64,000 bases of DNA from Alphaproteobacteria bacterium (GTDB lineage Bacteria > Pseudomonadota > Alphaproteobacteria > Micavibrionales > Micavibrionaceae), in NCBI GenBank assembly GCA_021776025.1, contig JAJFGR010000018.1:108601-172600 (forward strand). The letters run 5' to 3'. Position numbers and translations under genes: made by a program. Below, piece by piece: positions 1 through 64,000 of the stretch. Under the pieces are notes generated by a model. It was not told where the DNA came from, ran no database searches, and was given only the letters and a program-made list of their open reading frames with translations. The first letter of the stretch is position 1; each line of letters begins with the position of its first letter.

Positions 1-1
1 G

Positions 2-1126
2 AGCGCGCGTGATCTTTGGATCCGGTTGCTAACCGCGCGGGTTGAAACAGGCGAGCCGTATATTGTGTTTATCGATCATGTGAATGATCAAATTCCGGCG
101 CACCATAAAATGGCGGGATTAAATGTGAAGATGTCTAATCTATGTTCGGAAATTACTTTGCCGACTGGACGCGACCATTTGGGCAATGACCGCACGGCCG
201 TGTGCTGCCTCTCCTCGCTTAATCTTGAGAAATATGATGAGTGGCAGGATCATCCGACGTTCATTGAAGATGTGATGCGGTTCTTGGATAACGTGCTTAG
301 CGATTTTATTGCCAAAGCGCCGGACAGTATGAAGCGTGCAAAATATGCCGCGATGCGTGAGCGCTCCGTTGGTTTGGGCGTGATGGGTTTCCATGGTTTC
401 TTGCAAAGTAAGATGATTCCAATGGAAAGCGTGATGGCGAAAGTCTGGAACAGAAAGATGTTCCAACATATTCGCCGCGGCGCCGATGATGCGTCTGTGA
501 AGCTGGCCGAAGAGCGCGGTGCGTGCCCCGATGCTGCAGATTACGGGATTAATGAGCGGTTTTCGAACAAGATGGCGATTGCGCCAACCGCTTCGATATC
601 GATTATTTGCGGCGGGGCATCGCCGGGGATTGAGCCGAATGCAGCCAATGCCTATACGCATAAAACCTTGTCCGGATCTTTCCCAGTGAAGAACAGGTTT
701 CTCGCCGAGATTTTGGAAGAAAAAGGCCAGAACAACGAAGATATATGGAGCTCAATCTTTACCAATGAGGGTAGCGTGCAACATCTTGATTTCCTTTCAG
801 ACGAAGAAAAAGATGTGTTTAAGACCGCGTTTGAAATTGACCAGCGCTGGCTAATTGAACATGCCGGTGATCGGTCTGGGTATATTTGTCAGGCGCAGAG
901 CCTGAACGTATTCCTGCCGGCCAATGTGCACAAAGCCGATCTGCATGGGCTGCATTTTGAAGCGTGGAAAAAAGGCGTGAAGAGCTTGTATTATTGCCGG
1001 TCAAAATCAATCCAGCGCGCGGAAAGCGGCGCATCATGGCAACGGGCGAAAGACGACGCGGCCAAAGAAGCGGAAAAAGAGAGCGAGAGCCAAGGCCAGT
1101 ATGAAGAGTGCCTTGCCTGTCAGTAA
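2..1126 (+). CDS. nrdA: Ribonucleoside-diphosphate reductase class Ia, alpha subunit (3' part)
   Basis: This is the C-terminal part of the large subunit of aerobic ribonucleotide reductase, which reduces ribonucleoside diphosphates to deoxy forms in the cytoplasm with NrdB. The reading frame is open to the window edge, so the gene starts upstream and any ATP-cone domain is outside. Visible family marks are SNLCSEI (the E. coli N437/C439/E441 active-site triad), a cysteine in AVCCLSSLNL matching the redox cysteine C462, PTASISIICGGASPGIEP, the tyrosine pair in KSLYYCRSKS (radical-transfer Y730/Y731 equivalents) and a C-terminal CLAC pair that would be re-reduced by thioredoxin or glutaredoxin. 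It ends 27 bp before a strong terminator, so nrdB downstream needs its own promoter. The identification is very secure. Confidence 0.97.
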   Translation, partial: SARDLWIRLLTARVETGEPYIVFIDHVNDQIPAHHKMAGLNVKMSNLCSEITLPTGRDHLGNDRTAVCCLSSLNLEKYDEWQDHPTFIEDVMRFLDNVLSDFIAKAPDSMKRAKYAAMRERSVGLGVMGFHGFLQSKMIPMESVMAKVWNRKMFQHIRRGADDASVKLAEERGACPDAADYGINERFSNKMAIAPTASISIICGGASPGIEPNAANAYTHKTLSGSFPVKNRFLAEILEEKGQNNEDIWSSIFTNEGSVQHLDFLSDEEKDVFKTAFEIDQRWLIEHAGDRSGYICQAQSLNVFLPANVHKADLHGLHFEAWKKGVKSLYYCRSKSIQRAESGASWQRAKDDAAKEAEKESESQGQYEECLACQ

Positions 1127-1152
1127 GCAGAATTCATAAAAATTAAGTAGGG

Positions 1153-1180
1153 GGCCCGCAAAACCAGCGGGCCTTTTTTA
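1153..1180 (+). terminator. Rho-independent terminator after nrdA
   Basis: A 7-bp GC stem (GGCCCGC at 1153-1159 with GCGGGCC at 1167-1173) is followed directly by six T. It separates nrdA from the following gene. Confidence 0.85.
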
Positions 1181-1253
1181 TGGGTAAATTTGACATTTAT
1201 TCGAAGGATCCTATATAAGTACGGTTTGTTTTAACATAATAAAAATATGAGCC

Positions 1254-2180
1254 ATGGTAGAACCTTTATCATCAGATGAATTCCCGCGCGCAGGTGCGGC
1301 CATACCTTTACCCGCCGAGACACCTCCTTCAGTCGCTGTAGAGATATTGAAATCTGCAAATATTGAGCTTGTTGAGCGCTTATTTTATCATTGGCGTGAT
1401 AATCCGCCGGATCTTAGACAGCTGGTGAGTGGGTGCTGCGACACTATAAAATTTTCAAATAAATCAAGTAGTCTGATTATGTCCGCGACAAAAATGGCGG
1501 CGGAAGAAAACAACAACCCCTATCACCACAACCACCATTTTCGTGAAGTGTTTGCGCTGACATTTATGCTTGGTCACCACGCTTCTCAGGACCTGACATT
1601 TACAGAGGAACGTTTTGCTCAATTGCTGACCGCAGCACTGATTCATGATTACAAGCATGATGGCCTGACAAATACTATTGATGGTGTGCACACCCCATTC
1701 AGGCTTGAGAAACAATCATTTGATGCGGCAAAAGAGCGTTTAGTAAAGGCCGGTGCAACGGCCGAAGATCTTACCGTTATTGAAGCCTTTATTTTGGGAA
1801 CAGATGCGAGCGCGCCAAAGGGTAATAAAGATTATGTTTCTCCTACCGACAGCATGAAAAATTACATGGATAATGGCGGCAAAAATCCTGAAGATTTACA
1901 TCAGAGTTTACGCGTGCTGCACGAAAGAAATTTAGTTGATACCGCGCTGTTATTACATGATGCCGATATTGGATCCAGCGCTGCCCTATCGCCAAAATTT
2001 AATGCGCTCCAAAGCGAAGAACTTAAGGTCGAATGGGGGCTGGATGAAGCTCCTGACCAAAAATTCTTTTTCAAACAAGTCTGTCGTGAACGTATGTTTT
2101 CCAGATCTGGAAAAGCGCTTTTGCAACCCTCAATGAATAAAGTTCTCGAAAGCTTCGGCATAGAACCACCGCACGCCTAA
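1254..2180 (+). CDS. Class I 3',5'-cyclic nucleotide phosphodiesterase-like protein
   Basis: This 308-residue protein carries the metal-binding signature of the class I cyclic-nucleotide phosphodiesterases best known from eukaryotes. Residues 90-99 (Y-H-x4-H-x3-V) align with the YHNSLHAADV element of human PDE4, giving His91 as proton donor and His95 as metal ligand. Residues 131-142, HDYKHDGLTNTI, satisfy the HD[LIVMFY]xHx[AG]xx[NQ]x[LIVMFY] PDE signature. LLHDADI (233-239) supplies the last Asp, and a Q-x-x-F near 269-272 could be the purine glutamine and hydrophobic clamp. These are sequence observations; hydrolysis of cAMP or cGMP is inference. No GAF, PAS or membrane segment is seen, so it looks like a bare soluble catalytic domain. 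The start is uncertain because no clear Shine-Dalgarno precedes ATG 1254, and an upstream ATG at 1247 is out of frame. Confidence 0.75.
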   Translation: MVEPLSSDEFPRAGAAIPLPAETPPSVAVEILKSANIELVERLFYHWRDNPPDLRQLVSGCCDTIKFSNKSSSLIMSATKMAAEENNNPYHHNHHFREVFALTFMLGHHASQDLTFTEERFAQLLTAALIHDYKHDGLTNTIDGVHTPFRLEKQSFDAAKERLVKAGATAEDLTVIEAFILGTDASAPKGNKDYVSPTDSMKNYMDNGGKNPEDLHQSLRVLHERNLVDTALLLHDADIGSSAALSPKFNALQSEELKVEWGLDEAPDQKFFFKQVCRERMFSRSGKALLQPSMNKVLESFGIEPPHA

Positions 2181-2192
2181 TTCGGCGTTTTT
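2173..2192 (+). terminator. Terminator overlapping the PDE stop codon
   Basis: A short hairpin, ACGCC (2173-2177) with GGCGT (2184-2188), is followed by a T run. It overlaps the end of the coding sequence. Confidence 0.6.
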
Positions 2193-2223
2193 TTGTGAAA
2201 AAATCACTAATTTTTCTTGAAAA

Positions 2224-2271
2224 ACACAATATATGGTGGTTTAATAGGTTTATTGTCACAATATGCGGTCA
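2224..2271 (+). promoter_or_regulatory. Tandem NrdR-box-like operator upstream of nrdB
   Basis: ACACAATATATGGTGG at 2224-2239 matches the NrdR-box consensus ACACWATATATWGTGT at 14 of 16 positions. A weaker copy, TCACAATATGCGGTCA, lies at 2256-2271. The starts are 32 bp apart, about three helical turns, which is the usual spacing of paired NrdR sites. The boxes lie about 160-200 bp before nrdB, so repression of nrdB by the ATP/dATP-sensing NrdR is the natural inference. No nrdR gene is in the window. Confidence 0.65.
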
Positions 2272-2427
2272 TGCTCTTTTTGCAGTTTTGTTGCCGTTCC
2301 TTACGAAAACTTATCCCCGCTATCCCCGTTGTTTTTTCGGGTTTTTCGCGGAATGACTCGGAAAATTGCAGAAGAACTCTACACTTAACGTCACAAGAAT
2401 CACTGTTTAAATGAGGAGACACGCCCC

Positions 2428-3510
2428 ATGTGCGCGCAAGAAGTTATCGACGACCGGAAAAATACCAAAGGCAAGCTTATGGAAGAGCGCCATCTTTATA
2501 AGCCATTTTTATATCCGTGGTGTTATGAAGCATGGTTGACACAGCAGCGCGTTCACTGGCTGCCGGAAGAAGTGCCGATGGCCGAAGATGTGCGCGATTG
2601 GAAAAAAACACTTACCGAATCCGAAAAAAATCTGATGACGCAGATTTTCCGGTTCTTCACCCAGGCCGATGTGGAAGTGAATAATTGTTACATGAAGCAT
2701 TATTCCCAGGTGTTTGGCCCGGTGGAAGTGCAGATGATGCTCTCGGCATTTTCGAATATTGAGACAGTGCACATTGCGGCCTATTCGCACTTGCTGGACA
2801 CGCTGGGGATGCCGGAAACCGAATATTCCGCGTTCCTTGATTATAAGGAAATGAAAGATAAATTCGATTATATGCAAGATGTTTCCATGCAATCGCGGCG
2901 CGATATTGCCAAGACGATGGCGATGTTTGGCGCGTTTACCGAAGGGCTAGCGCTGTTTGCATCTTTTGCGATTTTGATGAACTTCCCGCGCTTTAACAAG
3001 ATGAAAGGGATGGGTCAGATTATTACATGGTCTGTGCGTGATGAAACGCTGCATTGCTTGTCGATGATCAAACTGTTCAACACTTTCATCAGTGAAAATC
3101 AAGATATCTGGGATGACGAGCTTCGCGCGGAGATTCAGGAATGCTGCGAAATTACGGTTGAGCATGAAGATGCATTTATTGATCTGTGTTTTGAAATGGG
3201 CGAGATCGAAGGGATGAAACCCGAAGATGTAAAACAATATATTCGCTATATCGGGGATCGGCGTTTGCAACAACTCCATATGGAACCAATTTACGGTGTC
3301 ACAGAAAACCCGCTGCCGTGGATGGATGAGATGCTCAATGGCGCGGAGCACACGAACTTTTTCGAAAACCGCGCAACGGAATATTCCAAAGCTTCGACCG
3401 AAGGCACATGGGAAGAAGTCTTTAGCGAAGATATTTTTGCCGGAAATTACGGCAAGAAACCTTCGCCTGATGCATCGAATGATGGTGGAAGCGAAACCGA
3501 AGCCGCATAA
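2428..3510 (+). CDS. nrdB: Ribonucleoside-diphosphate reductase class Ia, beta subunit
   Basis: This is the small R2 subunit, which holds the diiron-tyrosyl radical cofactor used by NrdA. Carboxylate and histidine ligands are visible at Asp81, Glu112/His115 (ETVH), Glu172 and Glu206/His209 (ETLH). Tyr119 sits at the place of the E. coli radical Tyr122, with a constant three-residue offset through the first part, so this is a class Ia tyrosyl enzyme and not a phenylalanine-type Ic variant. The 360-residue length is normal. A GAGGAG element about 11 nt before ATG 2428 supports the start; an internal Met at codon 18 is a less likely alternative. The gene has its own leader with NrdR-like boxes and is separated from nrdA by the phosphodiesterase-like gene. 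Confidence 0.97.
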   Translation: MCAQEVIDDRKNTKGKLMEERHLYKPFLYPWCYEAWLTQQRVHWLPEEVPMAEDVRDWKKTLTESEKNLMTQIFRFFTQADVEVNNCYMKHYSQVFGPVEVQMMLSAFSNIETVHIAAYSHLLDTLGMPETEYSAFLDYKEMKDKFDYMQDVSMQSRRDIAKTMAMFGAFTEGLALFASFAILMNFPRFNKMKGMGQIITWSVRDETLHCLSMIKLFNTFISENQDIWDDELRAEIQECCEITVEHEDAFIDLCFEMGEIEGMKPEDVKQYIRYIGDRRLQQLHMEPIYGVTENPLPWMDEMLNGAEHTNFFENRATEYSKASTEGTWEEVFSEDIFAGNYGKKPSPDASNDGGSETEAA

Positions 3511-3543
3511 ACGAATTCACTGCGTAAGCCAAGAAAATGAAGT

Positions 3544-3589
3544 CGCCGAATTTTCCGTCTCAACCCGAGACCTTTCGGCGGCTTTTTTT
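3544..3589 (+). terminator. Terminator between convergent nrdB and ilvA
   Basis: An outer stem, CGCCGAA (3544-3550) with TTCGGCG (3574-3580), encloses a second small GTCTC/GAGAC hairpin and is followed by GC and seven T. Confidence 0.75.
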
Positions 3590-3600
3590 GTGTTGTGTTA

Positions 3601-4845
3601 TTAAACGTCGCTGGAGGCTTTGACGCTAAAGCCTGCGTCTTCCAGAGTTTGAACGATATCTTGCACATGCTGCTTATCACGGGCTTCGATGACGACTTCT
3701 AGCTCTGCACGTTTTAGCGACACAGATTGCATCATGCGCTGGTGAATGACCTCGACCACGTTAGCGCCGGATTCACCGATAATGCGGGAAATGTCGGACA
3801 GTTGACCGGGCGTGTCGTCAATTTCGAAAGTCAGGCGCGTTATGCGCCCATCGCGGACAAGGCCGCGCAAAATGATTGTGGAGAGCAGGCGCGAGTCGAT
3901 ATTGCCGCCGCACACCACAAGGCCGATTTTTTTACCTTTATATTTGTCCGCATTCTTTTTGATATAGGCATAACCGGCAGCGGGCGCGCCTTCAATCACG
4001 AGTTTTTCATCGCTTAGAACATCAAAGATCCCTTCTTCGATTTCGTTTTCACTGGCCGTGACCATATCGGACACCAGAGCTTTTACTGTTTCAACATTAC
4101 TGGCGGCCGGTTTTTCGACCGCGATGCCTTCGGCGATTGTCGGCTCTCCGGGGACAAAGGGCCGATCATGAAATTCATTAACCATGCCGGGGAAATTCTC
4201 AGCCTGAACGCCGATCACCTCGATGTCCGGTTTCATGCCTTTAAGCGCTGTGGCCACGCCGCTAATAAGCCCGCCGCCGCCAACGGGGACAAAGACCACA
4301 TCGAGGTCTGGCACATCTTCAAGCATCTCAATGCCCAGTGTGCCCTGCCCGGCCGCGATTAGCGGGTCATCAAACGGGTGAATATAGGTATAGCCGTGCT
4401 CTTTAATAAGGCGCTGAACTTCCTCAGCCGAATCCACCAAATCTGCGCCATGGATCACAACTTTTGCGCCGAAATCTTCTGTGCGCTTAATCTTGTTAAA
4501 CGGCGTTCCTTCGGGCATGACGATAATGGTAGGGATATTCAGGCGCTGGGCATGGTAGGCAACGCCTTGAGCGTGATTGCCGCGAGATAGCGCGATAACG
4601 CCTTTTTTGCGTTGTTCTTCATTGAGGCTGAGCAGCTTATTCAGCGCGCCGCGCCCTTTGAAAGCGTTGGTATGCTGGAGGTTTTCGAGCTTCAGATAGA
4701 GGTCAATTCCGAGATGCGCGGAAAGCCGCGCGGCCTTAACGGTCGGCGTGCGGATTGTGGCGTCTTTAATGGCCTCATGAGCCTTTTTTACATCTTCAAA
4801 TGTCAGACCCGCGTTTTCAGGCACTTTTTTGCTCAACGGTTTCAT
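3601..4845 (-). CDS. ilvA: Threonine ammonia-lyase with single C-terminal ACT domain
   Basis: This PLP enzyme deaminates threonine to 2-oxobutanoate and ammonia, the entry to isoleucine synthesis or a catabolic step. The PLP lysine is Lys63 in NAFKGRG, and the phosphate-binding loop PVGGGGLISG lies near residue 188. Residues from about 335 to the end (LTFEIDDTPGQLSDI...) form one ACT regulatory domain. The 414-residue length with one ACT domain is the shorter ilvA/TdcB type, not the 500-residue E. coli IlvA with two ACT-like units. It is monocistronic, convergent with nrdB and divergent from phoH. Whether it is feedback-inhibited by isoleucine or activated by another ligand cannot be read from the sequence. 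Confidence 0.93.
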   Translation of the reverse strand: MKPLSKKVPENAGLTFEDVKKAHEAIKDATIRTPTVKAARLSAHLGIDLYLKLENLQHTNAFKGRGALNKLLSLNEEQRKKGVIALSRGNHAQGVAYHAQRLNIPTIIVMPEGTPFNKIKRTEDFGAKVVIHGADLVDSAEEVQRLIKEHGYTYIHPFDDPLIAAGQGTLGIEMLEDVPDLDVVFVPVGGGGLISGVATALKGMKPDIEVIGVQAENFPGMVNEFHDRPFVPGEPTIAEGIAVEKPAASNVETVKALVSDMVTASENEIEEGIFDVLSDEKLVIEGAPAAGYAYIKKNADKYKGKKIGLVVCGGNIDSRLLSTIILRGLVRDGRITRLTFEIDDTPGQLSDISRIIGESGANVVEVIHQRMMQSVSLKRAELEVVIEARDKQHVQDIVQTLEDAGFSVKASSDV

Positions 4846-5122
4846 AATATTTTTACCCTTTTCAAGCGAAGAACAATAGGAGTAGCGGCGTGCAAAGGCC
4901 AGTGTTTTTTGTGTTCAAGAGCGAAAAGACATGGCGGGAGGCCGCAAAATTTGCTATTATTCACTTAACAGGTACATAAGGAAATCTCCTTGATCTCAAT
5001 TTTACCTTTTCAAAATATCGATCCTTCAGGCGCTTATTCGCAGACCGCCCCGCTTCATTTGCACTCCTCACATTTCAAGTTTTTTCAACCCACCGCTAAC
5101 CCCAACGGAAGGACCCCTTCAC

Positions 5123-5866
5123 ATGTCAAAAAAATCTCGCAAAAGCCGTAATAGCAATAAAGAGAATAATATCGTCCATACCGCGTTTGATAACAATGAC
5201 TGGCACCCGATGGATGATGAAATAGATGGCCGGCGAGATCAAAAATATGTAAAGAATATAAAACCGCGATCGGATGGGCAGGCGGCGCTGATGCAAGCGA
5301 TTGATGATTATGCGTTGACGATGGCGATTGGCCCGGCGGGAACGGGGAAGACGTATCTTGCGATTGCCAAAGCCGCTGAAGCCCTTGAAAAAGGTCAGGT
5401 TGAGCGGATTATCCTTTCGCGCCCAGCGATGGAAGCGGGCGAGTCGATTGGGTTTCTCCCCGGAGATATGGCGGAGAAAATGGCGCCATATTTACGGCCG
5501 CTTTATGACAGTTTAGGTGACCGGATGGGCGGTAAAAAAGTTCGTCAGTATCTGGAGGACGGCACAATTGAAATTGCCCCGATAGGCTTTATGCGTGGAC
5601 GGACGCTGAATAATGCCTTCGTTGTGATTGATGAAGCGCAGAACTGCACTTATGGGCAGATGAAGATGATTTTATCGCGGCTGGGCTGGCATTCGACGAT
5701 GGTTGTTACTGGCGATCCGGGGCAGTCAGATTTGCTGGATGGGATGAGTGGTTTGGCCAATATTTCGGACAGGCTGGACGCGCTGGATAATATTGCAGTT
5801 TGCCGCTTAGGCGATAGCGATATTGTTCGCCATCCCCTTGTGGCGGATATGTTAGGTGTGATTTAG
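5123..5866 (+). CDS. phoH: PhoH family P-loop ATPase
   Basis: This 247-residue cytoplasmic ATPase has Walker A GPAGTGKT at residues 70-77, Walker B VVIDEAQN at 166-173 and the sensor-like VVTGDPGQ segment. The PhoH fold resembles the N-terminal half of superfamily I helicases. A lysine/serine/asparagine-rich tail of about 45 residues precedes the ATPase core. Family members have been linked to phosphate starvation and RNA metabolism, but the role is not settled. It lacks the KH or PIN domains seen in some relatives. The start is supported by GGAAGG ending about 9 nt before ATG. It stands alone, with a terminator 27 bp downstream. Confidence 0.93.
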   Translation: MSKKSRKSRNSNKENNIVHTAFDNNDWHPMDDEIDGRRDQKYVKNIKPRSDGQAALMQAIDDYALTMAIGPAGTGKTYLAIAKAAEALEKGQVERIILSRPAMEAGESIGFLPGDMAEKMAPYLRPLYDSLGDRMGGKKVRQYLEDGTIEIAPIGFMRGRTLNNAFVVIDEAQNCTYGQMKMILSRLGWHSTMVVTGDPGQSDLLDGMSGLANISDRLDALDNIAVCRLGDSDIVRHPLVADMLGVI

Positions 5867-5893
5867 GAATTTAATCCTTATTTAAGTATAATT

Positions 5894-5920
5894 AAGCCCG
5901 GTTCAATGCCGGGCTTTTTA
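5894..5920 (+). terminator. Rho-independent terminator after phoH
   Basis: An 8-bp stem, AAGCCCGG (5894-5901) with CCGGGCTT (5909-5916), has a 7-nt loop and runs into a T tract. Confidence 0.88.
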
Positions 5921-5978
5921 CGAAATATTAACCCGCGTGCGGCATTATTATTAATGCAAAGACACAAGGGTTCATAAA

Positions 5979-6512
5979 ATGCATACAGATACAGTGGAGC
6001 ACTCCACGCATAAAGACGGGGGGACAGATCTCCCGCAAGCCACGCATTCCATTCATATTGTTACGGCAGAGATAGGCAGCGAAGGCGGCCCCGCCTACAA
6101 TTATATCGTTTTTCGCGACCACACAGGCGCCGACAAGGTGATGATGAATGGTTTGGCGATTGAGCGTAAAGATTCAGACGTGCGTGCGCTGCGCGGCGTG
6201 ATGGCGCCGCCGAATGAAGGCGGTCTGCCGCAGGAGCATTTTAAAGTGGTTAATGAAACAGAAGTGTTTCGCGGCCCGGTGAAAGACTATTTGCGCAAAA
6301 TGGCGATGGCGGTTGAGGCCCTGCATTTCATCAACGCGCAGAATTTGAATTATCGCCCGGAAGATACGAATGGCGATAGCCCGAATTCCGTTGCCCATAC
6401 GCTGGTGAAAGCGATGGAATTGGAATTCCCGGAAGAAACGTCCGCATTTTGGGCGCCGGGTCATGAAAGAATTATTTTACCGAAAAACTGGAGATCAAAT
6501 TATGCAGCCTGA
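5979..6512 (+). CDS. Hypothetical protein (177 aa)
   Basis: I do not recognise this protein. It has no signal peptide or membrane segment. The N-terminus is His/Thr-rich, and the middle reads as a small soluble alpha/beta domain. A segment NSVAHTL (about 138-144) followed later by PGHERIILP resembles the 'NSN-[TS]-hydrophobic ... PG' arrangement seen in some papain-like and LRAT-like hydrolases, but no catalytic Cys is evident, so that is only a loose resemblance. It overlaps the next small ORF by 11 bp, so the two are probably translated together and end at the shared terminator at 6724. No clear Shine-Dalgarno is seen before the ATG. Confidence 0.6.
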   Translation: MHTDTVEHSTHKDGGTDLPQATHSIHIVTAEIGSEGGPAYNYIVFRDHTGADKVMMNGLAIERKDSDVRALRGVMAPPNEGGLPQEHFKVVNETEVFRGPVKDYLRKMAMAVEALHFINAQNLNYRPEDTNGDSPNSVAHTLVKAMELEFPEETSAFWAPGHERIILPKNWRSNYAA

Positions 6513-6699
6513 GTTAGATACAACGGATCCTGAAGTACTTGCCTTTGCAAGCGTTATTCAAAATGCGCCGACCCTTGCAACGCTGGATGTTAGCCAAGAG
6601 GTTCTTCCAGGGAATTTCTCGGATCGCGATCCCGTATTAGCACAAAACGATTCAACGCTGGAGAATGTACACAACATTACGCCGCCGACAATCGCATAA
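6502..6699 (+). CDS. Small hypothetical protein, coupled to upstream gene
   Basis: This is a 65-residue acidic protein of unknown function with no cysteines and no membrane segment. I start it at ATG 6502 because a GGAG lies about 8 nt upstream, inside the 3' end of the preceding gene, and the start overlaps that gene's stop by 11 bp, which is typical of translational coupling. An in-frame ATG at 6463 would overlap more and has no ribosome site. The terminator 25 bp downstream closes the pair. Confidence 0.5.
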   Translation: MQPELDTTDPEVLAFASVIQNAPTLATLDVSQEVLPGNFSDRDPVLAQNDSTLENVHNITPPTIA

Positions 6700-6723
6700 A
6701 TAAATTTACCACGGAAAACGTTG

Positions 6724-6751
6724 CAGGCTCGCTTTGGCGGGCCTGTTTTTT
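6724..6751 (+). terminator. Rho-independent terminator
   Basis: An 8-bp stem with one T-G pair, CAGGCTCG (6724-6731) with CGGGCCTG (6738-6745), is followed by six T. Confidence 0.8.
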
Positions 6752-6780
6752 CATGCGGGTATTTCTGTTAGAATTCATCA

Positions 6781-7431
6781 ATGGGCCGATTAGAAGAAAA
6801 TTCCTATATGCGTTTGTCCGACCCTTCATTGTGGGGGGTGATTTTTGGGAATGCGGTTTCGATTTATCTGGCTGTAACCCAAGACTGGCCGCTGGCGCAG
6901 ATTATGTGGATTTATTGGGGGCAAAGCGTGATTATCGGCGTGATGAATGTCATTCGCATGCTTTCTCTCAAAGATTTTACAACCAAGGGCATGACGCAAA
7001 ACGGATCGCCCGTGCCGGAAACGCAGGCGGCGAAACGCGGCATTGCGATGTTTTTTGCTCTTCATTACGGGTTTTTTCATTTTGGATATGCGGCGTTTTT
7101 GTGGGCGGAACAACCACTGAATGCTCTGAGTATGAATGAGGCCTTCTTAATGATGTTGGCGCTCAGCATGTTTGTAGGCAGCCATTCTTTTTCATTGATG
7201 CATAATTGGAAGGCCGACTTTCGCCAAAGTAAACCCAATCTCGGGACGTTAATGTTTTATCCTTACCTGCGGATTATCCCGATGCATCTGGCAATTATTT
7301 TCGGCGGGTTTCTTGATTTTCTAGGCCTGATAATTTTCATGGTTCTGAAAACATTTGCCGATGCGGGCACGCATATGGTGGAGCATTATCTATTTCAAAA
7401 GCCGGGATCTGCTCTACATATGAAAGAGTAG
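6781..7431 (+). CDS. DUF6498-like integral membrane protein
   Basis: This 216-residue polytopic membrane protein has about five or six hydrophobic segments (residues about 14-30, 41-58, 85-107, 119-140, 165-188 and 190-205). The first segments contain the W-x-x-Y-W-x-Q pattern and a nearby N-x-x-R that I associate with the DUF6498 family. The C-terminal half keeps H-x-x-F-S-x-x-H-N-W and a late D-x-x-T-H-x-x-E-H, which suggests possible metal-binding histidines in the membrane. The function is unknown. The start is not certain: Met10 (6808) is an alternative, and neither has a strong ribosome site. It is convergent with the following kinase-like gene, only 2 bp apart. Confidence 0.7.
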   Translation: MGRLEENSYMRLSDPSLWGVIFGNAVSIYLAVTQDWPLAQIMWIYWGQSVIIGVMNVIRMLSLKDFTTKGMTQNGSPVPETQAAKRGIAMFFALHYGFFHFGYAAFLWAEQPLNALSMNEAFLMMLALSMFVGSHSFSLMHNWKADFRQSKPNLGTLMFYPYLRIIPMHLAIIFGGFLDFLGLIIFMVLKTFADAGTHMVEHYLFQKPGSALHMKE

Positions 7432-7433
7432 CG

Positions 7434-8003
7434 CTATGGCGCTTTGCCCCAATCTGGATGGGTGAGCATGATACATTTGAAATACGGTTCCTTACCCGTT
7501 TGGGGGAAGCGCGTGACCTTTGCTAGATCTTGGATACGCTTTGCATCGACGACGTTTTCGGCCTCGCGATCGCGGGCTTCATGGCGGCGCAAACATTCAG
7601 ACAGCGGCACGCGGAAACACACATAAACCACGCGGTGGGTGGGATCGAGACGCGCATGCATTTCTATGCGCTCTTTGGGGACCAAATTGACCTGATCCCA
7701 GATAAAGGATTTCGGTTTTTTGGTGAATTTTTCGATTTGTTTTTTAAGGTCTTTGCAGGCATCCGGATAGCAGGCCTTGAAAGCCTGCGCGTAATTCAGT
7801 TTTTTCTTTTTGGCGTAATTTTCGACATAGGCATCGGTGGAGGCGATGGGGAGTTTTTGCGGGTGATTTGCTGCCCAGCCGCTTTTACCACTGCCCGGGA
7901 GTCCGACGAGGACATAGGCGATGGGTTTATCACCTTTATTGGTTTCAAAGGTGGGGTAGGCGGCGTTTTTGGCCTCAGCATCGCTCATACTGAATTTGCT
8001 CAT
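7434..8003 (-). CDS. P-loop kinase-like protein (polynucleotide-kinase fold)
   Basis: This 189-residue cytoplasmic protein has a clear Walker A, GLPGSGKS, at residues 34-41, preceded by the beta strand AYVLVG. The later pattern, an aspartate in SFIWDQVN and the lid-like segment R-R-H-E-A-R-D-R-E, resembles AAA_33/polynucleotide-kinase type phosphotransferases. The substrate is unknown. I use ATG 8003 because GAGGA lies about 10 nt upstream and everything before it is coded in another frame by the preceding lipoprotein gene. It is the last gene of a three-gene leftward operon (PhnA-type protein, lipoprotein, kinase) with a 4-bp gap to the lipoprotein. Confidence 0.75.
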   Translation of the reverse strand: MSKFSMSDAEAKNAAYPTFETNKGDKPIAYVLVGLPGSGKSGWAANHPQKLPIASTDAYVENYAKKKKLNYAQAFKACYPDACKDLKKQIEKFTKKPKSFIWDQVNLVPKERIEMHARLDPTHRVVYVCFRVPLSECLRRHEARDREAENVVDAKRIQDLAKVTRFPQTGKEPYFKCIMLTHPDWGKAP

Positions 8004-8007
8004 AGCA

Positions 8008-8229
8008 TTATCGTCCTCGAAAAAGCGGGTCGTTTTCGAGATAGTCACGGCAATCAAGATTGCGGCCCCGGACTTCGTCTTTAAGGACCGTTTTGCCGGT
8101 GGTTTCGGCGCGGTAGCACAGCGTGTGGTCACTGAGCTTGGCGGGATCTTGCGAGACTGTTGGCGTGCGGTAACCTTCGCAGGCGGTGAGGGCCAGAAGC
8201 GAGATTAAAAAGATGTATTTCATGGTCAT
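8008..8229 (-). CDS. Small predicted lipoprotein
   Basis: This protein of about 73 residues has a short signal peptide (KYIFLISLLALTAC) ending in a lipobox L-T-A-C, so it is probably lipidated and anchored to a membrane from the periplasmic side. The mature part has about 58 residues with two more cysteines and no family I recognise. A GGAAGG 5 nt before the first ATG (8229) decides the start; the second ATG, two codons later (8223), is equally possible. It begins right at the end of the PhnA-type gene and is very likely co-translated with it. Confidence 0.65.
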   Translation of the reverse strand: MTMKYIFLISLLALTACEGYRTPTVSQDPAKLSDHTLCYRAETTGKTVLKDEVRGRNLDCRDYLENDPLFRGR

Positions 8230-8230
8230 T

Positions 8231-8584
8231 TCAACCTTCCGTGATTTTTTTAACAACCGAGGACTTTAACCCCATCGGTCCGAACCCCGGAACCTTACCA
8301 TCAATGTCATGGCCGCTGACCTGCTCGTTTTCAGGGACAAGGCGGATGTTCTTGACCTTTGTGCCGACCTTAATCGCGCTGCCTCCGACTTTCAAATCCT
8401 TGGCGATGGTCACGGAATCGCCGTCTTTAAGCTCATTGCCGACGGAATCGCGGATGGTTTTGGCGCTCTCTTCATCTCCGGCGGCTGACCATTCATGCGC
8501 GCATTCGGGGCAGATCAGCAGATCGCGATCTTCATACGTGTAGGCTGAGCTGCATTTGGGGCATGGGGGAAGATTTTGCGTCAT
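8231..8584 (-). CDS. phnA: PhnA/YjdM family zinc-ribbon protein
   Basis: This 117-residue protein has an N-terminal zinc ribbon (CPKC at 8-11 and CPEC at 25-28) followed by the all-beta domain typical of PhnA/YjdM, with [15 protein letters not shown] and KGT-like [12 protein letters not shown]. The name 'alkylphosphonate utilisation protein PhnA' is historical. Family members are not the phosphonoacetate hydrolase, and their role is unknown. The length matches the family. It is first in a leftward operon with a lipoprotein and a P-loop kinase. Confidence 0.9.
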
Positions 8585-8685
8585 AATAGGAGTTTTGCAT
8601 CAATGGGGCACCCCTGCAAGCTGCGGAGAAACACAACTATGCACCTTTGCTAACTTTTTGCTAATTTTTGCCTGCTAGAATAATC

Positions 8686-9591
8686 ATGGAAAAATGCATA
8701 AAACCTTATGGGACGGTACTTTTGAGTGAAAATTACGAAAAATTTGCCCAAGAAACATATGAAACGGTTTACAACGCTGTGCAGCAAAGCTTGGCCACTG
8801 CAAAGAACGCGCCAATCCTGATGGTTAGCGGCGAAGGTCACTATGACTTTTTGAGCGAAATCATTACGAACATGTGGACGGATGATGCTGAAGAAACCCC
8901 TGCCCATGCGGCAGCTTATACGCATATTTCTGCGATCAGGGCCGCAGCAGACCTGGTGGGGCGCGAAAATGTTGTTGTCAGCTTCGAACAAGACCCAAAA
9001 TCAATAGAGAACATATTATCAAACCTTAATCGTGACCGGGTGCCCGATTTCTTTTTGGAACCCCAAGCATCACAACTGGCTTTCATATATGCTTACAAAA
9101 ACGGTTTTAACATTGTCGGTACAGATGCTGGATATAGAGGCGCAATAGAGCGTGCTGACGGTAATGTAGAGGAAATTATCATGGACCCGCAGCGTTATGC
9201 AATGGAACATGCCGCAATTTCTGCGCAGGCTGGCAACGCTCGAATTGTGGTGCATATTGGCGGCGCAGCCCATATAAAAACATTGCAGGGCTATCCGCCC
9301 GATTCTGACTTCAGCGATCCTGATAATGTACCGACGCCGGTGGATAATCCATTTGATAGTGTCTATGGCTGCGTTGTTTATTTTAATAATGACGACGAAT
9401 TTAAAAAAGAAACCGAAGACACCAGCTTTTACAGGAACCCGGAAAATGCAATTCAAATTGATGCGCCGGGAAAAATGGATAGTCGTGATCGTAAAGATGT
9501 TGGAAAGCGGATCGATGACGCTGCCGCAACTATGCGAAGCGAAGCGACGACGGTTGATATAATGACGACGCCTTCCAGGCCAAAAATTTAA
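8686..9591 (+). CDS. Hypothetical protein with TraB/ChaN-like features
   Basis: This 301-residue soluble protein has no signal peptide. The N-terminal SGEGHYDFL (E and H together in a G-E-G-H element) and a later R-x-A-M-E-H-A ... VVHIGGAAHIKTL segment resemble the GEx-H ... R-x-x-M ... GAxH layout of the TraB/PrgY, EreA and ChaN superfamily, whose members bind metal, haem or peptide. That link is by eye and tentative. The C-terminal 60 residues are polar and probably disordered. ATG 8686 is chosen over an upstream TTG at 8668; no strong ribosome site is visible. It is monocistronic, divergent from phnA. Confidence 0.55.
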   Translation: MEKCIKPYGTVLLSENYEKFAQETYETVYNAVQQSLATAKNAPILMVSGEGHYDFLSEIITNMWTDDAEETPAHAAAYTHISAIRAAADLVGRENVVVSFEQDPKSIENILSNLNRDRVPDFFLEPQASQLAFIYAYKNGFNIVGTDAGYRGAIERADGNVEEIIMDPQRYAMEHAAISAQAGNARIVVHIGGAAHIKTLQGYPPDSDFSDPDNVPTPVDNPFDSVYGCVVYFNNDDEFKKETEDTSFYRNPENAIQIDAPGKMDSRDRKDVGKRIDDAAATMRSEATTVDIMTTPSRPKI

Positions 9592-9620
9592 TTATTTCTT
9601 AGAGCCAGTTTTATTACTCT

Positions 9621-9866
9621 TTATTCTGACGGAAGCTTTACATCCGCGTCGCGCCAGCGGCGCATGTTGCCTTGGCATTCGAGAGCGCCATTATCGACAA
9701 GGATATAGAGCGCTTCCGCGATTTCTTTGCCTGAATCAGCATGCGGCGTAATCCCTGCGCCCGGCATCGCATCATAGACTTTGGAGATTAGAGCCGCGAT
9801 TTTGGTGAACTCCACGCTGGCGGCTTCCATGATCAGGGCATCGATTTTTTCGGGTGCGTTGGTCAT
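9621..9866 (-). CDS. Small hypothetical protein
   Basis: This is an 81-residue predicted helical protein. Its C-terminal half ends in a pattern like 'L-x-D-x-G-x-L-E-x-x-G ... W-R-x-x-x-V-x-L-P', which also occurs at the C-terminus of some small winged-helix-like bacterial domains. The function is unknown. Its start codon overlaps the stop of the upstream 62-residue gene by 4 bp (9863-9866), so the two form a coupled pair. Confidence 0.6.
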   Translation of the reverse strand: MTNAPEKIDALIMEAASVEFTKIAALISKVYDAMPGAGITPHADSGKEIAEALYILVDNGALECQGNMRRWRDADVKLPSE

Positions 9867-10051
9867 GCGGCGTCAAAGCGCTCTTTTGCGTCGGCGAACC
9901 ATTTGGCGATGTCCGCAGGGGTCGCGGCGGCGTTTTTCATCATATAATCCATGTGCTCGGCCATGTAATGCGCCTGCACGAGCTTGGTCCAGCCTTCGAA
10001 GTCCTCGGCGCTGAATTCGGTATCGCATTGGTCACAGGAGAGTGTTTTCAT
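9863..10051 (-). CDS. Small DUF1059-like zinc-binding protein
   Basis: This 62-residue protein begins MKTLSCDQCDTEF, with a Cys-x-x-Cys pair, followed by an aromatic/His helix (HYMAEHMD) that could complete a Zn site. The MKTLSC start and trailing histidines resemble DUF1059 proteins. The function is unknown. AAGGAA lies about 9 nt before the ATG. It is first of a two-gene leftward operon with the 81-residue protein. Confidence 0.6.
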   Translation of the reverse strand: MKTLSCDQCDTEFSAEDFEGWTKLVQAHYMAEHMDYMMKNAAATPADIAKWFADAKERFDAA

Positions 10052-10119
10052 AGGCTGGTTCCTTTTTAGGGTTAAGCGACTAATCCCCGCTACCCACAGA
10101 GCTTAAAGAGAATTTTATC

Positions 10120-10387
10120 ATAAAACCACACCAGAACTGGTATTATGTGGTTCTGTCCCTCAAGGAGGGGTTGTAAGAGGCCGTGAGCCTCGGGGTTAGC
10201 CTCACAAGCTGGCTTAAGGGAGAAAAGCATTTGGAACCGAACCCCCTGCGAAAGCAGCAAAGGTAAAGGTCCACCTTAGTCGCTATCTTCCGCTTCAAAA
10301 TACCAAGCGCTTGGTATGGAGATAGCCTGAGCAACCGGGCGATATAATTAGTTGGTTTTTAATTAAACCATGCGCATGGTATTTTTT
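10120..10387 (+). ncRNA. Candidate structured RNA / leader with terminator-antiterminator pair
   Basis: This stretch has no convincing ORF but a chain of good stems. They are AACCACA/TGTGGTT (10124-10130/10146-10152), CCCTC/GAGGG (10157-10161/10165-10169), GAGGC/GCCTC (10177-10181/10187-10191), and GGGGTT/AACCCC (10192-10197/10240-10245) enclosing AGCC/GGCT. Next come CTGC-GAAA-GCAG with a GNRA tetraloop (10246-10257) and GCTATCT/AGATAGC (10282-10288/10320-10326) enclosing the perfect palindrome at 10300-10317. It ends with ACCATGC/GCATGGT (10367-10380) followed by six T, a terminator form. TGGTTT (10353-10358) can instead pair with AAACCA (10365-10370), which would break that terminator. It matches no RNA family I can name (not RNase P, SRP, tmRNA, TPP, cobalamin or glycine). 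Strand and 5' end are inferred. Confidence 0.5.
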
Positions 10388-10398
10388 GGAGAAATCCA

Positions 10399-10485
10399 AT
10401 GATTTCCATGAAAATAAAAATTAGACTGAACCTTTGGCAGTTTATGCTTCTTATGAAGTTTCTGCTTTTGATCTTTTTAATTTAA
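10399..10485 (+). CDS. 28-codon hydrophobic small ORF
   Basis: ATG 10399 opens a 28-residue ORF whose first third is basic (K, K, R) and whose remainder is almost wholly hydrophobic (FMLLMKFLLLIFLI). It would make a single-span membrane peptide. GGAG at 10388-10391 gives a 7-nt spacing, a proper ribosome site. It lies immediately after the structured region and its terminator-like hairpin. Size and composition resemble type I toxins or small regulatory membrane peptides, but conservation cannot be judged here, and a chance ORF is possible. Confidence 0.35.
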   Translation: MISMKIKIRLNLWQFMLLMKFLLLIFLI

Positions 10486-10489
10486 GGCG

Positions 10490-10510
10490 AAGGGGGGCTA
10501 ACGCCCCCTT
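10490..10510 (-). terminator. Hairpin downstream of thiC
   Basis: A 7-bp stem, AAGGGGG/CCCCCTT, closes the thiC transcript just after its stop. The tract after it on the minus strand is T/A-rich rather than a pure T run, so termination efficiency is uncertain. It also follows the small ORF on the plus strand. Confidence 0.5.
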
Positions 10511-10517
10511 AGCTATT

Positions 10518-12326
<1,809 letters not shown>

Positions 12327-12656
12327 TTATAGGTAATAGGTATCAGGATCCATATCGCGGATCTCAAGTGTTACTGCGCATTCTGGCGAAACAGTTTCTT
12401 TCATCACGGTATGCAGAGCATCACCGAATTTCTTTTTCGTCGGTCCATCGCGACCCGCTAGGATTAAAAGCGTTGCATGAAGCATTTGACCATTCAAACC
12501 TTTATCTCCAACCACAGCGTGATTGAGAAGCGTTGCACGGGTTTTTAAGCGCGCGCGTTCAACGCCTTGTTCGACCAATGCTTCGTGCATATCTGGAAGT
12601 AATTGCGGGATTTGTGCTTCAAGAGATTGAGAATATTCAACAATAATATGGGGCAT
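12327..12656 (-). CDS. 5-carboxymethyl-2-hydroxymuconate isomerase-like tautomerase
   Basis: This 109-residue protein has Pro2, which would become the N-terminal catalytic proline after Met removal as in the tautomerase superfamily. The overall sequence (PHIIVEYS start, LL-x-x-x-H, ALLNHAVVGDKG-like middle) fits the CHMI/HpaF subfamily, which normally works in homoprotocatechuate breakdown. No other aromatic-degradation gene is nearby. It lies directly between the TPP riboswitch and thiC, so a thiamin-linked or stand-alone role is inferred. AAAGGA, 9 nt before ATG, is the ribosome site at the 3' end of the riboswitch. Confidence 0.82.
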   Translation of the reverse strand: MPHIIVEYSQSLEAQIPQLLPDMHEALVEQGVERARLKTRATLLNHAVVGDKGLNGQMLHATLLILAGRDGPTKKKFGDALHTVMKETVSPECAVTLEIRDMDPDTYYL

Positions 12657-12664
12657 GGTCTTTT

Positions 12665-12739
12665 CCTTTCCCTACGAGGGTGCTAGCCCTACAGGTTCGA
12701 GGCGTGTTTCTCAGCCACATTCAAGCAGCACCGCCAAGG
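12665..12739 (-). promoter_or_regulatory. TPP riboswitch (THI element)
   Basis: Read on the minus strand, the leader holds GGTGCT, CTGAGA, CGAACCTG and the closing GTAGGG-AAAGG, the conserved blocks of the thiamin-pyrophosphate riboswitch in the right order and spacing. A CCTT/AAGG end pairing (12736-12739/12665-12668) can form the basal stem P1. P1 overlaps the Shine-Dalgarno of the tautomerase gene and no T-run terminator follows, so translation control by ribosome-site occlusion is the likely mode. Confidence 0.9.
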
Positions 12740-12814
12740 TTTTTGTATGGATGCAAAGTGGCAGAAATAAAAAGATATTTCAAGGCCATATAGGTTTCAT
12801 GTTAAAATGGTCTT

Positions 12815-13477
12815 ATGCGCGGATTACAGATTTTTATTGGCTTGGTTTTGGCTTTTTATATGCCTTCTTTTGCCTATGCGCAGGAAAGTTCAAACACCAT
12901 AGCCGGTTATTTGGTATCGGATAACAGCTATGGGGATAGCCCACCGTCCCTTGATGTTACGCCAATTTATCATGATCGCCAGCAGCGTATTCAGGATATT
13001 TATACGGGCATGGATTTTAATCCGGAAGATTTCTCCTTAAAATTTACGGATTATCCTTATGGGAATCAGAATGTTGATCTTAAAATGATTGTAGAATACG
13101 GCGTAGCGCTGGCGGATGAGGGTCCGCATGTTGAATTGCTTGATTGGAAAATGTGTGACGGCGCTTCTTATATTTTAGAGAACGTGCGAGAAACCTATAC
13201 ATTCCGGAAAGATAAGGGCGACGTTGAGAAGCCCTGCATGGTTTCTTTTGAAAAAGATGAGCTCATGCACGCCATTGCCAATCGTAGTGATTATCCCAGC
13301 CACACTGAAGATATTAAGCGGTGGCAAGATGTGGCGGAGCGGTGTTACCACGGCGATGATTTCAGCTGTATTACTGCGCTTTCCTATCGTTTTGAGTTTG
13401 TCGTTAAGGACCCTGAGCGTGCAGACCAGACGTACAAATTAAAACCCTTTCGTATTGTTCCGCCGAACGGGTGTTAG
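12815..13477 (+). CDS. Exported hypothetical protein
   Basis: This 220-residue protein starts with a type I signal peptide (hydrophobic core at about 6-20, cleavage after AYA near residue 22). The mature part is polar and has five cysteines (KMCDG, KPCMV, ERCYH, FSCIT and the terminal Cys), which suggests disulfides in the periplasm. I do not recognise a domain. No Shine-Dalgarno is evident before ATG 12815. It precedes the SCO-type gene by 43 bp on the same strand and may be co-transcribed with it. Confidence 0.65.
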   Translation: MRGLQIFIGLVLAFYMPSFAYAQESSNTIAGYLVSDNSYGDSPPSLDVTPIYHDRQQRIQDIYTGMDFNPEDFSLKFTDYPYGNQNVDLKMIVEYGVALADEGPHVELLDWKMCDGASYILENVRETYTFRKDKGDVEKPCMVSFEKDELMHAIANRSDYPSHTEDIKRWQDVAERCYHGDDFSCITALSYRFEFVVKDPERADQTYKLKPFRIVPPNGC

Positions 13478-13520
13478 AAAAGCTTTGATCTTCACATAGC
13501 GCTGGCCTATATATCCCCTC

Positions 13521-14183
13521 ATGAACCCAAACATCAAAAAACGCCTGTTACGGACATTAATATTCAGCCTGATTGCCTTGGTCATTGGCGCAGGCGTGGG
13601 GTGGGTGCAGATCCAGATGCAAAGTGCGCGCGTAACAACGAAAGACGGCAAGCAGATGGAAACCGCGCTGCCGATGGCGGGGCTGCAGATTGGCGGGCCG
13701 TTTTCGCTGACTAATCATCTAGGCGCAGATGTCACCGAGAAAAATTATGAGGGACAATATAAGCTGATTTATTTCGGGTTTACGTACTGCCCAGCGATTT
13801 GCCCGACGGAATTGCAGAAAATCAGCCGGGTGATGAGCGCGCTGGAAGACAAGCATCCGGAAGCAGCCAAGACCATCCAACCTCTGTTTATTACTGTTGA
13901 TCCAGAGCGCGACAGAGTGCCGGTGATGCGCGAATATATCAGTTTGTTTCACAAACGCCTTGTCGGCCTGACCGGCACGGTGCCGCAGATTGATTTTATC
14001 AAGAAGAGTTACCGCATTTTTGCAACAAAAGTGCAGGATGAAACCCAGAATGATTACAGCGTTGATCACTCTTCTTTTATTTATTTGATGGGCCCGAATA
14101 ACGAACTGATGAGCATGTACCGGGTGAGCGACAGCGCCGATGATGTTTATGCGGATCTTATAGAGCGGCTGGGGCTGTCTTAG
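13521..14183 (+). CDS. SCO1/SenC family copper chaperone
   Basis: This membrane-anchored thioredoxin-fold protein helps load the CuA site of cytochrome c oxidase or acts as a periplasmic thiol/disulfide factor. One N-terminal transmembrane helix spans about residues 11-30. The copper ligands are the C-x3-C pair Cys90/Cys94 (TYCPAICPT) and His183 in VDHSS. The 220-residue length is normal. Its stop overlaps the convergent SCP2 gene's stop by 4 bp. No oxidase genes are nearby. Confidence 0.93.
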   Translation: MNPNIKKRLLRTLIFSLIALVIGAGVGWVQIQMQSARVTTKDGKQMETALPMAGLQIGGPFSLTNHLGADVTEKNYEGQYKLIYFGFTYCPAICPTELQKISRVMSALEDKHPEAAKTIQPLFITVDPERDRVPVMREYISLFHKRLVGLTGTVPQIDFIKKSYRIFATKVQDETQNDYSVDHSSFIYLMGPNNELMSMYRVSDSADDVYADLIERLGLS

Positions 14184-14485
14184 TCTTCCAGAATGGCATT
14201 GAGCTTCATAGCAAGACCCATAGAGCCTTTAACTTTTAGCTTGCCCATCATGAAGGCGATATTTGGGTCTTGGGTGCCCGCCAAAATTTCCTGAAATGCT
14301 GAGAGTGATGTTTCAAAGGTGACATCGGCTTCGGCTGCAGCATCATCTGAAATTTCCGGCGGGTTTTGAGTTGCATCGACGAAAATGCAGCCTTCATCAC
14401 CAAAATCGAATTTCACGCTGGCGTTCAAGCCTATGGCCATAGCCATTTTTTCTTTAATTTTCGACGTGATGGCTTCCAAAGACAT
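14180..14485 (-). CDS. SCP2 sterol-binding domain protein
   Basis: This is a stand-alone 101-residue SCP2 domain, a lipid- or acyl-binding fold. Typical marks are the central D-x-x-F-E-x-S / D-x-x-A-F-M-M-G-K-L-K-V-K-G-S-M-G-x-A block near residues 64-95. Such proteins are common next to fatty-acid or hydrocarbon genes in alphaproteobacteria; here the beta-oxidation block starts a few kilobases on. It is monocistronic and convergent with the SCO gene. Confidence 0.88.
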   Translation of the reverse strand: MSLEAITSKIKEKMAMAIGLNASVKFDFGDEGCIFVDATQNPPEISDDAAAEADVTFETSLSAFQEILAGTQDPNIAFMMGKLKVKGSMGLAMKLNAILED

Positions 14486-14630
14486 TTTATATTCCCCTCA
14501 TATGCTTTTGAACATTAACACTGCATAGACATAGATGAGTTTTTAAAGATTGTCTCCCCCAAAACGGAGTGCTAATCTTGATATCGCTTGTCTGTTAAAC
14601 ACTACTTTTTGGGCTTTCAGGATTAAAATT

Positions 14631-16301
14631 ATGCGCTGTGCTTCTTTTCGCCACACTTTCCGCTTATCGCTTCTGGCCGGTTTTTTATTGGGGACGATGT
14701 CCGTACCAGTGTATGCGGCAACCGAGGCAGACCCTGAGGTTTATTTTTACCCGTCTAAAGGCTGGAATATTCAAAAAATGGGCGGATCCTGCTCTATTTC
14801 AAGCCGTTTTAACAATGGTTTTGTTATCACTTTTGATGGTGATGAGCGCTGGATTTCAGGCATGAGCGTCGATTTTCAGCAAGATATTTTTCAAAATGGA
14901 AAAACATATGATGTGAAGCTCAGCGTTCCGGGCGTGAAAGATAAAAGCTTTAAAGCTTCGGGCGAATCCGGCAGCACGCTGGGGATTGGACTGCGAAAAC
15001 AAAAAGATTTTTATCAGGCTCTGCGGACATCGTCGGTGCTGGATTTGACACTGGATGACAATAATTTCCGTTTTTATCTGACTGGTTTTACTGGCTCTGC
15101 AGCGAATTTTGAGCGATGCATGGCGGGCGCGGTCATGGATAACCCGGAAAACAAGGCGGCAAAAACACTGGTACCGCGGTCAGAAGAAGATAAATTCATG
15201 ATCAATGAATCGATTGCGATGGAAGAGCGTGCCAAGAACCAAACGCAAGCGGTTGTCGAAATTTCACCTGAAAACCCACAGCCAGTTGTTCAGGAAATTC
15301 CTGTGAAGGAAGTGGTGAAGCTTGGCGATACGGTTGTGGAAGGCGATATAGCCAGCAACGGGAGCATTCTTGATACGGATGTTAAAGACCTTTTGGAAAA
15401 ACCGGGGATGATGGATCCACAGGACGTTGGGCGTAAACGCCTTTCAGAACAGCTGGCGGCGCAGATTGCCGATAATCCGGATTTGATTGAAGTGGATGAA
15501 CAGGCGCTGAGACTGCTAGAAACACGTAAGACTTTGGAGATGCCGCCGGGGATAGAGGATAGACCTTTAATTCCTGAAGCACCGCAAGAGACACCTAAGC
15601 CCGCCGAAAAAATCACCGCGATCGTTGAAAAAGAGGTCAAACCGCTCACGCCGATAGAAGAGAAGCCTGCGGATGTCGCGCTGGAGCCTTCCGCTGCTGA
15701 GGCCTTACTGGAGCCGGTTAAAGAAGAAATTGTCGAAGTGGCGGAGGTGCCGCCTGCCACTGCCGTGGCGCCGAAGCGTGAGACAATTAGAAAATCAACG
15801 CCGCCGATGAAAGTGAATAAGGAAGTGACGCGTAGCCAAGCCGATTTTACAAATCTTGAGCCAGCGGCGCCTGGACCAAATGTTAAGGAGCTGCGCAAGC
15901 AGGTGCTTAATCTGCAGGATATGGTTGATGGGCTTAAGACAGAGAACAGGGCGCTCAATGATGAGCTGAAGTCCTCTTTGAAAGAATCGGAAGATGAACG
16001 TTTGAGCATTTCTTCGGAAAACTGGAATTTAGAGCGCGCGACCATGCGGTTCAATGAAGCTGAACGGCAGCTCAAACGTATGGGTCAGCAATTGCAGCAA
16101 GAGCGCGCCAAGAATGATGTTGAAAAACGTGAGCTAGAAGCGATGCTGTTTGATCCGCAAGTGACTGATCAGGCACAGCTAGCACGGCTGGCTGATCTGG
16201 AAGAGAAGCTGATAGAAGCGGAAAAAGAGCTAGAAGACCAGCGTGAGCGCTATGAAGAGCAAATTCGTCAGCGCTGGGAAGCCGGCAAACCAGCACAATA
16301 A
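14631..16301 (+). CDS. Exported coiled-coil protein with proline-rich middle
   Basis: This protein of about 556 residues is exported: the signal peptide ends at VYA near residue 29. Residues about 30-170 form a beta-rich globular domain with a Cys pair (GGSCSISS and FERCMAG). Residues about 190-410 are Pro/Glu/Val-rich and probably extended. The last 130 residues (from LRKQVLNLQD) are a strong coiled coil. This could bridge the periplasm or organise an envelope complex; the function is unknown. I start at ATG 14631 (AGGA about 8 nt upstream, followed at once by the signal peptide) rather than the ORF's first ATG at 14550. Confidence 0.65.
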   Translation: MRCASFRHTFRLSLLAGFLLGTMSVPVYAATEADPEVYFYPSKGWNIQKMGGSCSISSRFNNGFVITFDGDERWISGMSVDFQQDIFQNGKTYDVKLSVPGVKDKSFKASGESGSTLGIGLRKQKDFYQALRTSSVLDLTLDDNNFRFYLTGFTGSAANFERCMAGAVMDNPENKAAKTLVPRSEEDKFMINESIAMEERAKNQTQAVVEISPENPQPVVQEIPVKEVVKLGDTVVEGDIASNGSILDTDVKDLLEKPGMMDPQDVGRKRLSEQLAAQIADNPDLIEVDEQALRLLETRKTLEMPPGIEDRPLIPEAPQETPKPAEKITAIVEKEVKPLTPIEEKPADVALEPSAAEALLEPVKEEIVEVAEVPPATAVAPKRETIRKSTPPMKVNKEVTRSQADFTNLEPAAPGPNVKELRKQVLNLQDMVDGLKTENRALNDELKSSLKESEDERLSISSENWNLERATMRFNEAERQLKRMGQQLQQERAKNDVEKRELEAMLFDPQVTDQAQLARLADLEEKLIEAEKELEDQRERYEEQIRQRWEAGKPAQ

Positions 16302-16354
16302 TTTCAATTAAACTTTTATGGCAAAAAAACATTCATCTATGATAAATAGATCGA

Positions 16355-16981
16355 ATGTTTTTGGAAACGGCTTCAGCTTTAAGGAAGAATGTAACGGCGC
16401 ACCCCCGGGTTGCAAGCGCTTTGGCAGGTATTTTTGGCCTCGCGGCCATTGTCTCTGCGCCTTCAGTATATTACGGGCTGGATGCGCAAGGCCCGGAAAA
16501 AAATTTTAAAGCCGACGCGGTCATCGTTTTTGCCGGGGGAAGTGGGCGCATTGCGCGCGGCATTGAAATAGGGCGACAAGATGGTGAAAAAAAACTTAAG
16601 GTCTTTATTTCCGGCGCCAAGGAGGGGCAAAATTTAGCTACGGTTCTCAGCATGACCTATCCGAGGATTGTACCGCATCCTGATATTGGCGAGATTGAGC
16701 TTGGTGACAGAGCGCTTAATACTGTCGGCAATGCCCTTGAGGCGGAGAAGTGGCTTGAGCAAAACCCCGCGCTTAAAAATGTTATTTTTGTAACTTCTAA
16801 TTATCATCAGGCCAGAGCGAATTTGGAGCTGCAGCGGACCTTACAGGAAGATATTGAGGAGCGGTTTGAGAGCGTTAATAACGGCTTTAATTTTGTAGCG
16901 CGAGGTACAGAAATTTTGAAAACTTTTGCCAGTTTCCTTGGGTACCATGGCGACGGCCCGCATTTACGGGAACCGAATTAA
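16355..16981 (+). CDS. YdcF/SanA-family (DUF218) protein
   Basis: This 208-residue protein has one N-terminal membrane-anchor helix (about 18-40) followed by a DUF218 domain. Its marks are ADAVIVFAGGSGR, VFISG, the N-T-x-x-N-A-x-E element and VTSNYHQARANLEL. Relatives (ElyC, SanA, YdcF) affect envelope integrity and polysaccharide-carrier recycling. The start is supported only by the fit of the anchor; the ATG lies 53 bp after the coiled-coil gene, so the two are probably one transcript. It overlaps the stop of the convergent acyl-CoA dehydrogenase by 4 bp. Confidence 0.82.
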   Translation: MFLETASALRKNVTAHPRVASALAGIFGLAAIVSAPSVYYGLDAQGPEKNFKADAVIVFAGGSGRIARGIEIGRQDGEKKLKVFISGAKEGQNLATVLSMTYPRIVPHPDIGEIELGDRALNTVGNALEAEKWLEQNPALKNVIFVTSNYHQARANLELQRTLQEDIEERFESVNNGFNFVARGTEILKTFASFLGYHGDGPHLREPN

Positions 16982-18768
16982 AATGCGGCTTCGTCGAGTT
17001 CCATCAAGCTGCTTGCGCCCGCCATGACCATTTTGAAACGGCCATCGGCTTCGGGGAGCATGCGGGCCATAAAGAAGCGCGCGGTTTTGATTTTGCTCTC
17101 GTAGAATTCTTTGTCGCCTTCACCGCTTTCAAGTTTTTGCTGCGCGGCCTGAACAATTTTGCACCACATGAAGGCCAGCGCGACAAGGGCGAATTGGCGC
17201 AGGTAATCGGAGCTGGCAGCGCCGGCTTCGTCAGGATTTTTAAGGCCTTTTTGCGCGATTATTGCGGTGGATTGCTGAAGCTTTGCAAAAGATTTTGCAA
17301 GGGGGAAAATAAATTCCTGCAGCGATTCATCTGCTTGATTTGATTCAATAAATTGCTGCACCGGGTGGAAAAACCTGCGGAGCAAGCGACCAAAGCCGTG
17401 GCCCATTTTACGGCCTACCAGATCAAGAGCTTGAATGCCGTTTGCGCCTTCGTAAATTTGCGCAATACGCGCATCGCGGACATATTGTTCAACGCCGCTC
17501 TCCCGGATAAAGCCGTGGCCTCCATAGGTTTGGACGGTGAGATTAGCGATTTCACTGCCCATATCGGTTTGGTAAGCTTTGATGATGGGAGTGAGGAGCG
17601 CAACCAGATCATCGGCGCGGTTGCGCTCGGCTTCATCGGGGTGGCGCAGGGAAATATCAAGCTCCATCCCGACCCAGTAAGACAGGGCGCGCGCGCCTTC
17701 GGTGAAGGCTTTGCCGATGAGGAGCATGCGGCGCACATCAGGGTGGACAATAATGGGGTCGGCGGGCTTATCGGGGTATTTCGCGCCGGTGAGGGATCGC
17801 ATTTGCAAGCGTTCCTTGGCATATTCAACCGCGTTTTGATGGGCGATTTCGGCAATGCCGAGACCCTGCATAGCCACACCAAGGCGCGCATCATTCATGA
17901 AAGCAAACATGGCGCGCAGTCCTTTGTGCGGCTCACCGACCAGCCAGCCCTTGGCATTGTCGAGGTTCATCACGCAGGTTGAGTTGCCGTGGATGCCCAT
18001 TTTATGTTCGATGGAGCCGCAATTAATGGTGTTGCGCTCGCCGATTTCTCCGTCGTCACCCGGAATAAATTTTGGAACAACGAACAGGGAAATGCCGCGC
18101 ACGCCTTCGGGGGCATCAGGCAGTTTTGCCAATACGAGATGGATGATGTTTTCGGTCATGCCGTGTTCACCGGCAGAGATGAAAATCTTTGTGCCAGTGA
18201 TGTTCACGGACCCGTCATCATTCGGCACGGCTTTGGATTTAATGAGGCCGAGGTCAGTGCCGCAATGGGCTTCTGTCAAACACATTGTGCCGGACCATGA
18301 GCCATCGACAAGTTTGGGGAGATAGATGTTTTTCAGCTCATCACTAGCGAATTTGTGCAAAGCTTCATACGCGCCATAAGACAGGCCGGGATACATGCCG
18401 AGCGACATATTGGCCGAGCATATCATTTCCTTCATCGCGGTATTGACCAGTTGCGGCATGCCCATACCGCCATATTCAGGATCGCAGGCCAGGCCCGTCC
18501 AGCCGCCTTCGACGAAAGTGTCATAGGCTTCTTTGAAGCCTTTGGGGACGCTCACTTCGCCATCATTGAAATGGCAGCCTTCTTCGTCGCCGCTTTGGTT
18601 TAAGGGAAAGAGCACTTCTTCGCAGACTTTACCTCCCTCTTCGAGAATTTGATCGATCATATCGGGAGAAAATTCTTCATAGCCCGGGAGCTGCGTGAGG
18701 GTTTCGGCGCCCAAAACATCGTGCAGAATGAACTTTATATTTTCGATTGGCGGTGAATAAACAGGCAT
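16978..18768 (-). CDS. Acyl-CoA dehydrogenase, long (DmdC/FadE-like) type
   Basis: This 596-residue FAD enzyme introduces the trans-2 double bond into acyl-CoA. It has the extra C-terminal domain of the roughly 600-residue subgroup that includes 3-methylmercaptopropionyl-CoA dehydrogenase. The flavin and substrate motifs are CLTEAHCGTDLG and KIFISAGEHG; the catalytic glutamate lies in QIYEGANGIQALDL. The substrate chain length cannot be fixed by sequence. It belongs with the upstream leftward thiolase and FadN-type genes as the first step of the same beta-oxidation cycle, although two small genes intervene and it may have its own promoter. Confidence 0.92.
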   Translation of the reverse strand: MPVYSPPIENIKFILHDVLGAETLTQLPGYEEFSPDMIDQILEEGGKVCEEVLFPLNQSGDEEGCHFNDGEVSVPKGFKEAYDTFVEGGWTGLACDPEYGGMGMPQLVNTAMKEMICSANMSLGMYPGLSYGAYEALHKFASDELKNIYLPKLVDGSWSGTMCLTEAHCGTDLGLIKSKAVPNDDGSVNITGTKIFISAGEHGMTENIIHLVLAKLPDAPEGVRGISLFVVPKFIPGDDGEIGERNTINCGSIEHKMGIHGNSTCVMNLDNAKGWLVGEPHKGLRAMFAFMNDARLGVAMQGLGIAEIAHQNAVEYAKERLQMRSLTGAKYPDKPADPIIVHPDVRRMLLIGKAFTEGARALSYWVGMELDISLRHPDEAERNRADDLVALLTPIIKAYQTDMGSEIANLTVQTYGGHGFIRESGVEQYVRDARIAQIYEGANGIQALDLVGRKMGHGFGRLLRRFFHPVQQFIESNQADESLQEFIFPLAKSFAKLQQSTAIIAQKGLKNPDEAGAASSDYLRQFALVALAFMWCKIVQAAQQKLESGEGDKEFYESKIKTARFFMARMLPEADGRFKMVMAGASSLMELDEAAF

Positions 18769-18844
18769 GAATGGCTCCCCTATAAAGACCTTATCGTCTT
18801 AATATAGCGCAAAAACACAAAGATTGAATGGAAGAAATGTGGAT

Positions 18845-19156
18845 TTATTCTTGATCCAGCATAAAAAGAATTTCGTCGGCAATTCGATCGGAATCGGCGC
18901 TTTCAAGCTGCCGGGTTGCTATGGCCATTGGATTATTTTCCTTTTTGGCCATAGCAGCAGCGATTTTTTGAATTGTTTCTTCGCCGATATGTTCCCGTGC
19001 TTTTCGAGCATTGGCCAGAGCCTGCGCACGCAATGCGTCCCCCGCGAGGCCCTGTCCGTTGCTCTGTTTTTTATTTACATCCTCATGACCCGCCCGAAGA
19101 TTCTTTGTCTTCTTTTGCTTGCCCGTCTTGTTTTTCTTGGTACCAAATCCAAACAT
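18845..19156 (-). CDS. Conserved small alphaproteobacterial protein
   Basis: This is a 103-residue protein with a strongly basic first 25 residues (Lys/Asn) and a helical remainder with ALANARKAREHIGEET and a C-terminal RIADEILFML. I recall similar short proteins widely in alphaproteobacteria, without function. It has no membrane segment. It lies between the EamA-type half transporter and the acyl-CoA dehydrogenase on the same strand. Confidence 0.65.
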   Translation of the reverse strand: MFGFGTKKNKTGKQKKTKNLRAGHEDVNKKQSNGQGLAGDALRAQALANARKAREHIGEETIQKIAAAMAKKENNPMAIATRQLESADSDRIADEILFMLDQE

Positions 19157-19208
19157 GAGACAATCATGCCAGAACAGGTTTAAAGAGCCGTAAATATTAG
19201 ATTGGATT

Positions 19209-19652
19209 TTATATTTTCATCTGGCCCCAGACCATGATGAAAGAGCCGAGCATGATGAAGGTACCGCCTAAAAAAACTGTCCAGTCGAGGCTGCGCAGGC
19301 CGAAAAAGATAAAGAGGAAGAGCAGTGTGAAGAGCGGATAGGAGATTTCAGCGAAGGCGGCGTAGCTGGCGTTGATATTTTTAATGGCATAGATGGTGAA
19401 GACCCAACCGATGGATGGCGCGGTGACGGCAACGGTGACAATCCAGAAATTGGCCCAGCTTGCGCCCATGTCAAACATCAGGGATTCATTTTTGAACTTC
19501 ATTAACAAAACGCAACTCACAAACGCTAAGACCCCACCCCAGAACAGATAGGTCGAAACATTGATGATCTTCATCGCTTTTTCCGTGAAGGCGAAAGACA
19601 GGCCGTAAAACATGGCGGCGATAATAGGGAGAAAGGCAGTGAGCATACTCAA
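19209..19652 (-). CDS. EamA/DMT-type half transporter
   Basis: This 147-residue inner-membrane protein has about five hydrophobic helices and the general look of a single EamA (drug/metabolite transporter) repeat. Full transporters have two repeats, so it would need to dimerise. The substrate is unknown. Its start lies 9 bp past the stop of the FadN-type gene, so it is probably co-transcribed with the beta-oxidation genes. Confidence 0.75.
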   Translation of the reverse strand: MSMLTAFLPIIAAMFYGLSFAFTEKAMKIINVSTYLFWGGVLAFVSCVLLMKFKNESLMFDMGASWANFWIVTVAVTAPSIGWVFTIYAIKNINASYAAFAEISYPLFTLLFLFIFFGLRSLDWTVFLGGTFIMLGSFIMVWGQMKI

Positions 19653-19661
19653 CTTCGCTTT

Positions 19662-22073
19662 TTAATTTCTTAAGGGTTTGCCTTTTTCGAGCATGTGTTC
19701 GATGCGGGCGAAAGTGCCTTCATTATGAAGAAGATTCATGAATTCGGACAGCTCGAGTTTGAGAAGGTCATCTTCACTGATGTCCTCCGTGTAATCGGCG
19801 CCGCCGCCCGATAGTACAGTAGCGAGGTGGTCGGAAACGACAACATCATAAGGCGTGGCTTTGCCGGATTTGCGCAGGTCGGACACGGCAAGGGTCAGAG
19901 CGGCCTTTGCTCCTGCTCCGCCGAGGCGGATGTTTTCGACTTTTTCGGGTGGAGCGTAGTTTTTGGCAAGCTCAAGCGCGCGGGCTTTTGCATCATAAAG
20001 CAAGCGATCACGGTTCATGGTGATGCCGTCGCTTTCGCGTAAGTAGCCGATATCAACGGCTTCATGCGCGCTTTTACCGACGGTGGCAACGCCGATAGTT
20101 TCGAACGCTTTGCGGGTGGCGCCAACGGGCGTGGTGTCGGGAGAGAACCAGATATTATCTTTGCCGATTTTGCCCATATCATTTGCGAATTTTGCGCGTT
20201 CGCGCTGCTGAAAACGCAGGATCATTTCCTTGCAACCACCCCAACCAGGGATAATGCCAACGCCAACCTCTACCAAGCCCGTGTAAGTTTCGGCGTGGGC
20301 CTGAACGGCATCGGAGGAGAGGAGAATTTCACAGCCGCCGCCAAGGGCCATGCCGGATGGGGCGCTGACCACGGGGAATGGAGCGAATTTGAGGCCCATA
20401 AAGACGCGCTGACCGGTAGCGACGAAGTCTTCGACCTGTGGCCACATGGCGATATTGATCATGAACATGGCGAGACCAAGATTGGCCCCAGCAGAGAAAT
20501 GTGAGGCTTCGTTATACACCACGAGCGCTTTATAATCGTCCGAGCCTTCGATGGTTTTTTGCGCTTTGACGAGCATTTCAAACGTGCCTTCATCGAAGGT
20601 GTTCATTTTCGAAGTGTGCTCAAAACATAAAACGCCATCGCCGATGTCCCAGACGGAGGCACTGCCGTTTTTCATTACGGGCTGGCTGGAGAGTTTAATA
20701 TCGCGCAAGAGGAGCACGCCACCCGGGCGCTGCACATCATGGTATTTCCCATCGGTACCAAAATATTGAATCTTGCCGTTTTCAATCTTATAAAAGGTGT
20801 TGTCGCCGAGCTTGAACAGAATGTCGGGCACGGCGATACCTTCTCCCTCTAATTTCTCTGCGAACCACTTTGGACCCAGAGCGTCGATCATCTCGAACGG
20901 GCCGTGCTTCCAGTTATAGCCCAGTTTCATGCCTTCATCGATGTCGTGGATCGTGTCAGCGATTTCACCTACAAGGGACGCGGCATAGGCAAGGGTTTGT
21001 TTGAGCACTTCCCAAGCATATTTGCCGCCTTCATCATCCGTTTCAACAACGGCGCGGAGGCCTTGGCGTCCGGCCTTTACAGAGACTAAGGCGGCTGCTT
21101 GTTTCTTAATGGATTTGCCGTACCCGGATTCTTCGAATTTATCGGGGTTAATTTCGAGGGCCTGTTTTTCTTTGGCTTTTGGCTTGTCAGGATTAAGGCG
21201 ATAGAAACCGCCTTTGCCTTTGCGGCCTGTGTAGCCCGCCTCGATCATGCCGTGGATGAATTTATAATCGGTGAAGATTTTGCGGTATTCGTCGTCATCC
21301 GCCAGTGTACTTAAGAGGCTGTCGGCGAGTTTTGGCATGAGGTCGATGCCAACCAGATCGATAAGGCCGAACACACCGGTTTTGGGTATGCCGACGGGTT
21401 TGCTCATCACCGCATCGGCCACCTCAATGGAGATGCCTTGTTTAATAGCTTCATTCACCCCGGCGGTGAGCCAGAACACACCGAGGCGGTTGGCGATGAA
21501 GCCTGGGGTATCATTGGTTTGCACAACGCCCTTGCCCAGCTTCACATCACAAATTTCGCGGATGGTTTCCACAGCTTTGGAATCTGTTTTGGGGCCAACA
21601 ACCAGTTCCATCAAACGCATATAGCGCGGGGGATTGAAGAAGTGGGTGATCATAAAATCTTTGGCGAAGCTGTCAGGCTGGCCTTCGACCAGCTTATGCA
21701 GCGGAATGGTCGAAGTGTTGGAAGAAACTATCGAACCTTTTTTGCGGTGTTTTTCGATTTTTTCATATGTGGCGTGTTTGATTTTGAGATCTTCGAGCAC
21801 GACCTCGACAATCCAGTCAACTTCGCCGAGCTTATCCAGATCATCATCAAGATTGCCGGTTTCAATCAGTTTCGCATTGGCTTTGCGCATGAAGGGCGCG
21901 GGGTCGGTTTTGAGCATTCTGGCCACAGCGTCTTTGGCGAGGTCTTTGCCTTCAAGTTTAATATCCAGCAGTACAACAGGAATACCAGCATTGGTAATTT
22001 GCGCGGCGATGCCGCTGCCCATTACACCGGAGCCGATAACGGCGACTTTGCTTATTTTATTTTTGCTGCTCAT
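19662..22073 (-). CDS. 3-hydroxyacyl-CoA dehydrogenase / enoyl-CoA hydratase fusion (FadN type)
   Basis: This 803-residue bifunctional enzyme does the second and third steps of fatty-acid beta-oxidation. The NAD-binding 3-hydroxyacyl-CoA dehydrogenase comes first (GSGVMGSGIA near residues 13-22, THFFNPPRYMRLMELV), then the enoyl-CoA hydratase/isomerase domain at about residues 480-720 (EASHFSAGANL, APSGMALGGGCEI). This order is that of Bacillus FadN, the reverse of E. coli FadB. The genes around it (thiolase upstream, acyl-CoA dehydrogenase downstream) complete the cycle. Confidence 0.92.
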   Translation of the reverse strand: MSSKNKISKVAVIGSGVMGSGIAAQITNAGIPVVLLDIKLEGKDLAKDAVARMLKTDPAPFMRKANAKLIETGNLDDDLDKLGEVDWIVEVVLEDLKIKHATYEKIEKHRKKGSIVSSNTSTIPLHKLVEGQPDSFAKDFMITHFFNPPRYMRLMELVVGPKTDSKAVETIREICDVKLGKGVVQTNDTPGFIANRLGVFWLTAGVNEAIKQGISIEVADAVMSKPVGIPKTGVFGLIDLVGIDLMPKLADSLLSTLADDDEYRKIFTDYKFIHGMIEAGYTGRKGKGGFYRLNPDKPKAKEKQALEINPDKFEESGYGKSIKKQAAALVSVKAGRQGLRAVVETDDEGGKYAWEVLKQTLAYAASLVGEIADTIHDIDEGMKLGYNWKHGPFEMIDALGPKWFAEKLEGEGIAVPDILFKLGDNTFYKIENGKIQYFGTDGKYHDVQRPGGVLLLRDIKLSSQPVMKNGSASVWDIGDGVLCFEHTSKMNTFDEGTFEMLVKAQKTIEGSDDYKALVVYNEASHFSAGANLGLAMFMINIAMWPQVEDFVATGQRVFMGLKFAPFPVVSAPSGMALGGGCEILLSSDAVQAHAETYTGLVEVGVGIIPGWGGCKEMILRFQQRERAKFANDMGKIGKDNIWFSPDTTPVGATRKAFETIGVATVGKSAHEAVDIGYLRESDGITMNRDRLLYDAKARALELAKNYAPPEKVENIRLGGAGAKAALTLAVSDLRKSGKATPYDVVVSDHLATVLSGGGADYTEDISEDDLLKLELSEFMNLLHNEGTFARIEHMLEKGKPLRN

Positions 22074-22092
22074 CGATCTGCCCTCTCATGGC

Positions 22093-23256
22093 TCAGTCTT
22101 TTACTTCTTCATAATCATGCACGCTTATTCTAAATTCGTGAACAAGTTCTTCAATGCGTTTTTCAATATTTTTTACTTCCTGAAATTGTCCGCCGAGTAA
22201 ATACATAACATGTTCGATAACTTCGGATTCGTAGAGACGCACGGCTTTAATGTCCGGCATAGGTTCAGCGATGCCGCGCATCATGCGGATGTAAAGCGTC
22301 ATAAGGCTTTCTAAAGATCCGACAACCAATAATTTTGTTCGGAGATATTTCAGTGTTTTGATTTGGTAACTTAAAAAAGGACGGAAATATTTTTTAATGA
22401 ATTCTTCTTTTTTTTCAATATCCCGATTATTCGAATCTATTAGGATATTAGTTTCACTGGCCTTAAGATAAAATTTTTCATCTTTGGCTTTTAAAACATC
22501 GTGATGCTGCTCCAAAAAATTTATAAAAGCATCCCCAGAAGCTTTCATGAACTCTTCTTTTTGGGCCATTTTCTTTTTATCAAAAGCAAATTTCTTTTTA
22601 CCAGAAACCGCGGATGCCAGTGCTTTGCGCGCTTTTTTGAAATCACCAGTGCGCAGGCCGCTACGATATGGACCGAGTGTTTTCTCCGCTAATTCTGGGC
22701 CCATAAGCTCTGCGGCGATTTTTTCAACGGCGGTGCGCTGCGGGTTAATTTTTTTCAAAAGGCTTTGAGCCTGTTTTAAAACATCATTGGCGGCCAAAAG
22801 CTGGGCCCGCTGTTTACGATATTTAGCCAGAAGCTGGCCGGTATCGCCCGTCCATTCAACGTCTTTTTCATCGGGCTCAGGTGTCTTCATCATTTCAGCA
22901 TTTATTAAACCCATAGCCCAATGAATACGCATGTAACAGATGGCGAATACGATAATGTTATCCTGCAGATCATTTATAACTGCTGTGCCTTTGTCTTTTA
23001 GGCTGAGCGCTTCAGGATGATTTTCCTCTTTTTCGCGTTTTTCTCTTTCGATTTGTGCCCATTCGACCGAATAAGGGAAAAACCCGCGGTAAAGAACGGT
23101 GACTTCCCCTTCTTCTTTTTCAATATTTTTTTCGGCTGGGTTATTCTCAACAAAAGTAATATATTCACGCAGTTTCTCGGTGAAACCGGTCCCAGCGACG
23201 CTGATATCCGCACCATCTTTAAGGCCAATAAGTTGCAAAAAAGTTTGTGAGCTCAT
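22093..23256 (-). CDS. Hypothetical helical protein in beta-oxidation operon
   Basis: This 387-residue protein has no signal peptide and no family I recognise. It is charge-rich and mostly helical; the middle (about 150-290) is Lys-rich, and the last third has helices with heptad-like spacing that suggest self-association. It sits between the 2-TM protein (3 bp upstream) and the FadN-type enzyme (19 bp downstream), so it is almost surely in the operon. An accessory role, such as an assembly or membrane-tethering factor, is speculation. Confidence 0.7.
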   Translation of the reverse strand: MSSQTFLQLIGLKDGADISVAGTGFTEKLREYITFVENNPAEKNIEKEEGEVTVLYRGFFPYSVEWAQIEREKREKEENHPEALSLKDKGTAVINDLQDNIIVFAICYMRIHWAMGLINAEMMKTPEPDEKDVEWTGDTGQLLAKYRKQRAQLLAANDVLKQAQSLLKKINPQRTAVEKIAAELMGPELAEKTLGPYRSGLRTGDFKKARKALASAVSGKKKFAFDKKKMAQKEEFMKASGDAFINFLEQHHDVLKAKDEKFYLKASETNILIDSNNRDIEKKEEFIKKYFRPFLSYQIKTLKYLRTKLLVVGSLESLMTLYIRMMRGIAEPMPDIKAVRLYESEVIEHVMYLLGGQFQEVKNIEKRIEELVHEFRISVHDYEEVKD

Positions 23257-23259
23257 CTG

Positions 23260-23538
23260 TTATTTTAACCCGCTCTTTGTGTATATTTTATTAACCCAGA
23301 GCTGTTCTAAAAAGGGTAAAGACAATGTCGAAAGAATATATGCTAAAGGAGGTACCAGTGCATGCAGCCAGGGGTTTTCGACGCCCAAAAAATTGAGATA
23401 TCCGCCAATAATAATATAAGTTCCCAGTGTAATAAGCAGGCGGCGAGCCCATGAGGTCTCCCAGGCTTTTTCAGCTTCTACCCGGGCGTTGCGGTCTTGA
23501 ATATCTTCAACAGCTTCATGCGCTTCGTGCGGTTTCAT
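23260..23538 (-). CDS. Small two-TM membrane protein
   Basis: This 92-residue protein has a charged N-terminal helix (EAHEAVEDIQDRNARVEAEK) followed by two hydrophobic segments (about residues 33-48 and 55-72). I chose ATG 23538, 5 bp after the thiolase stop, because the longer ORF would overlap the thiolase. The role is unknown. It is in an operon with the thiolase and the 387-residue protein; the topology would put both ends in the cytoplasm. Confidence 0.68.
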   Translation of the reverse strand: MKPHEAHEAVEDIQDRNARVEAEKAWETSWARRLLITLGTYIIIGGYLNFLGVENPWLHALVPPLAYILSTLSLPFLEQLWVNKIYTKSGLK

Positions 23539-23543
23539 TGCGT

Positions 23544-24671
23544 TTAAATCGCTTCCAGAACAGTGGCAACCCCCTGCCCACCGCCAATACACATGGTGGC
23601 CAGAGCGTATTTCTTTTTCTCGCGGTGAAGGAGGCTGGCAGCTTTGCCAGTGATGCGCGCGCCGGAGGTTCCCAGCGGGTGACCAAGCGCAATGGCGCCG
23701 CCGTCGAGATTGACTTTGTTAATATCCATGCCGAGCTCTTTAATCACGGAAAGGCCTTGAGCGGCGAAGGCTTCGTTGAGTTCTATAATATCGATGTCAT
23801 CGAGTTTAAGGCCGGCGCGCTCTAAGGCTTTTTGTGTGGCGGGAACGGGGCCAATACCCATGATTTCTGCGGCACAGCCAGCGGTGGCGACAGATTTTAT
23901 CCGCGCGAGTTTGGGGAGCTTCATTTTATCGGCATAGTCTTCACCAACCACCAATACAGCGGCAGAGCCGTCGGTCAGCGGGGAAGAGGTTGCAGCCGTA
24001 ACCGTACCGTCTTCTAAAAATGCAGGATTGAGCGTGGCGAGTTTTTCGACGCTTGAGTCCGGGCGAATAGTCCCGTCTGTTTTGACATCGCCGATTGGAA
24101 CCATTTCATTATCGTAATGACCAGCGGCTGCGGCTGCGGCTGCTTTTTTGTGGGAATTTACGGCGAATTCTTCCTGCGCTTCACGGCTGATTTCATATTT
24201 TTTGGCTAAATTTTCAGCCGTTTCGCCCATGCCCATATAGGCCTGAGGGTATTTTTCGAACAGCGCCGGATTGGGCATGGGGTTAAAGCCGCCCATGGGA
24301 ATACGGCTCATGCTCTCTACGCCTGCACAGATAAAGACCTGGCCAGCGTCCATTTGGTTCATTCCCGCAGCAATGTGGATGGCGGTCATGGATGAACCGC
24401 AAAATCTGTTAACCGTTGCGCCCGCAACAGAGATGGGAAGCTCTGCATGCTGGGCAACCAGTTTGGCGATATTGAAGCCCTGCTCCGCTTCCGGGAAAGC
24501 GCAGCCCATAATAAGGTCTTCAATATGATCCGGATCAACGCCAGTACTCGCCACCAGCGCCTTAACAACCTCAGCGGCCATGTCATCGGGGCGAACCTTC
24601 GCCAGCTCGCCCTTATTGGCAAAATGCATCGGGGAGCGCTTAAAACCGCAAATGACAACAGAGTTTTTCAT
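23544..24671 (-). CDS. Acetyl-CoA C-acyltransferase (thiolase)
   Basis: This 375-residue thiolase catalyses the last step of beta-oxidation, cleaving 3-oxoacyl-CoA to acetyl-CoA. The nucleophilic Cys lies in NRFCGSSM (about residue 86), the catalytic His in ALGHPLGTSGAR, and the second Cys in CIGGGQGVAT. GGAGG with a 7-nt spacing decides ATG 24671; the upstream ATG at 24698 has none. It is first in the leftward fat-oxidation operon. Confidence 0.94.
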   Translation of the reverse strand: MKNSVVICGFKRSPMHFANKGELAKVRPDDMAAEVVKALVASTGVDPDHIEDLIMGCAFPEAEQGFNIAKLVAQHAELPISVAGATVNRFCGSSMTAIHIAAGMNQMDAGQVFICAGVESMSRIPMGGFNPMPNPALFEKYPQAYMGMGETAENLAKKYEISREAQEEFAVNSHKKAAAAAAAGHYDNEMVPIGDVKTDGTIRPDSSVEKLATLNPAFLEDGTVTAATSSPLTDGSAAVLVVGEDYADKMKLPKLARIKSVATAGCAAEIMGIGPVPATQKALERAGLKLDDIDIIELNEAFAAQGLSVIKELGMDINKVNLDGGAIALGHPLGTSGARITGKAASLLHREKKKYALATMCIGGGQGVATVLEAI

Positions 24672-24855
24672 GAAAGAACCTCCAAGGATGAAAATCAAAA
24701 TTCGCCATAGTTTATAATGATATAAGCTGCGGGTCGAGCGGTTTCCATTGGATTAAATGAAATTGCATACATTTTGTTTGACTCACTCGAAAAAATGAGG
24801 CACTTCAGACGTTGAAAACCACGTCCATCACGGACATTTTTGAAGGAGAGTAACA

Positions 24856-25326
24856 GTGAGTGCGGCAGCTGATAAGAGTACGGATCCCCGGGGATTAAAA
24901 AGAATTTGTCTGGATTGCGGTGGACGGTTTTATGATATGAACAAACGCCCGATTACATGCCCATCTTGTGATACAGAATTCACTGGAGAAATTAAAGTGA
25001 AAGCAAGGCGCTCACGCGTTGCCGCTGTGGTTGAAGAAGCCGAAGGACAGGTTGAAAAGAAAACAGCTAAAGACGCGGCCACTGACGAGGATGAAGATGA
25101 AGATGAGGCCGAGGCTGCACAGATTGTAAGCCTTGACGATCTTGAAACCGCAGAAAAAGCGGGCGATGATGAAGACGAGACAGCGCCTAAAGGTGATCTT
25201 GATCTGGACGATGATGACGATGATCTGGATGATCTTGCTGTTGATGACGATATTGGCGAGCTTAACGAGCTTGAGCCAGACGCTGAAGTTGAAGAAGGTG
25301 ATGAGGGCAAAAGCGGCAAGAAATAA
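24856..25326 (+). CDS. TIGR02300-type FYDLN acidic zinc-ribbon protein
   Basis: This 156-residue protein starts at a GTG, supported by AAGGAGAG about 5 nt upstream. The N-terminus has a zinc ribbon (CLDC at 19-22 and CPSC at 36-39) around GGRFYDMNKRP, the FYDLN signature with Met for Leu. The last 90 residues are extremely acidic (long Asp/Glu runs). It is a family restricted largely to alphaproteobacteria, of unknown function. It stands 41 bp before prmA on the same strand. Confidence 0.9.
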   Translation: MSAAADKSTDPRGLKRICLDCGGRFYDMNKRPITCPSCDTEFTGEIKVKARRSRVAAVVEEAEGQVEKKTAKDAATDEDEDEDEAEAAQIVSLDDLETAEKAGDDEDETAPKGDLDLDDDDDDLDDLAVDDDIGELNELEPDAEVEEGDEGKSGKK

Positions 25327-25367
25327 TGCCTTGTGCCCAGTGCACAAAATTTTAGAGGGTTAGACAG

Positions 25368-26276
25368 ATGTTTAAGACTTCTCTACATCTTCCAGCTCAT
25401 ATTACCACTATAGAAGCCGCCATTTTAGGCGACTCTGTTAGCGATCTGTGTAGTGCCCATTCGGCGCTGCGCGCTGAAAACACTCAAAGCGCGCCATGGG
25501 TGCTGGAGTGGTTATTTCCTAAGCAAATCGACCCGCAGGTTTTGAAAGCACGTTTGCTGATTGCCAGCGATGTCCATAATATTGATATCAGTCAAAACTT
25601 TGATTTTATGCAAGAAGACGTGCCGGATATCAACTGGCTGGAATATTCTTATATGCAATTTCCCTCCTTTTCGATTGGCCCGTTTTTTATTTACGGATCG
25701 CATTATGAAGATAATGTGCCAAAGGAGCAGATTGGGCTGCAGATCGATGCCGCCACGGCGTTTGGGTCGGGGGAGCACGGCACGACAAGCGGATGTTTGC
25801 AAGCGATGATAGATTTGAAAGGGCAAGGGGCGTGCCCGTGGAATGTGCTGGATATGGGCACAGGCAGCGGCATTTTGGCGATTGCTGCGTGGAAGCTCTG
25901 GAAAACGCCGGTTCTGGCGGTTGATAATGACCCGGAGGCTGTGCGCGTAGCGGCGCACCACCGCGAGATTAATAACGTGCCGGAAAGCGCGACAGATATT
26001 CAATGCGTGTGCGGTGACGGTTTTGCGACTGAACTTGTGCAGCAACGCAAACCCTTTGATCTCATCATTGCCAATATACTGCCTGGGCCATTGAAAGAGA
26101 TGGCAGAAGCGTTGGTGACGTGCGCAGACGAAAATGGTGCCATTGTCCTGTCAGGAATTTTGAATGAGCAGGCTGAAGGTGTTTTAGGTGTTTATCAGGC
26201 GTTAGGGCTGGAGCATCGCAAGACCATAGAAATCGGCGAATGGTCAACCTTGATGCTGCGTAAGCCGGCGGCGTAA
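25368..26276 (+). CDS. prmA: Ribosomal protein L11 methyltransferase
   Basis: This 302-residue SAM enzyme methylates ribosomal protein L11. Marks are AFGSGEHGTTSGCL before the Rossmann core, DMGTGSGILAIAA (motif I) and NILPGPL (the NxLxxxx motif IV). It follows the FYDLN gene and may share its transcript. The 3' end overlaps the convergent membrane gene's 3' end by 33 bp. Confidence 0.94.
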   Translation: MFKTSLHLPAHITTIEAAILGDSVSDLCSAHSALRAENTQSAPWVLEWLFPKQIDPQVLKARLLIASDVHNIDISQNFDFMQEDVPDINWLEYSYMQFPSFSIGPFFIYGSHYEDNVPKEQIGLQIDAATAFGSGEHGTTSGCLQAMIDLKGQGACPWNVLDMGTGSGILAIAAWKLWKTPVLAVDNDPEAVRVAAHHREINNVPESATDIQCVCGDGFATELVQQRKPFDLIIANILPGPLKEMAEALVTCADENGAIVLSGILNEQAEGVLGVYQALGLEHRKTIEIGEWSTLMLRKPAA

Positions 26277-26924
26277 AACCATTAGATACAGCAATACGAA
26301 ATAGAACAGGTAGAGCTCTTCGACTTCGCTGCTGCGGGAGAGAATGGGGACACCGGTGAAAAGCTCGGAGATTTTATCGATAAGATTTGCGCTAATGGCC
26401 AGTACTGCTGTAATGCTCAAAAGAGCCGGTGGATAAATGATTTCAAATTTCGTTGGCAGCGCTGAAGGCTTAAAGCGCTTTAAGAATGGAATAATGAGCC
26501 CGCCTACCGAAACGCCGATAAGCAAGATGAGGCGCGGCTTTTGATCAAGCCAGCTTGATGTGTTGTGGAGGTTGGTTTCGCCTTGATCATTAATATGCGT
26601 CCAATAATCCGGCGTGGACCATTTGAGTATATGCTGGCCCCAGCTGATTTCTTCCCCGGCGATATAGATACACCCCAAAGCAAAACAGGCCACCCAAGCG
26701 AACAGATAGGGCTGGGAGGTTGGTGAAAGCCGGAGCAAGCAGCGCAGCGCATAAACAAGGCTGCCAAACGCGAACAAAAATTGCAGCGTTTCGTGAGGGC
26801 CGTTTTCCGAATGAATGACCCCTTGTACGCCATGCGGTGCAAAACCCTCAATCACAATTTGTATTATAAGCAACGTAAGAGGAATCCAGAGCCAGAGAAC
26901 CGGGTGAGGCGTTTGAGTGTTCAT
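26244..26924 (-). CDS. Multi-pass membrane protein of unknown function
   Basis: This 226-residue protein has six hydrophobic segments. A conserved-looking GEEISWGQHI segment (about 78-87) after the third helix carries Glu, Trp and His that could be catalytic or metal-binding. I have seen this GEEISWGQ motif in uncharacterised bacterial membrane proteins but know no function. ATG 26924 is preferred to the ORF's first Met (27050), which lies inside glmS. It is 10 bp downstream of glmS and overlaps prmA's 3' end by 33 bp. Confidence 0.68.
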   Translation of the reverse strand: MNTQTPHPVLWLWIPLTLLIIQIVIEGFAPHGVQGVIHSENGPHETLQFLFAFGSLVYALRCLLRLSPTSQPYLFAWVACFALGCIYIAGEEISWGQHILKWSTPDYWTHINDQGETNLHNTSSWLDQKPRLILLIGVSVGGLIIPFLKRFKPSALPTKFEIIYPPALLSITAVLAISANLIDKISELFTGVPILSRSSEVEELYLFYFVLLYLMVLRRRLTQHQG

Positions 26925-26934
26925 AGAGATGAGT

Positions 26935-28764
26935 TTACTCGACCGTAACCGATTTGGCCAGGTTGCGCGGTTGGTCGACATCCGTGCCTTTGGTGACGGC
27001 CACGTGGTAGGAGAGAAGCTGGACGGGGATGGCGTAGAGAATGGGCGCAACGAAAGGGTGGACGGCCTTCGTAGCTACTGACCATGTCGAGATATCTTTG
27101 AGACTTTCAGCGCCCTGCTCGTCCGAAATCAGGAACACTTTACCGCCGCGCGCGACAGTTTCGGAGATGTTGGATGCATTTTTTTCGAACAGCGGATCAT
27201 TGCCCGGCGCGATAACGACGACAGGAACGCTATCATCAATCAACGCGATGGGGCCGTGTTTCATTTCACCGGCGGCGTAGCCTTCGGCATGGATGTAGGA
27301 AATTTCTTTTAATTTAAGCGCGCCTTCGAGAGCTATGGGATAGAGATTACCGCGCCCCAAATACAGAACATCGCGGGCCCCGGCAATATCTTCGGCGATA
27401 TGTTTGATGGCTTCATCATGCTGGAGAATATCGGCAGCAACAGCCGGGACATGGCGAAGCGCTTCGCCGATTTCGTGCATTTGCCCGGGCGTGATTTCTT
27501 TTTTTGCGCGGGCGGTGGCAAAGGCGAGGCAAGCCAGCGTGGTGATTTGGGTGGTGAAAGCTTTAGTTGAGGCCACGCCGATTTCGGGGCCAGCAAGTGT
27601 GTGGAGCACAAGATCGCTTTCGCGCTCAATCGTGCTTTCGATGGTGTTGATGATGGACAGAATTGTCTGGCCTTGGCGTTTGCAATAGCGCAGAGCTTCG
27701 AGTGTATCGAGGGTTTCACCGGACTGCGAAACAAAAATCGCCACGCCGCCTTCAGGCATTGGCGCTTCGCGGTAACGGAATTCGGAAGCGACATCAATTT
27801 CACAGGGAACCCGCGCGATTTGTTCAAACCAATATTTCGCGACCATGCAAGCATAATATGCGGTGCCGCAAGCGACCAATGTGAGGCGCGGGGCGGCGAG
27901 CAAGGCTTCTTGAATATCCTCAGGAATATTGATGCGGCCCGTTGAAGGGTGCACATAAGCGTTCAGCGTATCGCCAATCACAGCGGGCTGTTCATAAATT
28001 TCCTTGAGCATGAAATGGTCGTATTGGCCTTTACCGGCAGTCGCGCCACTTTGCGCAGTAATGCGGATTTCGCGGGTGACTTCGTCGTTATCGTTGACAT
28101 AGACGCGCGCGCCATCGCGGGTTATGCGCACGCGATCGCCATCTTCGAGGAAACATATTTTTTTGGTTAGTGGGGCGAGAGCGTAGGAGTCGCTGGCGAC
28201 AAACATTTCACCATCGCCATAACCCACAGCCAGCGGTGTACCCTGACGACACCCAATCATGAGATTATCTTCACCGGCGAAAATTAGGACAAGGGCGAAA
28301 GCGCCTTCGAGGCGGTTGAAGGTTTCGTTGGCGGCTTCCTGCGGTGATTTTCCTTGCGTAAGATAATGATCAACAAGATGGACGATGACTTCGGTATCGG
28401 TTTCGGTTTCAAAGCGGGCCTGATGGGTTTCGAGTTCAGCTTTAATCTCTGTATAGTTTTCAATGATGCCGTTATGAACGACAGCAACTTTTTCGGTGGC
28501 GTGGGGATGCGCGTTATCCTCAGACGGGCCACCATGGGTGGCCCAGCGCGTATGGCCGATGCCGAGATGGCCGCTAAGCGGTTCGCCTTCTAGTTTTTCT
28601 TCGAGATTTTTCAGCTTGCCTTTGGCGCGCCTGCGACCCAGCGCACCATCATGCAGCGTGGCGATGCCCGCGCTGTCGTAACCGCGGTATTCAAGGCGAC
28701 GCAGCCCTTCTACCAGTAAGGGGCTGACGTCATTTTCGCTGAGGATTCCTATTATTCCGCACAT
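26935..28764 (-). CDS. glmS: Glucosamine-fructose-6-phosphate aminotransferase
   Basis: This enzyme makes glucosamine-6-phosphate from fructose-6-phosphate and glutamine, the entry to UDP-GlcNAc for peptidoglycan and LPS. The N-terminal glutaminase domain begins M-C-G-I-I-G, with Cys2 as nucleophile after Met removal. It is followed by two SIS isomerase domains (SQSGETLDTLEAL near the middle) and the C-terminal LAKSVTVE, a typical end. The 609-residue length is normal. ATG 28764 is fixed by the required N-terminal Cys; the upstream Met would block it. glmU lies 400 bp upstream on the same strand. Confidence 0.96.
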   Translation of the reverse strand: MCGIIGILSENDVSPLLVEGLRRLEYRGYDSAGIATLHDGALGRRRAKGKLKNLEEKLEGEPLSGHLGIGHTRWATHGGPSEDNAHPHATEKVAVVHNGIIENYTEIKAELETHQARFETETDTEVIVHLVDHYLTQGKSPQEAANETFNRLEGAFALVLIFAGEDNLMIGCRQGTPLAVGYGDGEMFVASDSYALAPLTKKICFLEDGDRVRITRDGARVYVNDNDEVTREIRITAQSGATAGKGQYDHFMLKEIYEQPAVIGDTLNAYVHPSTGRINIPEDIQEALLAAPRLTLVACGTAYYACMVAKYWFEQIARVPCEIDVASEFRYREAPMPEGGVAIFVSQSGETLDTLEALRYCKRQGQTILSIINTIESTIERESDLVLHTLAGPEIGVASTKAFTTQITTLACLAFATARAKKEITPGQMHEIGEALRHVPAVAADILQHDEAIKHIAEDIAGARDVLYLGRGNLYPIALEGALKLKEISYIHAEGYAAGEMKHGPIALIDDSVPVVVIAPGNDPLFEKNASNISETVARGGKVFLISDEQGAESLKDISTWSVATKAVHPFVAPILYAIPVQLLSYHVAVTKGTDVDQPRNLAKSVTVE

Positions 28765-28832
28765 GGGAAGTAAATCTACTGATTTCGCTGAAAACCGCAA
28801 GTCACATGATGTTGCGAGATGTTACAAGGGCA

Positions 28833-29087
28833 TTAGAGGCGAGGTTTGGAAGCAGGCAGGGCTTGGGTGAGTTTTTTGCGGCGATCTTCTTCAATGGCTT
28901 TTTCAAGAGCATTAATTGAGCGGTTGATGGAAGCAATTGGCGGAGTTGACGCGTAGGTTTTTTCTAGCTTGGAAGTCTGTTTAATGGCGCTTTCGAGCGC
29001 GTCCATACCATTGTTAAAACCTTCGCAGGCGGCGAAAACGGGGGAAGAGATTGTGAAAATGAGTAGGAAGAGAACAAGAAATTTCAT
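28833..29087 (-). CDS. Small exported protein
   Basis: This 84-residue protein has a type I signal peptide (cleavage after VFA at about 19). The mature 65 residues are helical with repeated 'S-A-I-K / A-L-E-K-A-I' segments. The function is unknown. It sits between glmU and glmS on the same strand. Confidence 0.6.
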   Translation of the reverse strand: MKFLVLFLLIFTISSPVFAACEGFNNGMDALESAIKQTSKLEKTYASTPPIASINRSINALEKAIEEDRRKKLTQALPASKPRL

Positions 29088-29160
29088 GGATTCAGATTAG
29101 CATGCTTTACCCTAAAAACATTGATAAGCGCGCAGGAATCTTGAAAGAAACGGGGATAAT

Positions 29161-30510
29161 TTAAGAGGCTTTTTTTCTTTTGGCGGCTTCTTTGATTTTG
29201 CGGTATTTGGCCGCCCAGCCTTTACGAATTTCTGCGGTGTCGCGAGCGATGGATAAAGAGTCGGCCGGAACATCTTCAGTAATTGTTGAGCCAGCGGCGA
29301 CAAATGCGCCATCATCGATATGCACGGGCGCGACCAGATTCACGTTCGAGCCGACCATGACATTTTTACCGATGATGGTTTGGTGTTTTTCGAAGCCATC
29401 ATAATTCACGGTGATTGCGCCGCAACCGACATTCACATCTTCGCCCATCGTGCAGTCTCCAATGTAAGCGAGGTGAGCCATTTTACTACGATCTCCGATC
29501 GTTGATCTTTTAATCTCCACGAAAGTTCCGATCTTCACATCTTTGCCAACATTGACCTCTCCGACGATACGGGCAAACGGGCCAACCGACGTTCCGCTTT
29601 TTATATGTGTTCCTTCGAGGTGACTAAAAGCCCTGATATGAACACCCGCTTCCAGCGTAACTTCGGGGCCGAAATAAATGTTGGGCTCCAGCGTGCAGCC
29701 AGCGGCGATTTTTGTATCGTGCCAGAGGTAAACCGTGTCCGGATCTTGCATCGAAACGCCTTCGTTCATGTGCGCGCGACGCAAGAGACCCTGCAAAGTT
29801 TTTTCCAGCGCAGCAAGATCGGTGCGTGTATTGCAGCCGTGAATTTCGGTTGGGTCCGCAATGACGGCGACGGATGTTTGGCCACCTTCGCTTTTAATGA
29901 TGGATGGCAGCTGCGTGATGTAGAATTCTTTTTGCGCATTGTCGTTATCGATTTTTCCGAGCCAGCTTTCCAGCTTTTCTCCATCGGCACAAAACGCGCC
30001 AGTGTTGACAAGCTGCACTTGCTTTTGCTCGCCGCTCGCATCTTTTTCTTCAGCGATGTCTTCGAGCTCACCCGCATTATTGAGAATAAGGCGGCCATAG
30101 CCGTAAGGGTTATCCATGACGCAGCCCAAAACAGAAAGCGCGTTATCGCCTTTGGCATTGATGAGCGCGGCCATAGTTGATTTAGTAATCAGTGGGCAAT
30201 CACCAAGCAGAATTAGAACGTCACCGGTGAAACCTTTGAGTGCAGGAGCCGCGCATTTTACGGCACCGCCCGTGCCATCGCGGGTTTTTTGCACGGCGCT
30301 TACGTGCGGCTTTATGGCCGCTTCGAGCTCCGGCATGTCAGGACCCGTTACAACGACAATCTTTTCCGGCTGCAAATTTTTGCAAGCATCCAAAAGCCAG
30401 TTAACCATGGGCCGGCCGGCCAGCTCATGCATGACCTTTGGCCGATCAGATTTCATTCGTGTGCCAGCACCCGCGGCGAGGATCACAATTGCGAGTGGTT
30501 TTGTACTCAT
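29161..30510 (-). CDS. glmU: Bifunctional UDP-GlcNAc pyrophosphorylase / GlcN-1-P acetyltransferase
   Basis: This 449-residue enzyme makes UDP-N-acetylglucosamine. The N-terminal uridyltransferase has the LAAGAGTRMKSDRPKV signature. The C-terminal half is a left-handed hexapeptide beta-helix (GAGVHIRAF..., IGDRSKMAHLAYIGDC). With glmS 400 bp away it covers most of the amino-sugar branch. The start lies 4 bp beyond the DUF3108 gene's stop, so the two are in one operon. Confidence 0.96.
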   Translation of the reverse strand: MSTKPLAIVILAAGAGTRMKSDRPKVMHELAGRPMVNWLLDACKNLQPEKIVVVTGPDMPELEAAIKPHVSAVQKTRDGTGGAVKCAAPALKGFTGDVLILLGDCPLITKSTMAALINAKGDNALSVLGCVMDNPYGYGRLILNNAGELEDIAEEKDASGEQKQVQLVNTGAFCADGEKLESWLGKIDNDNAQKEFYITQLPSIIKSEGGQTSVAVIADPTEIHGCNTRTDLAALEKTLQGLLRRAHMNEGVSMQDPDTVYLWHDTKIAAGCTLEPNIYFGPEVTLEAGVHIRAFSHLEGTHIKSGTSVGPFARIVGEVNVGKDVKIGTFVEIKRSTIGDRSKMAHLAYIGDCTMGEDVNVGCGAITVNYDGFEKHQTIIGKNVMVGSNVNLVAPVHIDDGAFVAAGSTITEDVPADSLSIARDTAEIRKGWAAKYRKIKEAAKRKKAS

Positions 30511-30514
30511 AAAA

Positions 30515-31423
30515 TTATTCTTCCTCTTCGGTCACGCGTTTTTCAGCAACCAAAATTGTATCAGCGTTTTGATATTCTGCCAGATGCATAAAGAGCGTGC
30601 CATATTCTGTTTTGATACGAATTTTTACCGGGATTGCCGGGCCGTTTTCAGAAAGCTGCGCCACCCAGACCGTTGGCATTGTTCCTTTTTCACGGCCTTG
30701 CTCCTGTATAGATAGCCAACCGCGCGGTTTTTTATGCCACTCGCCATTGACCGGAACAACCTCGACAATGCACTGCGCAGCCGGACCGCCATAGATATTA
30801 TATTTTGATTTTTCGAGCGTCACTGACTCTTCATGGTTGAAAATTTGTTTGAAGCGGCGCTTGCCGTCAAAGACATCAGACTCCCCTTCGCACTTGCCGT
30901 TTTCATTATAGTTTTTTAAAACCTGCAGCGTTGCGGTTAAAGCATCGATTGTGCCGTTGGTGACTTCATCGGGGATCTCTTTCAATTCAGCATCCCGCTT
31001 TTCATCGGTGATGCGCAGGGATTTGAATGAACCGTTTTTGTTGTAGAGATATTCCTTGATATCAACTTCGTCGCGCCAGCTTGCTGTAGATTGATGTTTC
31101 TTAGGCCTATATTTACCTTTAACAACCCAGCCATGACTTTCGAATGTACCTTCCCATGGGACGAGCGAACCGAGAAATCCGCGCGTTTTTGCACCCATCA
31201 CGAGATCGTAACGACCCGGTTTGCGCAAATCGATATCCATCTTTACCTGCACCCCGTGGATGCCTCCGGCGTAGACCTCATAAACAAGTTGCTGGCGCAG
31301 CGTATCAGCATTGGCGTCAACGGCGCTAAGTGTACAGAAGCCAAGGATAAGAAGGGCTCTAAGTGTAGAGCCCGGCCAAAGTAACAAGCTGGCCGCCCAA
31401 ACCTTCTTTGAAAGTTTTAACAT
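30515..31423 (-). CDS. DUF3108 exported protein
   Basis: This protein of about 302 residues has an N-terminal signal or anchor helix and a beta-rich DUF3108 domain (LVYEVYAGGIHGVQV, then repeated amphipathic strands and a final VKIRIKTEYGT). Family members are periplasmic lipocalin-like proteins of unknown role. The exact start is unclear: ATG 31423 places the first 65 bp inside the 3' end of the FemAB-like gene. It is in an operon with glmU downstream and the FemAB-like gene upstream. Confidence 0.78.
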   Translation of the reverse strand: MLKLSKKVWAASLLLWPGSTLRALLILGFCTLSAVDANADTLRQQLVYEVYAGGIHGVQVKMDIDLRKPGRYDLVMGAKTRGFLGSLVPWEGTFESHGWVVKGKYRPKKHQSTASWRDEVDIKEYLYNKNGSFKSLRITDEKRDAELKEIPDEVTNGTIDALTATLQVLKNYNENGKCEGESDVFDGKRRFKQIFNHEESVTLEKSKYNIYGGPAAQCIVEVVPVNGEWHKKPRGWLSIQEQGREKGTMPTVWVAQLSENGPAIPVKIRIKTEYGTLFMHLAEYQNADTILVAEKRVTEEEE

Positions 31424-32306
31424 TTTGTGCTTCGCCTTCATTGACGCCTCCTAAATCAAACGTCGTAATCTGTTTTGTTTTCAGATGCAACATCGCCTGC
31501 CATAGCAAGGCGTTGTGAGCGCAGTATTTACGCCCTTCTTGTGTGTTCCACCCTATCTGATAGGTGGCACTTCGTCCATGACAGAATAGCAGAATGGCCG
31601 CAATCACACGCCCCTTGTAATGGGCTCGGCCAATGATCATATCCCCTTGCGAAGTACACTGTTCAGACAGCGCTTTTATAAATTTTACGGATGGCCCGTC
31701 ATAGCCCTTCGTTTTTTTGTCAAAATTATAGAATTTTAAAAACCAGTCCAAATGCAGGCCTTGTGCATTCCAATCAATACTTACCCCGGCTTTTTCCGCT
31801 TTACCCAGTTTACCGCGCCAATTACTTTTTAGATTCGCACGCAATTTTTCAGGATTTTGCGTTAAGTCCAGCGTAATTGTTTGGTATTCTTGTGATTTTT
31901 TGCGGAATTTATATTTTTTCAAGAGTGCATCAATGTCTTCGGACGCCTCAATTTCCGGCATGAAACGCACAGCGCGGCCAATTCTGCGGGGAAATTCACG
32001 GCGGAAAGCCTCTAAAAAGGCCTCAAAATGCTCCAAAGAGCCAAACCCATCAAACCAAAGCGGACCGCGATCAAGCATCACGGCCTGCAAGACATTGCCA
32101 AAAGCACCTGTTTGAAGTAGCTGAAAACACCCGGCTTTTTCACCATCAATCTCAAAAACAGCCCATTTTGGCTTGTGAGAACGGGTTAGCACGGCTGCCC
32201 GCCCATAGGCAGGTGTTTGTAACAGATTAGAATTCTTAACGTTTTCGAAATATTCTTTCCCTATATTGGGGTAGGATAAATCGAGCCACTGTATTGTGCA
32301 AAACAT
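31359..32306 (-). CDS. FemAB/GNAT-type acyltransferase
   Basis: This 315-residue protein has the double-GNAT layout of FemAB-like aminoacyl- and acyltransferases: an N-terminal half (YGRAAVLTRS...) and a C-terminal half with GRVIAAILLFCHG, YQIGW and the hallmark DLGGVNEG near the end. Known relatives add amino acids to the peptidoglycan bridge; others have unknown acceptors. The neighbours glmU and glmS fit a cell-envelope role. ATG 32306 is used; the longer ORF start has no support. Confidence 0.8.
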   Translation of the reverse strand: MFCTIQWLDLSYPNIGKEYFENVKNSNLLQTPAYGRAAVLTRSHKPKWAVFEIDGEKAGCFQLLQTGAFGNVLQAVMLDRGPLWFDGFGSLEHFEAFLEAFRREFPRRIGRAVRFMPEIEASEDIDALLKKYKFRKKSQEYQTITLDLTQNPEKLRANLKSNWRGKLGKAEKAGVSIDWNAQGLHLDWFLKFYNFDKKTKGYDGPSVKFIKALSEQCTSQGDMIIGRAHYKGRVIAAILLFCHGRSATYQIGWNTQEGRKYCAHNALLWQAMLHLKTKQITTFDLGGVNEGEAQNVKTFKEGLGGQLVTLAGLYT

Positions 32307-32403
32307 AGTTACAGACCATAGCAAAACTTTTATTGTTTGATAAGATAGTAACATTAGGGGACATATACGGCTTTGAACTCGTAAAATGGGGTGTGGGGAA
32401 TTA

Positions 32404-33081
32404 ATGCGTGAAGCAACGCAACTATCGGTAGATGAGCTTCTTAGATGCTTTTTTTCAGAATGCGAGCGAAACTTTCGTTTTCTTGAGGAGCGCTATGGCT
32501 ACCATTTTATTTGCGGGTTAGCGGAATATCAAAAAAACTACAAAATCATAAAACCTTTGAACGACCAGAAAATTTATGACTCCTTTTCAGCCATCACACG
32601 GTATGAAAAAGAAGAGCATGCGATTGAAATCGTCTATGGCAATGAACAGTTTTTAATCGAGGCTTATACATTTTACAATCCTTATGATCGGTTTGAACTT
32701 TCAGAAATTCTCACTGCTGCGCGTAGGAATGATGAAGAGCTTAACGGTGATTGGGGCGTGACAAACCCTGATCTTATTCAAAAAACTATCAAGCGGCTTG
32801 CCAATAACCTCCAAAGCCATGCCCGTATAGTGCTAGACCCCAAGGCTAAACTTTTAGAGCGCGCGATGACGATAAGGAATACAAGACTTGAACAAGCCAT
32901 TCGACAGAAACATAGCGATTCAATAGAAAATGCCTGTAAAGATGCCGCTTCAGCCTTCCGGAAAAAAGATTACCGGCGCGTAGTGCAGCTTTTGGAGCCG
33001 CATAAAGGCTATCTGAAAAAAGCAGACATCAAAAAGCTGGAACGTGCCAGAAAATCTCTGCTTTCATTACAATCCCAATAA
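32404..33081 (+). CDS. Hypothetical protein (225 aa)
   Basis: I do not recognise this soluble, mainly helical protein. Its C-terminal half (about 140-225) is rich in Lys/Arg helices ending KGYLKKADIKKLERARKSLL, a TPR-like look. It has no signal peptide. ATG 32404 has GGGGA about 5 nt upstream; the ORF's earlier ATG (32386) has none. It is divergent from the FemAB-like gene, so the promoters lie between 32306 and 32404. Confidence 0.6.
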   Translation: MREATQLSVDELLRCFFSECERNFRFLEERYGYHFICGLAEYQKNYKIIKPLNDQKIYDSFSAITRYEKEEHAIEIVYGNEQFLIEAYTFYNPYDRFELSEILTAARRNDEELNGDWGVTNPDLIQKTIKRLANNLQSHARIVLDPKAKLLERAMTIRNTRLEQAIRQKHSDSIENACKDAASAFRKKDYRRVVQLLEPHKGYLKKADIKKLERARKSLLSLQSQ

Positions 33082-33176
33082 GCTAACCCGCAGCATATTA
33101 TACGCAAGTATCTTGATTTTTAGGCAGCTTCATGGTCAAGTGCAGCCCAATATCACTATTCAAAAAGGATGAGCAT

Positions 33177-34034
33177 ATGGGACAGGTAGCAATGCAAACT
33201 GCGGATCTGGAAACAACCATTAACGGCGCATGGGATAATCGTAATGCGATCAGCCCAGATACAAGCGGCGCTGAGCGTGAAGCGATTGAACAGACATTAA
33301 ACATGCTGGATGAAGGAACGCTTCGGGTAGCGGAGAAAACCAGCGATGAGTGGGTAGTTCACCAATGGGCGAAAAAAGCTGTTCTGCTGTCATTCCGTTT
33401 GAACCCGATGCAGGTGATTTCCGGCGGGCCGGATGGGGCGAGTTGGTATGACAAAGTTGATAGTAAATTCAATGGCTGGGATCAGGGCGATTTCGACAAA
33501 GCGGGCTTTCGCGCTGTGCCGAATGCGATCGTGCGGCGCTCTGCCCATATTGCCAAAGGCGTCGTGCTCATGCCGAGCTTTGTTAATTTAGGTGCCTATG
33601 TCGATGAAGGTACAATGGTTGATACGTGGGTGACCGTTGGGTCCTGCGCGCAGATTGGCAAGAACGTGCATTTATCGGGCGGCGTGGGCATTGGCGGGGT
33701 TTTAGAACCGCTGCAAGCTGGCCCGACCATTATCGAGGATAATTGTTTTATAGGGGCGCGGTCTGAAGTGGTTGAAGGAGTTGTAGTTGAAGAAGGCTCG
33801 GTTTTATCAATGGGTGTATTCATCAGCATGTCGACCAAGATTATTGACCGCAAGACCGGCGAGATATTCCGCGGACGCGTTCCAGCGTATTCGGTGGTTG
33901 TGCCAGGGGCGATGCCGGGCAAAGACCTGCCGGATGGATCACCGGGACCAAGTTTAGCCTGCGCCGTTATTGTTAAACGCGTAGATGAACAAACACGCAG
34001 CAAAACCAGCATTAACGAGCTCTTGCGCGATTAA
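33177..34034 (+). CDS. dapD: 2,3,4,5-tetrahydropyridine-2,6-dicarboxylate N-succinyltransferase
   Basis: This enzyme succinylates tetrahydrodipicolinate in the lysine/meso-diaminopimelate pathway, which feeds peptidoglycan. The 285-residue hexapeptide-repeat protein has [18 protein letters not shown] and [19 protein letters not shown] followed by the left-handed beta-helix. AAAGGA about 8 nt before ATG 33177 decides the start over 33132. dapE is 1.6 kb downstream with one unknown gene between. Confidence 0.95.
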
Positions 34035-34131
34035 TTTTAGCATCAACATTAGATAATTTTCATATTCATTTTTTGTTTGCGACTTATGAAAAGAATGTGC
34101 TAGAAACGCCTCTTACCGTTAAGGGGTAGCA

Positions 34132-35637
34132 ATGAGTAAACAGCCAATTTCAGACGAAGTTCGCGAAATGCTAGGGAAATTGGATCTAATGGATCCTGCT
34201 GATGCACAAGAAGCTGTGCGTCTACTATCCAAGCGTTTTGCCCCGGCCGCAGGTACGATAAAACAGGATCCTGCCCTTATTCAACGCCGAAAAGAGGAGC
34301 TTGCCCCCCACTATGATCAGCAGATTGAAAATATCCGCACATTTTTTAAAGATGAAAATTATGCGGTTGCGGGTACGCTTTTTGAATATCTCCTTGAGAA
34401 AAAAGGACCAAAAATGCGGAAAAATAAGTATGTCCCCGACTATGGGCATGAAATTGACCAAATTCTTCCCCTTATGACCTACATGCAGGCTGGGAATCTC
34501 GACGCACATGAAGAGAGTATTGTTAAAGCGCATGGCAGCATCGAAAACTGGTTCTGTGCAAAAATCTCGCACGATATTTTTGAAAATTTCGGTATTTTTC
34601 CAGACAAAATTATTTCTGAACTTTTAGAAGGCGTACCCAAATATACAGGCGAAGAGCTTACTGATGATCAAAATGTGATAATTGAACGAACCGCGATAAG
34701 CATGGAACGTTTGACACATTACCGGAAATATAAGCCTGAAGAATTTAAAGAGATTACCGGTCAAATTCCGGATTTCTCAAACCCAAGATCAGATGGCATA
34801 GTTGATTTAAGAAAAGACTGGAATGATTTTTTCTGGGATAAAATGAATTGTTTTGAAGACGGTGATGGCGTGGGACGCAATCATATGCAGGTTTTTGCCA
34901 AGTGGGATGATCCGGATAAAGAACCGCTTATTATCGTGACGCAGTATGGATTTTCACAAGAAACCATACCGACAGAGAAGGCTATTTTTGGGCCTGAGTG
35001 GGCACTGTATTCGCAAGGTGTCTGTAAGGATTTCTTCTGCGGTATGACTAAAGCGGATGACCGCGTGAACGGTGAGGCCACCCGCATTGCCGGTAAATTT
35101 AGCCTAGATAGTACGCGGCAGTATTTTAACTGGAGCGATCTTTTGTTTAACGGTCTTGGTACGCGTCAAATACTAATTGGCACCGCTCATCCTAAAACAC
35201 CTTTAATGGATGAAGTGAATAGTGTCTTTGCCATGCAGGATTTATTGAACTTTTTAGGTAATATTTATATTGCCGCGCACACGGATAATTCCAGTTCTGG
35301 TGAAAAAGCAATAAACCCAGCCCATATACCCCGGTTAAAAACTGTTGAAGGCGAAAGCCCGTTTTTCCTTTCCCGGTTTTTCCAAAATGGTTATGATGCT
35401 AACTTATTTTATAAAAATGTGCCGCGGCAAAGCCATCCTGCTGCTGTGTTCATGAGAGAGTTGCGCGATGCACCAGGCTTAGCGCCAGAGCATAAAAAAC
35501 TCTATCAGGAGCTTAAAGCAGCCCTGATGGTGCATGGGGGAGAGACCATGCGAGGATTATTAAGCCGGCCAGATCTAGAGTCTCCCGACCCTAATGAAGA
35601 GCTTACAGTTGGACCCTTGAAGCCAACTAAGGATTAG
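34132..35637 (+). CDS. Hypothetical protein with HD-like motif
   Basis: This 501-residue soluble protein sits between dapD and dapE on the same strand and ends 15 bp before dapE. Residues about 105-165 contain a spaced His ... His pattern ending KISHDIFENFGIFPD, which looks like the HD-D/E-N helix of RelA/SpoT-type HD phosphohydrolases, though I cannot match the other ligands with confidence. The rest (NGLGTRQILIGTAHPKTP, QSHPAAVFMREL) is unfamiliar. AAGGGG is the ribosome site about 7 nt before the ATG. Its function is unknown. Confidence 0.7.
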   Translation: MSKQPISDEVREMLGKLDLMDPADAQEAVRLLSKRFAPAAGTIKQDPALIQRRKEELAPHYDQQIENIRTFFKDENYAVAGTLFEYLLEKKGPKMRKNKYVPDYGHEIDQILPLMTYMQAGNLDAHEESIVKAHGSIENWFCAKISHDIFENFGIFPDKIISELLEGVPKYTGEELTDDQNVIIERTAISMERLTHYRKYKPEEFKEITGQIPDFSNPRSDGIVDLRKDWNDFFWDKMNCFEDGDGVGRNHMQVFAKWDDPDKEPLIIVTQYGFSQETIPTEKAIFGPEWALYSQGVCKDFFCGMTKADDRVNGEATRIAGKFSLDSTRQYFNWSDLLFNGLGTRQILIGTAHPKTPLMDEVNSVFAMQDLLNFLGNIYIAAHTDNSSSGEKAINPAHIPRLKTVEGESPFFLSRFFQNGYDANLFYKNVPRQSHPAAVFMRELRDAPGLAPEHKKLYQELKAALMVHGGETMRGLLSRPDLESPDPNEELTVGPLKPTKD

Positions 35638-35652
35638 CCTAACGTTGCAGGT

Positions 35653-36783
35653 ATGAACACACTTGAACTTACAAAAAAACTGATTTCCTGTCCTTCCGTC
35701 ACGCCGAAAGACGAAGGGGCGCAGGTGCTGCTTGGAGAATTTTTAAGAGGTGTTGGTTTTGAATGCCATCATCTGTCTTTTGGTAAGGGTGATGAAGAGG
35801 TGCCGAATTTATTTGCGCGCATTGGCAAGGGTGGCCCGCATCTCTGTTACGCCGGGCACACTGATGTGGTGCCGTCGGGGCCGGAAGAACAATGGACATT
35901 CGGACCGTTTAACCCGGAGGTTAAAGATGGCGTTCTTTATGGCCGCGGGGCCAGTGACATGAAGGGTTCGGTTGCCGCGTTTGCTGTCGCCGCTGCGGAA
36001 TTCATAAAAACCGGGGAATTTAAGGGTTCCATCAGCCTATTGATTACGGGCGATGAAGAAGGCGTGGCGATCAACGGCACGGTGAAAGTGCTGGAATGGA
36101 TGAAAGAGAACGGGCATGTGCCAGACGTTGCGATTGTCGGTGAACCTACAAACCCTAAACATTTTGGTCAGGAAATCAAAATCGGTAGACGAGGATCGTT
36201 GAACGGTCATATCACCGTTAAAGGCAAACAGGGTCATGTCGCTTATCAACAGCTGGCGGATAACCCGGTGCCAAAAATGGTGCAGATGCTTGATGCGCTG
36301 GTTCAATATGAATTTGATGAGGGCAGTGAATTTTTTCCGCCGACCAATCTGGAGATCACGACAATCGATGTTGGCAACCCGGCGACCAATGTTATTCCGG
36401 CTGGTGGCTGGGCCAGCTTTAATATTCGCTTTAACGACCAATGGAGTAGTAAAAGCCTTAAGGCCAAAATCACTGCCTTGTTGGATGCGTGCGCGCATGA
36501 TTATGAGATTAAATTTGAAGGCAACGCCGAAAGCTTTATTACGCAGCCCGGCGAATGGTCAGATCTTGTTCAGGCCGCGGTTGAAGAGGTGAGTGGTAAA
36601 GTGCCGGAATGCACGACAAGCGGCGGGACATCGGATGCGCGGTTTATTGTCAATTATTGTCCGGTGATTGAATGCGGCGGCGTTAATGAAAGCATCCATC
36701 AGATTGATGAGAATGCGGCTGTGGCAGATTTAGAGATGCTGACAAAAATATATGGGCAGATTTTAGAGCGTTATTTCAGATAA
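35653..36783 (+). CDS. dapE: Succinyl-diaminopimelate desuccinylase
   Basis: This zinc M20-family amidohydrolase removes succinate from N-succinyl-LL-diaminopimelate. It has YAGHTDVVPSG (metal His and Asp), GRGASDMKGSVAA (bridging Asp) and TGDEEG (catalytic and ligand Glu). The 376-residue length is standard. It continues the succinylase route with dapD upstream. Confidence 0.95.
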   Translation: MNTLELTKKLISCPSVTPKDEGAQVLLGEFLRGVGFECHHLSFGKGDEEVPNLFARIGKGGPHLCYAGHTDVVPSGPEEQWTFGPFNPEVKDGVLYGRGASDMKGSVAAFAVAAAEFIKTGEFKGSISLLITGDEEGVAINGTVKVLEWMKENGHVPDVAIVGEPTNPKHFGQEIKIGRRGSLNGHITVKGKQGHVAYQQLADNPVPKMVQMLDALVQYEFDEGSEFFPPTNLEITTIDVGNPATNVIPAGGWASFNIRFNDQWSSKSLKAKITALLDACAHDYEIKFEGNAESFITQPGEWSDLVQAAVEEVSGKVPECTTSGGTSDARFIVNYCPVIECGGVNESIHQIDENAAVADLEMLTKIYGQILERYFR

Positions 36784-36786
36784 GAA

Positions 36787-37458
36787 TTATTGTTTTGCAT
36801 ATGCGATCATTGCGTCGGCGAAGCTATCTTTTACATTAATCTTGCTGCCTTCATAAGACGCCTGAGAAAAAGGAATCGCCATTTTTTCACCGCGCACGGA
36901 TTTATATCCCATCACTATATATAACATTTCTGCGCGATGGCCTTTCGCATCAAACAAGATGTCTTTCACTTTACCAAGTTTGCGACCATTTTTACTATAA
37001 ATGTTTCGCCCAATAATTTTTCGCGTGCTGTACGTATCGGCATTTTTACCTGAAGCAGTTTCAATATTGGCCAAAATATCGGGCACTATGGCGGCGACCT
37101 GATCATCTGTATAGCTCATTTTATAGCCGTTGCTCACCGGGCGTACACCCAGATCTGAATAGTTAATATATAAACTGCTGGTGCGAAGCTTCATGCGGTT
37201 GAAGTTTACATTCAAGCTTGAGATTGAGCCGTTGCGCGTGAGAATAACATCGTTGACTTCACCAACGACGCGGTTGGTCTTATCTAAAACGCGGTTGTCC
37301 AAAACATCTTTTGAGCGCTCATGCTTTGAGCTTTGCTCCGGGCGGTAGCTGTTGATTTCTTCTAGGCGCTGGAGAGCCTTGGTCATACGTGCATTTTCGG
37401 CCATGACTGGTGCCGAAAAACTAAAAAGCATAATGGACAAAATAAATAGTAAACGCAT
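36787..37458 (-). CDS. Exported protein with two PRC-barrel domains
   Basis: This 223-residue protein has a signal peptide (cleavage after VMA at about 20), then two PRC-barrel-like units (about 45-115 and 140-215). The second shows GRNIYSKNGRKLGKVKDILFD. PRC barrels bind proteins or RNA; the periplasmic role is unknown. AAGGAG about 7 nt before ATG 37458 decides the start. It is convergent with dapE, 3 bp apart. Confidence 0.78.
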   Translation of the reverse strand: MRLLFILSIMLFSFSAPVMAENARMTKALQRLEEINSYRPEQSSKHERSKDVLDNRVLDKTNRVVGEVNDVILTRNGSISSLNVNFNRMKLRTSSLYINYSDLGVRPVSNGYKMSYTDDQVAAIVPDILANIETASGKNADTYSTRKIIGRNIYSKNGRKLGKVKDILFDAKGHRAEMLYIVMGYKSVRGEKMAIPFSQASYEGSKINVKDSFADAMIAYAKQ

Positions 37459-37522
37459 ACACAGTCTCCTTGTAGGCATTTTATACGCCAGCTTAGGAAA
37501 AAAGTCTACTATTTTTCATAAT

Positions 37523-38299
37523 TTATTTGTAATCAATGTGTTGTAGGTACAGCCCCACGGCCGGAGCCGTTGGTCCGCCTTTGGTTCGGTCCTTAGCTTC
37601 AAGGGCCTTTTGCAGGTCTTTTTCGTTCCACTTTCCCTCACCCACGAGCGTAAGCGTGCCGACCAGATTACGAACCATGTGATGCAAAAAAGACTGCGCC
37701 TCGGCCTCTATACGAATTTCTATGCCGCCATAGGGATCATAATCGCAGGTGGTAACATCGAGCCGATCAAGCGTACGGACCGGGTTTTTGGCCTGACATT
37801 CGGAATCGCGGAAGGTGGTGAAATCATGCTGGCCAAGCAGGCATTGCGCGGTTTTATGCATGGCTTTGGTGTTTAAGGGGCGGCGGATGTGCCAGAGCCT
37901 GCCCGCTTCAATTGCTGGAAACGACTGGCGATTAAGAATGCGATAAACGTACAGCTTCTTTTTAGCGGCAAAACGAGCATGAAAATCTTCCGCAACAATT
38001 TCGGTCTCGAGAATGCTTATGGGTTGCGGGCGAAGATGGGCGTTTATGGCCTTGGTGATTTCGAACGGCTCCATGGGCCGCGTGAAATCCTCAAAATCAA
38101 CATGAGCGACCTGGCCCCACGCATGTACGCCTGCGTCTGTACGCCCCGCACATTGGATGGTTATTTCTTGGCCTGAGAAAGCTTTAATGGCTTTTTCAAT
38201 TTCGCCCTGCACTGTGGTGGGGCCGCCCTCTTCTTGGCGCTGCCAACCGGCATAATCTGTGCCTTCATATTCGATTGTCAGGCGATAGCGCTGGGTCAT
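37523..38299 (-). CDS. truA: tRNA pseudouridine(38-40) synthase
   Basis: This 258-residue enzyme modifies positions 38-40 of tRNA anticodon stems. The catalytic Asp is in [19 protein letters not shown], and the N-terminal [12 protein letters not shown] is typical. ATG 38299 is chosen because the longer ORF would run through the small membrane gene and into fmt. It overlaps the upstream 61-residue gene by 4 bp. Confidence 0.95.
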
Positions 38300-38481
38300 T
38301 GCTGTGTACCTCTGCGCTTTGACAACATTTTGACAAGTGGCTGTCCATTGGCGATGAGAGCGCCCAGTATAATGAATATAGCGGCGAATTGAAAGTTTGG
38401 AATGCTTTGGCCCAGTGCGAATAGGAGCGTGCCGAAGGAAAATATTACGATCGCGGCTATACCGCTTAATATTGGGTTCAT
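38296..38481 (-). CDS. Small two-TM protein coupled between fmt and truA
   Basis: This 61-residue protein is almost wholly two hydrophobic helices (about 5-25 and 31-52) and a basic C-terminus (KRRGTQQ). Its start overlaps the end of fmt by 4 bp and its stop overlaps the start of truA by 4 bp, so all three are translationally coupled. I do not know its function. The tight coupling makes it very likely a real gene. Confidence 0.7.
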
Positions 38482-39434
38482 TCCAAAAATCCGCCGACTT
38501 TAATGTAGCCGCCATTAAGGGCCGAGGCGAAATCCATTGCTTGTTTACCCGCTGGTTGGACATGCAGGAGCTGCAGGACCGTACCGCCGCCGCATTCAAC
38601 ATGGCCATGTTTATCTAAGATAGTACCGACTAGTTGGTCTTTTATTGCCGTGTTCGTGGCGATGTTTTCGGGGTTTGCGGGCTGAGCCTCAAGGATTTTC
38701 AGGCGCTGGCCTTCACTTTGTGTCCAAACGCCGGGCCAAGGGTTGAGCGCACGAATTTGGCGATCGATCTCACCTGCGCCTTCTTCCCAATTAACTTTAC
38801 CATCGTCCTTTTTAAGGAGATGAGCGTATGTGACACCATCCTTTTCTTGTTCTGTTACAGCACTTTGACCGTTTTTAGCCAATTGTTCAAGCGTCTCAAT
38901 AATCATATCTGCGCCAAGCGCAGCCAGACGGTCATGAAGTGTAATGGCAGTTTCGCGCTCATCCAGATTAAGAGCGCGTTTGATGATTTCAGGGCCGGTA
39001 TCGAGACCTTCATCCATTTGCATGAGTGTTACGCCGCTTTGCGTGTCCTCTTCCCAAATAGCGCGATGAATAGGGGACGCGCCACGCCAACGCGGCAGGA
39101 GCGAGGCATGGATATTGATGCAGCCATGTTTGGGCGCATCAAGGATTGTTTTGGGCAGAATGAGGCCATAGGCGGCAACGACAGCCACATCGAGATTATG
39201 AGCGGCGAACTGTGCCTGTACGTCTTCTGATTTTAGAGATTCAGGGTGGAAAACCGGAATATTCTGATTATCAGCGTAAGCCTGCACCGGCGATGGCTGG
39301 AGCTTATGCCCACGCCCCTTTGGTCGCGGCGGCTGGGAATAGACGCAAACGACCTCATGGCTGGATTCGTCAATGGCTTTGAGCGCCTCTAGTGCGAACT
39401 CCGGCGTGCCCATAAAGCCCACACGCAAGCTCAT
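38478..39434 (-). CDS. fmt: Methionyl-tRNA formyltransferase
   Basis: This 318-residue enzyme formylates initiator Met-tRNA using 10-formyl-THF. The motif [17 protein letters not shown] carries the catalytic Asn, His and the family's SLLP loop. It is preceded directly by def (1-bp overlap), so formylation and deformylation are one operon. Confidence 0.96.
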
Positions 39435-39964
39435 TACAACACCTGCTGCTTCTTGGCCTTTTCGATCTTACGGACGATCATATTGCGTTTGAGCGATGAG
39501 AGATAATCGATGAAAAGCACGCCGTTGAGGTGGTCGATTTCGTGCTGTACACAGTGGGAGAGTAAGCCGGAAGCCTCTAGCTCCGCTTCTTTGCCGTCAT
39601 AATCCAGATATTTGACGCGTACAAGGGCGGGGCGCTCGACATCGGCGTATTGACGCGGAATGGACAGGCAGCCCTCCTCCATCACGCTCATTTCCTCAGA
39701 TTCCCAGATAATGCTCGGATTGGCCATGCAGATGGGGCTGGCCTCTTCCTTAGTCTTCTCATCGCGCTTAGACAGATCCATGACGATCACGCGGTTAAGC
39801 AAATTCACCTGATTGGCGGCAAGGCCTATGCCCGGCGCGTCATACATGGTGGCCAGCATTTTATCCATTTGCTTTTGGATGGCCTCATCCACGCGATTAA
39901 CGGCGGTGGCTGTTTCTTTCAGCACCGCATCGGGAATTGTGATGATGTCGTATAGATTGCTCAT
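39434..39964 (-). CDS. def: Peptide deformylase
   Basis: This 176-residue iron/zinc enzyme removes the formyl group from nascent proteins. Motif 1 is GIGLAANQV (46-54). Motif 2 is EGCLSIP with ligand Cys99. Motif 3 is QHEIDH with ligands His141 and His145 and catalytic Glu142. It is first of the def-fmt-(2TM)-truA operon. Confidence 0.96.
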   Translation of the reverse strand: MSNLYDIITIPDAVLKETATAVNRVDEAIQKQMDKMLATMYDAPGIGLAANQVNLLNRVIVMDLSKRDEKTKEEASPICMANPSIIWESEEMSVMEEGCLSIPRQYADVERPALVRVKYLDYDGKEAELEASGLLSHCVQHEIDHLNGVLFIDYLSSLKRNMIVRKIEKAKKQQVL

Positions 39965-40010
39965 AGGATTGAGTTAAGGGTTTTTGGGGATTGGGTCAAG
40001 GCCGGGAGCT

Positions 40011-41171
40011 TTAAGCGCGCTTTTTCTCTTGCTCATCCTCAGATGTAAGAGTGATAGCGCGAGGCGTTTCTTCGACCACATCAAGCTCGGGAAGCTCCCC
40101 CAGAGCCTTTCCACCCTGCAATTCCTTAAATTTGCGCGCGGCCGGTAGAACTTGGCGTTCCAGCGAACCGATAGCCGCATCATAGCCCTTCATTGCACCC
40201 TGCAGACCTTTGCCGACTTTTTCGATATGGCCAGTGAAGGTGAGAAGGCGTTTATACAAATCGCCCCCCAGCGTAGAGATTTCCTGTGCATTTTTGGCCA
40301 GTTCGACCTGACGCCAGCTCATCCCGACAACGCGCAAAAGACTCATCAGCAGAGTTGGGGAGGCAATGATGATATTCTGGCTGCTGGCATAATCAACCAA
40401 AGCGGGATCAGCGCGCAGGGCCAGCGAATAAATATGTTCGGACGGGAGAAACAGCACGGTGAAGTCGGGGCTTTGCTGACCATCGGCGATATTTTCCCAA
40501 TAGCCCTTTTTCCCCAGCGCCTGTACGTGCGCTTTGACCTGCTTAGACAGGCTGTGCATAAGGGTTTTATATTCATCCTCGCTCATTTCTTCGGACAGGC
40601 GATCAACGAACTGGTTCACCGGCGCTTTTGAATCAATGATGATCTTAAAACCGTCTTGCATATTAATGATGGCATCAGGCTGCTGGCGACCTTCTGCGGT
40701 TTGCATAGAGACTTGCGTTTCGTAGTGTACGCCTTTAATCAGGCCGGATTTATCAAGCAACCCTTCGAGGATATACTCACCCCAGCGCCCTTGGGCCGCC
40801 GGATCGCGCAGCGCCCCGACAAGGCGCGCGGTTTCGCGGCTAAGGCTTTTCATATCTTCACGAAGGGCGGTATCTGTGCCCTTGACCTGCTCCAAAGCTT
40901 TGGACATTTCTTCGAGATTTTTGTGAACGGGTTTAATCATCTCCGCGATGGTACTCTGGCGTTTTTCCAGATCATGCGCACCATCGGCGTGGTGTTTTTT
41001 GAAGGTTTCCTCGGCGCGCTGCAAAAATGCTTCATGAGCTTGGCTCACAGCTTCTTGGGCCGTGAGTTTAAACTCATTGCCCATGCTCCCTCGCATTTTC
41101 GTGAAAATGAGCGCTGTTATGCCCGCACCTGCGATAAACCCGACAGTAATAAAAACAATTGCTTCGATCAT
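40011..41171 (-). CDS. rmuC: DNA recombination protein RmuC homologue
   Basis: This 386-residue protein has an N-terminal membrane helix (about 5-24), a coiled coil (about 40-110) and the PD-(D/E)XK nuclease-like RmuC domain (AAQGRWGEYILEGLL, PDAIINMQDGFKIIIDSKAP, DFTVLFLPSEHIYSLAL). RmuC limits inversions at short inverted repeats. It lies 46 bp upstream of def on the same strand. Confidence 0.93.
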   Translation of the reverse strand: MIEAIVFITVGFIAGAGITALIFTKMRGSMGNEFKLTAQEAVSQAHEAFLQRAEETFKKHHADGAHDLEKRQSTIAEMIKPVHKNLEEMSKALEQVKGTDTALREDMKSLSRETARLVGALRDPAAQGRWGEYILEGLLDKSGLIKGVHYETQVSMQTAEGRQQPDAIINMQDGFKIIIDSKAPVNQFVDRLSEEMSEDEYKTLMHSLSKQVKAHVQALGKKGYWENIADGQQSPDFTVLFLPSEHIYSLALRADPALVDYASSQNIIIASPTLLMSLLRVVGMSWRQVELAKNAQEISTLGGDLYKRLLTFTGHIEKVGKGLQGAMKGYDAAIGSLERQVLPAARKFKELQGGKALGELPELDVVEETPRAITLTSEDEQEKKRA

Positions 41172-41193
41172 GATGTCTGCTAGCTTAAACGTT

Positions 41194-41892
41194 ATGAATA
41201 CAAAACGCCAACAAGACTTTTCTACAGAATCGGGAAATGCGCTGATTTATGTTTTGATTGCGATTGCGCTGTTTGCGGCGCTGTCTTTTACGCTTGGGCG
41301 CCAGACGGATACTTCGGAAGCCGGGACAGTGAGCGATGAAAAGGCGGAGCTTTATGCGACGCAGCTTATTTCCTATGCGGCGCAGGCTAGGTCATCGGTT
41401 GATCAGATGCTGTTTACGGCAGCCAGTGATATTGACGATCTGAATTTTATTGCCCCAACGGACGCGGCGTTTGATACCGCGCCGAATATACACAAGGTTC
41501 ACCACCCACAAGGCGGGGGATTAAATCCGGGGACCATTCCGGCAGAGATTGTCACGCAAGTTACGGCTGATCCGGAGCCGGGTTGGTATCTGGGGCGGTT
41601 TAATAATGTAGAGTGGACGGCCAGCGCCAGCGATGAAGTAATTTTAGTTGCTTATCAAATTAACGAAAAGGTTTGCGGGCTGATCAATAAAAAAATCAAC
41701 GGTTTGATCACGATTCCAACAATGACAGATTCCCTTCGCAATACGTTGATTGATGGTACCTTACATGGCGGAACGAATGTCGAGCTGACCACCGATGGCG
41801 GGGATATTTGTCCGGATTGTGAGAATATGGGTTCGCTGTGCGTGCAAGAGGGCGGAATTTTTGGGTTCTATACAATCATTGCTGATCAGTAA
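41194..41892 (+). CDS. Type IV pilin-like exported protein
   Basis: This 232-residue protein starts with a short polar tail and a hydrophobic helix after a glycine (ESGNALIYVLIAIALFAALSFTLG), the general form of a type IV prepilin or pseudopilin without the usual Phe/Glu5. The rest is beta-rich with two Cys pairs (CPDCENMGSLC). No prepilin peptidase or pilus ATPase is nearby. ATG 41194 is chosen because the longer ORF overlaps the divergent rmuC. Its stop abuts engB's stop. Confidence 0.6.
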   Translation: MNTKRQQDFSTESGNALIYVLIAIALFAALSFTLGRQTDTSEAGTVSDEKAELYATQLISYAAQARSSVDQMLFTAASDIDDLNFIAPTDAAFDTAPNIHKVHHPQGGGLNPGTIPAEIVTQVTADPEPGWYLGRFNNVEWTASASDEVILVAYQINEKVCGLINKKINGLITIPTMTDSLRNTLIDGTLHGGTNVELTTDGGDICPDCENMGSLCVQEGGIFGFYTIIADQ

Positions 41893-42528
41893 TTACAGCC
41901 CATAAGCAGCCAGCACGGCGCGCATTTGCGGGATGCCCATGCCCTTATCCGCGCTGGTTGGCAAAACACCCGGGAAACCAGCGGCGTGGTTTTTGAGTGT
42001 GGAAATTATTTTCTCCGATACTTTTTCCAGCCCCTGATTTTTGACCTTATCGGTTTTGGTCAAAACGATGCGATATTGCACAGCCGTTTCATCAAGCATT
42101 TTCATGAGCTCAATATCGGAGTCTTTGAAACCGTGGCGCGAGTCGATCAAGATAAACACGCAGCGCAAGTTCGGGCGGCCTCGCAGATAATCAAAGACGA
42201 GCTGTGTCCAATCATCGCGCTTAGTTTTGGACACCTTGGCATAGCCATAGCCCGGCATGTCGACCATATAAAGGCGATCGCCGAGATTGAAATAGTTTAG
42301 CTGTTGCGTGCGGCCCGGGGTGTTCGAAGTTTTGGCCAGTGTTTTACGGCCCGTGAGCGCGTTGACCAGCGAAGATTTACCCACATTGGAGCGGCCAGCA
42401 AAAGCGATTTCAGGCATGTTTGCTTCGGGCAGCTGGCTTAACCCCGCAACGCCAAGCATAAAATCGCAAGGGCCCGCAAATAGCTTACGGGCCTCTTCCA
42501 ATTCATTGTCTGAAAATTCGTCGCTCAT
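41893..42528 (-). CDS. engB: Ribosome biogenesis GTP-binding protein YihA/YsxC/EngB
   Basis: This 211-residue GTPase for 50S subunit assembly has G1 GRSNVGKSS, G2 NTPGRTQ (Thr), G3 DMPGYG and G4 TKTDK. Its start overlaps the yidC stop by 1 bp, the usual alphaproteobacterial order yidC-engB. Confidence 0.96.
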   Translation of the reverse strand: MSDEFSDNELEEARKLFAGPCDFMLGVAGLSQLPEANMPEIAFAGRSNVGKSSLVNALTGRKTLAKTSNTPGRTQQLNYFNLGDRLYMVDMPGYGYAKVSKTKRDDWTQLVFDYLRGRPNLRCVFILIDSRHGFKDSDIELMKMLDETAVQYRIVLTKTDKVKNQGLEKVSEKIISTLKNHAAGFPGVLPTSADKGMGIPQMRAVLAAYGL

Positions 42529-44480
42529 TATTTTTTCTTCTTCTTACTTTTTTTCGGCTTAGGCGGTGAAATGGGTTTTTTCGGTTCGTCATCGTCGCCG
42601 TAGAGCACATCTTCAACCTTGTCTTCCATCATTTCGGTCAAAGGGTGCAAAGCAGGGCCTTTATCGATGGCTTCATCGGCGGCTTTTTCCTCTTCCGTTT
42701 CCCCAAACAAATGGATGGGAACATCAAGAGATTTCATGATGATCATTTGCTGGATGACGCCAATGAAGGCAGAGAAAGTCCAGTAAACGACCAGACCGGC
42801 GGCAAATTGCGACATGATAAAGGCAAACAAGAATGGCATGTAATTGGCCATATCGCGCTGGAGCGGATCTTGCGGCGGCGGATTGAGTTTTTTCTGGATG
42901 ATCATAGCGACCAACATTAGACACGGCCAGACACCGATAATGAGAAAGCCCGGCGGGGTCCATGGGATCAAGCCGAAGAGATTAAACACACTGGTCGGAT
43001 CGGCAGCGGAAAGATCTTGAATCCAGCCAAAAAACGGGGCGTGGCGCAGCTCAATCGTGACAAAGAATGTTTTATAAAGCGCAAAGAAAATTGGAATTTG
43101 CAGCAGGATGGGCAAACATCCCGACATCGGGTTCACACCTTCACGCTGGTACATTTCGACGAGTTCGGCCTGCATTTTTTGTTTATCATCACCGTATTTC
43201 TCACGCATCTCAGTGACCAATGGTGAGACTTTTTTCATCTTTGCAAATGAACGGTAAGAGGTGTTGGTCAATGGAAATACGGAAGCGCGGATCATGATGG
43301 TCATGATGATGATGGCGATACCCATATTGCCGATCCATAGATTTAAATAATGCAGCGCATAGAAGAATGGCTTGCTCATAAACCAGAACCAACCGAAATC
43401 AACGGACAGACCAAATTGTGGAATATTCTGACCTTTTTCATAGGCTTGCAGTTGCTGGACACGTTTGGCACCAACAAAAAGACGGCTTTGCACCTCGCCG
43501 CTTTGACCGGGGCTAAGTTCAAGCGCTGCGCCGAGAAAGTCTGCTTGATAAAGCCCAACGTTTTCGCGGTCTTTGTCCGGACCGGCATAGCTATAGCTGT
43601 ATTTAACGTTTTGGCCTTGAGGCGGAATAAGAGCGGTCAGCCAATATTTATCGGTAAAACCAAGCCAGCCTTGCTGCGCATGTGAGACCGCTTTTTTCTC
43701 TTTACGAAGTGTTTTATAACCTTCGTTCGAAAGTTCCTCGCCGATAAAACCAACTGGCCCTTCATAGGACACCCAGGCACCCTGAAAACCATCGGGGAGA
43801 CCTTTTTGGGAAATGAGACCGTAAGGATAGAGCGTTACTTTTCGCCCGGCGTTATTGACCACGCGCTGGGTTACAGAAAACATAAAGGATTCGTCGAGGG
43901 TTAAAATACGTTCGAAAGTTAGCCCTTGGGGATTGCTCCAACTGAGCGTCACCGGGTTACCCGGAGAAAGCTGCGTGTTGCCGCGCACCTGCCAATTGGT
44001 ATTTTTACCGGGCACGGCGATTGCCTTATCACCTGCGATCCAGCCATATTCTATGCTGCGTGGAAATGCTGCCCCGCGTGGATTAAGCACTGTAACGTTT
44101 TCTTCTTTTTCGAGCGTTTTGAAATATTTGTTAAGAGCCGCATCATCAATGCGCCCGCCGCTTAAATCAATTGAGCCGTGCAGCTCGTTATTTGAAAACT
44201 GAATGCGCCCTCCCGTGGCAATAACCTCACCACGATCTTTGATGTTTTCTGTCTGCGTTGCGGCTTGGCCTGCCGGGCCGACGGCCTGAGCAATTTCAGC
44301 TTCAACCTTATTACGTTCTTTCATCGCATCACGCTGCGGCTTGAGGACAAACGCATCAAAGGTAAAATATACAAAAGCGGCCAACACAAAGAAAATGAAC
44401 ATATTGCGCATATCTTCGGGGTGCATCTGGTCTTTATTATTGGGGCTGTTGGGATTGAGCATTTTCGGTTTTACATTCAT
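42528..44480 (-). CDS. yidC: Membrane protein insertase YidC
   Basis: This 650-residue insertase of the inner membrane has an N-terminal helix (about 29-45), a large periplasmic beta-domain (about 60-370) and the five-helix Oxa1-like core with GCLPILLQIPIFFALY. The last 30 residues are Lys/Pro-rich (a Lys tail that can bind ribosomes). It follows yidD and rnpA in the expected order. Confidence 0.97.
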   Translation of the reverse strand: MNVKPKMLNPNSPNNKDQMHPEDMRNMFIFFVLAAFVYFTFDAFVLKPQRDAMKERNKVEAEIAQAVGPAGQAATQTENIKDRGEVIATGGRIQFSNNELHGSIDLSGGRIDDAALNKYFKTLEKEENVTVLNPRGAAFPRSIEYGWIAGDKAIAVPGKNTNWQVRGNTQLSPGNPVTLSWSNPQGLTFERILTLDESFMFSVTQRVVNNAGRKVTLYPYGLISQKGLPDGFQGAWVSYEGPVGFIGEELSNEGYKTLRKEKKAVSHAQQGWLGFTDKYWLTALIPPQGQNVKYSYSYAGPDKDRENVGLYQADFLGAALELSPGQSGEVQSRLFVGAKRVQQLQAYEKGQNIPQFGLSVDFGWFWFMSKPFFYALHYLNLWIGNMGIAIIIMTIMIRASVFPLTNTSYRSFAKMKKVSPLVTEMREKYGDDKQKMQAELVEMYQREGVNPMSGCLPILLQIPIFFALYKTFFVTIELRHAPFFGWIQDLSAADPTSVFNLFGLIPWTPPGFLIIGVWPCLMLVAMIIQKKLNPPPQDPLQRDMANYMPFLFAFIMSQFAAGLVVYWTFSAFIGVIQQMIIMKSLDVPIHLFGETEEEKAADEAIDKGPALHPLTEMMEDKVEDVLYGDDDEPKKPISPPKPKKSKKKKK

Positions 44481-44541
44481 TGGTTTATTTATTATCAGGG
44501 GCGTTTATAGCCTACGCACACACTCCAATCAATGGGGCAGA

Positions 44542-44757
44542 TCAATCAGGAACAGGGTCGTTAAATTCGCCTTTGTGATAAGGATGGCATTTGCCGATCC
44601 GTTTAAGTGCCAGCCATAGTCCTTTTAGCGGGCCATGGCGGTCTATCGCTTGGTCTGCATAGGCGCTGCAGGTGGGGTGAAACCGGCAATTCCGGCCTAA
44701 AAGTGGCGAAATAACGAAGGCGTAAGCCTTTATCAGACCGCGCATGAGCTTTTTCAT
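44542..44757 (-). CDS. yidD: Membrane protein insertion efficiency factor YidD
   Basis: This protein of about 71 residues has the YidD signature SPLLGRNCRFHPTCSAYA with its paired cysteines and the helper residues GPLKGLWLALKRIGKCHPY. It is a small amphipathic membrane-associated factor working with YidC. Met 44757 overlaps the rnpA stop by 4 bp; the ORF's earlier ATG (44793) lies within rnpA. Confidence 0.93.
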   Translation of the reverse strand: MKKLMRGLIKAYAFVISPLLGRNCRFHPTCSAYADQAIDRHGPLKGLWLALKRIGKCHPYHKGEFNDPVPD

Positions 44758-45137
44758 GGCGTTTTTGCTTCCAACCCCATTTTTCGTAGGCACCAGCGTA
44801 AGTCTTCGCAGAGCGTTTCATAAGAGCGGGTGGCGCTGGCCGGGCGGCCTACGAGAATATAGTCTTGGCCGTTCATGGCGCCCGTGGGCAGTACATCAGC
44901 GGCCACTGCGCGCAAGCGGCGTTTAATGCGGTTGCGCTTCACAGCCGATTTATCGACGCGTTTGCTAACCGTATAACCAATACGCTTGATATCATCTTCA
45001 TTGGGCGCGGTTTGCACAATAAGGCCATGGGAAACCCATTTACGACCTTTTGACTGAATTTTCAGGAAATCAGATCGTTTTTTGATCTGCGTCAGGGACG
45101 CTTGCTGGTCTTTAGTTGCTTGCATAATTAAGAGCAT
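44754..45137 (-). CDS. rnpA: Ribonuclease P protein component
   Basis: This basic protein of 123-127 residues is a subunit of RNase P, which matures tRNA 5' ends. Marks are KKRSDFLKIQ at the N-terminus and the RNR motif in AVKRNRIKRRLRA. Start at Met1 or Met5 (45125) cannot be told apart. It lies between rpmH and yidD as usual. Confidence 0.94.
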   Translation of the reverse strand: MLLIMQATKDQQASLTQIKKRSDFLKIQSKGRKWVSHGLIVQTAPNEDDIKRIGYTVSKRVDKSAVKRNRIKRRLRAVAADVLPTGAMNGQDYILVGRPASATRSYETLCEDLRWCLRKMGLEAKTP

Positions 45138-45194
45138 ACAAAAAGGCGCTGAGCTTTGAAAGCCGCGCCTTCTTTAAAATTATAGGGTTAAAGC

Positions 45195-45329
45195 TTAAGC
45201 GCTAAGCTTTTTACGGCCTTTTGCGCGGCGAGCAGCAATAATCGCGCGGCCATTCTTTGTCGCCATGCGGCTACGGAAGCCGTGGCGGCGTTTACGAACT
45301 AGGTTACTGGGCTGAAATGTACGTTTCAT
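45195..45329 (-). CDS. rpmH: 50S ribosomal protein L34
   Basis: This 44-residue ribosomal protein begins [19 protein letters not shown] and ends GRKKLSA, a near-perfect match to bacterial L34. It opens the rpmH-rnpA-yidD-yidC-engB run. No oriC-type cluster of DnaA boxes is visible around it. Confidence 0.97.
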
Positions 45330-45451
45330 CTTGTTTTTCGCCGTTTTTAGGAGCGCCTCAATTCTGCGGTATTCATTAAAGTGTGGGCTTTATAGCGTTA
45401 TTTGAGAGGAGATGTCAATCAATTCAGGCGTAAAAATCGTGTTTATATCGC

Positions 45452-46648
45452 CTAACGATCACCCATAGCCTGTTTCATGAAAAAGTCTTTTGCCGGTTTG
45501 AGGCGCGAAACGAGCTTCAGGCCGCTGCGCCGGAATGCACGAACAGGCATAATATTGTTTGAAAACAAACGGTTAAGACCATCCGTCATCGCAACCATGG
45601 CCATATTATCGGGGCGGCGGCGGCGTTGATATTCTTCCAGAAGCTCGGCGGAAGCAATATCCTGACCCGTTTTGTGGGCTTTGCCGATTAGCTCATCCAA
45701 GACATCAAGATCGCGGAAGCCAAGATTAAGTCCCTGACCGGCGATAGGGTGGATGCCATGGGCGGCATCGGCGACCAAGACCATGCGCGGGGCAATATAG
45801 TCCTCAGCATGGACGAGGCCGAGGGGATAGGCTGCGCGGCGCCCGATGAGTTTTACATCGCCGTAGGAAGCCGGGAAGCGCGCAGCAAGCGCCACTTCAA
45901 ATTCTTCATCACTCATATGCATGAGCGAGTTTTTCTCTGGTCCGTGTTCGGTAAAAACTACGGAAGAGCGGTGGATACCGTCTTGATCGTCGGCGAAGGG
46001 GAGAATAGCGAAGGGCCCTTCGGGCCAGAAATGCTCAACCGCGATGTTATGGTGCGGGTTTTGATGGGAAACTGTGCAAATGACAGCGCGTTGATGATAG
46101 CTCCATTGGCGGGTTCTGAGGCCGTATTCACGCTTCATAAAATCGCGTACGCCAGAAAAACGGCCATCGGCGCCGATAATGAGTTTAGCCTCGATCACAG
46201 AGCCATCTTCCAACTGCACATTGGCGCCTGCATCTCCAATTTTAAAACCAGAAACTTTGGCAGGGGCGATGTGTGAGACATTGCCTAGCGTTTTTAAACG
46301 CTGGATCATCGCTTGTTTGAGATCATGGTTATCGACGATCCAACCAAAAGCCTTATTTTCAACTTCGCGGCTGAGAAACTCGAGCAGGGTACTAGAGCCG
46401 CCATCGAGAATTTGAATGTCTTCAATCGGGCAGGTTTCGGCGATGCCCTCCCATATTTCAGCCTTTTCAAGCACCTTACGGGAGCCGTAGGAAATGGCGG
46501 TTGTGCGGAGATCTTGCGGCTTGGTCTTGGGGTCGGCCTGATCAATACAGGCGATTTTCAGACCATGACGGCCCAAAAGACAGGCCAAGGACAAGCCAGA
46601 TAAACCGCCTCCTACAATAGCTATGTCGTATTTTTTATGTTTGCTCAT
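45452..46648 (-). CDS. UbiH/UbiF/COQ6-type FAD-dependent hydroxylase
   Basis: This 398-residue flavin monooxygenase is of the ubiquinone-biosynthesis group. It has an N-terminal GGGLSGLSLA Rossmann motif, a GADGRFSGVR middle and GDAAHG-like DAAHGIHPIAGQGLN for FAD ribityl binding. Which ring position it hydroxylates is not shown by sequence. It is monocistronic. Confidence 0.88.
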   Translation of the reverse strand: MSKHKKYDIAIVGGGLSGLSLACLLGRHGLKIACIDQADPKTKPQDLRTTAISYGSRKVLEKAEIWEGIAETCPIEDIQILDGGSSTLLEFLSREVENKAFGWIVDNHDLKQAMIQRLKTLGNVSHIAPAKVSGFKIGDAGANVQLEDGSVIEAKLIIGADGRFSGVRDFMKREYGLRTRQWSYHQRAVICTVSHQNPHHNIAVEHFWPEGPFAILPFADDQDGIHRSSVVFTEHGPEKNSLMHMSDEEFEVALAARFPASYGDVKLIGRRAAYPLGLVHAEDYIAPRMVLVADAAHGIHPIAGQGLNLGFRDLDVLDELIGKAHKTGQDIASAELLEEYQRRRRPDNMAMVAMTDGLNRLFSNNIMPVRAFRRSGLKLVSRLKPAKDFFMKQAMGDR

Positions 46649-46702
46649 GGGGGCTCACTATAGCCGAAAATACTAGAGTTTCAACAGTGTCAGCCCGGGC
46701 GC

Positions 46703-46735
46703 AAAAAAAGACCCGAAAAGCAATTTCCGGGTTTA
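46703..46735 (-). terminator. Terminator after the outer-membrane protein gene
   Basis: On the minus strand, ACCCG (46728-46732) and CGGGT (46711-46715), extended by an AAA/TTT pairing across a bulged base, are followed by C and seven T. Confidence 0.75.
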
Positions 46736-46790
46736 TTCGTAGTCTTAAAAAATTTTATTTTTTTAACTCACACAGAAAATTGTTCATGAT

Positions 46791-47438
46791 TTAGTTAATG
46801 GGAAGATCCCATTCCATGCCAACACGGAATTCATGGCTGTCGTAGCCTATTTCATGCGGCCCTATTTCAATATCACTGAACGTATCAAGATAACGATAGC
46901 CGGCTGTAAAGGCTAGATCAGGGTTATAGCGGAATTTAGCGCCCGCGGCGATATTCCAGATGAAACGGGAATCTTCGCTGGATGTGCTTGATATTAGGCT
47001 GCTGCTAACCTGTCCTTCGTGCCAGCCATAGCCTAAACCACCACCGACATAGGGTTGAATGGACCAAGGCACATCGAAATCATAATAAGCATTTGCTGAA
47101 AGAATTTTTGTTTTTAGATTGTCGCCTACGGAGATTGTTCCTACACCGGAAACATCTGCATCAGAAATGTCAGCCTTACGGTAAGAAAACTCACCCTCCA
47201 GCCGAACCTGCTGTGATAAACGAAAGCCAAGGGCGCCAGCGAAGGATTCGGCGTTGCTGAAATCAAAATTACCGGAGCTGCCAGTCGCGGTGTCTTTGAA
47301 TTCTTGCTCAGCAAAAACATTGAGGCCGAGATAGCCTGCAAGATAGAAGCGGCTAGTCTGCGCTTGTGCGGACAGAGAGAGACCTGTGATGAGGACTGCA
47401 CAAAGCGCAAGCGCAGAGAAAAAATGCATTTTTTTCAT
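46791..47438 (-). CDS. Outer-membrane beta-barrel protein (opacity/OmpA-like porin)
   Basis: This 215-residue protein has a signal peptide (cleavage after AQA at about 24) and alternating amphipathic strands typical of an eight-strand barrel. It includes YLGLNVF, YVGGGLGYGW, AAGAKFRYNPDLAFTAGYRY and a C-terminal strand FRVGMEWDLPIN. ATG 47438 directly precedes the signal peptide; the longer ORF is not supported. The role is unknown. Its own terminator follows. Confidence 0.82.
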   Translation of the reverse strand: MKKMHFFSALALCAVLITGLSLSAQAQTSRFYLAGYLGLNVFAEQEFKDTATGSSGNFDFSNAESFAGALGFRLSQQVRLEGEFSYRKADISDADVSGVGTISVGDNLKTKILSANAYYDFDVPWSIQPYVGGGLGYGWHEGQVSSSLISSTSSEDSRFIWNIAAGAKFRYNPDLAFTAGYRYLDTFSDIEIGPHEIGYDSHEFRVGMEWDLPIN

Positions 47439-47505
47439 GGTGTAAACCGATTTGAGACTATTCAAGAAAAGAAAGAGAGAAAGGACACGCAGCCCCTTTA
47501 AAATA

Positions 47506-47536
47506 GCAAAAAACGGGCCTAAAAGAAACCCGCTTT
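47506..47536 (-). terminator. Terminator after the 206-residue unknown gene
   Basis: A CGGG/CCCG stem (47529-47532 with 47514-47517) is followed on the minus strand by six T. Confidence 0.6.
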
Positions 47537-47565
47537 TAAATTTCACGTGTTTGATGCGTTTATTG

Positions 47566-48186
47566 CTACGAAACCGGCGTTTCAACCTTCACAGGCAGGT
47601 CGGCAGCGATTGGCTCATCATCGAGCATTTCGATCATTCCTGTGGGCTGCACAGCAAAATTTGCGATAAACAGGGCGTTTGAGTAGAAAACCACCGCATC
47701 ACAGAGGTAATGGCCTTGCTCATTGACACCTTCGAAGGTGGCCGGGCGGATTGTGCCCTCAATCACTGAACGTGTTGTTTCATCCATTTCTGTGGGCATA
47801 TTGGAATCTTCCATGCTTTCAGCCACATAAAACGGACCTTCTTCACCACGAACGAAGAAACAGAAAAAGCGCAGATATTCGAGAACATTTTCTTCATTCA
47901 CCTTAATCGGCGCTTTGGCATTAACTTCATGGATTGGCGGAGAGGTGCCGTTCAGACGGAATAAATTCCCCTGATCGGTCAGGTAATAAATGTTGAGCTT
48001 TGGATTGGTCCAATTTGGGTCTTTAACGCGGATGAGAGCCACCTGGTCATAGAAAGGCAGCATGCGCCACTCAACCTGCGTGCTTTCAGCTTTGACGTGG
48101 TATTTACCGTCAATTGGATTAATCTGCTCGAGAAATCCTGCCAGCTCTTCGCCCTCAACGGCGTTCCAGTTATTATCGTGGTACAT
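47566..48186 (-). CDS. Hypothetical cytoplasmic protein
   Basis: This 206-residue acidic beta-rich protein has no signal peptide or membrane segment. I do not recognise a family. The central WRMLPFYDQVALIRVKD and IYYLTDQGNLFRLNG segments suggest a small barrel or double-psi fold. It is monocistronic, bounded by terminators. Confidence 0.62.
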   Translation of the reverse strand: MYHDNNWNAVEGEELAGFLEQINPIDGKYHVKAESTQVEWRMLPFYDQVALIRVKDPNWTNPKLNIYYLTDQGNLFRLNGTSPPIHEVNAKAPIKVNEENVLEYLRFFCFFVRGEEGPFYVAESMEDSNMPTEMDETTRSVIEGTIRPATFEGVNEQGHYLCDAVVFYSNALFIANFAVQPTGMIEMLDDEPIAADLPVKVETPVS

Positions 48187-48361
48187 GGAAAGTTAAAATC
48201 CTTATCCGCTTACATAATTATCGCATTATTGTGCAAATATTTGCCGCATTCGCAAGGGTTTTGTTTTGAACAGGCTTAAAAACCGTGTCTTGTAAGCTTC
48301 ACTATTTAGGATTGTGTAAAATTGGTCAAGCAGAATGTCAATTTCATGGCATTTGGTCACA

Positions 48362-48391
48362 AAAAAGCCCCTTTATATAAAGGGGCTTTTT
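48362..48391 (-). terminator. Strong bidirectional terminator closing the giant gene
   Basis: A 13-bp perfect stem, AAAAAGCCCCTTT with AAAGGGGCTTTTT, has a 4-nt loop and lies 18 bp after the giant ORF's stop. It is the best terminator in the window. Confidence 0.93.
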
Positions 48392-48409
48392 CATTAATTA
48401 TCATGCTGT

Positions 48410-51400
48410 TTAAAGAGCTTGTGACCCGCAGTTTGCTGTATCGTTCAAGCTTTCTGTTGGGTCGCTGGAGAAATTGTAGTTCACCGGACCGTCTACAGCA
48501 GCGTTCAGGACATCGCCCCAACATGCAGCGTCTTCGCCACCGGCTGCCGGTTCGATGTCGGCTACGCCTTCACCTTCTCCACCAGCTGCAGGCTCGATAC
48601 CGGCAACGTCCTCACCAGCGAATGGCTGGATACCAGCAGGGCCCAATGGACCAACTGATGGCAATCCTGTAACCCTTAGGTTCAAACCAGACAGACCGGA
48701 GCCGAACGGACCAAAGCGTGAGAAGAAGTCTTCAACATTATCGATGCTTTGTGCGGCTCTACCGACAAAGATCTGGCCACGGCCATTTACAAGTGAATCA
48801 TCCGCATCAAAGAGACGATCTTCAATATCTTGCAGATCACTTGGGCTCAAGATGCCACCCTGATTTGCTGGAATTAAACCATCCCAGTTGGCCATTGTAC
48901 CGTCGATCTCGATCACACGTTGTGCCGGTGTCAGGATGCCGTCGTCGCGTCTAAGAATTGCGCCATCTTCGAAGCGTACGTAGTAAGCCTCGCCGACATT
49001 ACGATTGATAAAGCCACTGAAGATTGTTCCGCCCAGCGTTTCATCAACGATGGTCAGGCTCTGAGGTTTGTACTTCTTCGCCAGTTCAAACTGCATGCCT
49101 GTCACATAGTCATGAGTAGGATTACCATAGTGATCTGTAGGCAATTCATAGTCCGGCGTTACGATGAAGCGGTTCGGACGAGATTTATCAGAAACATCAA
49201 TCCGGCCACTTTCAAAGCGTGCACCTGTTGGGTTGTTGATGAAGGTGTTGCCTTTCAGGACAACATCGCCATGACCGTAACCATTCACATGCAGACCATT
49301 CCAACCTGAGTTTTCGACTGTGTTGTCGAAGATATCAGAGTTGAAGAAGCCATGATATTCGTAACCATACTCGTTATAGATATTATCACCATCAAGGGTC
49401 TGAATATCATCCTGAGGACCTTTTTCTACACGACGACGTTTTTTATTCTGGGCAACGAGCAAGATACCATTATCTCCAGCGTTCAGAATTTCGTTACGAT
49501 CAACCAGAAGATCGGTCGTGTTGTGGAAGTAGCCACCTTTGTTAAGGGACTGACCTTGACCGCGTCTTTGTTTCTTGGCGCGGACTTCGATACCGTCACT
49601 GGCAACGTCTTTCACTTTGTTACCAACGATTTCGATGTCATAGCCGTAACCGTAGCCTTCACCACCGGAGAAACCAGCAACATCGGTTATGGTGTCACCA
49701 TGATGGAAGTCATAGATATTGGTGATACCGCGAACATGGATACCATCAGCGCCATAACGCTCATCGCCGCTGGTGTAGTGGCTGTAATCATCACCTTCAT
49801 AGCCGTAATCCATCATTAAACCGGCATTCTTAACGCGGTTATAAGAGATACGGGTCCGACCGGCATCGTTTACTTCGATACCATCATCAGCAGTGTTTTT
49901 GATTTTATTGTGGTCAATGACAACTGCATATGGTGAGAAACCGTTTTCTGTTATAACACCCGGCAGTGCACCAAGGCTGCCATATACATTGCTGACATGG
50001 ATACCATCGGCATCGCTATAACGGTGATAACCATAATAGTCATCGCCTTCATAACCTTCGTCATAACCGTAATCCATGTAACCAGCGTTACGGATTTTGT
50101 TACCTTGGATCAGCGTAGATTCTGAATCGAGAACCTCGATACCGTCATCTTCTGTTCTCTTCACATTATTCCCGAGAACATCAACAGCGTAGCCGTAGAA
50201 GCCGCCTTCGGATGCACCACCAGCAACGCTGACAATAACACCGTTATCAAAGACACCGCGAACATGGATGCCATCGGCACCATAACCGTCGCGCTCCCAT
50301 TCTTCCTTATTGCCTTTGTGATCGCCGTAATCGCCATCATAACCGGCGTCACGAACGCGGTTACCCTGGATCAGCGTGCGGCCTGTACCATAGTAGAAAC
50401 CGTCCTGATTTTTGTGATCCCAAGGATAACCGTAGTGATGATACTGGTCGCCAACGACTTCGATACCATCATCAGCCGTTTTCTTAACGCGGTTGTTCTT
50501 GATGATCAGGCTGTATTCATAAGGGTTGAAGTCATGATTGCCTTCATAGGATCCGACCAGCGGAGGAGGCGGTTTACGACGATCATTTGCCTCAATGTTG
50601 CGGGCATGAATACCATCGGCACCATATTCATCGCCGTTGCCATAGCGGATGTGCTGATACTCTTGCTCATCATAGTTTTCCTGTACGCCTTCTTCTATGA
50701 TGGTTTCTTTATCATGATGGCCGTGGCCATTCCGGATGGATTTGACACCGGCATGCTTGACTTTGTTATCGGCAATCAGAGTGCGGCCGGTACCATTATA
50801 CCAGTCATTGTCCCAATCAACCTGTTCGTTTCTGCCGACAACTTCGATGCCGTCATCCGCGGTTTTGGAAACCTTGTTGTTGTAAACAACCAAGCTATAG
50901 GCACCCAGCGGACCGTATTGGCCATCATACCCATCGCCGTAGCCGTGGCCAGAATCGTAGCCGCCCTCGGACTTCCAGTCATCATTCCAGTCATCATAAC
51001 CAGCAAAGATGTTCGTCGCGCGGATACCGTCATGGTTTTCATAGCGGTCAAACTTGATCCCTTTAGGTGTTGGCAGATGATCGCGAATCAGAGGATTCAT
51101 TTTCTGGCCGTACCACAGGGTTTCGCGTCCTTCGTCGTTGAACAGACCTGAATCAAGGATGGCCGTAAGACCATAAGTCCCTCTGTATTCATAGTCCCAC
51201 TTGGTTTTATCGATACCGGCATAGCTGACCTCATTATTCTGGATCAGCGTGCGGCCTGCATAGCTAGCATCAATGCCATCGCCGCCTGCCATTTCAACGG
51301 TGTTTCCGCTGATTTTCAGAGCCAGGCCGTGCGGACCATAACCATGGATGTTCTCGACATTAATGCCGTCGCTATTGCCCCAGTACCATTTCTTCTCAAA

Positions 51401-54400
51401 GAAGAAATCAGGAATAGGTGCTGGTCTACCGCCAACATAGGTGGTCATAGCCGTTTCATTGATCCAGTCGATCATGTCGGTGAAATTCTCCACGCCCAGA
51501 CCAGCGTACATGATGTCGTTTCTGGCGATTCTGGTTGCGCCACTATTTGTGACCTGAATGCCGTGCCCGCCAGTAAAGGCCACTTCGTTTTTGGAGACAT
51601 CGACAGCCCAGCCACCGAAGTAATCATTGTAGTAGTCATAATCCTTTGACTCCCAGTCATCGCCATCTTCATAGCCGACATCCTGTACATCGATACCTTC
51701 GTCACCGGCAATAAGGATCTTGTTATGCTTGATCTTGGTTGCATAACCGTAATCAACGAAGATTCCGTCATCGCCAACCATGCTGACCGCGTTGTGCTTG
51801 ATAACGCTGTAATTAACATTACCGACATCAATACCGTCATCATTGACGTGACCGACATCGTTATGAGCGATCAGCGTAGAGTGACCACCATCGACCTGAA
51901 TACCGTCATCTTGTGCAAAGAAGACGAAGTTATTGTCGATGACAGAACCGGCAGCGTAATAATCGTAACCACCGTAGCCACCGAAGTAGTCGCTGTAGTG
52001 CTGGTATCCGTAACCATCACCGTAATTGCCACCATACTCGCTACCGTAGGAACCATGTCCGACATTGTTGATGTCGATACCGTCAGCATCTTCAGGACTA
52101 TCATTATGCCAAGGCATAATGCCGGTTTTTCCGACCCAGTTGTGGGTAACGCGGATGTAGTCGCCATCGGTCGCTGAAATACCATCATCGCCTGTGAACT
52201 CGATATCGTTCCAGCCGACATAAGCACCGCCGAAGTTTTCAAGGTGAATACCATCATGGTTGTCACCGTAAACAGCATCAGGTGCCGGAATGACGTGCTT
52301 CAGGTAAGTCACGATGTTGCCGTCACCAAACAGGGAGTTCAAGCCGTGGTAGATAACCTGTTGTTTATTGTCATGCAGATATTCAAGCTGGTCAAAGACT
52401 GTGCCCCAGCCCCAGAAAGTGCCGTCGATACCAGCGTAACGGATATTGTTGCCGTATTCTTCATTCGAACCGCCGATGTAGCCAGTGCCAAAGTTAGCAG
52501 CATAGATGCCGTGACCACCCGTCCAGGAAACGTTATTGCCGTAGACCTTCAGGTCAGGGCCGTAGCCATAACCGTAAGCGCTGTGGACATTATCAACATG
52601 GATGCCGTCGCCATCGCCCCATTCAAACCCAACACCGTCGTAGTTGATGAAGAATTCATTGTCACCGCTCAGCAGGTCTTTAAAGGCCAGACCGGTTGCG
52701 AAGACATCATTGTAGGCGATGCGGGTCATGCCGCTGTTGGTCACGGAAATACCGTGGCCACCATTCAGCGCAACCTCATTGCCGTGAATATTAACGGCAG
52801 GGCCGTAATAATCAAAACCGTAGCCTTCACTACCCACAACCCATGGTGCGCCGCCGCCGTAGATACCATCCACGTGGATGCCGTCCTCACCGGTCAGCAG
52901 GACTTTATTATCGGCTATATTGGTGAAGTAGCCTTCAATTGTTTCGCCGCCGTAAACAGCGATGCCGTTGCCGTAAGTCAGGCCGACAAGGTTATCGGTG
53001 ATATTGGTGAAGTAGGTATCGCTCATGTGGATGCCGTCGCCGTAAGTCAGGCCGACAATGTTGTCGTAAACATTTGTGTTAAGGCCGTATTCACCGCTGA
53101 TGCCATGACCACCGGTCAACAGAACCAGATTGTTGTGAACATTGCTGACGCCAGTTTGCCACAGTGAAATACCGTTCTGGCCGGTTCCTACCACCTTGTT
53201 GTGGTGAATATTGTGGCCGGTGCCGCTTTCAACGCGGATTCCATTCAAAGTGATATCATAAATGTTGTTGTAGGAGATTGTGACATTATCACTTGGGTTC
53301 ACCAAAATGCCGTTCGCCACCGTGTTTTGAATGGTGTTGTTTTGAACCAGCGCATTGTTGGAGCCGTTAATGTGAACACCGTCCTGACCGATGTTACCGG
53401 CGCCGCCTAACAGACCGACAAGGTTATTTATAACCTGAACAAAGGCGCTGTTTTCTGCGTGGATACCGTCACCATTATTGGTGTTATTCACCGTATTGGT
53501 GTCAACAATAGTGCCGGCACTGTTAAGAATGCGGATACCGTGGAAATCCGGAATTCCAAACGTGCCGGTATTGTCAGTTGTGTTGTTGCTGACTGTCACA
53601 CCGGAAGAATTAAAAATCTGGATGCCGTGACCGGACGTATTGGAAACATCATTATTATTAAACAGATTTGTTCCGCTTAGCCCGACGGCCTGGATACCGT
53701 TTCCGTTGGCATTATTCACTCCTGTTGTATCAACGATATTGTTGGTCACTGTCAAATTGGCGCTGGAGACTACGTTCATGCCATGAAGGCCGGCATTTTC
53801 GATCCCATTGTTGTCAATTAGTGTGCCACTGCTGCTACCAAGCTGAATACCATGGCGCGTTGTATCCTTAACGGTATTGCCTGTGATGATGCCGTTCGTG
53901 GAACCTGCGTATGCAATACCATCTTGACCAATGTTATTATCGCCGCCCAATGTCCCAACCAAGTTGTTGGTTGCGCTGTTATTATCGCCGCCCGTGACGT
54001 GAATGCCATCGATGCCTGTATTGTCAATCGTGTTGTTATCAACTGTCACATTGCTGGATGGGTTGACCAAAATACCATTTTCATCAACGCTGGTTATCTG
54101 ATTTCCGGAAATCGTGGAGCCGTTGGAGCTCTTGTTGTAGATACCATTTGCAGTCGTATCGATGATCTTGTTATCGGAGATAATGACCCCAGTGCTGCTG
54201 TCAGCTTCGATGCCATCGCCATTGATATTGTCATCGCCCGCGGTGGTCGTGGCCGCCAGAGACGTATAGCCAATGACGTTGTCCTTGATCTCATTGCCTG
54301 TCGTTGTTGCAGGGGCTTGATTACCCTGACCGCCGACATGGACACCGTCACCACCAGTATTGCGGATCAAGTTGCCTTGAGCCAGCGTGTCATTGACGCG

Positions 54401-57400
54401 CTCAAGATGGATGCCGGAAAGGAACCAGTTTGGTCCTCCTTCGCGCCCAGTGTCGTTGATGTCATTGGACAAAATATCAAGGTCGTTACTGTTCCAGGCA
54501 TAGATTCCGAGCCTGTCAACGCCATTGATAATGTTGGATTGTACCAGTGCACGGTGTGATCCGCCCATTACGGCAATACCGGACGCGCCTGTTACATTGT
54601 CGATGGTGTTTCCAATAATTTGTCCGTCAGTAGAGCCAACAAACTGAATACCGTCCCAACCGATATTGTCGATATCATTAGTCAGCACCTTGTTTAGGAT
54701 ACCGCCACCAACTTCAACGCCGTTGTTTCCAGTGCCGTTAATAACATTGCGCTGAACGGTCACATTGCTGCTGCCGGTCACATCGACGCCGTCATCGAAT
54801 GAATTGGTGATGGTGTTTTCATCGCCAGCATTCGGACCACCGACCAATGTGCCGTTGCTAGACGCTACGTTTATACCGTCTGCGCCAGCATTGCTGATCA
54901 CGTTACCTTGGATGAAGCTGTTCGGGCTCGGGTTGATCGAGATACCGTTGGAAACAGTTTCTGTCACTGCGTTGTCAGAAATATTTGATCCGGCAGAGTT
55001 GTTAATATCGATGCCTTCACCTTTGATGTTGTCAACGCCCGCAGAAATCGTGCCCGCAAGATCGGTAAAGCCGATGGCGTTGTTTGTAATTTGCGCACCG
55101 GCAGAATTGTTGACTTCGATACCGTCTTTACCACCACCGGAAGCACCTGTGTTGTAAACGATGTTGCTATCAATGTTGACGCCAGCGCTGTTATCAATAC
55201 GAACACCCTGACCAAGTGTTGTGTCGTGAACGGTGTTGTTACTGACGCTCAATGTTCCGCCGACAGAGTAAATGCCTCTGACGCGGGTGTTTTGAACCGT
55301 GTTGCCATCGATCGTCACATTGGTGTTGGCCGCAGCGACGTTACCCGGATTGAAACCAGCGTGGATACCATCATTGCTAGTGGTGTCAATGCGGTTATTT
55401 GTGATTGTTGTAAAGCCCGTATTGGTGTTGGCAACGATACCGCTCCAAGTCGTGGCCGTACCCGCGTTGATAACATCGTTATCGTCGATAGTCACGTCGC
55501 TGGAATTATGGGCCCAGACACCGCTACGACCCGTGTTGGTCGTGTCATTGTTCTGAATCAGCGCTGTATTGCCGCGAGCGAACCGGATACCGTCTGTACC
55601 GATATCGTTCAGCACGTTGCCAGTGATCGTGATGTTATTGCTGTCCAGGGACAGAATACCGTGATCGCCGGTATTGCTGATATTATTGTCAGTAATGAAA
55701 GATCCATGGCTCGGGTTGATCGAGATACCGTTGGAAGTAGTTTCTGTGATCGTGTTGTTAGAAATAGTTGAACCGGCTGAATTATTCAGATCAATACCTT
55801 CGCCGTTCACGTTATCAACGCCAGCAGATGTTGTGGCCGCAAGATCGGTAAAGCCGATAGCGTTACCTGTGACCTGTGCGCCCGCGCTTGTGTTGACTTC
55901 GATTGCATCATCCGCTGTTGAATGAACAATATTGTCTGTAATCTCAAGGCTGATTTCATTGCCGGAGATGTAAATACCGCGCCATGTCGTCGTACCGTTC
56001 ACGAAGTTGGCGTTAATTGTAGTGTTGTTGTTGCCGCCAACCCACATGCCGCCCCAGTTATTATTCAGGATATTGCCCTGAATAAGCGTGTTCAAGCTTG
56101 CGCCTAGGGCGATCGCGGAACGGTGCGATTCATTGACCGTGTTGTTCAGAATGTCTGAATTTGATGTAGCAAAGAGGGAAATACCATCCCAGCCGGAACG
56201 CTCAACTAGGTTGTCGCGAACCGTGTGGCCTGTGCCGCCTGTGACCTGAATGGCGTTATTCTGAAGACCGACAACTGTGTCTGTCACCGTGTTGTAACGG
56301 GTCATGGTGTTGTCACTGGTGACAATCTTAATGCCGTGGATACCGCCTGTTACGACGTTACCAATACCAAGGCCGTCAGGCGCAGGCTGGTTTGTGCCAT
56401 GTGCGCCAATTGTGGCAAAGTCACTGTTTTCAACCAAAATTCCTACAGCGCCGGCAGGGTTAGTGATGCGGTTAAACCAGATATCACTGTCATTACCGTA
56501 ATTTGTACCACCGCTGTTTTTCAGGTGAATACCAACATTGGCCGCATTCGTGACATCATTGTTGTAAATCCAGATATCTCCGTTGTTGTCAGCGAGAATA
56601 CCGGTATTGCTGTTATCAACTGTGTTGGCGCGGACCCTTACAGCGTCGCTGTTTGTGACCTCGATGCCAGTTTCAAAATCATGGACATCATTGCCATCGA
56701 CCACTGTGCCGTTGCTGCTGTCAACATCGATACCGATGATGGAATTGCCGAACAAATGGTTGCCGGAGATTTCTGAGCCGGCACTGTTATCAAGGGTAAC
56801 ACCATAATCAATTTCGGAGATCGTGTTGCCTCTGACTTTTGAGCTTGCGCTGTCAGTTACCTGAACGCCGATTTCGCCGTCCGTGATCATATTATTGTCA
56901 ACGATCGATCCGGCGCTGTTATCAACATCGATGTTGATTTCATCATGCTCGGTGATGATATTGGCGAGAATTTGAACGCCAGAACTGTCTGAAACCTCAA
57001 TGGCTGTTTCATCGGAATCATTCGTGACGGTGTTGGTGTCAATAATCAGACCGGCAACGCTCGTGCCCTGAATACCTTGTCTACCACTATCCGTAACGCT
57101 GTTATTGCTAATGGTAATGGCTGAGCCGCCTTCAACTTCAACGCCCTGATCATCGGAATCATCGACTGTGTTCCCATCGGCAAGACCGCCTATGACGCCG
57201 CTGAATTCAATGCCGTCTTCATCGGCGCTTGTCACCGTGTTACCGGTCACAGTGATATTGCTGGCTCCGGCAACATGAATGCCATCATCGTCGGCATTTG
57301 TCACCACGTTGTTTGCAATATTAATCAAATTGCCAAGAACGGCGCGAATGCCGTTATCACCGGCATTTGCCACCAAGTTATTCAAGATATTTACATTTGT

Positions 57401-60058
57401 AGCGCCGCTCGAAAGAACACCGTTATCGCCCTGGAACTGGAGAATGTTGTTGGAAACAGTTACATCATCAGCGCCAACAATTTCTACACCATCATCGCCA
57501 CCCGTTACAGTGAAGCCATCAATAGTTACATTGTTGCTGGTGACAAGGAAGCCCGGAGAGTTTGGAATCACAATAGATTCAGGGCCGCGCACTCCATTTC
57601 CGGCAATACCGTTATTGGCACCGCTGAGAAGGAAGTTATCTTCGGAAACGATGACAGACTCATTATACGTTCCAGCATGAACGTTGATCGTGTTCAGGCC
57701 GCTGCCTGTATTTTCAACCGCGTCAATGGCGTTTTGGATCGTACTTTCATCGAATTGTTCAATTTCAATTGTACCTGTACCACTTGTATTCAGGCTGTCA
57801 GCATCAACACTGAAGAAGCTGCTGTCGTTGTTGAAATCAATATTGCCACCCTCAGCATCAATGTTAGCGCCTGCGTCGAGGAATACGCCGTGGCTAGCAT
57901 TGCCACCGCCGGCGGAACCGGTTTCCACGGTAATGTTATTGCCGTTTGAATCAATGGATGATCCGGCATTCATGATGAAATCACCGAACGTTCCACCATC
58001 AGCATCAGCGTTAAACAGCGCATCGCCAAAGGTTTCAAGGCTGGCTCCGGCGGCAAAGATGATGTCATCTTCCGCATTGACTTCGAGTGTATTAGTAAGG
58101 TTCGTGCCCATAAAGGTCACATCAAACGGACCGGAGGGAATTTCTGTACTCACGGTAGTCTTAGCGACGTGTGTTGTATCGGCATTATCAATGAAGATGT
58201 TATTATCCGTACCACCAGCCTGTAAACCAAACACCAACTCACCAGCTAAAATACGGTTCAACTCAGCCTGGCTAACATGGAAACCTCCATTATCATCCCC
58301 AACAGATATATCACCATCAACTGAACGCGTAAGGCTCACAGTCCCTGTACCGGCATCAATAGATGAACCGGCTGCGATATTTATATTATCAACGGTGATA
58401 TCAACATCGCCGTTACCGGTATTGATGGTGCCTGTTCCAGCGCCGCCATTAGGCATCCACAGCCAGCTACCGTCACCGGTGCCGCGGGACGTAATTGTGG
58501 CGTTACCACCAGAAGTGCTAACTGTCGCACTGTTTTTGATGTCGATATCATCAGAAGCGATTGCGCTGAAATTCCCACCATTGGTGTTGATGTTGGCGCG
58601 GATAAATACATCGGCATCGCCGCCACTAAGATCAAAGTCAGCATCCAGATTAATATTTAGACCCAAACCTGTGTCAGTAATAGAATCGTTAATTGTTATA
58701 TCGTTATGGGCATTTACATTAAAAGAAACACCGGTCGCGGTTGTCACCGTATCGATCGAATCAATAACGCGCAGATTACCGGCATTAACGCCAGAGCCGT
58801 CTGTTTGCGCTGTGAAACCTCCGTTTATACCAGCACTATTGAGGAGCCCTTCAATAAACCCTGTAGTTATAACACCTTCACCGATAGCACAACTTGCCGC
58901 AGCATCAGCAATACACGCATTAGTCGGGTCAACGAGATATTCTCCATTTTCACCAATAGCAGCCGCGCCATCAATGATGCCGCTTTCGCGGAAGGACGTT
59001 TCAATGAAACCGTTTTGGCCAAGTGCGGACAGCATGCCGTATGAATATAATTTGTCACCCCAAGCGACGATAGAACCGGCCTGGTCATCACCATCAACAG
59101 TGATCTCAGATGTATCGGCTAGCTCAACAACTTCACCATCAATATCAACAGAGCCGCCATCTGCACCGGAAGCATCAAGAGTGCCAGAGACTTTAACTGT
59201 ACCGTGCTCGCCACCAGAGAGAATAATTGTCCCGCCAGACTGAGTCGCAGACGCAACTGTGACCACGCCATCAAGATTGATGACGTTATCGACAGCGTCT
59301 TTCGCAGCAAGAGCTGTTACCTGAACAGTTCCGCCTTCGGCTTCGATTCTGCCGGTATTTTCGATCAATGCGTCAGCGAGTTCACCAGAAACGGCAACCT
59401 CAAAAAGGCCATCGCCATAGAAATCAAGAGTCGCCGTTTCGGCAGACGCCAAAACGACTTTACCCATTCTTGCTCTGATCACGCCGTTGTTTGAAACATT
59501 CGGGCTGAGGAGAGCCGCGATGCCTGCGTCGGCAACTGTGATCATGCCGTTGTTAGTTACACCAGCGCCGGAGAAATTCCCGAGCTTCAGTGCGCCGCCA
59601 GCCATAAATTCAGTGCGGTTTAAAAGTTCACCATCGGACATGCTGACTGACAATGCATCGACAGAGCCGCCTGCACCTGTGATTACACCATTGCCATCGA
59701 GGACATGACATGTGCCAGCACAGTTTAAGTTACCGAAAATAAATGTTGGGTCAGCTTCGCGGTCAATCGCGACGAGGTTACCTGCGCCTACGTTTACTGT
59801 CCAACCGGCGTTGATGTCGAGGTCACCCTCAACAATCGCGCGTTCAGTGTTCAGCCCCAAATTCGTTGTATTGGTCTGAGAAAGATCCGTAGTGGTGCTT
59901 CCTGAAGTTGTCGTGAGATCAACCCAGTTATCAGCTTGAGCGGGACCTGCCGAGAGCGCAAGGAGTCCTGCAGCTGTTAAGGCCGACGTGGCCAAAAGTT
60001 TGTTGGGTGATATTCCGAAACGGTTCGCAGCGTTTTTGCGGGCTTTGTAAGTACTCAT
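48410..60058 (-). CDS. Giant two-partner-secretion exoprotein with parallel beta-helix (TpsA-like)
   Basis: This 3,882-residue secreted protein is the largest gene here. A signal peptide (cleavage after AQA at about 42) leads into a haemagglutinin-type secretion region (about 43-330) with typical text such as VSNNGVIRARMGKVVLASAETATLDFYGDGL. Residues about 775-3600 are a right-handed parallel beta-helix built from roughly 22-residue PbH1/NosD coils of the form 'G-I-x-V-x-N-S-x-x-V-x-V-x-x-N-x-V'. It opens with a DUF1565-like INVHAGTYNESVIV. From about residue 2390 the coils carry Gly/Tyr/Asp/His-rich insertions. The C-terminal 180 residues end with two tandem EPAAGGE repeats and Cys3846/Cys3877. 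I count only six cysteines. GGAAGGAAG supports ATG 60058. It faces away from its likely TpsB. A surface adhesin or matrix fibre is inferred; no enzymatic motif is seen. Confidence 0.85.
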   Translation of the reverse strand: MSTYKARKNAANRFGISPNKLLATSALTAAGLLALSAGPAQADNWVDLTTTSGSTTTDLSQTNTTNLGLNTERAIVEGDLDINAGWTVNVGAGNLVAIDREADPTFIFGNLNCAGTCHVLDGNGVITGAGGSVDALSVSMSDGELLNRTEFMAGGALKLGNFSGAGVTNNGMITVADAGIAALLSPNVSNNGVIRARMGKVVLASAETATLDFYGDGLFEVAVSGELADALIENTGRIEAEGGTVQVTALAAKDAVDNVINLDGVVTVASATQSGGTIILSGGEHGTVKVSGTLDASGADGGSVDIDGEVVELADTSEITVDGDDQAGSIVAWGDKLYSYGMLSALGQNGFIETSFRESGIIDGAAAIGENGEYLVDPTNACIADAAASCAIGEGVITTGFIEGLLNSAGINGGFTAQTDGSGVNAGNLRVIDSIDTVTTATGVSFNVNAHNDITINDSITDTGLGLNINLDADFDLSGGDADVFIRANINTNGGNFSAIASDDIDIKNSATVSTSGGNATITSRGTGDGSWLWMPNGGAGTGTINTGNGDVDITVDNINIAAGSSIDAGTGTVSLTRSVDGDISVGDDNGGFHVSQAELNRILAGELVFGLQAGGTDNNIFIDNADTTHVAKTTVSTEIPSGPFDVTFMGTNLTNTLEVNAEDDIIFAAGASLETFGDALFNADADGGTFGDFIMNAGSSIDSNGNNITVETGSAGGGNASHGVFLDAGANIDAEGGNIDFNNDSSFFSVDADSLNTSGTGTIEIEQFDESTIQNAIDAVENTGSGLNTINVHAGTYNESVIVSEDNFLLSGANNGIAGNGVRGPESIVIPNSPGFLVTSNNVTIDGFTVTGGDDGVEIVGADDVTVSNNILQFQGDNGVLSSGATNVNILNNLVANAGDNGIRAVLGNLINIANNVVTNADDDGIHVAGASNITVTGNTVTSADEDGIEFSGVIGGLADGNTVDDSDDQGVEVEGGSAITISNNSVTDSGRQGIQGTSVAGLIIDTNTVTNDSDETAIEVSDSSGVQILANIITEHDEINIDVDNSAGSIVDNNMITDGEIGVQVTDSASSKVRGNTISEIDYGVTLDNSAGSEISGNHLFGNSIIGIDVDSSNGTVVDGNDVHDFETGIEVTNSDAVRVRANTVDNSNTGILADNNGDIWIYNNDVTNAANVGIHLKNSGGTNYGNDSDIWFNRITNPAGAVGILVENSDFATIGAHGTNQPAPDGLGIGNVVTGGIHGIKIVTSDNTMTRYNTVTDTVVGLQNNAIQVTGGTGHTVRDNLVERSGWDGISLFATSNSDILNNTVNESHRSAIALGASLNTLIQGNILNNNWGGMWVGGNNNTTINANFVNGTTTWRGIYISGNEISLEITDNIVHSTADDAIEVNTSAGAQVTGNAIGFTDLAATTSAGVDNVNGEGIDLNNSAGSTISNNTITETTSNGISINPSHGSFITDNNISNTGDHGILSLDSNNITITGNVLNDIGTDGIRFARGNTALIQNNDTTNTGRSGVWAHNSSDVTIDDNDVINAGTATTWSGIVANTNTGFTTITNNRIDTTSNDGIHAGFNPGNVAAANTNVTIDGNTVQNTRVRGIYSVGGTLSVSNNTVHDTTLGQGVRIDNSAGVNIDSNIVYNTGASGGGKDGIEVNNSAGAQITNNAIGFTDLAGTISAGVDNIKGEGIDINNSAGSNISDNAVTETVSNGISINPSPNSFIQGNVISNAGADGINVASSNGTLVGGPNAGDENTITNSFDDGVDVTGSSNVTVQRNVINGTGNNGVEVGGGILNKVLTNDIDNIGWDGIQFVGSTDGQIIGNTIDNVTGASGIAVMGGSHRALVQSNIINGVDRLGIYAWNSNDLDILSNDINDTGREGGPNWFLSGIHLERVNDTLAQGNLIRNTGGDGVHVGGQGNQAPATTTGNEIKDNVIGYTSLAATTTAGDDNINGDGIEADSSTGVIISDNKIIDTTANGIYNKSSNGSTISGNQITSVDENGILVNPSSNVTVDNNTIDNTGIDGIHVTGGDNNSATNNLVGTLGGDNNIGQDGIAYAGSTNGIITGNTVKDTTRHGIQLGSSSGTLIDNNGIENAGLHGMNVVSSANLTVTNNIVDTTGVNNANGNGIQAVGLSGTNLFNNNDVSNTSGHGIQIFNSSGVTVSNNTTDNTGTFGIPDFHGIRILNSAGTIVDTNTVNNTNNGDGIHAENSAFVQVINNLVGLLGGAGNIGQDGVHINGSNNALVQNNTIQNTVANGILVNPSDNVTISYNNIYDITLNGIRVESGTGHNIHHNKVVGTGQNGISLWQTGVSNVHNNLVLLTGGHGISGEYGLNTNVYDNIVGLTYGDGIHMSDTYFTNITDNLVGLTYGNGIAVYGGETIEGYFTNIADNKVLLTGEDGIHVDGIYGGGAPWVVGSEGYGFDYYGPAVNIHGNEVALNGGHGISVTNSGMTRIAYNDVFATGLAFKDLLSGDNEFFINYDGVGFEWGDGDGIHVDNVHSAYGYGYGPDLKVYGNNVSWTGGHGIYAANFGTGYIGGSNEEYGNNIRYAGIDGTFWGWGTVFDQLEYLHDNKQQVIYHGLNSLFGDGNIVTYLKHVIPAPDAVYGDNHDGIHLENFGGAYVGWNDIEFTGDDGISATDGDYIRVTHNWVGKTGIMPWHNDSPEDADGIDINNVGHGSYGSEYGGNYGDGYGYQHYSDYFGGYGGYDYYAAGSVIDNNFVFFAQDDGIQVDGGHSTLIAHNDVGHVNDDGIDVGNVNYSVIKHNAVSMVGDDGIFVDYGYATKIKHNKILIAGDEGIDVQDVGYEDGDDWESKDYDYYNDYFGGWAVDVSKNEVAFTGGHGIQVTNSGATRIARNDIMYAGLGVENFTDMIDWINETAMTTYVGGRPAPIPDFFFEKKWYWGNSDGINVENIHGYGPHGLALKISGNTVEMAGGDGIDASYAGRTLIQNNEVSYAGIDKTKWDYEYRGTYGLTAILDSGLFNDEGRETLWYGQKMNPLIRDHLPTPKGIKFDRYENHDGIRATNIFAGYDDWNDDWKSEGGYDSGHGYGDGYDGQYGPLGAYSLVVYNNKVSKTADDGIEVVGRNEQVDWDNDWYNGTGRTLIADNKVKHAGVKSIRNGHGHHDKETIIEEGVQENYDEQEYQHIRYGNGDEYGADGIHARNIEANDRRKPPPPLVGSYEGNHDFNPYEYSLIIKNNRVKKTADDGIEVVGDQYHHYGYPWDHKNQDGFYYGTGRTLIQGNRVRDAGYDGDYGDHKGNKEEWERDGYGADGIHVRGVFDNGVIVSVAGGASEGGFYGYAVDVLGNNVKRTEDDGIEVLDSESTLIQGNKIRNAGYMDYGYDEGYEGDDYYGYHRYSDADGIHVSNVYGSLGALPGVITENGFSPYAVVIDHNKIKNTADDGIEVNDAGRTRISYNRVKNAGLMMDYGYEGDDYSHYTSGDERYGADGIHVRGITNIYDFHHGDTITDVAGFSGGEGYGYGYDIEIVGNKVKDVASDGIEVRAKKQRRGQGQSLNKGGYFHNTTDLLVDRNEILNAGDNGILLVAQNKKRRRVEKGPQDDIQTLDGDNIYNEYGYEYHGFFNSDIFDNTVENSGWNGLHVNGYGHGDVVLKGNTFINNPTGARFESGRIDVSDKSRPNRFIVTPDYELPTDHYGNPTHDYVTGMQFELAKKYKPQSLTIVDETLGGTIFSGFINRNVGEAYYVRFEDGAILRRDDGILTPAQRVIEIDGTMANWDGLIPANQGGILSPSDLQDIEDRLFDADDSLVNGRGQIFVGRAAQSIDNVEDFFSRFGPFGSGLSGLNLRVTGLPSVGPLGPAGIQPFAGEDVAGIEPAAGGEGEGVADIEPAAGGEDAACWGDVLNAAVDGPVNYNFSSDPTESLNDTANCGSQAL
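54261..55864 (-). repeat. Three-copy higher-order module inside the giant gene
   Basis: Starts of one conserved block (TDLAATTSAGVDN-like, followed by a GID/NNSAG coil) lie at about 55843, 55060 and 54261 on the plus strand, that is 783 and 799 bp apart. Each period is about 261-266 residues, roughly twelve beta-helix coils. The first two copies are close in DNA (GATCGGTAAAGCCGAT in both); the third is more worn. This shows past segmental duplication within the ORF. Confidence 0.7.
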
Positions 60059-60508
60059 TTGTTTCTTCCTTCCTCAAATCAGAAACGTTGAACATATATA
60101 TAGTCAGGTTTTGTATTTTGGCTTTGATATTTATCAAGTTTTTTATCAAAGCATCGCACACATAAAAGGTGCGCGATAGTCCATGCAGCTTTCTATATAG
60201 AGACGATATACGCAGTTTTTTAAGCGTTTTACAAGTTTTTATTAAGGAAAATTTAACTTTTTTCTGGATCTTTTACTGGAATCTATTCTGTAAAGTAGAC
60301 TCACCCTTTCTTATAAAGCTTCTCTAATGTTTCAAAAAATTTAGCAGATAATAGAAACAATGAAAGAATCACGCCTAATAACGGCTACGGGTTGATTGTG
60401 TTATAAAAATAGCGTACAAATTTGAGTGTAAAAGTACTTTTCTTTTCTGAGTATTCTGCTATAGCTTCACATTATATACGTATTATTGATTTTAAAGGTT
60501 GATGACCA
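60059..60508. promoter_or_regulatory. Divergent intergenic region of the tpsA/tpsB pair
   Basis: This 450-bp AT-rich region between the divergent transcripts must hold both promoters. It contains no ORF of note. A perfect 12-bp palindrome AAAAGTACTTTT lies at 60430-60441, about 70 bp before tpsB, and could be an operator. AAAGG precedes tpsB ATG by about 10 nt. I cannot assign -35/-10 boxes with confidence. Confidence 0.5.
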
Positions 60509-62254
60509 ATGAATACATTGAAGGCAATTAGGAACGGCCAACGCGCCGTTTGCGCAAGTGTTGTAGCATTATCTTTGCTACTGAGCACAAGCGGTGTTTC
60601 TCTAGCCCAGCTTCCTACCACGGATCTGGAGAACGCAGCGCAAGGTCAGGCGAGTGCAAGCCGTATTCAAAGCCAGCTGCTTGAGAAAGATCCGTTGCGC
60701 CCAGCCGGTCCTAAAATTGAAGTTAAGGATTTAGTGCTACAGGATATGCCGCCAAATGCGGCAAAAATTCGTTTTAATCTTAATCAGATTCAAGTCGAAG
60801 GTGTTGGGGCTTATAAGGAGGCTGATATTCGCCACCTCTATGCCGACAAGCTTGGTACAAATGTTTCGCTGGCCGATATGTATGCAATCGCCACTGCGAT
60901 GACGAATCAATATCGTAATGACGGCTATATTTTGACGCAGGTTATTGTTCCGCCGCAAACAATTGATGGCGGCATTGTGACCTTGCGAGCCGTTGAAGGA
61001 TTTGTTGATCAAATTGTCGTTTCAGGCCCAGGCGAGCCAGAAAGTGCGCTGAGCACAATTCGCAGCTATGCGGGTCGCGTTCGTAGTGATGGTGCATTGA
61101 ATGTTGAAGATCTGGAAAAATTCCTACTGCTCATTAATGACCTGCCCGGCATACAAGCCCGCAGTATTTTGAGCCCGTCACGTACGCAAACAGGCGCATC
61201 TGATTTGCAGGTTATTGTAGAGCGCGATCCGTTTGATGCCTTCCTTGGCATTGATAATTTCGGTAGTCGTTATTTAGGACCGATTCAGGTTACTGGTGCG
61301 GCTGCTCTTAATTCGCATTTTGGTCTCAATGAGCGTATTTCAGCGCAATTGGTTGTTGTTCCTGATAGCGCCGAGCTTTACTTTGTTTCTTTTGGCTACG
61401 ACCAGCCACTAGGTACAGCCGGCACGGTTTTTAAAGGCTTATTCAGCCACTCAAATACAGAGCCAGGCTTTGATCTCGATCAGTTCGACGTCAATGGTAT
61501 GTCTAATTTTGTAAGCGTTGGCGTTGAGCATCCCTTTGTCCGTTCACGTGAACGCAGCATTTATGGCCATGTATCACTTGATTGGCGCGATGTAGACAGC
61601 CGAAACATTCTGGAGCCGACCCGTGAAGACCGCATTCGCGCACTTCGTATGGGTGGACGGATTGAGTTTCTTGATAATCTGTTCACAGCCGGTGTCAGCA
61701 CAATCAGTGTAGAGGTTTCTAAAGGCTTGGATGTTTTGGGCGCAAGTAGTGAAAATGATATTCGCCTTTCACGCCCGGCTGGCGACCCTGAATTTTCAAA
61801 AATTACAGCTGAAGCACAGCGTTTACAGCGCGTCACATCTAGCGTTAATATTTTTGTTGGTGCTCGTGGACAGCTGGCGAATGCTGCTTTGCTCTCCTCT
61901 GAAGAATTTGGCGTAGGCGGTATTAATTCGGGCCGCGGGTTTGACCCTTCTGAAATTGTTGGTGATGACGGTGTTTCCGGTAAGGTTGAAGTACAATGGA
62001 ACGAGCCAACCCCAATAAACTATCTGGAAGACTACCAACTCTTTGGTTTCTACGACATTGGTAAAGTCTGGAACGATGATGCTACGATCTCAGATGATGA
62101 TGAGTCGCTGGCTTCCGCAGGATTTGGTATGCGCGCAGAATTGCCTTCTGAGATAAACGCTTCACTGGCAGTTGCCTTTCCATTAACACGCGATGTTCAG
62201 ACACAGCGCGATGATGGTGCAAAAGCTTATTTCAGTTTGAATCGTGAATTTTAA
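60509..62254 (+). CDS. ShlB/FhaC/HecB-type two-partner-secretion transporter (TpsB)
   Basis: This 581-residue outer-membrane transporter has a signal peptide (cleavage after SLA at about 33). One or two POTRA domains lie at about 88-240 (FNLNQIQVEGVGAYKEADI, then VTLRAVEGFVDQIVVSG). A 16-strand-type barrel follows, with the substrate-gating loop motif GGINSGRGFDP at about 471-481, corresponding to the VRGY/RGF motif of Omp85-related proteins. The C-terminal KAYFSLNREF ends in Phe, as usual for barrels. The natural substrate is the divergent giant protein, since no other TpsA is near. It is normally co-oriented with tpsA in other systems. Confidence 0.93.
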   Translation: MNTLKAIRNGQRAVCASVVALSLLLSTSGVSLAQLPTTDLENAAQGQASASRIQSQLLEKDPLRPAGPKIEVKDLVLQDMPPNAAKIRFNLNQIQVEGVGAYKEADIRHLYADKLGTNVSLADMYAIATAMTNQYRNDGYILTQVIVPPQTIDGGIVTLRAVEGFVDQIVVSGPGEPESALSTIRSYAGRVRSDGALNVEDLEKFLLLINDLPGIQARSILSPSRTQTGASDLQVIVERDPFDAFLGIDNFGSRYLGPIQVTGAAALNSHFGLNERISAQLVVVPDSAELYFVSFGYDQPLGTAGTVFKGLFSHSNTEPGFDLDQFDVNGMSNFVSVGVEHPFVRSRERSIYGHVSLDWRDVDSRNILEPTREDRIRALRMGGRIEFLDNLFTAGVSTISVEVSKGLDVLGASSENDIRLSRPAGDPEFSKITAEAQRLQRVTSSVNIFVGARGQLANAALLSSEEFGVGGINSGRGFDPSEIVGDDGVSGKVEVQWNEPTPINYLEDYQLFGFYDIGKVWNDDATISDDDESLASAGFGMRAELPSEINASLAVAFPLTRDVQTQRDDGAKAYFSLNREF

Positions 62255-62263
62255 AATTAAGAC

Positions 62264-63532
62264 TTAAGACTTATGAAGAGGCCGCTGTAATGCGGCCTTT
62301 TTTTTGCGTGCTATATGACCGCACAGCCCCGTGACCATCGTTAAAAGGCCCAGCCACCAGCCCTGCCAAAGCCCATAGGATATGCAGGCCGTTACCAAAG
62401 CCATCATGAACACAGACAGGCACAAACGCCGGGCTGGCTCACTCTCAATTCTAAACATGCTGTGTAAAACCAACACCATGGCGGCACATAGCCCTAAAAT
62501 GCCGATGAGGCCAAACTCGATCCAGATTTGCAATACAGCGTTATGGGGATGCAGAACGTGGTCGAGGGGGGTATAGCGCATGGGCGTATTAAAATGCTCA
62601 ATATGGCGGGTAGCTTCAATGCCAAAACCGAAAATTGGGCTGTCCAACGCTTTACGGGCGACGAAATCCCATATTTCCAACCGGTCGGCAGCGTACGCAT
62701 CGGCCAGCCAGGGCATTGTATGAACATAATCTGCAAAGACATTATATAACAACTGCACTAACCATGGCCCAGCAAGAATGCCTGCGCAGATTAGAATGAT
62801 CAGACCGCTTTGCGCCGCTTTTCGTTTAAAAAGAGGGAATGCGAACCAGAATATTCCGGCAACCAGCAAAGCCAAATGTGCGGATTGGCTATCGGTCATG
62901 CAGGCGATAACGATCATAATGAGCAAAAACGACAGCTGCATTAATCGCTTCTTTAAAGCGGAGCATGACGACAGGCTTAAAAATCCCAAAGCGGGCAATA
63001 ACAGCAATGTAAAAGATACAACGGCCCGATTGATAATTGAAAGATTGTAATTGGCCGCATCTGTGCCGCGCCAGGTATGATATAAAAATCCATTCGTCCA
63101 TAATTCAAAAATGCAAAGAAGGCCTGCAAAAATAAGCGCAAGAGGGAAAGCCCAGTATAGGAAAGACGGCCATGATGTGTTTGCGCGCAATACTGCATAA
63201 AGGGCGCAGCCACCGCCCAAAACGCCTACAATTTTTAAACCTCGTTCAAGCGCAAAATCAGGATTCAGTGACCATAAAGCGCTTAAAGCCGCGAGAGACG
63301 CCGTACCCACAGCAATAGCAACGTAAAGAAGACTTAGTCGTGGCCATGACCCGGAAAATATTCGCAGAGCACAAAAAAAGATGATCCCCATTGCCGGAGG
63401 GACAAATCCAAGAGCCCGGGGGGCAACAGTCTGTATGAGCGGCAACAAACAAAGAAGAGCGCAGAATAAAGCCATACCCATCTTGAGGGATGGTGATGGT
63501 GATTTCGGGGTCAATATTTCAGAGCTGGGCAT
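62264..63532 (-). CDS. O-antigen ligase-like (Wzy/WaaL) membrane protein
   Basis: This 422-residue polytopic membrane protein has about eleven hydrophobic helices and the large periplasmic loop with VLHPHNAVLQIWIEFGLIGIL, the HN motif typical of Wzy/WaaL/PglL-like glycan ligases and polymerases. The glycan substrate and acceptor are unknown. No other LPS genes are in view. Its C-terminal coding overlaps the tpsB terminator hairpin, with 9 bp between the two convergent stops. Confidence 0.82.
   Translation of the reverse strand: MPSSEILTPKSPSPSLKMGMALFCALLCLLPLIQTVAPRALGFVPPAMGIIFFCALRIFSGSWPRLSLLYVAIAVGTASLAALSALWSLNPDFALERGLKIVGVLGGGCALYAVLRANTSWPSFLYWAFPLALIFAGLLCIFELWTNGFLYHTWRGTDAANYNLSIINRAVVSFTLLLLPALGFLSLSSCSALKKRLMQLSFLLIMIVIACMTDSQSAHLALLVAGIFWFAFPLFKRKAAQSGLIILICAGILAGPWLVQLLYNVFADYVHTMPWLADAYAADRLEIWDFVARKALDSPIFGFGIEATRHIEHFNTPMRYTPLDHVLHPHNAVLQIWIEFGLIGILGLCAAMVLVLHSMFRIESEPARRLCLSVFMMALVTACISYGLWQGWWLGLLTMVTGLCGHIARKKKAALQRPLHKS
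62279..62305 (+). terminator. Rho-independent terminator after tpsB
   Basis: A 7-bp stem, AGGCCGC (62279-62285) with GCGGCCT (62292-62298), is followed by a long T tract. It lies inside the 3' end of the convergent ligase-like gene. Confidence 0.85.
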
Positions 63533-63591
63533 AAGAAAAACAGGGCGTTAGATCATATTCATTTTGATTATGAGGCTTTACGCCCATTAAA

Positions 63592-63619
63592 AAAAGCGTT
63601 TCATTGAGAAAACGCTTTT
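63592..63619 (-). terminator. Terminator between ligase-like gene and small acidic gene
   Basis: A 10-bp perfect stem, AAAAGCGTTT (63592-63601) with AAACGCTTTT (63610-63619), carries T runs on both sides and so works in both directions. It follows the small acidic exported gene on the minus strand. Confidence 0.8.
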
Positions 63620-63643
63620 ATATTCTGAATTAAAGTCTCAGCG

Positions 63644-63880
63644 TTATTGATCCTGAGCTTCCACTTCCGGCTCGTCATCGGTTGCTTCCACTTCCTGCGT
63701 TTGCTCATCTGGCTGCTCATCACCAGCGGCAGGTGCAATTTCAGCGAGCGCTTCTTCCGGATCTTTCAATGCAGATGGGGCATCGGCGCTAAAACGAGAG
63801 CCAAACTCATCCTCTGCCATAACCGGCGTGACCAGCAGGCCGAATGAAAGTAAAACTGTAAAAACTGCTAAAAGACGCAT
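63644..63880 (-). CDS. Small acidic exported protein
   Basis: This 78-residue protein has a signal peptide (cleavage after VMA at about 22) and a mature part very rich in Glu, Asp, Ala and Pro without cysteines, probably disordered. AAGGAGAG with a 4-nt gap precedes the ATG. The function is unknown; it could be co-transcribed with the tRNA-like end only if the latter is real. Confidence 0.55.
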   Translation of the reverse strand: MRLLAVFTVLLSFGLLVTPVMAEDEFGSRFSADAPSALKDPEEALAEIAPAAGDEQPDEQTQEVEATDDEPEVEAQDQ

Positions 63881-63958
63881 AAGTCTCTCCTTTTTTGAAA
63901 TCTGCTTTATTTATAACAGATCTGAAGTTTTATGGCAATTTTTAAAATATAAGAAAAT

Positions 63959-64000
63959 TGGTGGATCCTAGCGGGATCGAACCGTCATTCGCTCCCGCGA
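63959..64000 (-). tRNA. Possible tRNA 3' end (partial, edge of window)
   Basis: Read on the minus strand, the last 42 bases contain a T-loop TTCGATC and an acceptor 3' strand AGGATCC-A ending in an encoded CCA, as in an alphaproteobacterial tRNA-Ala type end. The 5' T-stem strand GACGG pairs with CCGCT only with one A-C mismatch and one G-T pair, which is poor. The rest lies outside. It may be a true tRNA, a degenerate copy, or a tRNA-derived integration site. Confidence 0.3.

Follow-up and report, generated by a model that had tools for sequence, protein, structure and literature searches.

A giant two-partner exoprotein gene with a NosD-like rod and a candidate protease-cleavable tail in the Micavibrio lineage

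A gene for a giant TpsA-type exoprotein lies on the minus strand of the stretch analyzed here, a window of 64,000 nucleotides from an alphaproteobacterial genome of 2.3 Mb assembled in 24 contigs. The initial annotation had described one open reading frame of 3,882 codons at 48410..60058, and this frame proved intact, with an ATG start and zero internal stops over 11.6 kb (table 1). The gene for its TpsB-type transporter is divergent and separated from it by a common AT-rich spacer. No sigma-70-like promoters were found in the region 60000-60560, and at the Rfam gathering threshold the spacer contained neither a c-di-GMP riboswitch nor another known RNA. The sole Rfam hit in the 64-kb window, far from the spacer, is a TPP riboswitch (12652-12745, minus strand) that precedes a thiC gene (10518..12314, minus strand), from which a small ORF separates it. 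Two genes downstream of TpsA there is an outer-membrane barrel gene (OMP_b-brl, Opacity; 46791-47585, minus strand), and beyond TpsB a gene for a Wzy_C (O-antigen ligase) protein (62264-63532, minus strand). The same genome carries a second TpsA of 1,883 aa (C2; L026 11809..17457), whose tail is without AAG and ends in C-x6-C, and a TpsB relative lies at C2:10192-11634.

Table 1. Features of the two-partner locus, in window coordinates
Feature	Coordinates	Strand	Basis
Giant TpsA-type exoprotein gene, 3,882 aa (P0001)	48410..60058	-	Intact ORF, Beta_helix/NosD, EtpA match
Residues 1-42, signal-peptide-like N-terminus	59933..60058	-	Sequence; pLDDT under 50
Residues 43-345, two-partner-secretion (TPS) domain	59024..59932	-	
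Residues 346-785, irregular beta-helix linking TPS domain to NosD-like helix; weakly conserved	57704..59023	-	AF2 model
Residues 786 to about 3,620, NosD/Beta_helix-type coils, typically 22-24 residues each	49199..57703	-	Pfam, coil spacing, AF2 of 786-1180 and 2750-3620
Residues about 2400-3560, coils broken by Tyr/Gly/Asp-rich inserts	49379..52861	-	Sequence, composition, low pLDDT in inserts of 2750-3560
Residues about 3596-3815, conserved C-terminal module (GAxFESGxIDLT ... LGxTxFxG ... GLP)	48614..49273	-	Alignments of 11 and 25 sequences
PAAG motif 1, residues 3823-3826, candidate LapG-type cut site	48581..48592	-	Sequence
PAAG motif 2, residues 3837-3840, candidate LapG-type cut site	48539..48550	-	25-tail alignment
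Cys3846 to Cys3877, cysteine pair, predicted anchoring loop	48428..48523	-	Invariant in 25/25 aligned tails, which were selected for having the pair
AT-rich spacer, 450 bp, common to the divergent TpsA/TpsB genes	60059..60508	.	
TpsB-type outer-membrane transporter (POTRA_2 + ShlB), 581 aa	60509..62254	+	Pfam ShlB E=4.3e-29, POTRA_2 E=3.4e-18

Direct-repeat families of at least 45 nt number only two in the exoprotein gene. The larger one consists of 2 copies of 196 nt (about three coils) within the rod, at 54925-55120 and 55708-55903, which are 79% identical and 783 bases apart; three short tandem arrays are also present. The DNA repeats being so few, the coils have evidently drifted apart in sequence, and a collapse of repeats during assembly is improbable. 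Relatives on other contigs (P0033, P0034 and P0037; 3,397, 3,766 and 3,728 aa) show the Pfam pattern of this protein, which likewise speaks for an intact gene.

The Pfam scan of the whole protein matched Beta_helix (E=5.5e-143) and NosD (E=3e-88), far beyond chance, and residues 19-334 match EtpA (E=2.5e-28). This match and the adjoining divergent TpsB gene bear out the two-partner-secretion N-terminus proposed earlier. The Pfam TPS model PF05860 matched neither the whole exoprotein nor residues 1-400. The likely counterpart of the NPNG motif described for the TPS domain (PMC5422565) is, judged by eye, DGNG here and DRNG in the consensus. The outline of a composite exoprotein, with an EtpA-type N-terminus and a Beta_helix/NosD body, holds, but that description overlooked the conserved C-terminal tail. 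The N-terminus is EtpA-like and the body matches NosD profiles, yet the body is not a NosD: membership was rejected on an NCBIfam TIGR04247 score of 99.2 bits against a cut-off of 300.

AlphaFold2 was run on residues 1-1180 and 2750-3882. Residues 43-1180 are predicted as one continuous right-handed beta-helix (mean pLDDT of the N-terminal model, 88.1 overall), and the idea of two known folds combined in one fiber was abandoned because this helix is predicted to be uninterrupted. The continuity holds for residues 43-1180 but not for residues 2750-3882, where low-confidence loops interrupt the coils. The closest solved folds for residues 42-514 are the EtpA, HMW1 and HxuA secretion domains and the EtpA rod; the C-terminal model, of low confidence (mean pLDDT 64), gave generic beta-helix matches, which we set aside. 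A helix of roughly 2,800 residues had been suggested, and the NosD-like part does extend from about residue 785 to about 3,620; however, owing to the Tyr/Gly/Asp-rich inserts from about residue 2,400, dividing 2,800 by 22 overcounts the coils in that part. The rod length of about 60 nm is of the right order for the whole rod, as a rough estimate only. Tyrosine makes up 7.5% of the C-terminal half of the helix and 0.9% of the N-terminal half, the inserts lying in what would be the cell-proximal part (49379-52861). As a rule for the family this bias is weak, the C-terminal half being higher in 31 of 44 proteins and over twofold higher in 18.

Searches with the N-terminus recovered 48 other proteins; Beta_helix was found in 45 of these, 44 of which also matched NosD. 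The 45 range from 2,135 to 3,766 aa, where the lower bound is the length limit of the search and the best 1,748 candidates were scored. Helix matches in relatives show 26-45% identity over partly shifted coils, while the alignment of the two ends extends over their length (the VIA-align rows fall mostly within residues 765-1164); a BLASTP search with residues 401-770 matched only 3 ORFs. The nearest TpsB relatives are mostly labeled Alphaproteobacteria bacterium or Micavibrio sp., and one Micavibrionaceae. Among the named TpsB loci, 80 of 104 were kept, and a TpsA ORF matched by the N- or C-terminal profile was present in 57 of the 80. Thirty-six of these 57 were assigned to a Micavibrio type by TpsB rank (L049-L094, L098, L116 and L127), with TpsA on the strand opposite to TpsB in 35. 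In complete copies of the Micavibrio type the open frame measures 1,179 to 3,096 aa; 11 further copies extend beyond the stretch fetched. At the level of whole genomes, a TpsB relative was detected in 24 of 37, our own included. TpsB relatives of about 36% identity are also found under the names Nitrospinaceae, Nitrospina and Nitrosopumilus (L095-L097 and L103), the last label looking like a binning error; their TpsA genes, two of the four cut, match the N-terminal profile and not the C-terminal one.

Members of the genus Micavibrio live by feeding on other bacteria. They are described as alphaproteobacteria and strain ARL-13 as an epibiotic predator (PMC3189940), although NCBI taxonomy places the genus under Bdellovibrionota. 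Judging from kinship, the source organism is presumably a predator as well. In the accessible text of the ARL-13 genome paper (PMC3189940), neither "two-partner" nor "hemagglutinin" occurs.

The last 290 residues of the exoprotein are more conserved than the helix. They consist of a linker with [T/P]AAG motifs, commonly within (L/V)(A/N)xIEPAAGG, followed by a cysteine pair. The pair is present in 44 of the 49 listed proteins, our own among them, and absent from P0005 (partial according to one source), P0043 and P0047-P0049. All but one of these 44 have [T/P/A]AAG in their last 140 residues, and across the 44 the motif occurs 80 times in 6,160 tail residues versus 56 times in 118,753 residues elsewhere, that is, in about 19 times more sequence. 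At least one copy outside the tail is seen in 36 of the 44, here at residue 28. Both cysteine pair and motif characterize 24 of 25 complete Micavibrio-type loci, the exception being L092, a complete relative without the tail; among complete TpsA proteins of other lineages (n=12), none has the pair and three have the motif.

In the 25 aligned tails, the second A and the G of motif 2 are invariant. By eye, 20 tails retain the double alanine of motif 2 and 5 have lost it; again by eye, no tail is without a double-alanine [T/P]AAG, although either copy may be lost. The linker varies in length among these tails, is rich in A, G, P and E, and is modeled with low confidence. In our protein both PAAG motifs sit in two tandem 42-nt copies (48532-48616, 79% matches). 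The spacing from Cys3846 to Cys3877 is about 31, longer than the cysteine hooks of CdrA and HMW1. As the tail is modeled with low confidence, a disulfide between the two cysteines is a guess.

A profile of the tail gave strong matches (E<1e-20) in 14 of the 37 genomes, those in G026 and G034 stopping short of the motif and cysteine part, and weaker matches in 8 further genomes. Across 289 genomes of the class, 6 match, 3 of them strongly, and two of these three are the genome of the window and a congener. We conclude that these two-partner exoproteins form a real, intact and lineage-wide family, which combines a NosD-like rod with a CdrA-like tail.

The weaker matches of the tail profile in the 37 genomes fall at 20 places, of which we fetched the 10 located in open frames over 1,300 aa, TpsA itself excluded. 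All 10 giant ORFs bear [T/P/A]AAG, mostly IEPAAG, within their first 260 residues; since these loci were chosen by the motif-bearing part of the profile, only the N-terminal placement is informative. Three of them were scanned and all three match T1SS-143 repeats (L166 below cut-off), two with a sub-cut-off match to the BapA prefix. The motif is placed at the N-terminus of type I adhesins and at the C-terminus of TpsA rods. The cut motif of LapA is N-terminal too (PMC4694147), and adhesins of the LapA type keep that end in the periplasm.

Our own genome encodes a giant T1SS-143-type adhesin (L162 7257..13112, contig C3, running off the contig end) with IEPAAG near residues 179 and 194 of its open frame. 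In this genome IEPAAG occurs 8 times: the TpsA tail and the type I adhesin have two copies each, and four other ORFs have one each; the reversed pattern occurs 0 times. As a genome-wide marker it was rejected: with 4 of the 8 copies outside both adhesins, the motif alone is not diagnostic. An open stretch of at least 661 aa (L177 1..1983; C13, around 67015) contains IEPAAGG and IQPAAG and has no NCBIfam match at 0.01.

Proteases of the LapG family cut large adhesins between the alanines of [T/A/P]AAG (PMC13090378). LapG of V. cholerae cleaves FrhA peptides, and a change from PAAG to PRRG abolishes sensitivity (PMC6890996). For the two-partner adhesin CdrA, cleavage by LapG at low c-di-GMP is reported to take place at a C-terminal TAAG (PMC7484184, PMC8295476), the exact site having been termed speculative (PMC4694147). 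A LapG-type protease (PF06035) is encoded in 34 of the 37 genomes, and in 32 of the 32 with completeness of 90% or more and contamination of 5% or less. Since it is present in nearly all genomes, even those in which TpsA was not found, co-occurrence cannot prove that the two are paired. Our copy is on the same contig as the window, about 4 kb to its left (C10:103714-104640, L137 5115..6041, with the match at C10:104236). In 120 homologs of this protease the conservation of D216, C217, E218, H252 and D267 is 1.00; the cysteine is flanked by two acidic residues, and we assign H252 and D267 to its C-H-D triad. A profile built from 41 of the 120 homologs matches, in its C-terminal half, 4fgo (E=6.8e-30) and 4u65 (E=9.4e-29), which we take to be LapG structures.

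The N-terminal part of the same profile matches the c-di-GMP domain of MshE (5htl, E=5e-10) and PilF/PilB domains. The signature of MshEN consists of two 24-residue motifs with a 5-residue spacer, for which a relaxed form serves in searches (PMC5013675). Residues 18-70 of our protease fit the relaxed form with exact spacing; the strict motif is not fully present (V replaces L, P replaces R and A replaces G), and 62 of the 120 homologs miss the strict tandem pattern. Relaxed tandem motifs with the exact spacer were found in 58 of the 120 homologs, and at least one motif in 110, versus 0 of 2,400 shuffles. Fetching 29 loci (some genes twice) gave 28 protease frames; one or both MshEN motifs are present in 25 of them, and both in 11. 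Elsewhere in the class, none of 21 PF06035 frames from 23 loci had one, these frames having been picked mechanically so that some are perhaps not the gene. The Pfam scan of the protease gave no MshEN hit; weak hits in the 41 profile members were to DUF4388 in 19 and DUF2949 in 12.

The MshEN motif is followed by a hydrophobic stretch, whose best 17-mer, at residue 72, has a mean of 1.84 (112 of the 120 homologs exceed 1.2) and which ends in a conserved A-x-A (A93 0.89, A95 0.99). This stretch could be a membrane anchor or a cleavable signal, and the A-x-A a signal-peptidase site, so that MshEN may act through a membrane anchor or on the export of the protease. The periplasmic domain of LapD (LapD_MoxY_N, PF16448), the one receptor type that our search covered, was found in 0 of the 37 genomes, the control genomes being silent as well; the same model matched 58 of 200 genomes of the phylum, so the search works. 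GGDEF matches in our genome number 8, of which 7 are over the cut-off. The predicted c-di-GMP sensor inside the protease is the most surprising part of the system.

Considering all these data, we think that the exoprotein is probably a CdrA-like surface rod, held by a cysteine loop and freed by a LapG-type protease with its own c-di-GMP sensor. TpsB would export the rod with its N-terminus first. A tail closed by a disulfide would be too bulky to leave the TpsB pore, and for this reason the rod would remain on the cell with its TPS end outermost. Cleavage of the PAAG motifs adjoining the cysteine loop would then release it. Cleavage would stop when the MshEN-like part of the protease senses high c-di-GMP, and at low c-di-GMP the rod would come free. 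In the Micavibrio lineage, such a device may serve to hold prey or surfaces and to let them go again.

The tail may instead do no more than cap and anchor a two-partner adhesin, one that remains on the cell or is shed in another way, with the AAG motifs belonging to a disordered, compositionally biased linker that holds no protease site. Such an unlikely arrangement would suit the low-confidence, A-, G-, P- and E-rich linker, the short tandem duplication that comprises both PAAG copies here and the IEPAAG found in four other ORFs. It does not suit the finding, by eye, that none of the 25 aligned tails has lost both double-alanine motifs despite varying linker length, the excess of hits in the tail (80 versus 56 in about 19 times more sequence) or the recurrence of the motif at the N-terminus of type I adhesins. 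That the helix is an enzyme, a giant rod akin to polysaccharide lyases or epimerases that acts on sugars of the prey or the matrix, seems to us improbable, since matches at E up to 1 are confined to the general Beta_helix and NosD families, with no named lyase, and the common beta-helix fold that would suggest it shows no function. The helix is also 26-45% identical among relatives over partly shifted coils, with ends that align along their length. Contact-dependent inhibition exoproteins are two-partner systems (PMC5422565), and a CdiA-type stick with a C-terminal toxin would look similar; nevertheless, the tail is conserved rather than variable in 24 of 25 complete Micavibrio-type loci, which disfavors a toxin, and the last 293 residues have no Pfam match at E up to 1, making this very improbable. 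The faintest chance of all belongs to an assembly artifact with chimeric or collapsed repeats, for although the assembly is split over 24 contigs, the 11.6-kb open frame, the few DNA repeats and the occurrence, on other contigs, of relatives alike in size and Pfam pattern contradict it.

The reading of a releasable, CdrA-like rod can be extended to the whole Micavibrio order, in a form that we propose tentatively and consider rather less likely to be right than wrong. The order would have dispensed with LapD by fusing sensing into the protease, with MshEN cytosolic and the LapG-type protease periplasmic. The same IEPAAG-type motif would then free two unrelated classes of giant prey-gripping fibers, being C-terminal in two-partner rods and N-terminal in type I adhesins. 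The T1SS-143-type adhesin of our genome is, from its motifs, a candidate second substrate of the MshEN-like protease, and the main substrate may be the type I adhesins rather than the TpsA rod. How epibiotic predators hold and let go of their prey is poorly known. If true, our proposal would give the Micavibrio group a concrete, regulated attachment fiber with a testable cut site and protease. It would also add, beside LapD (EAL) and DvhD (HD-GYP), a further wiring from c-di-GMP to adhesin release, in which receptor and protease are one polypeptide, and the [T/P]AAG-plus-cysteine tail would offer a sequence rule for finding such fibers in metagenomes. We found no literature joining two-partner secretion and NosD, or MshEN and transglutaminase-like proteins, and the publications that mention both MshEN and LapG treat them separately in their accessible parts.

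Among known systems, EtpA, HMW1 and HxuA come closest in fold to residues 42-514, whereas the body past residue 785 resembles the coils of NosD, AlgE and tailspikes. It is like NosD in coil sequence and like both NosD and AlgE in predicted fold; the exoprotein is, however, far longer and joined to a TPS domain. The MAT fibers of Bdellovibrio (PMC10769870) are also displayed by a predator, but they are described as trimeric and chimeric, and we claim no relation in sequence. The closest parallel is CdrA of Pseudomonas aeruginosa, which, as far as its published descriptions were available to us, has the same TPS-type secretion, long beta-rich body, dedicated TpsB, near-C-terminal [T/P]AAG and LapG-type protease. 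It differs in having 81-residue repeats where NosD-like coils are found here, and a cdrAB operon where TpsB is divergent here. Further differences from CdrA are the cysteine pair about 31 residues apart, the periplasmic domain of LapD, which was not found, and the MshEN-like motifs of the protease. Because the LapD receptor was not found, we call the exoprotein CdrA-like and not a member of the LapD/LapG system. With LapA/LapD/LapG and DvhA/DvhD/DvhG, as described in part in PMC13090378, it has in common a BTLCP protease with D-C-E plus H and D, [T/A/P]AAG motifs and large adhesins. The c-di-GMP receptor is LapD (EAL) or DvhD (HD-GYP) in those systems, whereas here an MshEN-like motif lies in the protease gene itself.
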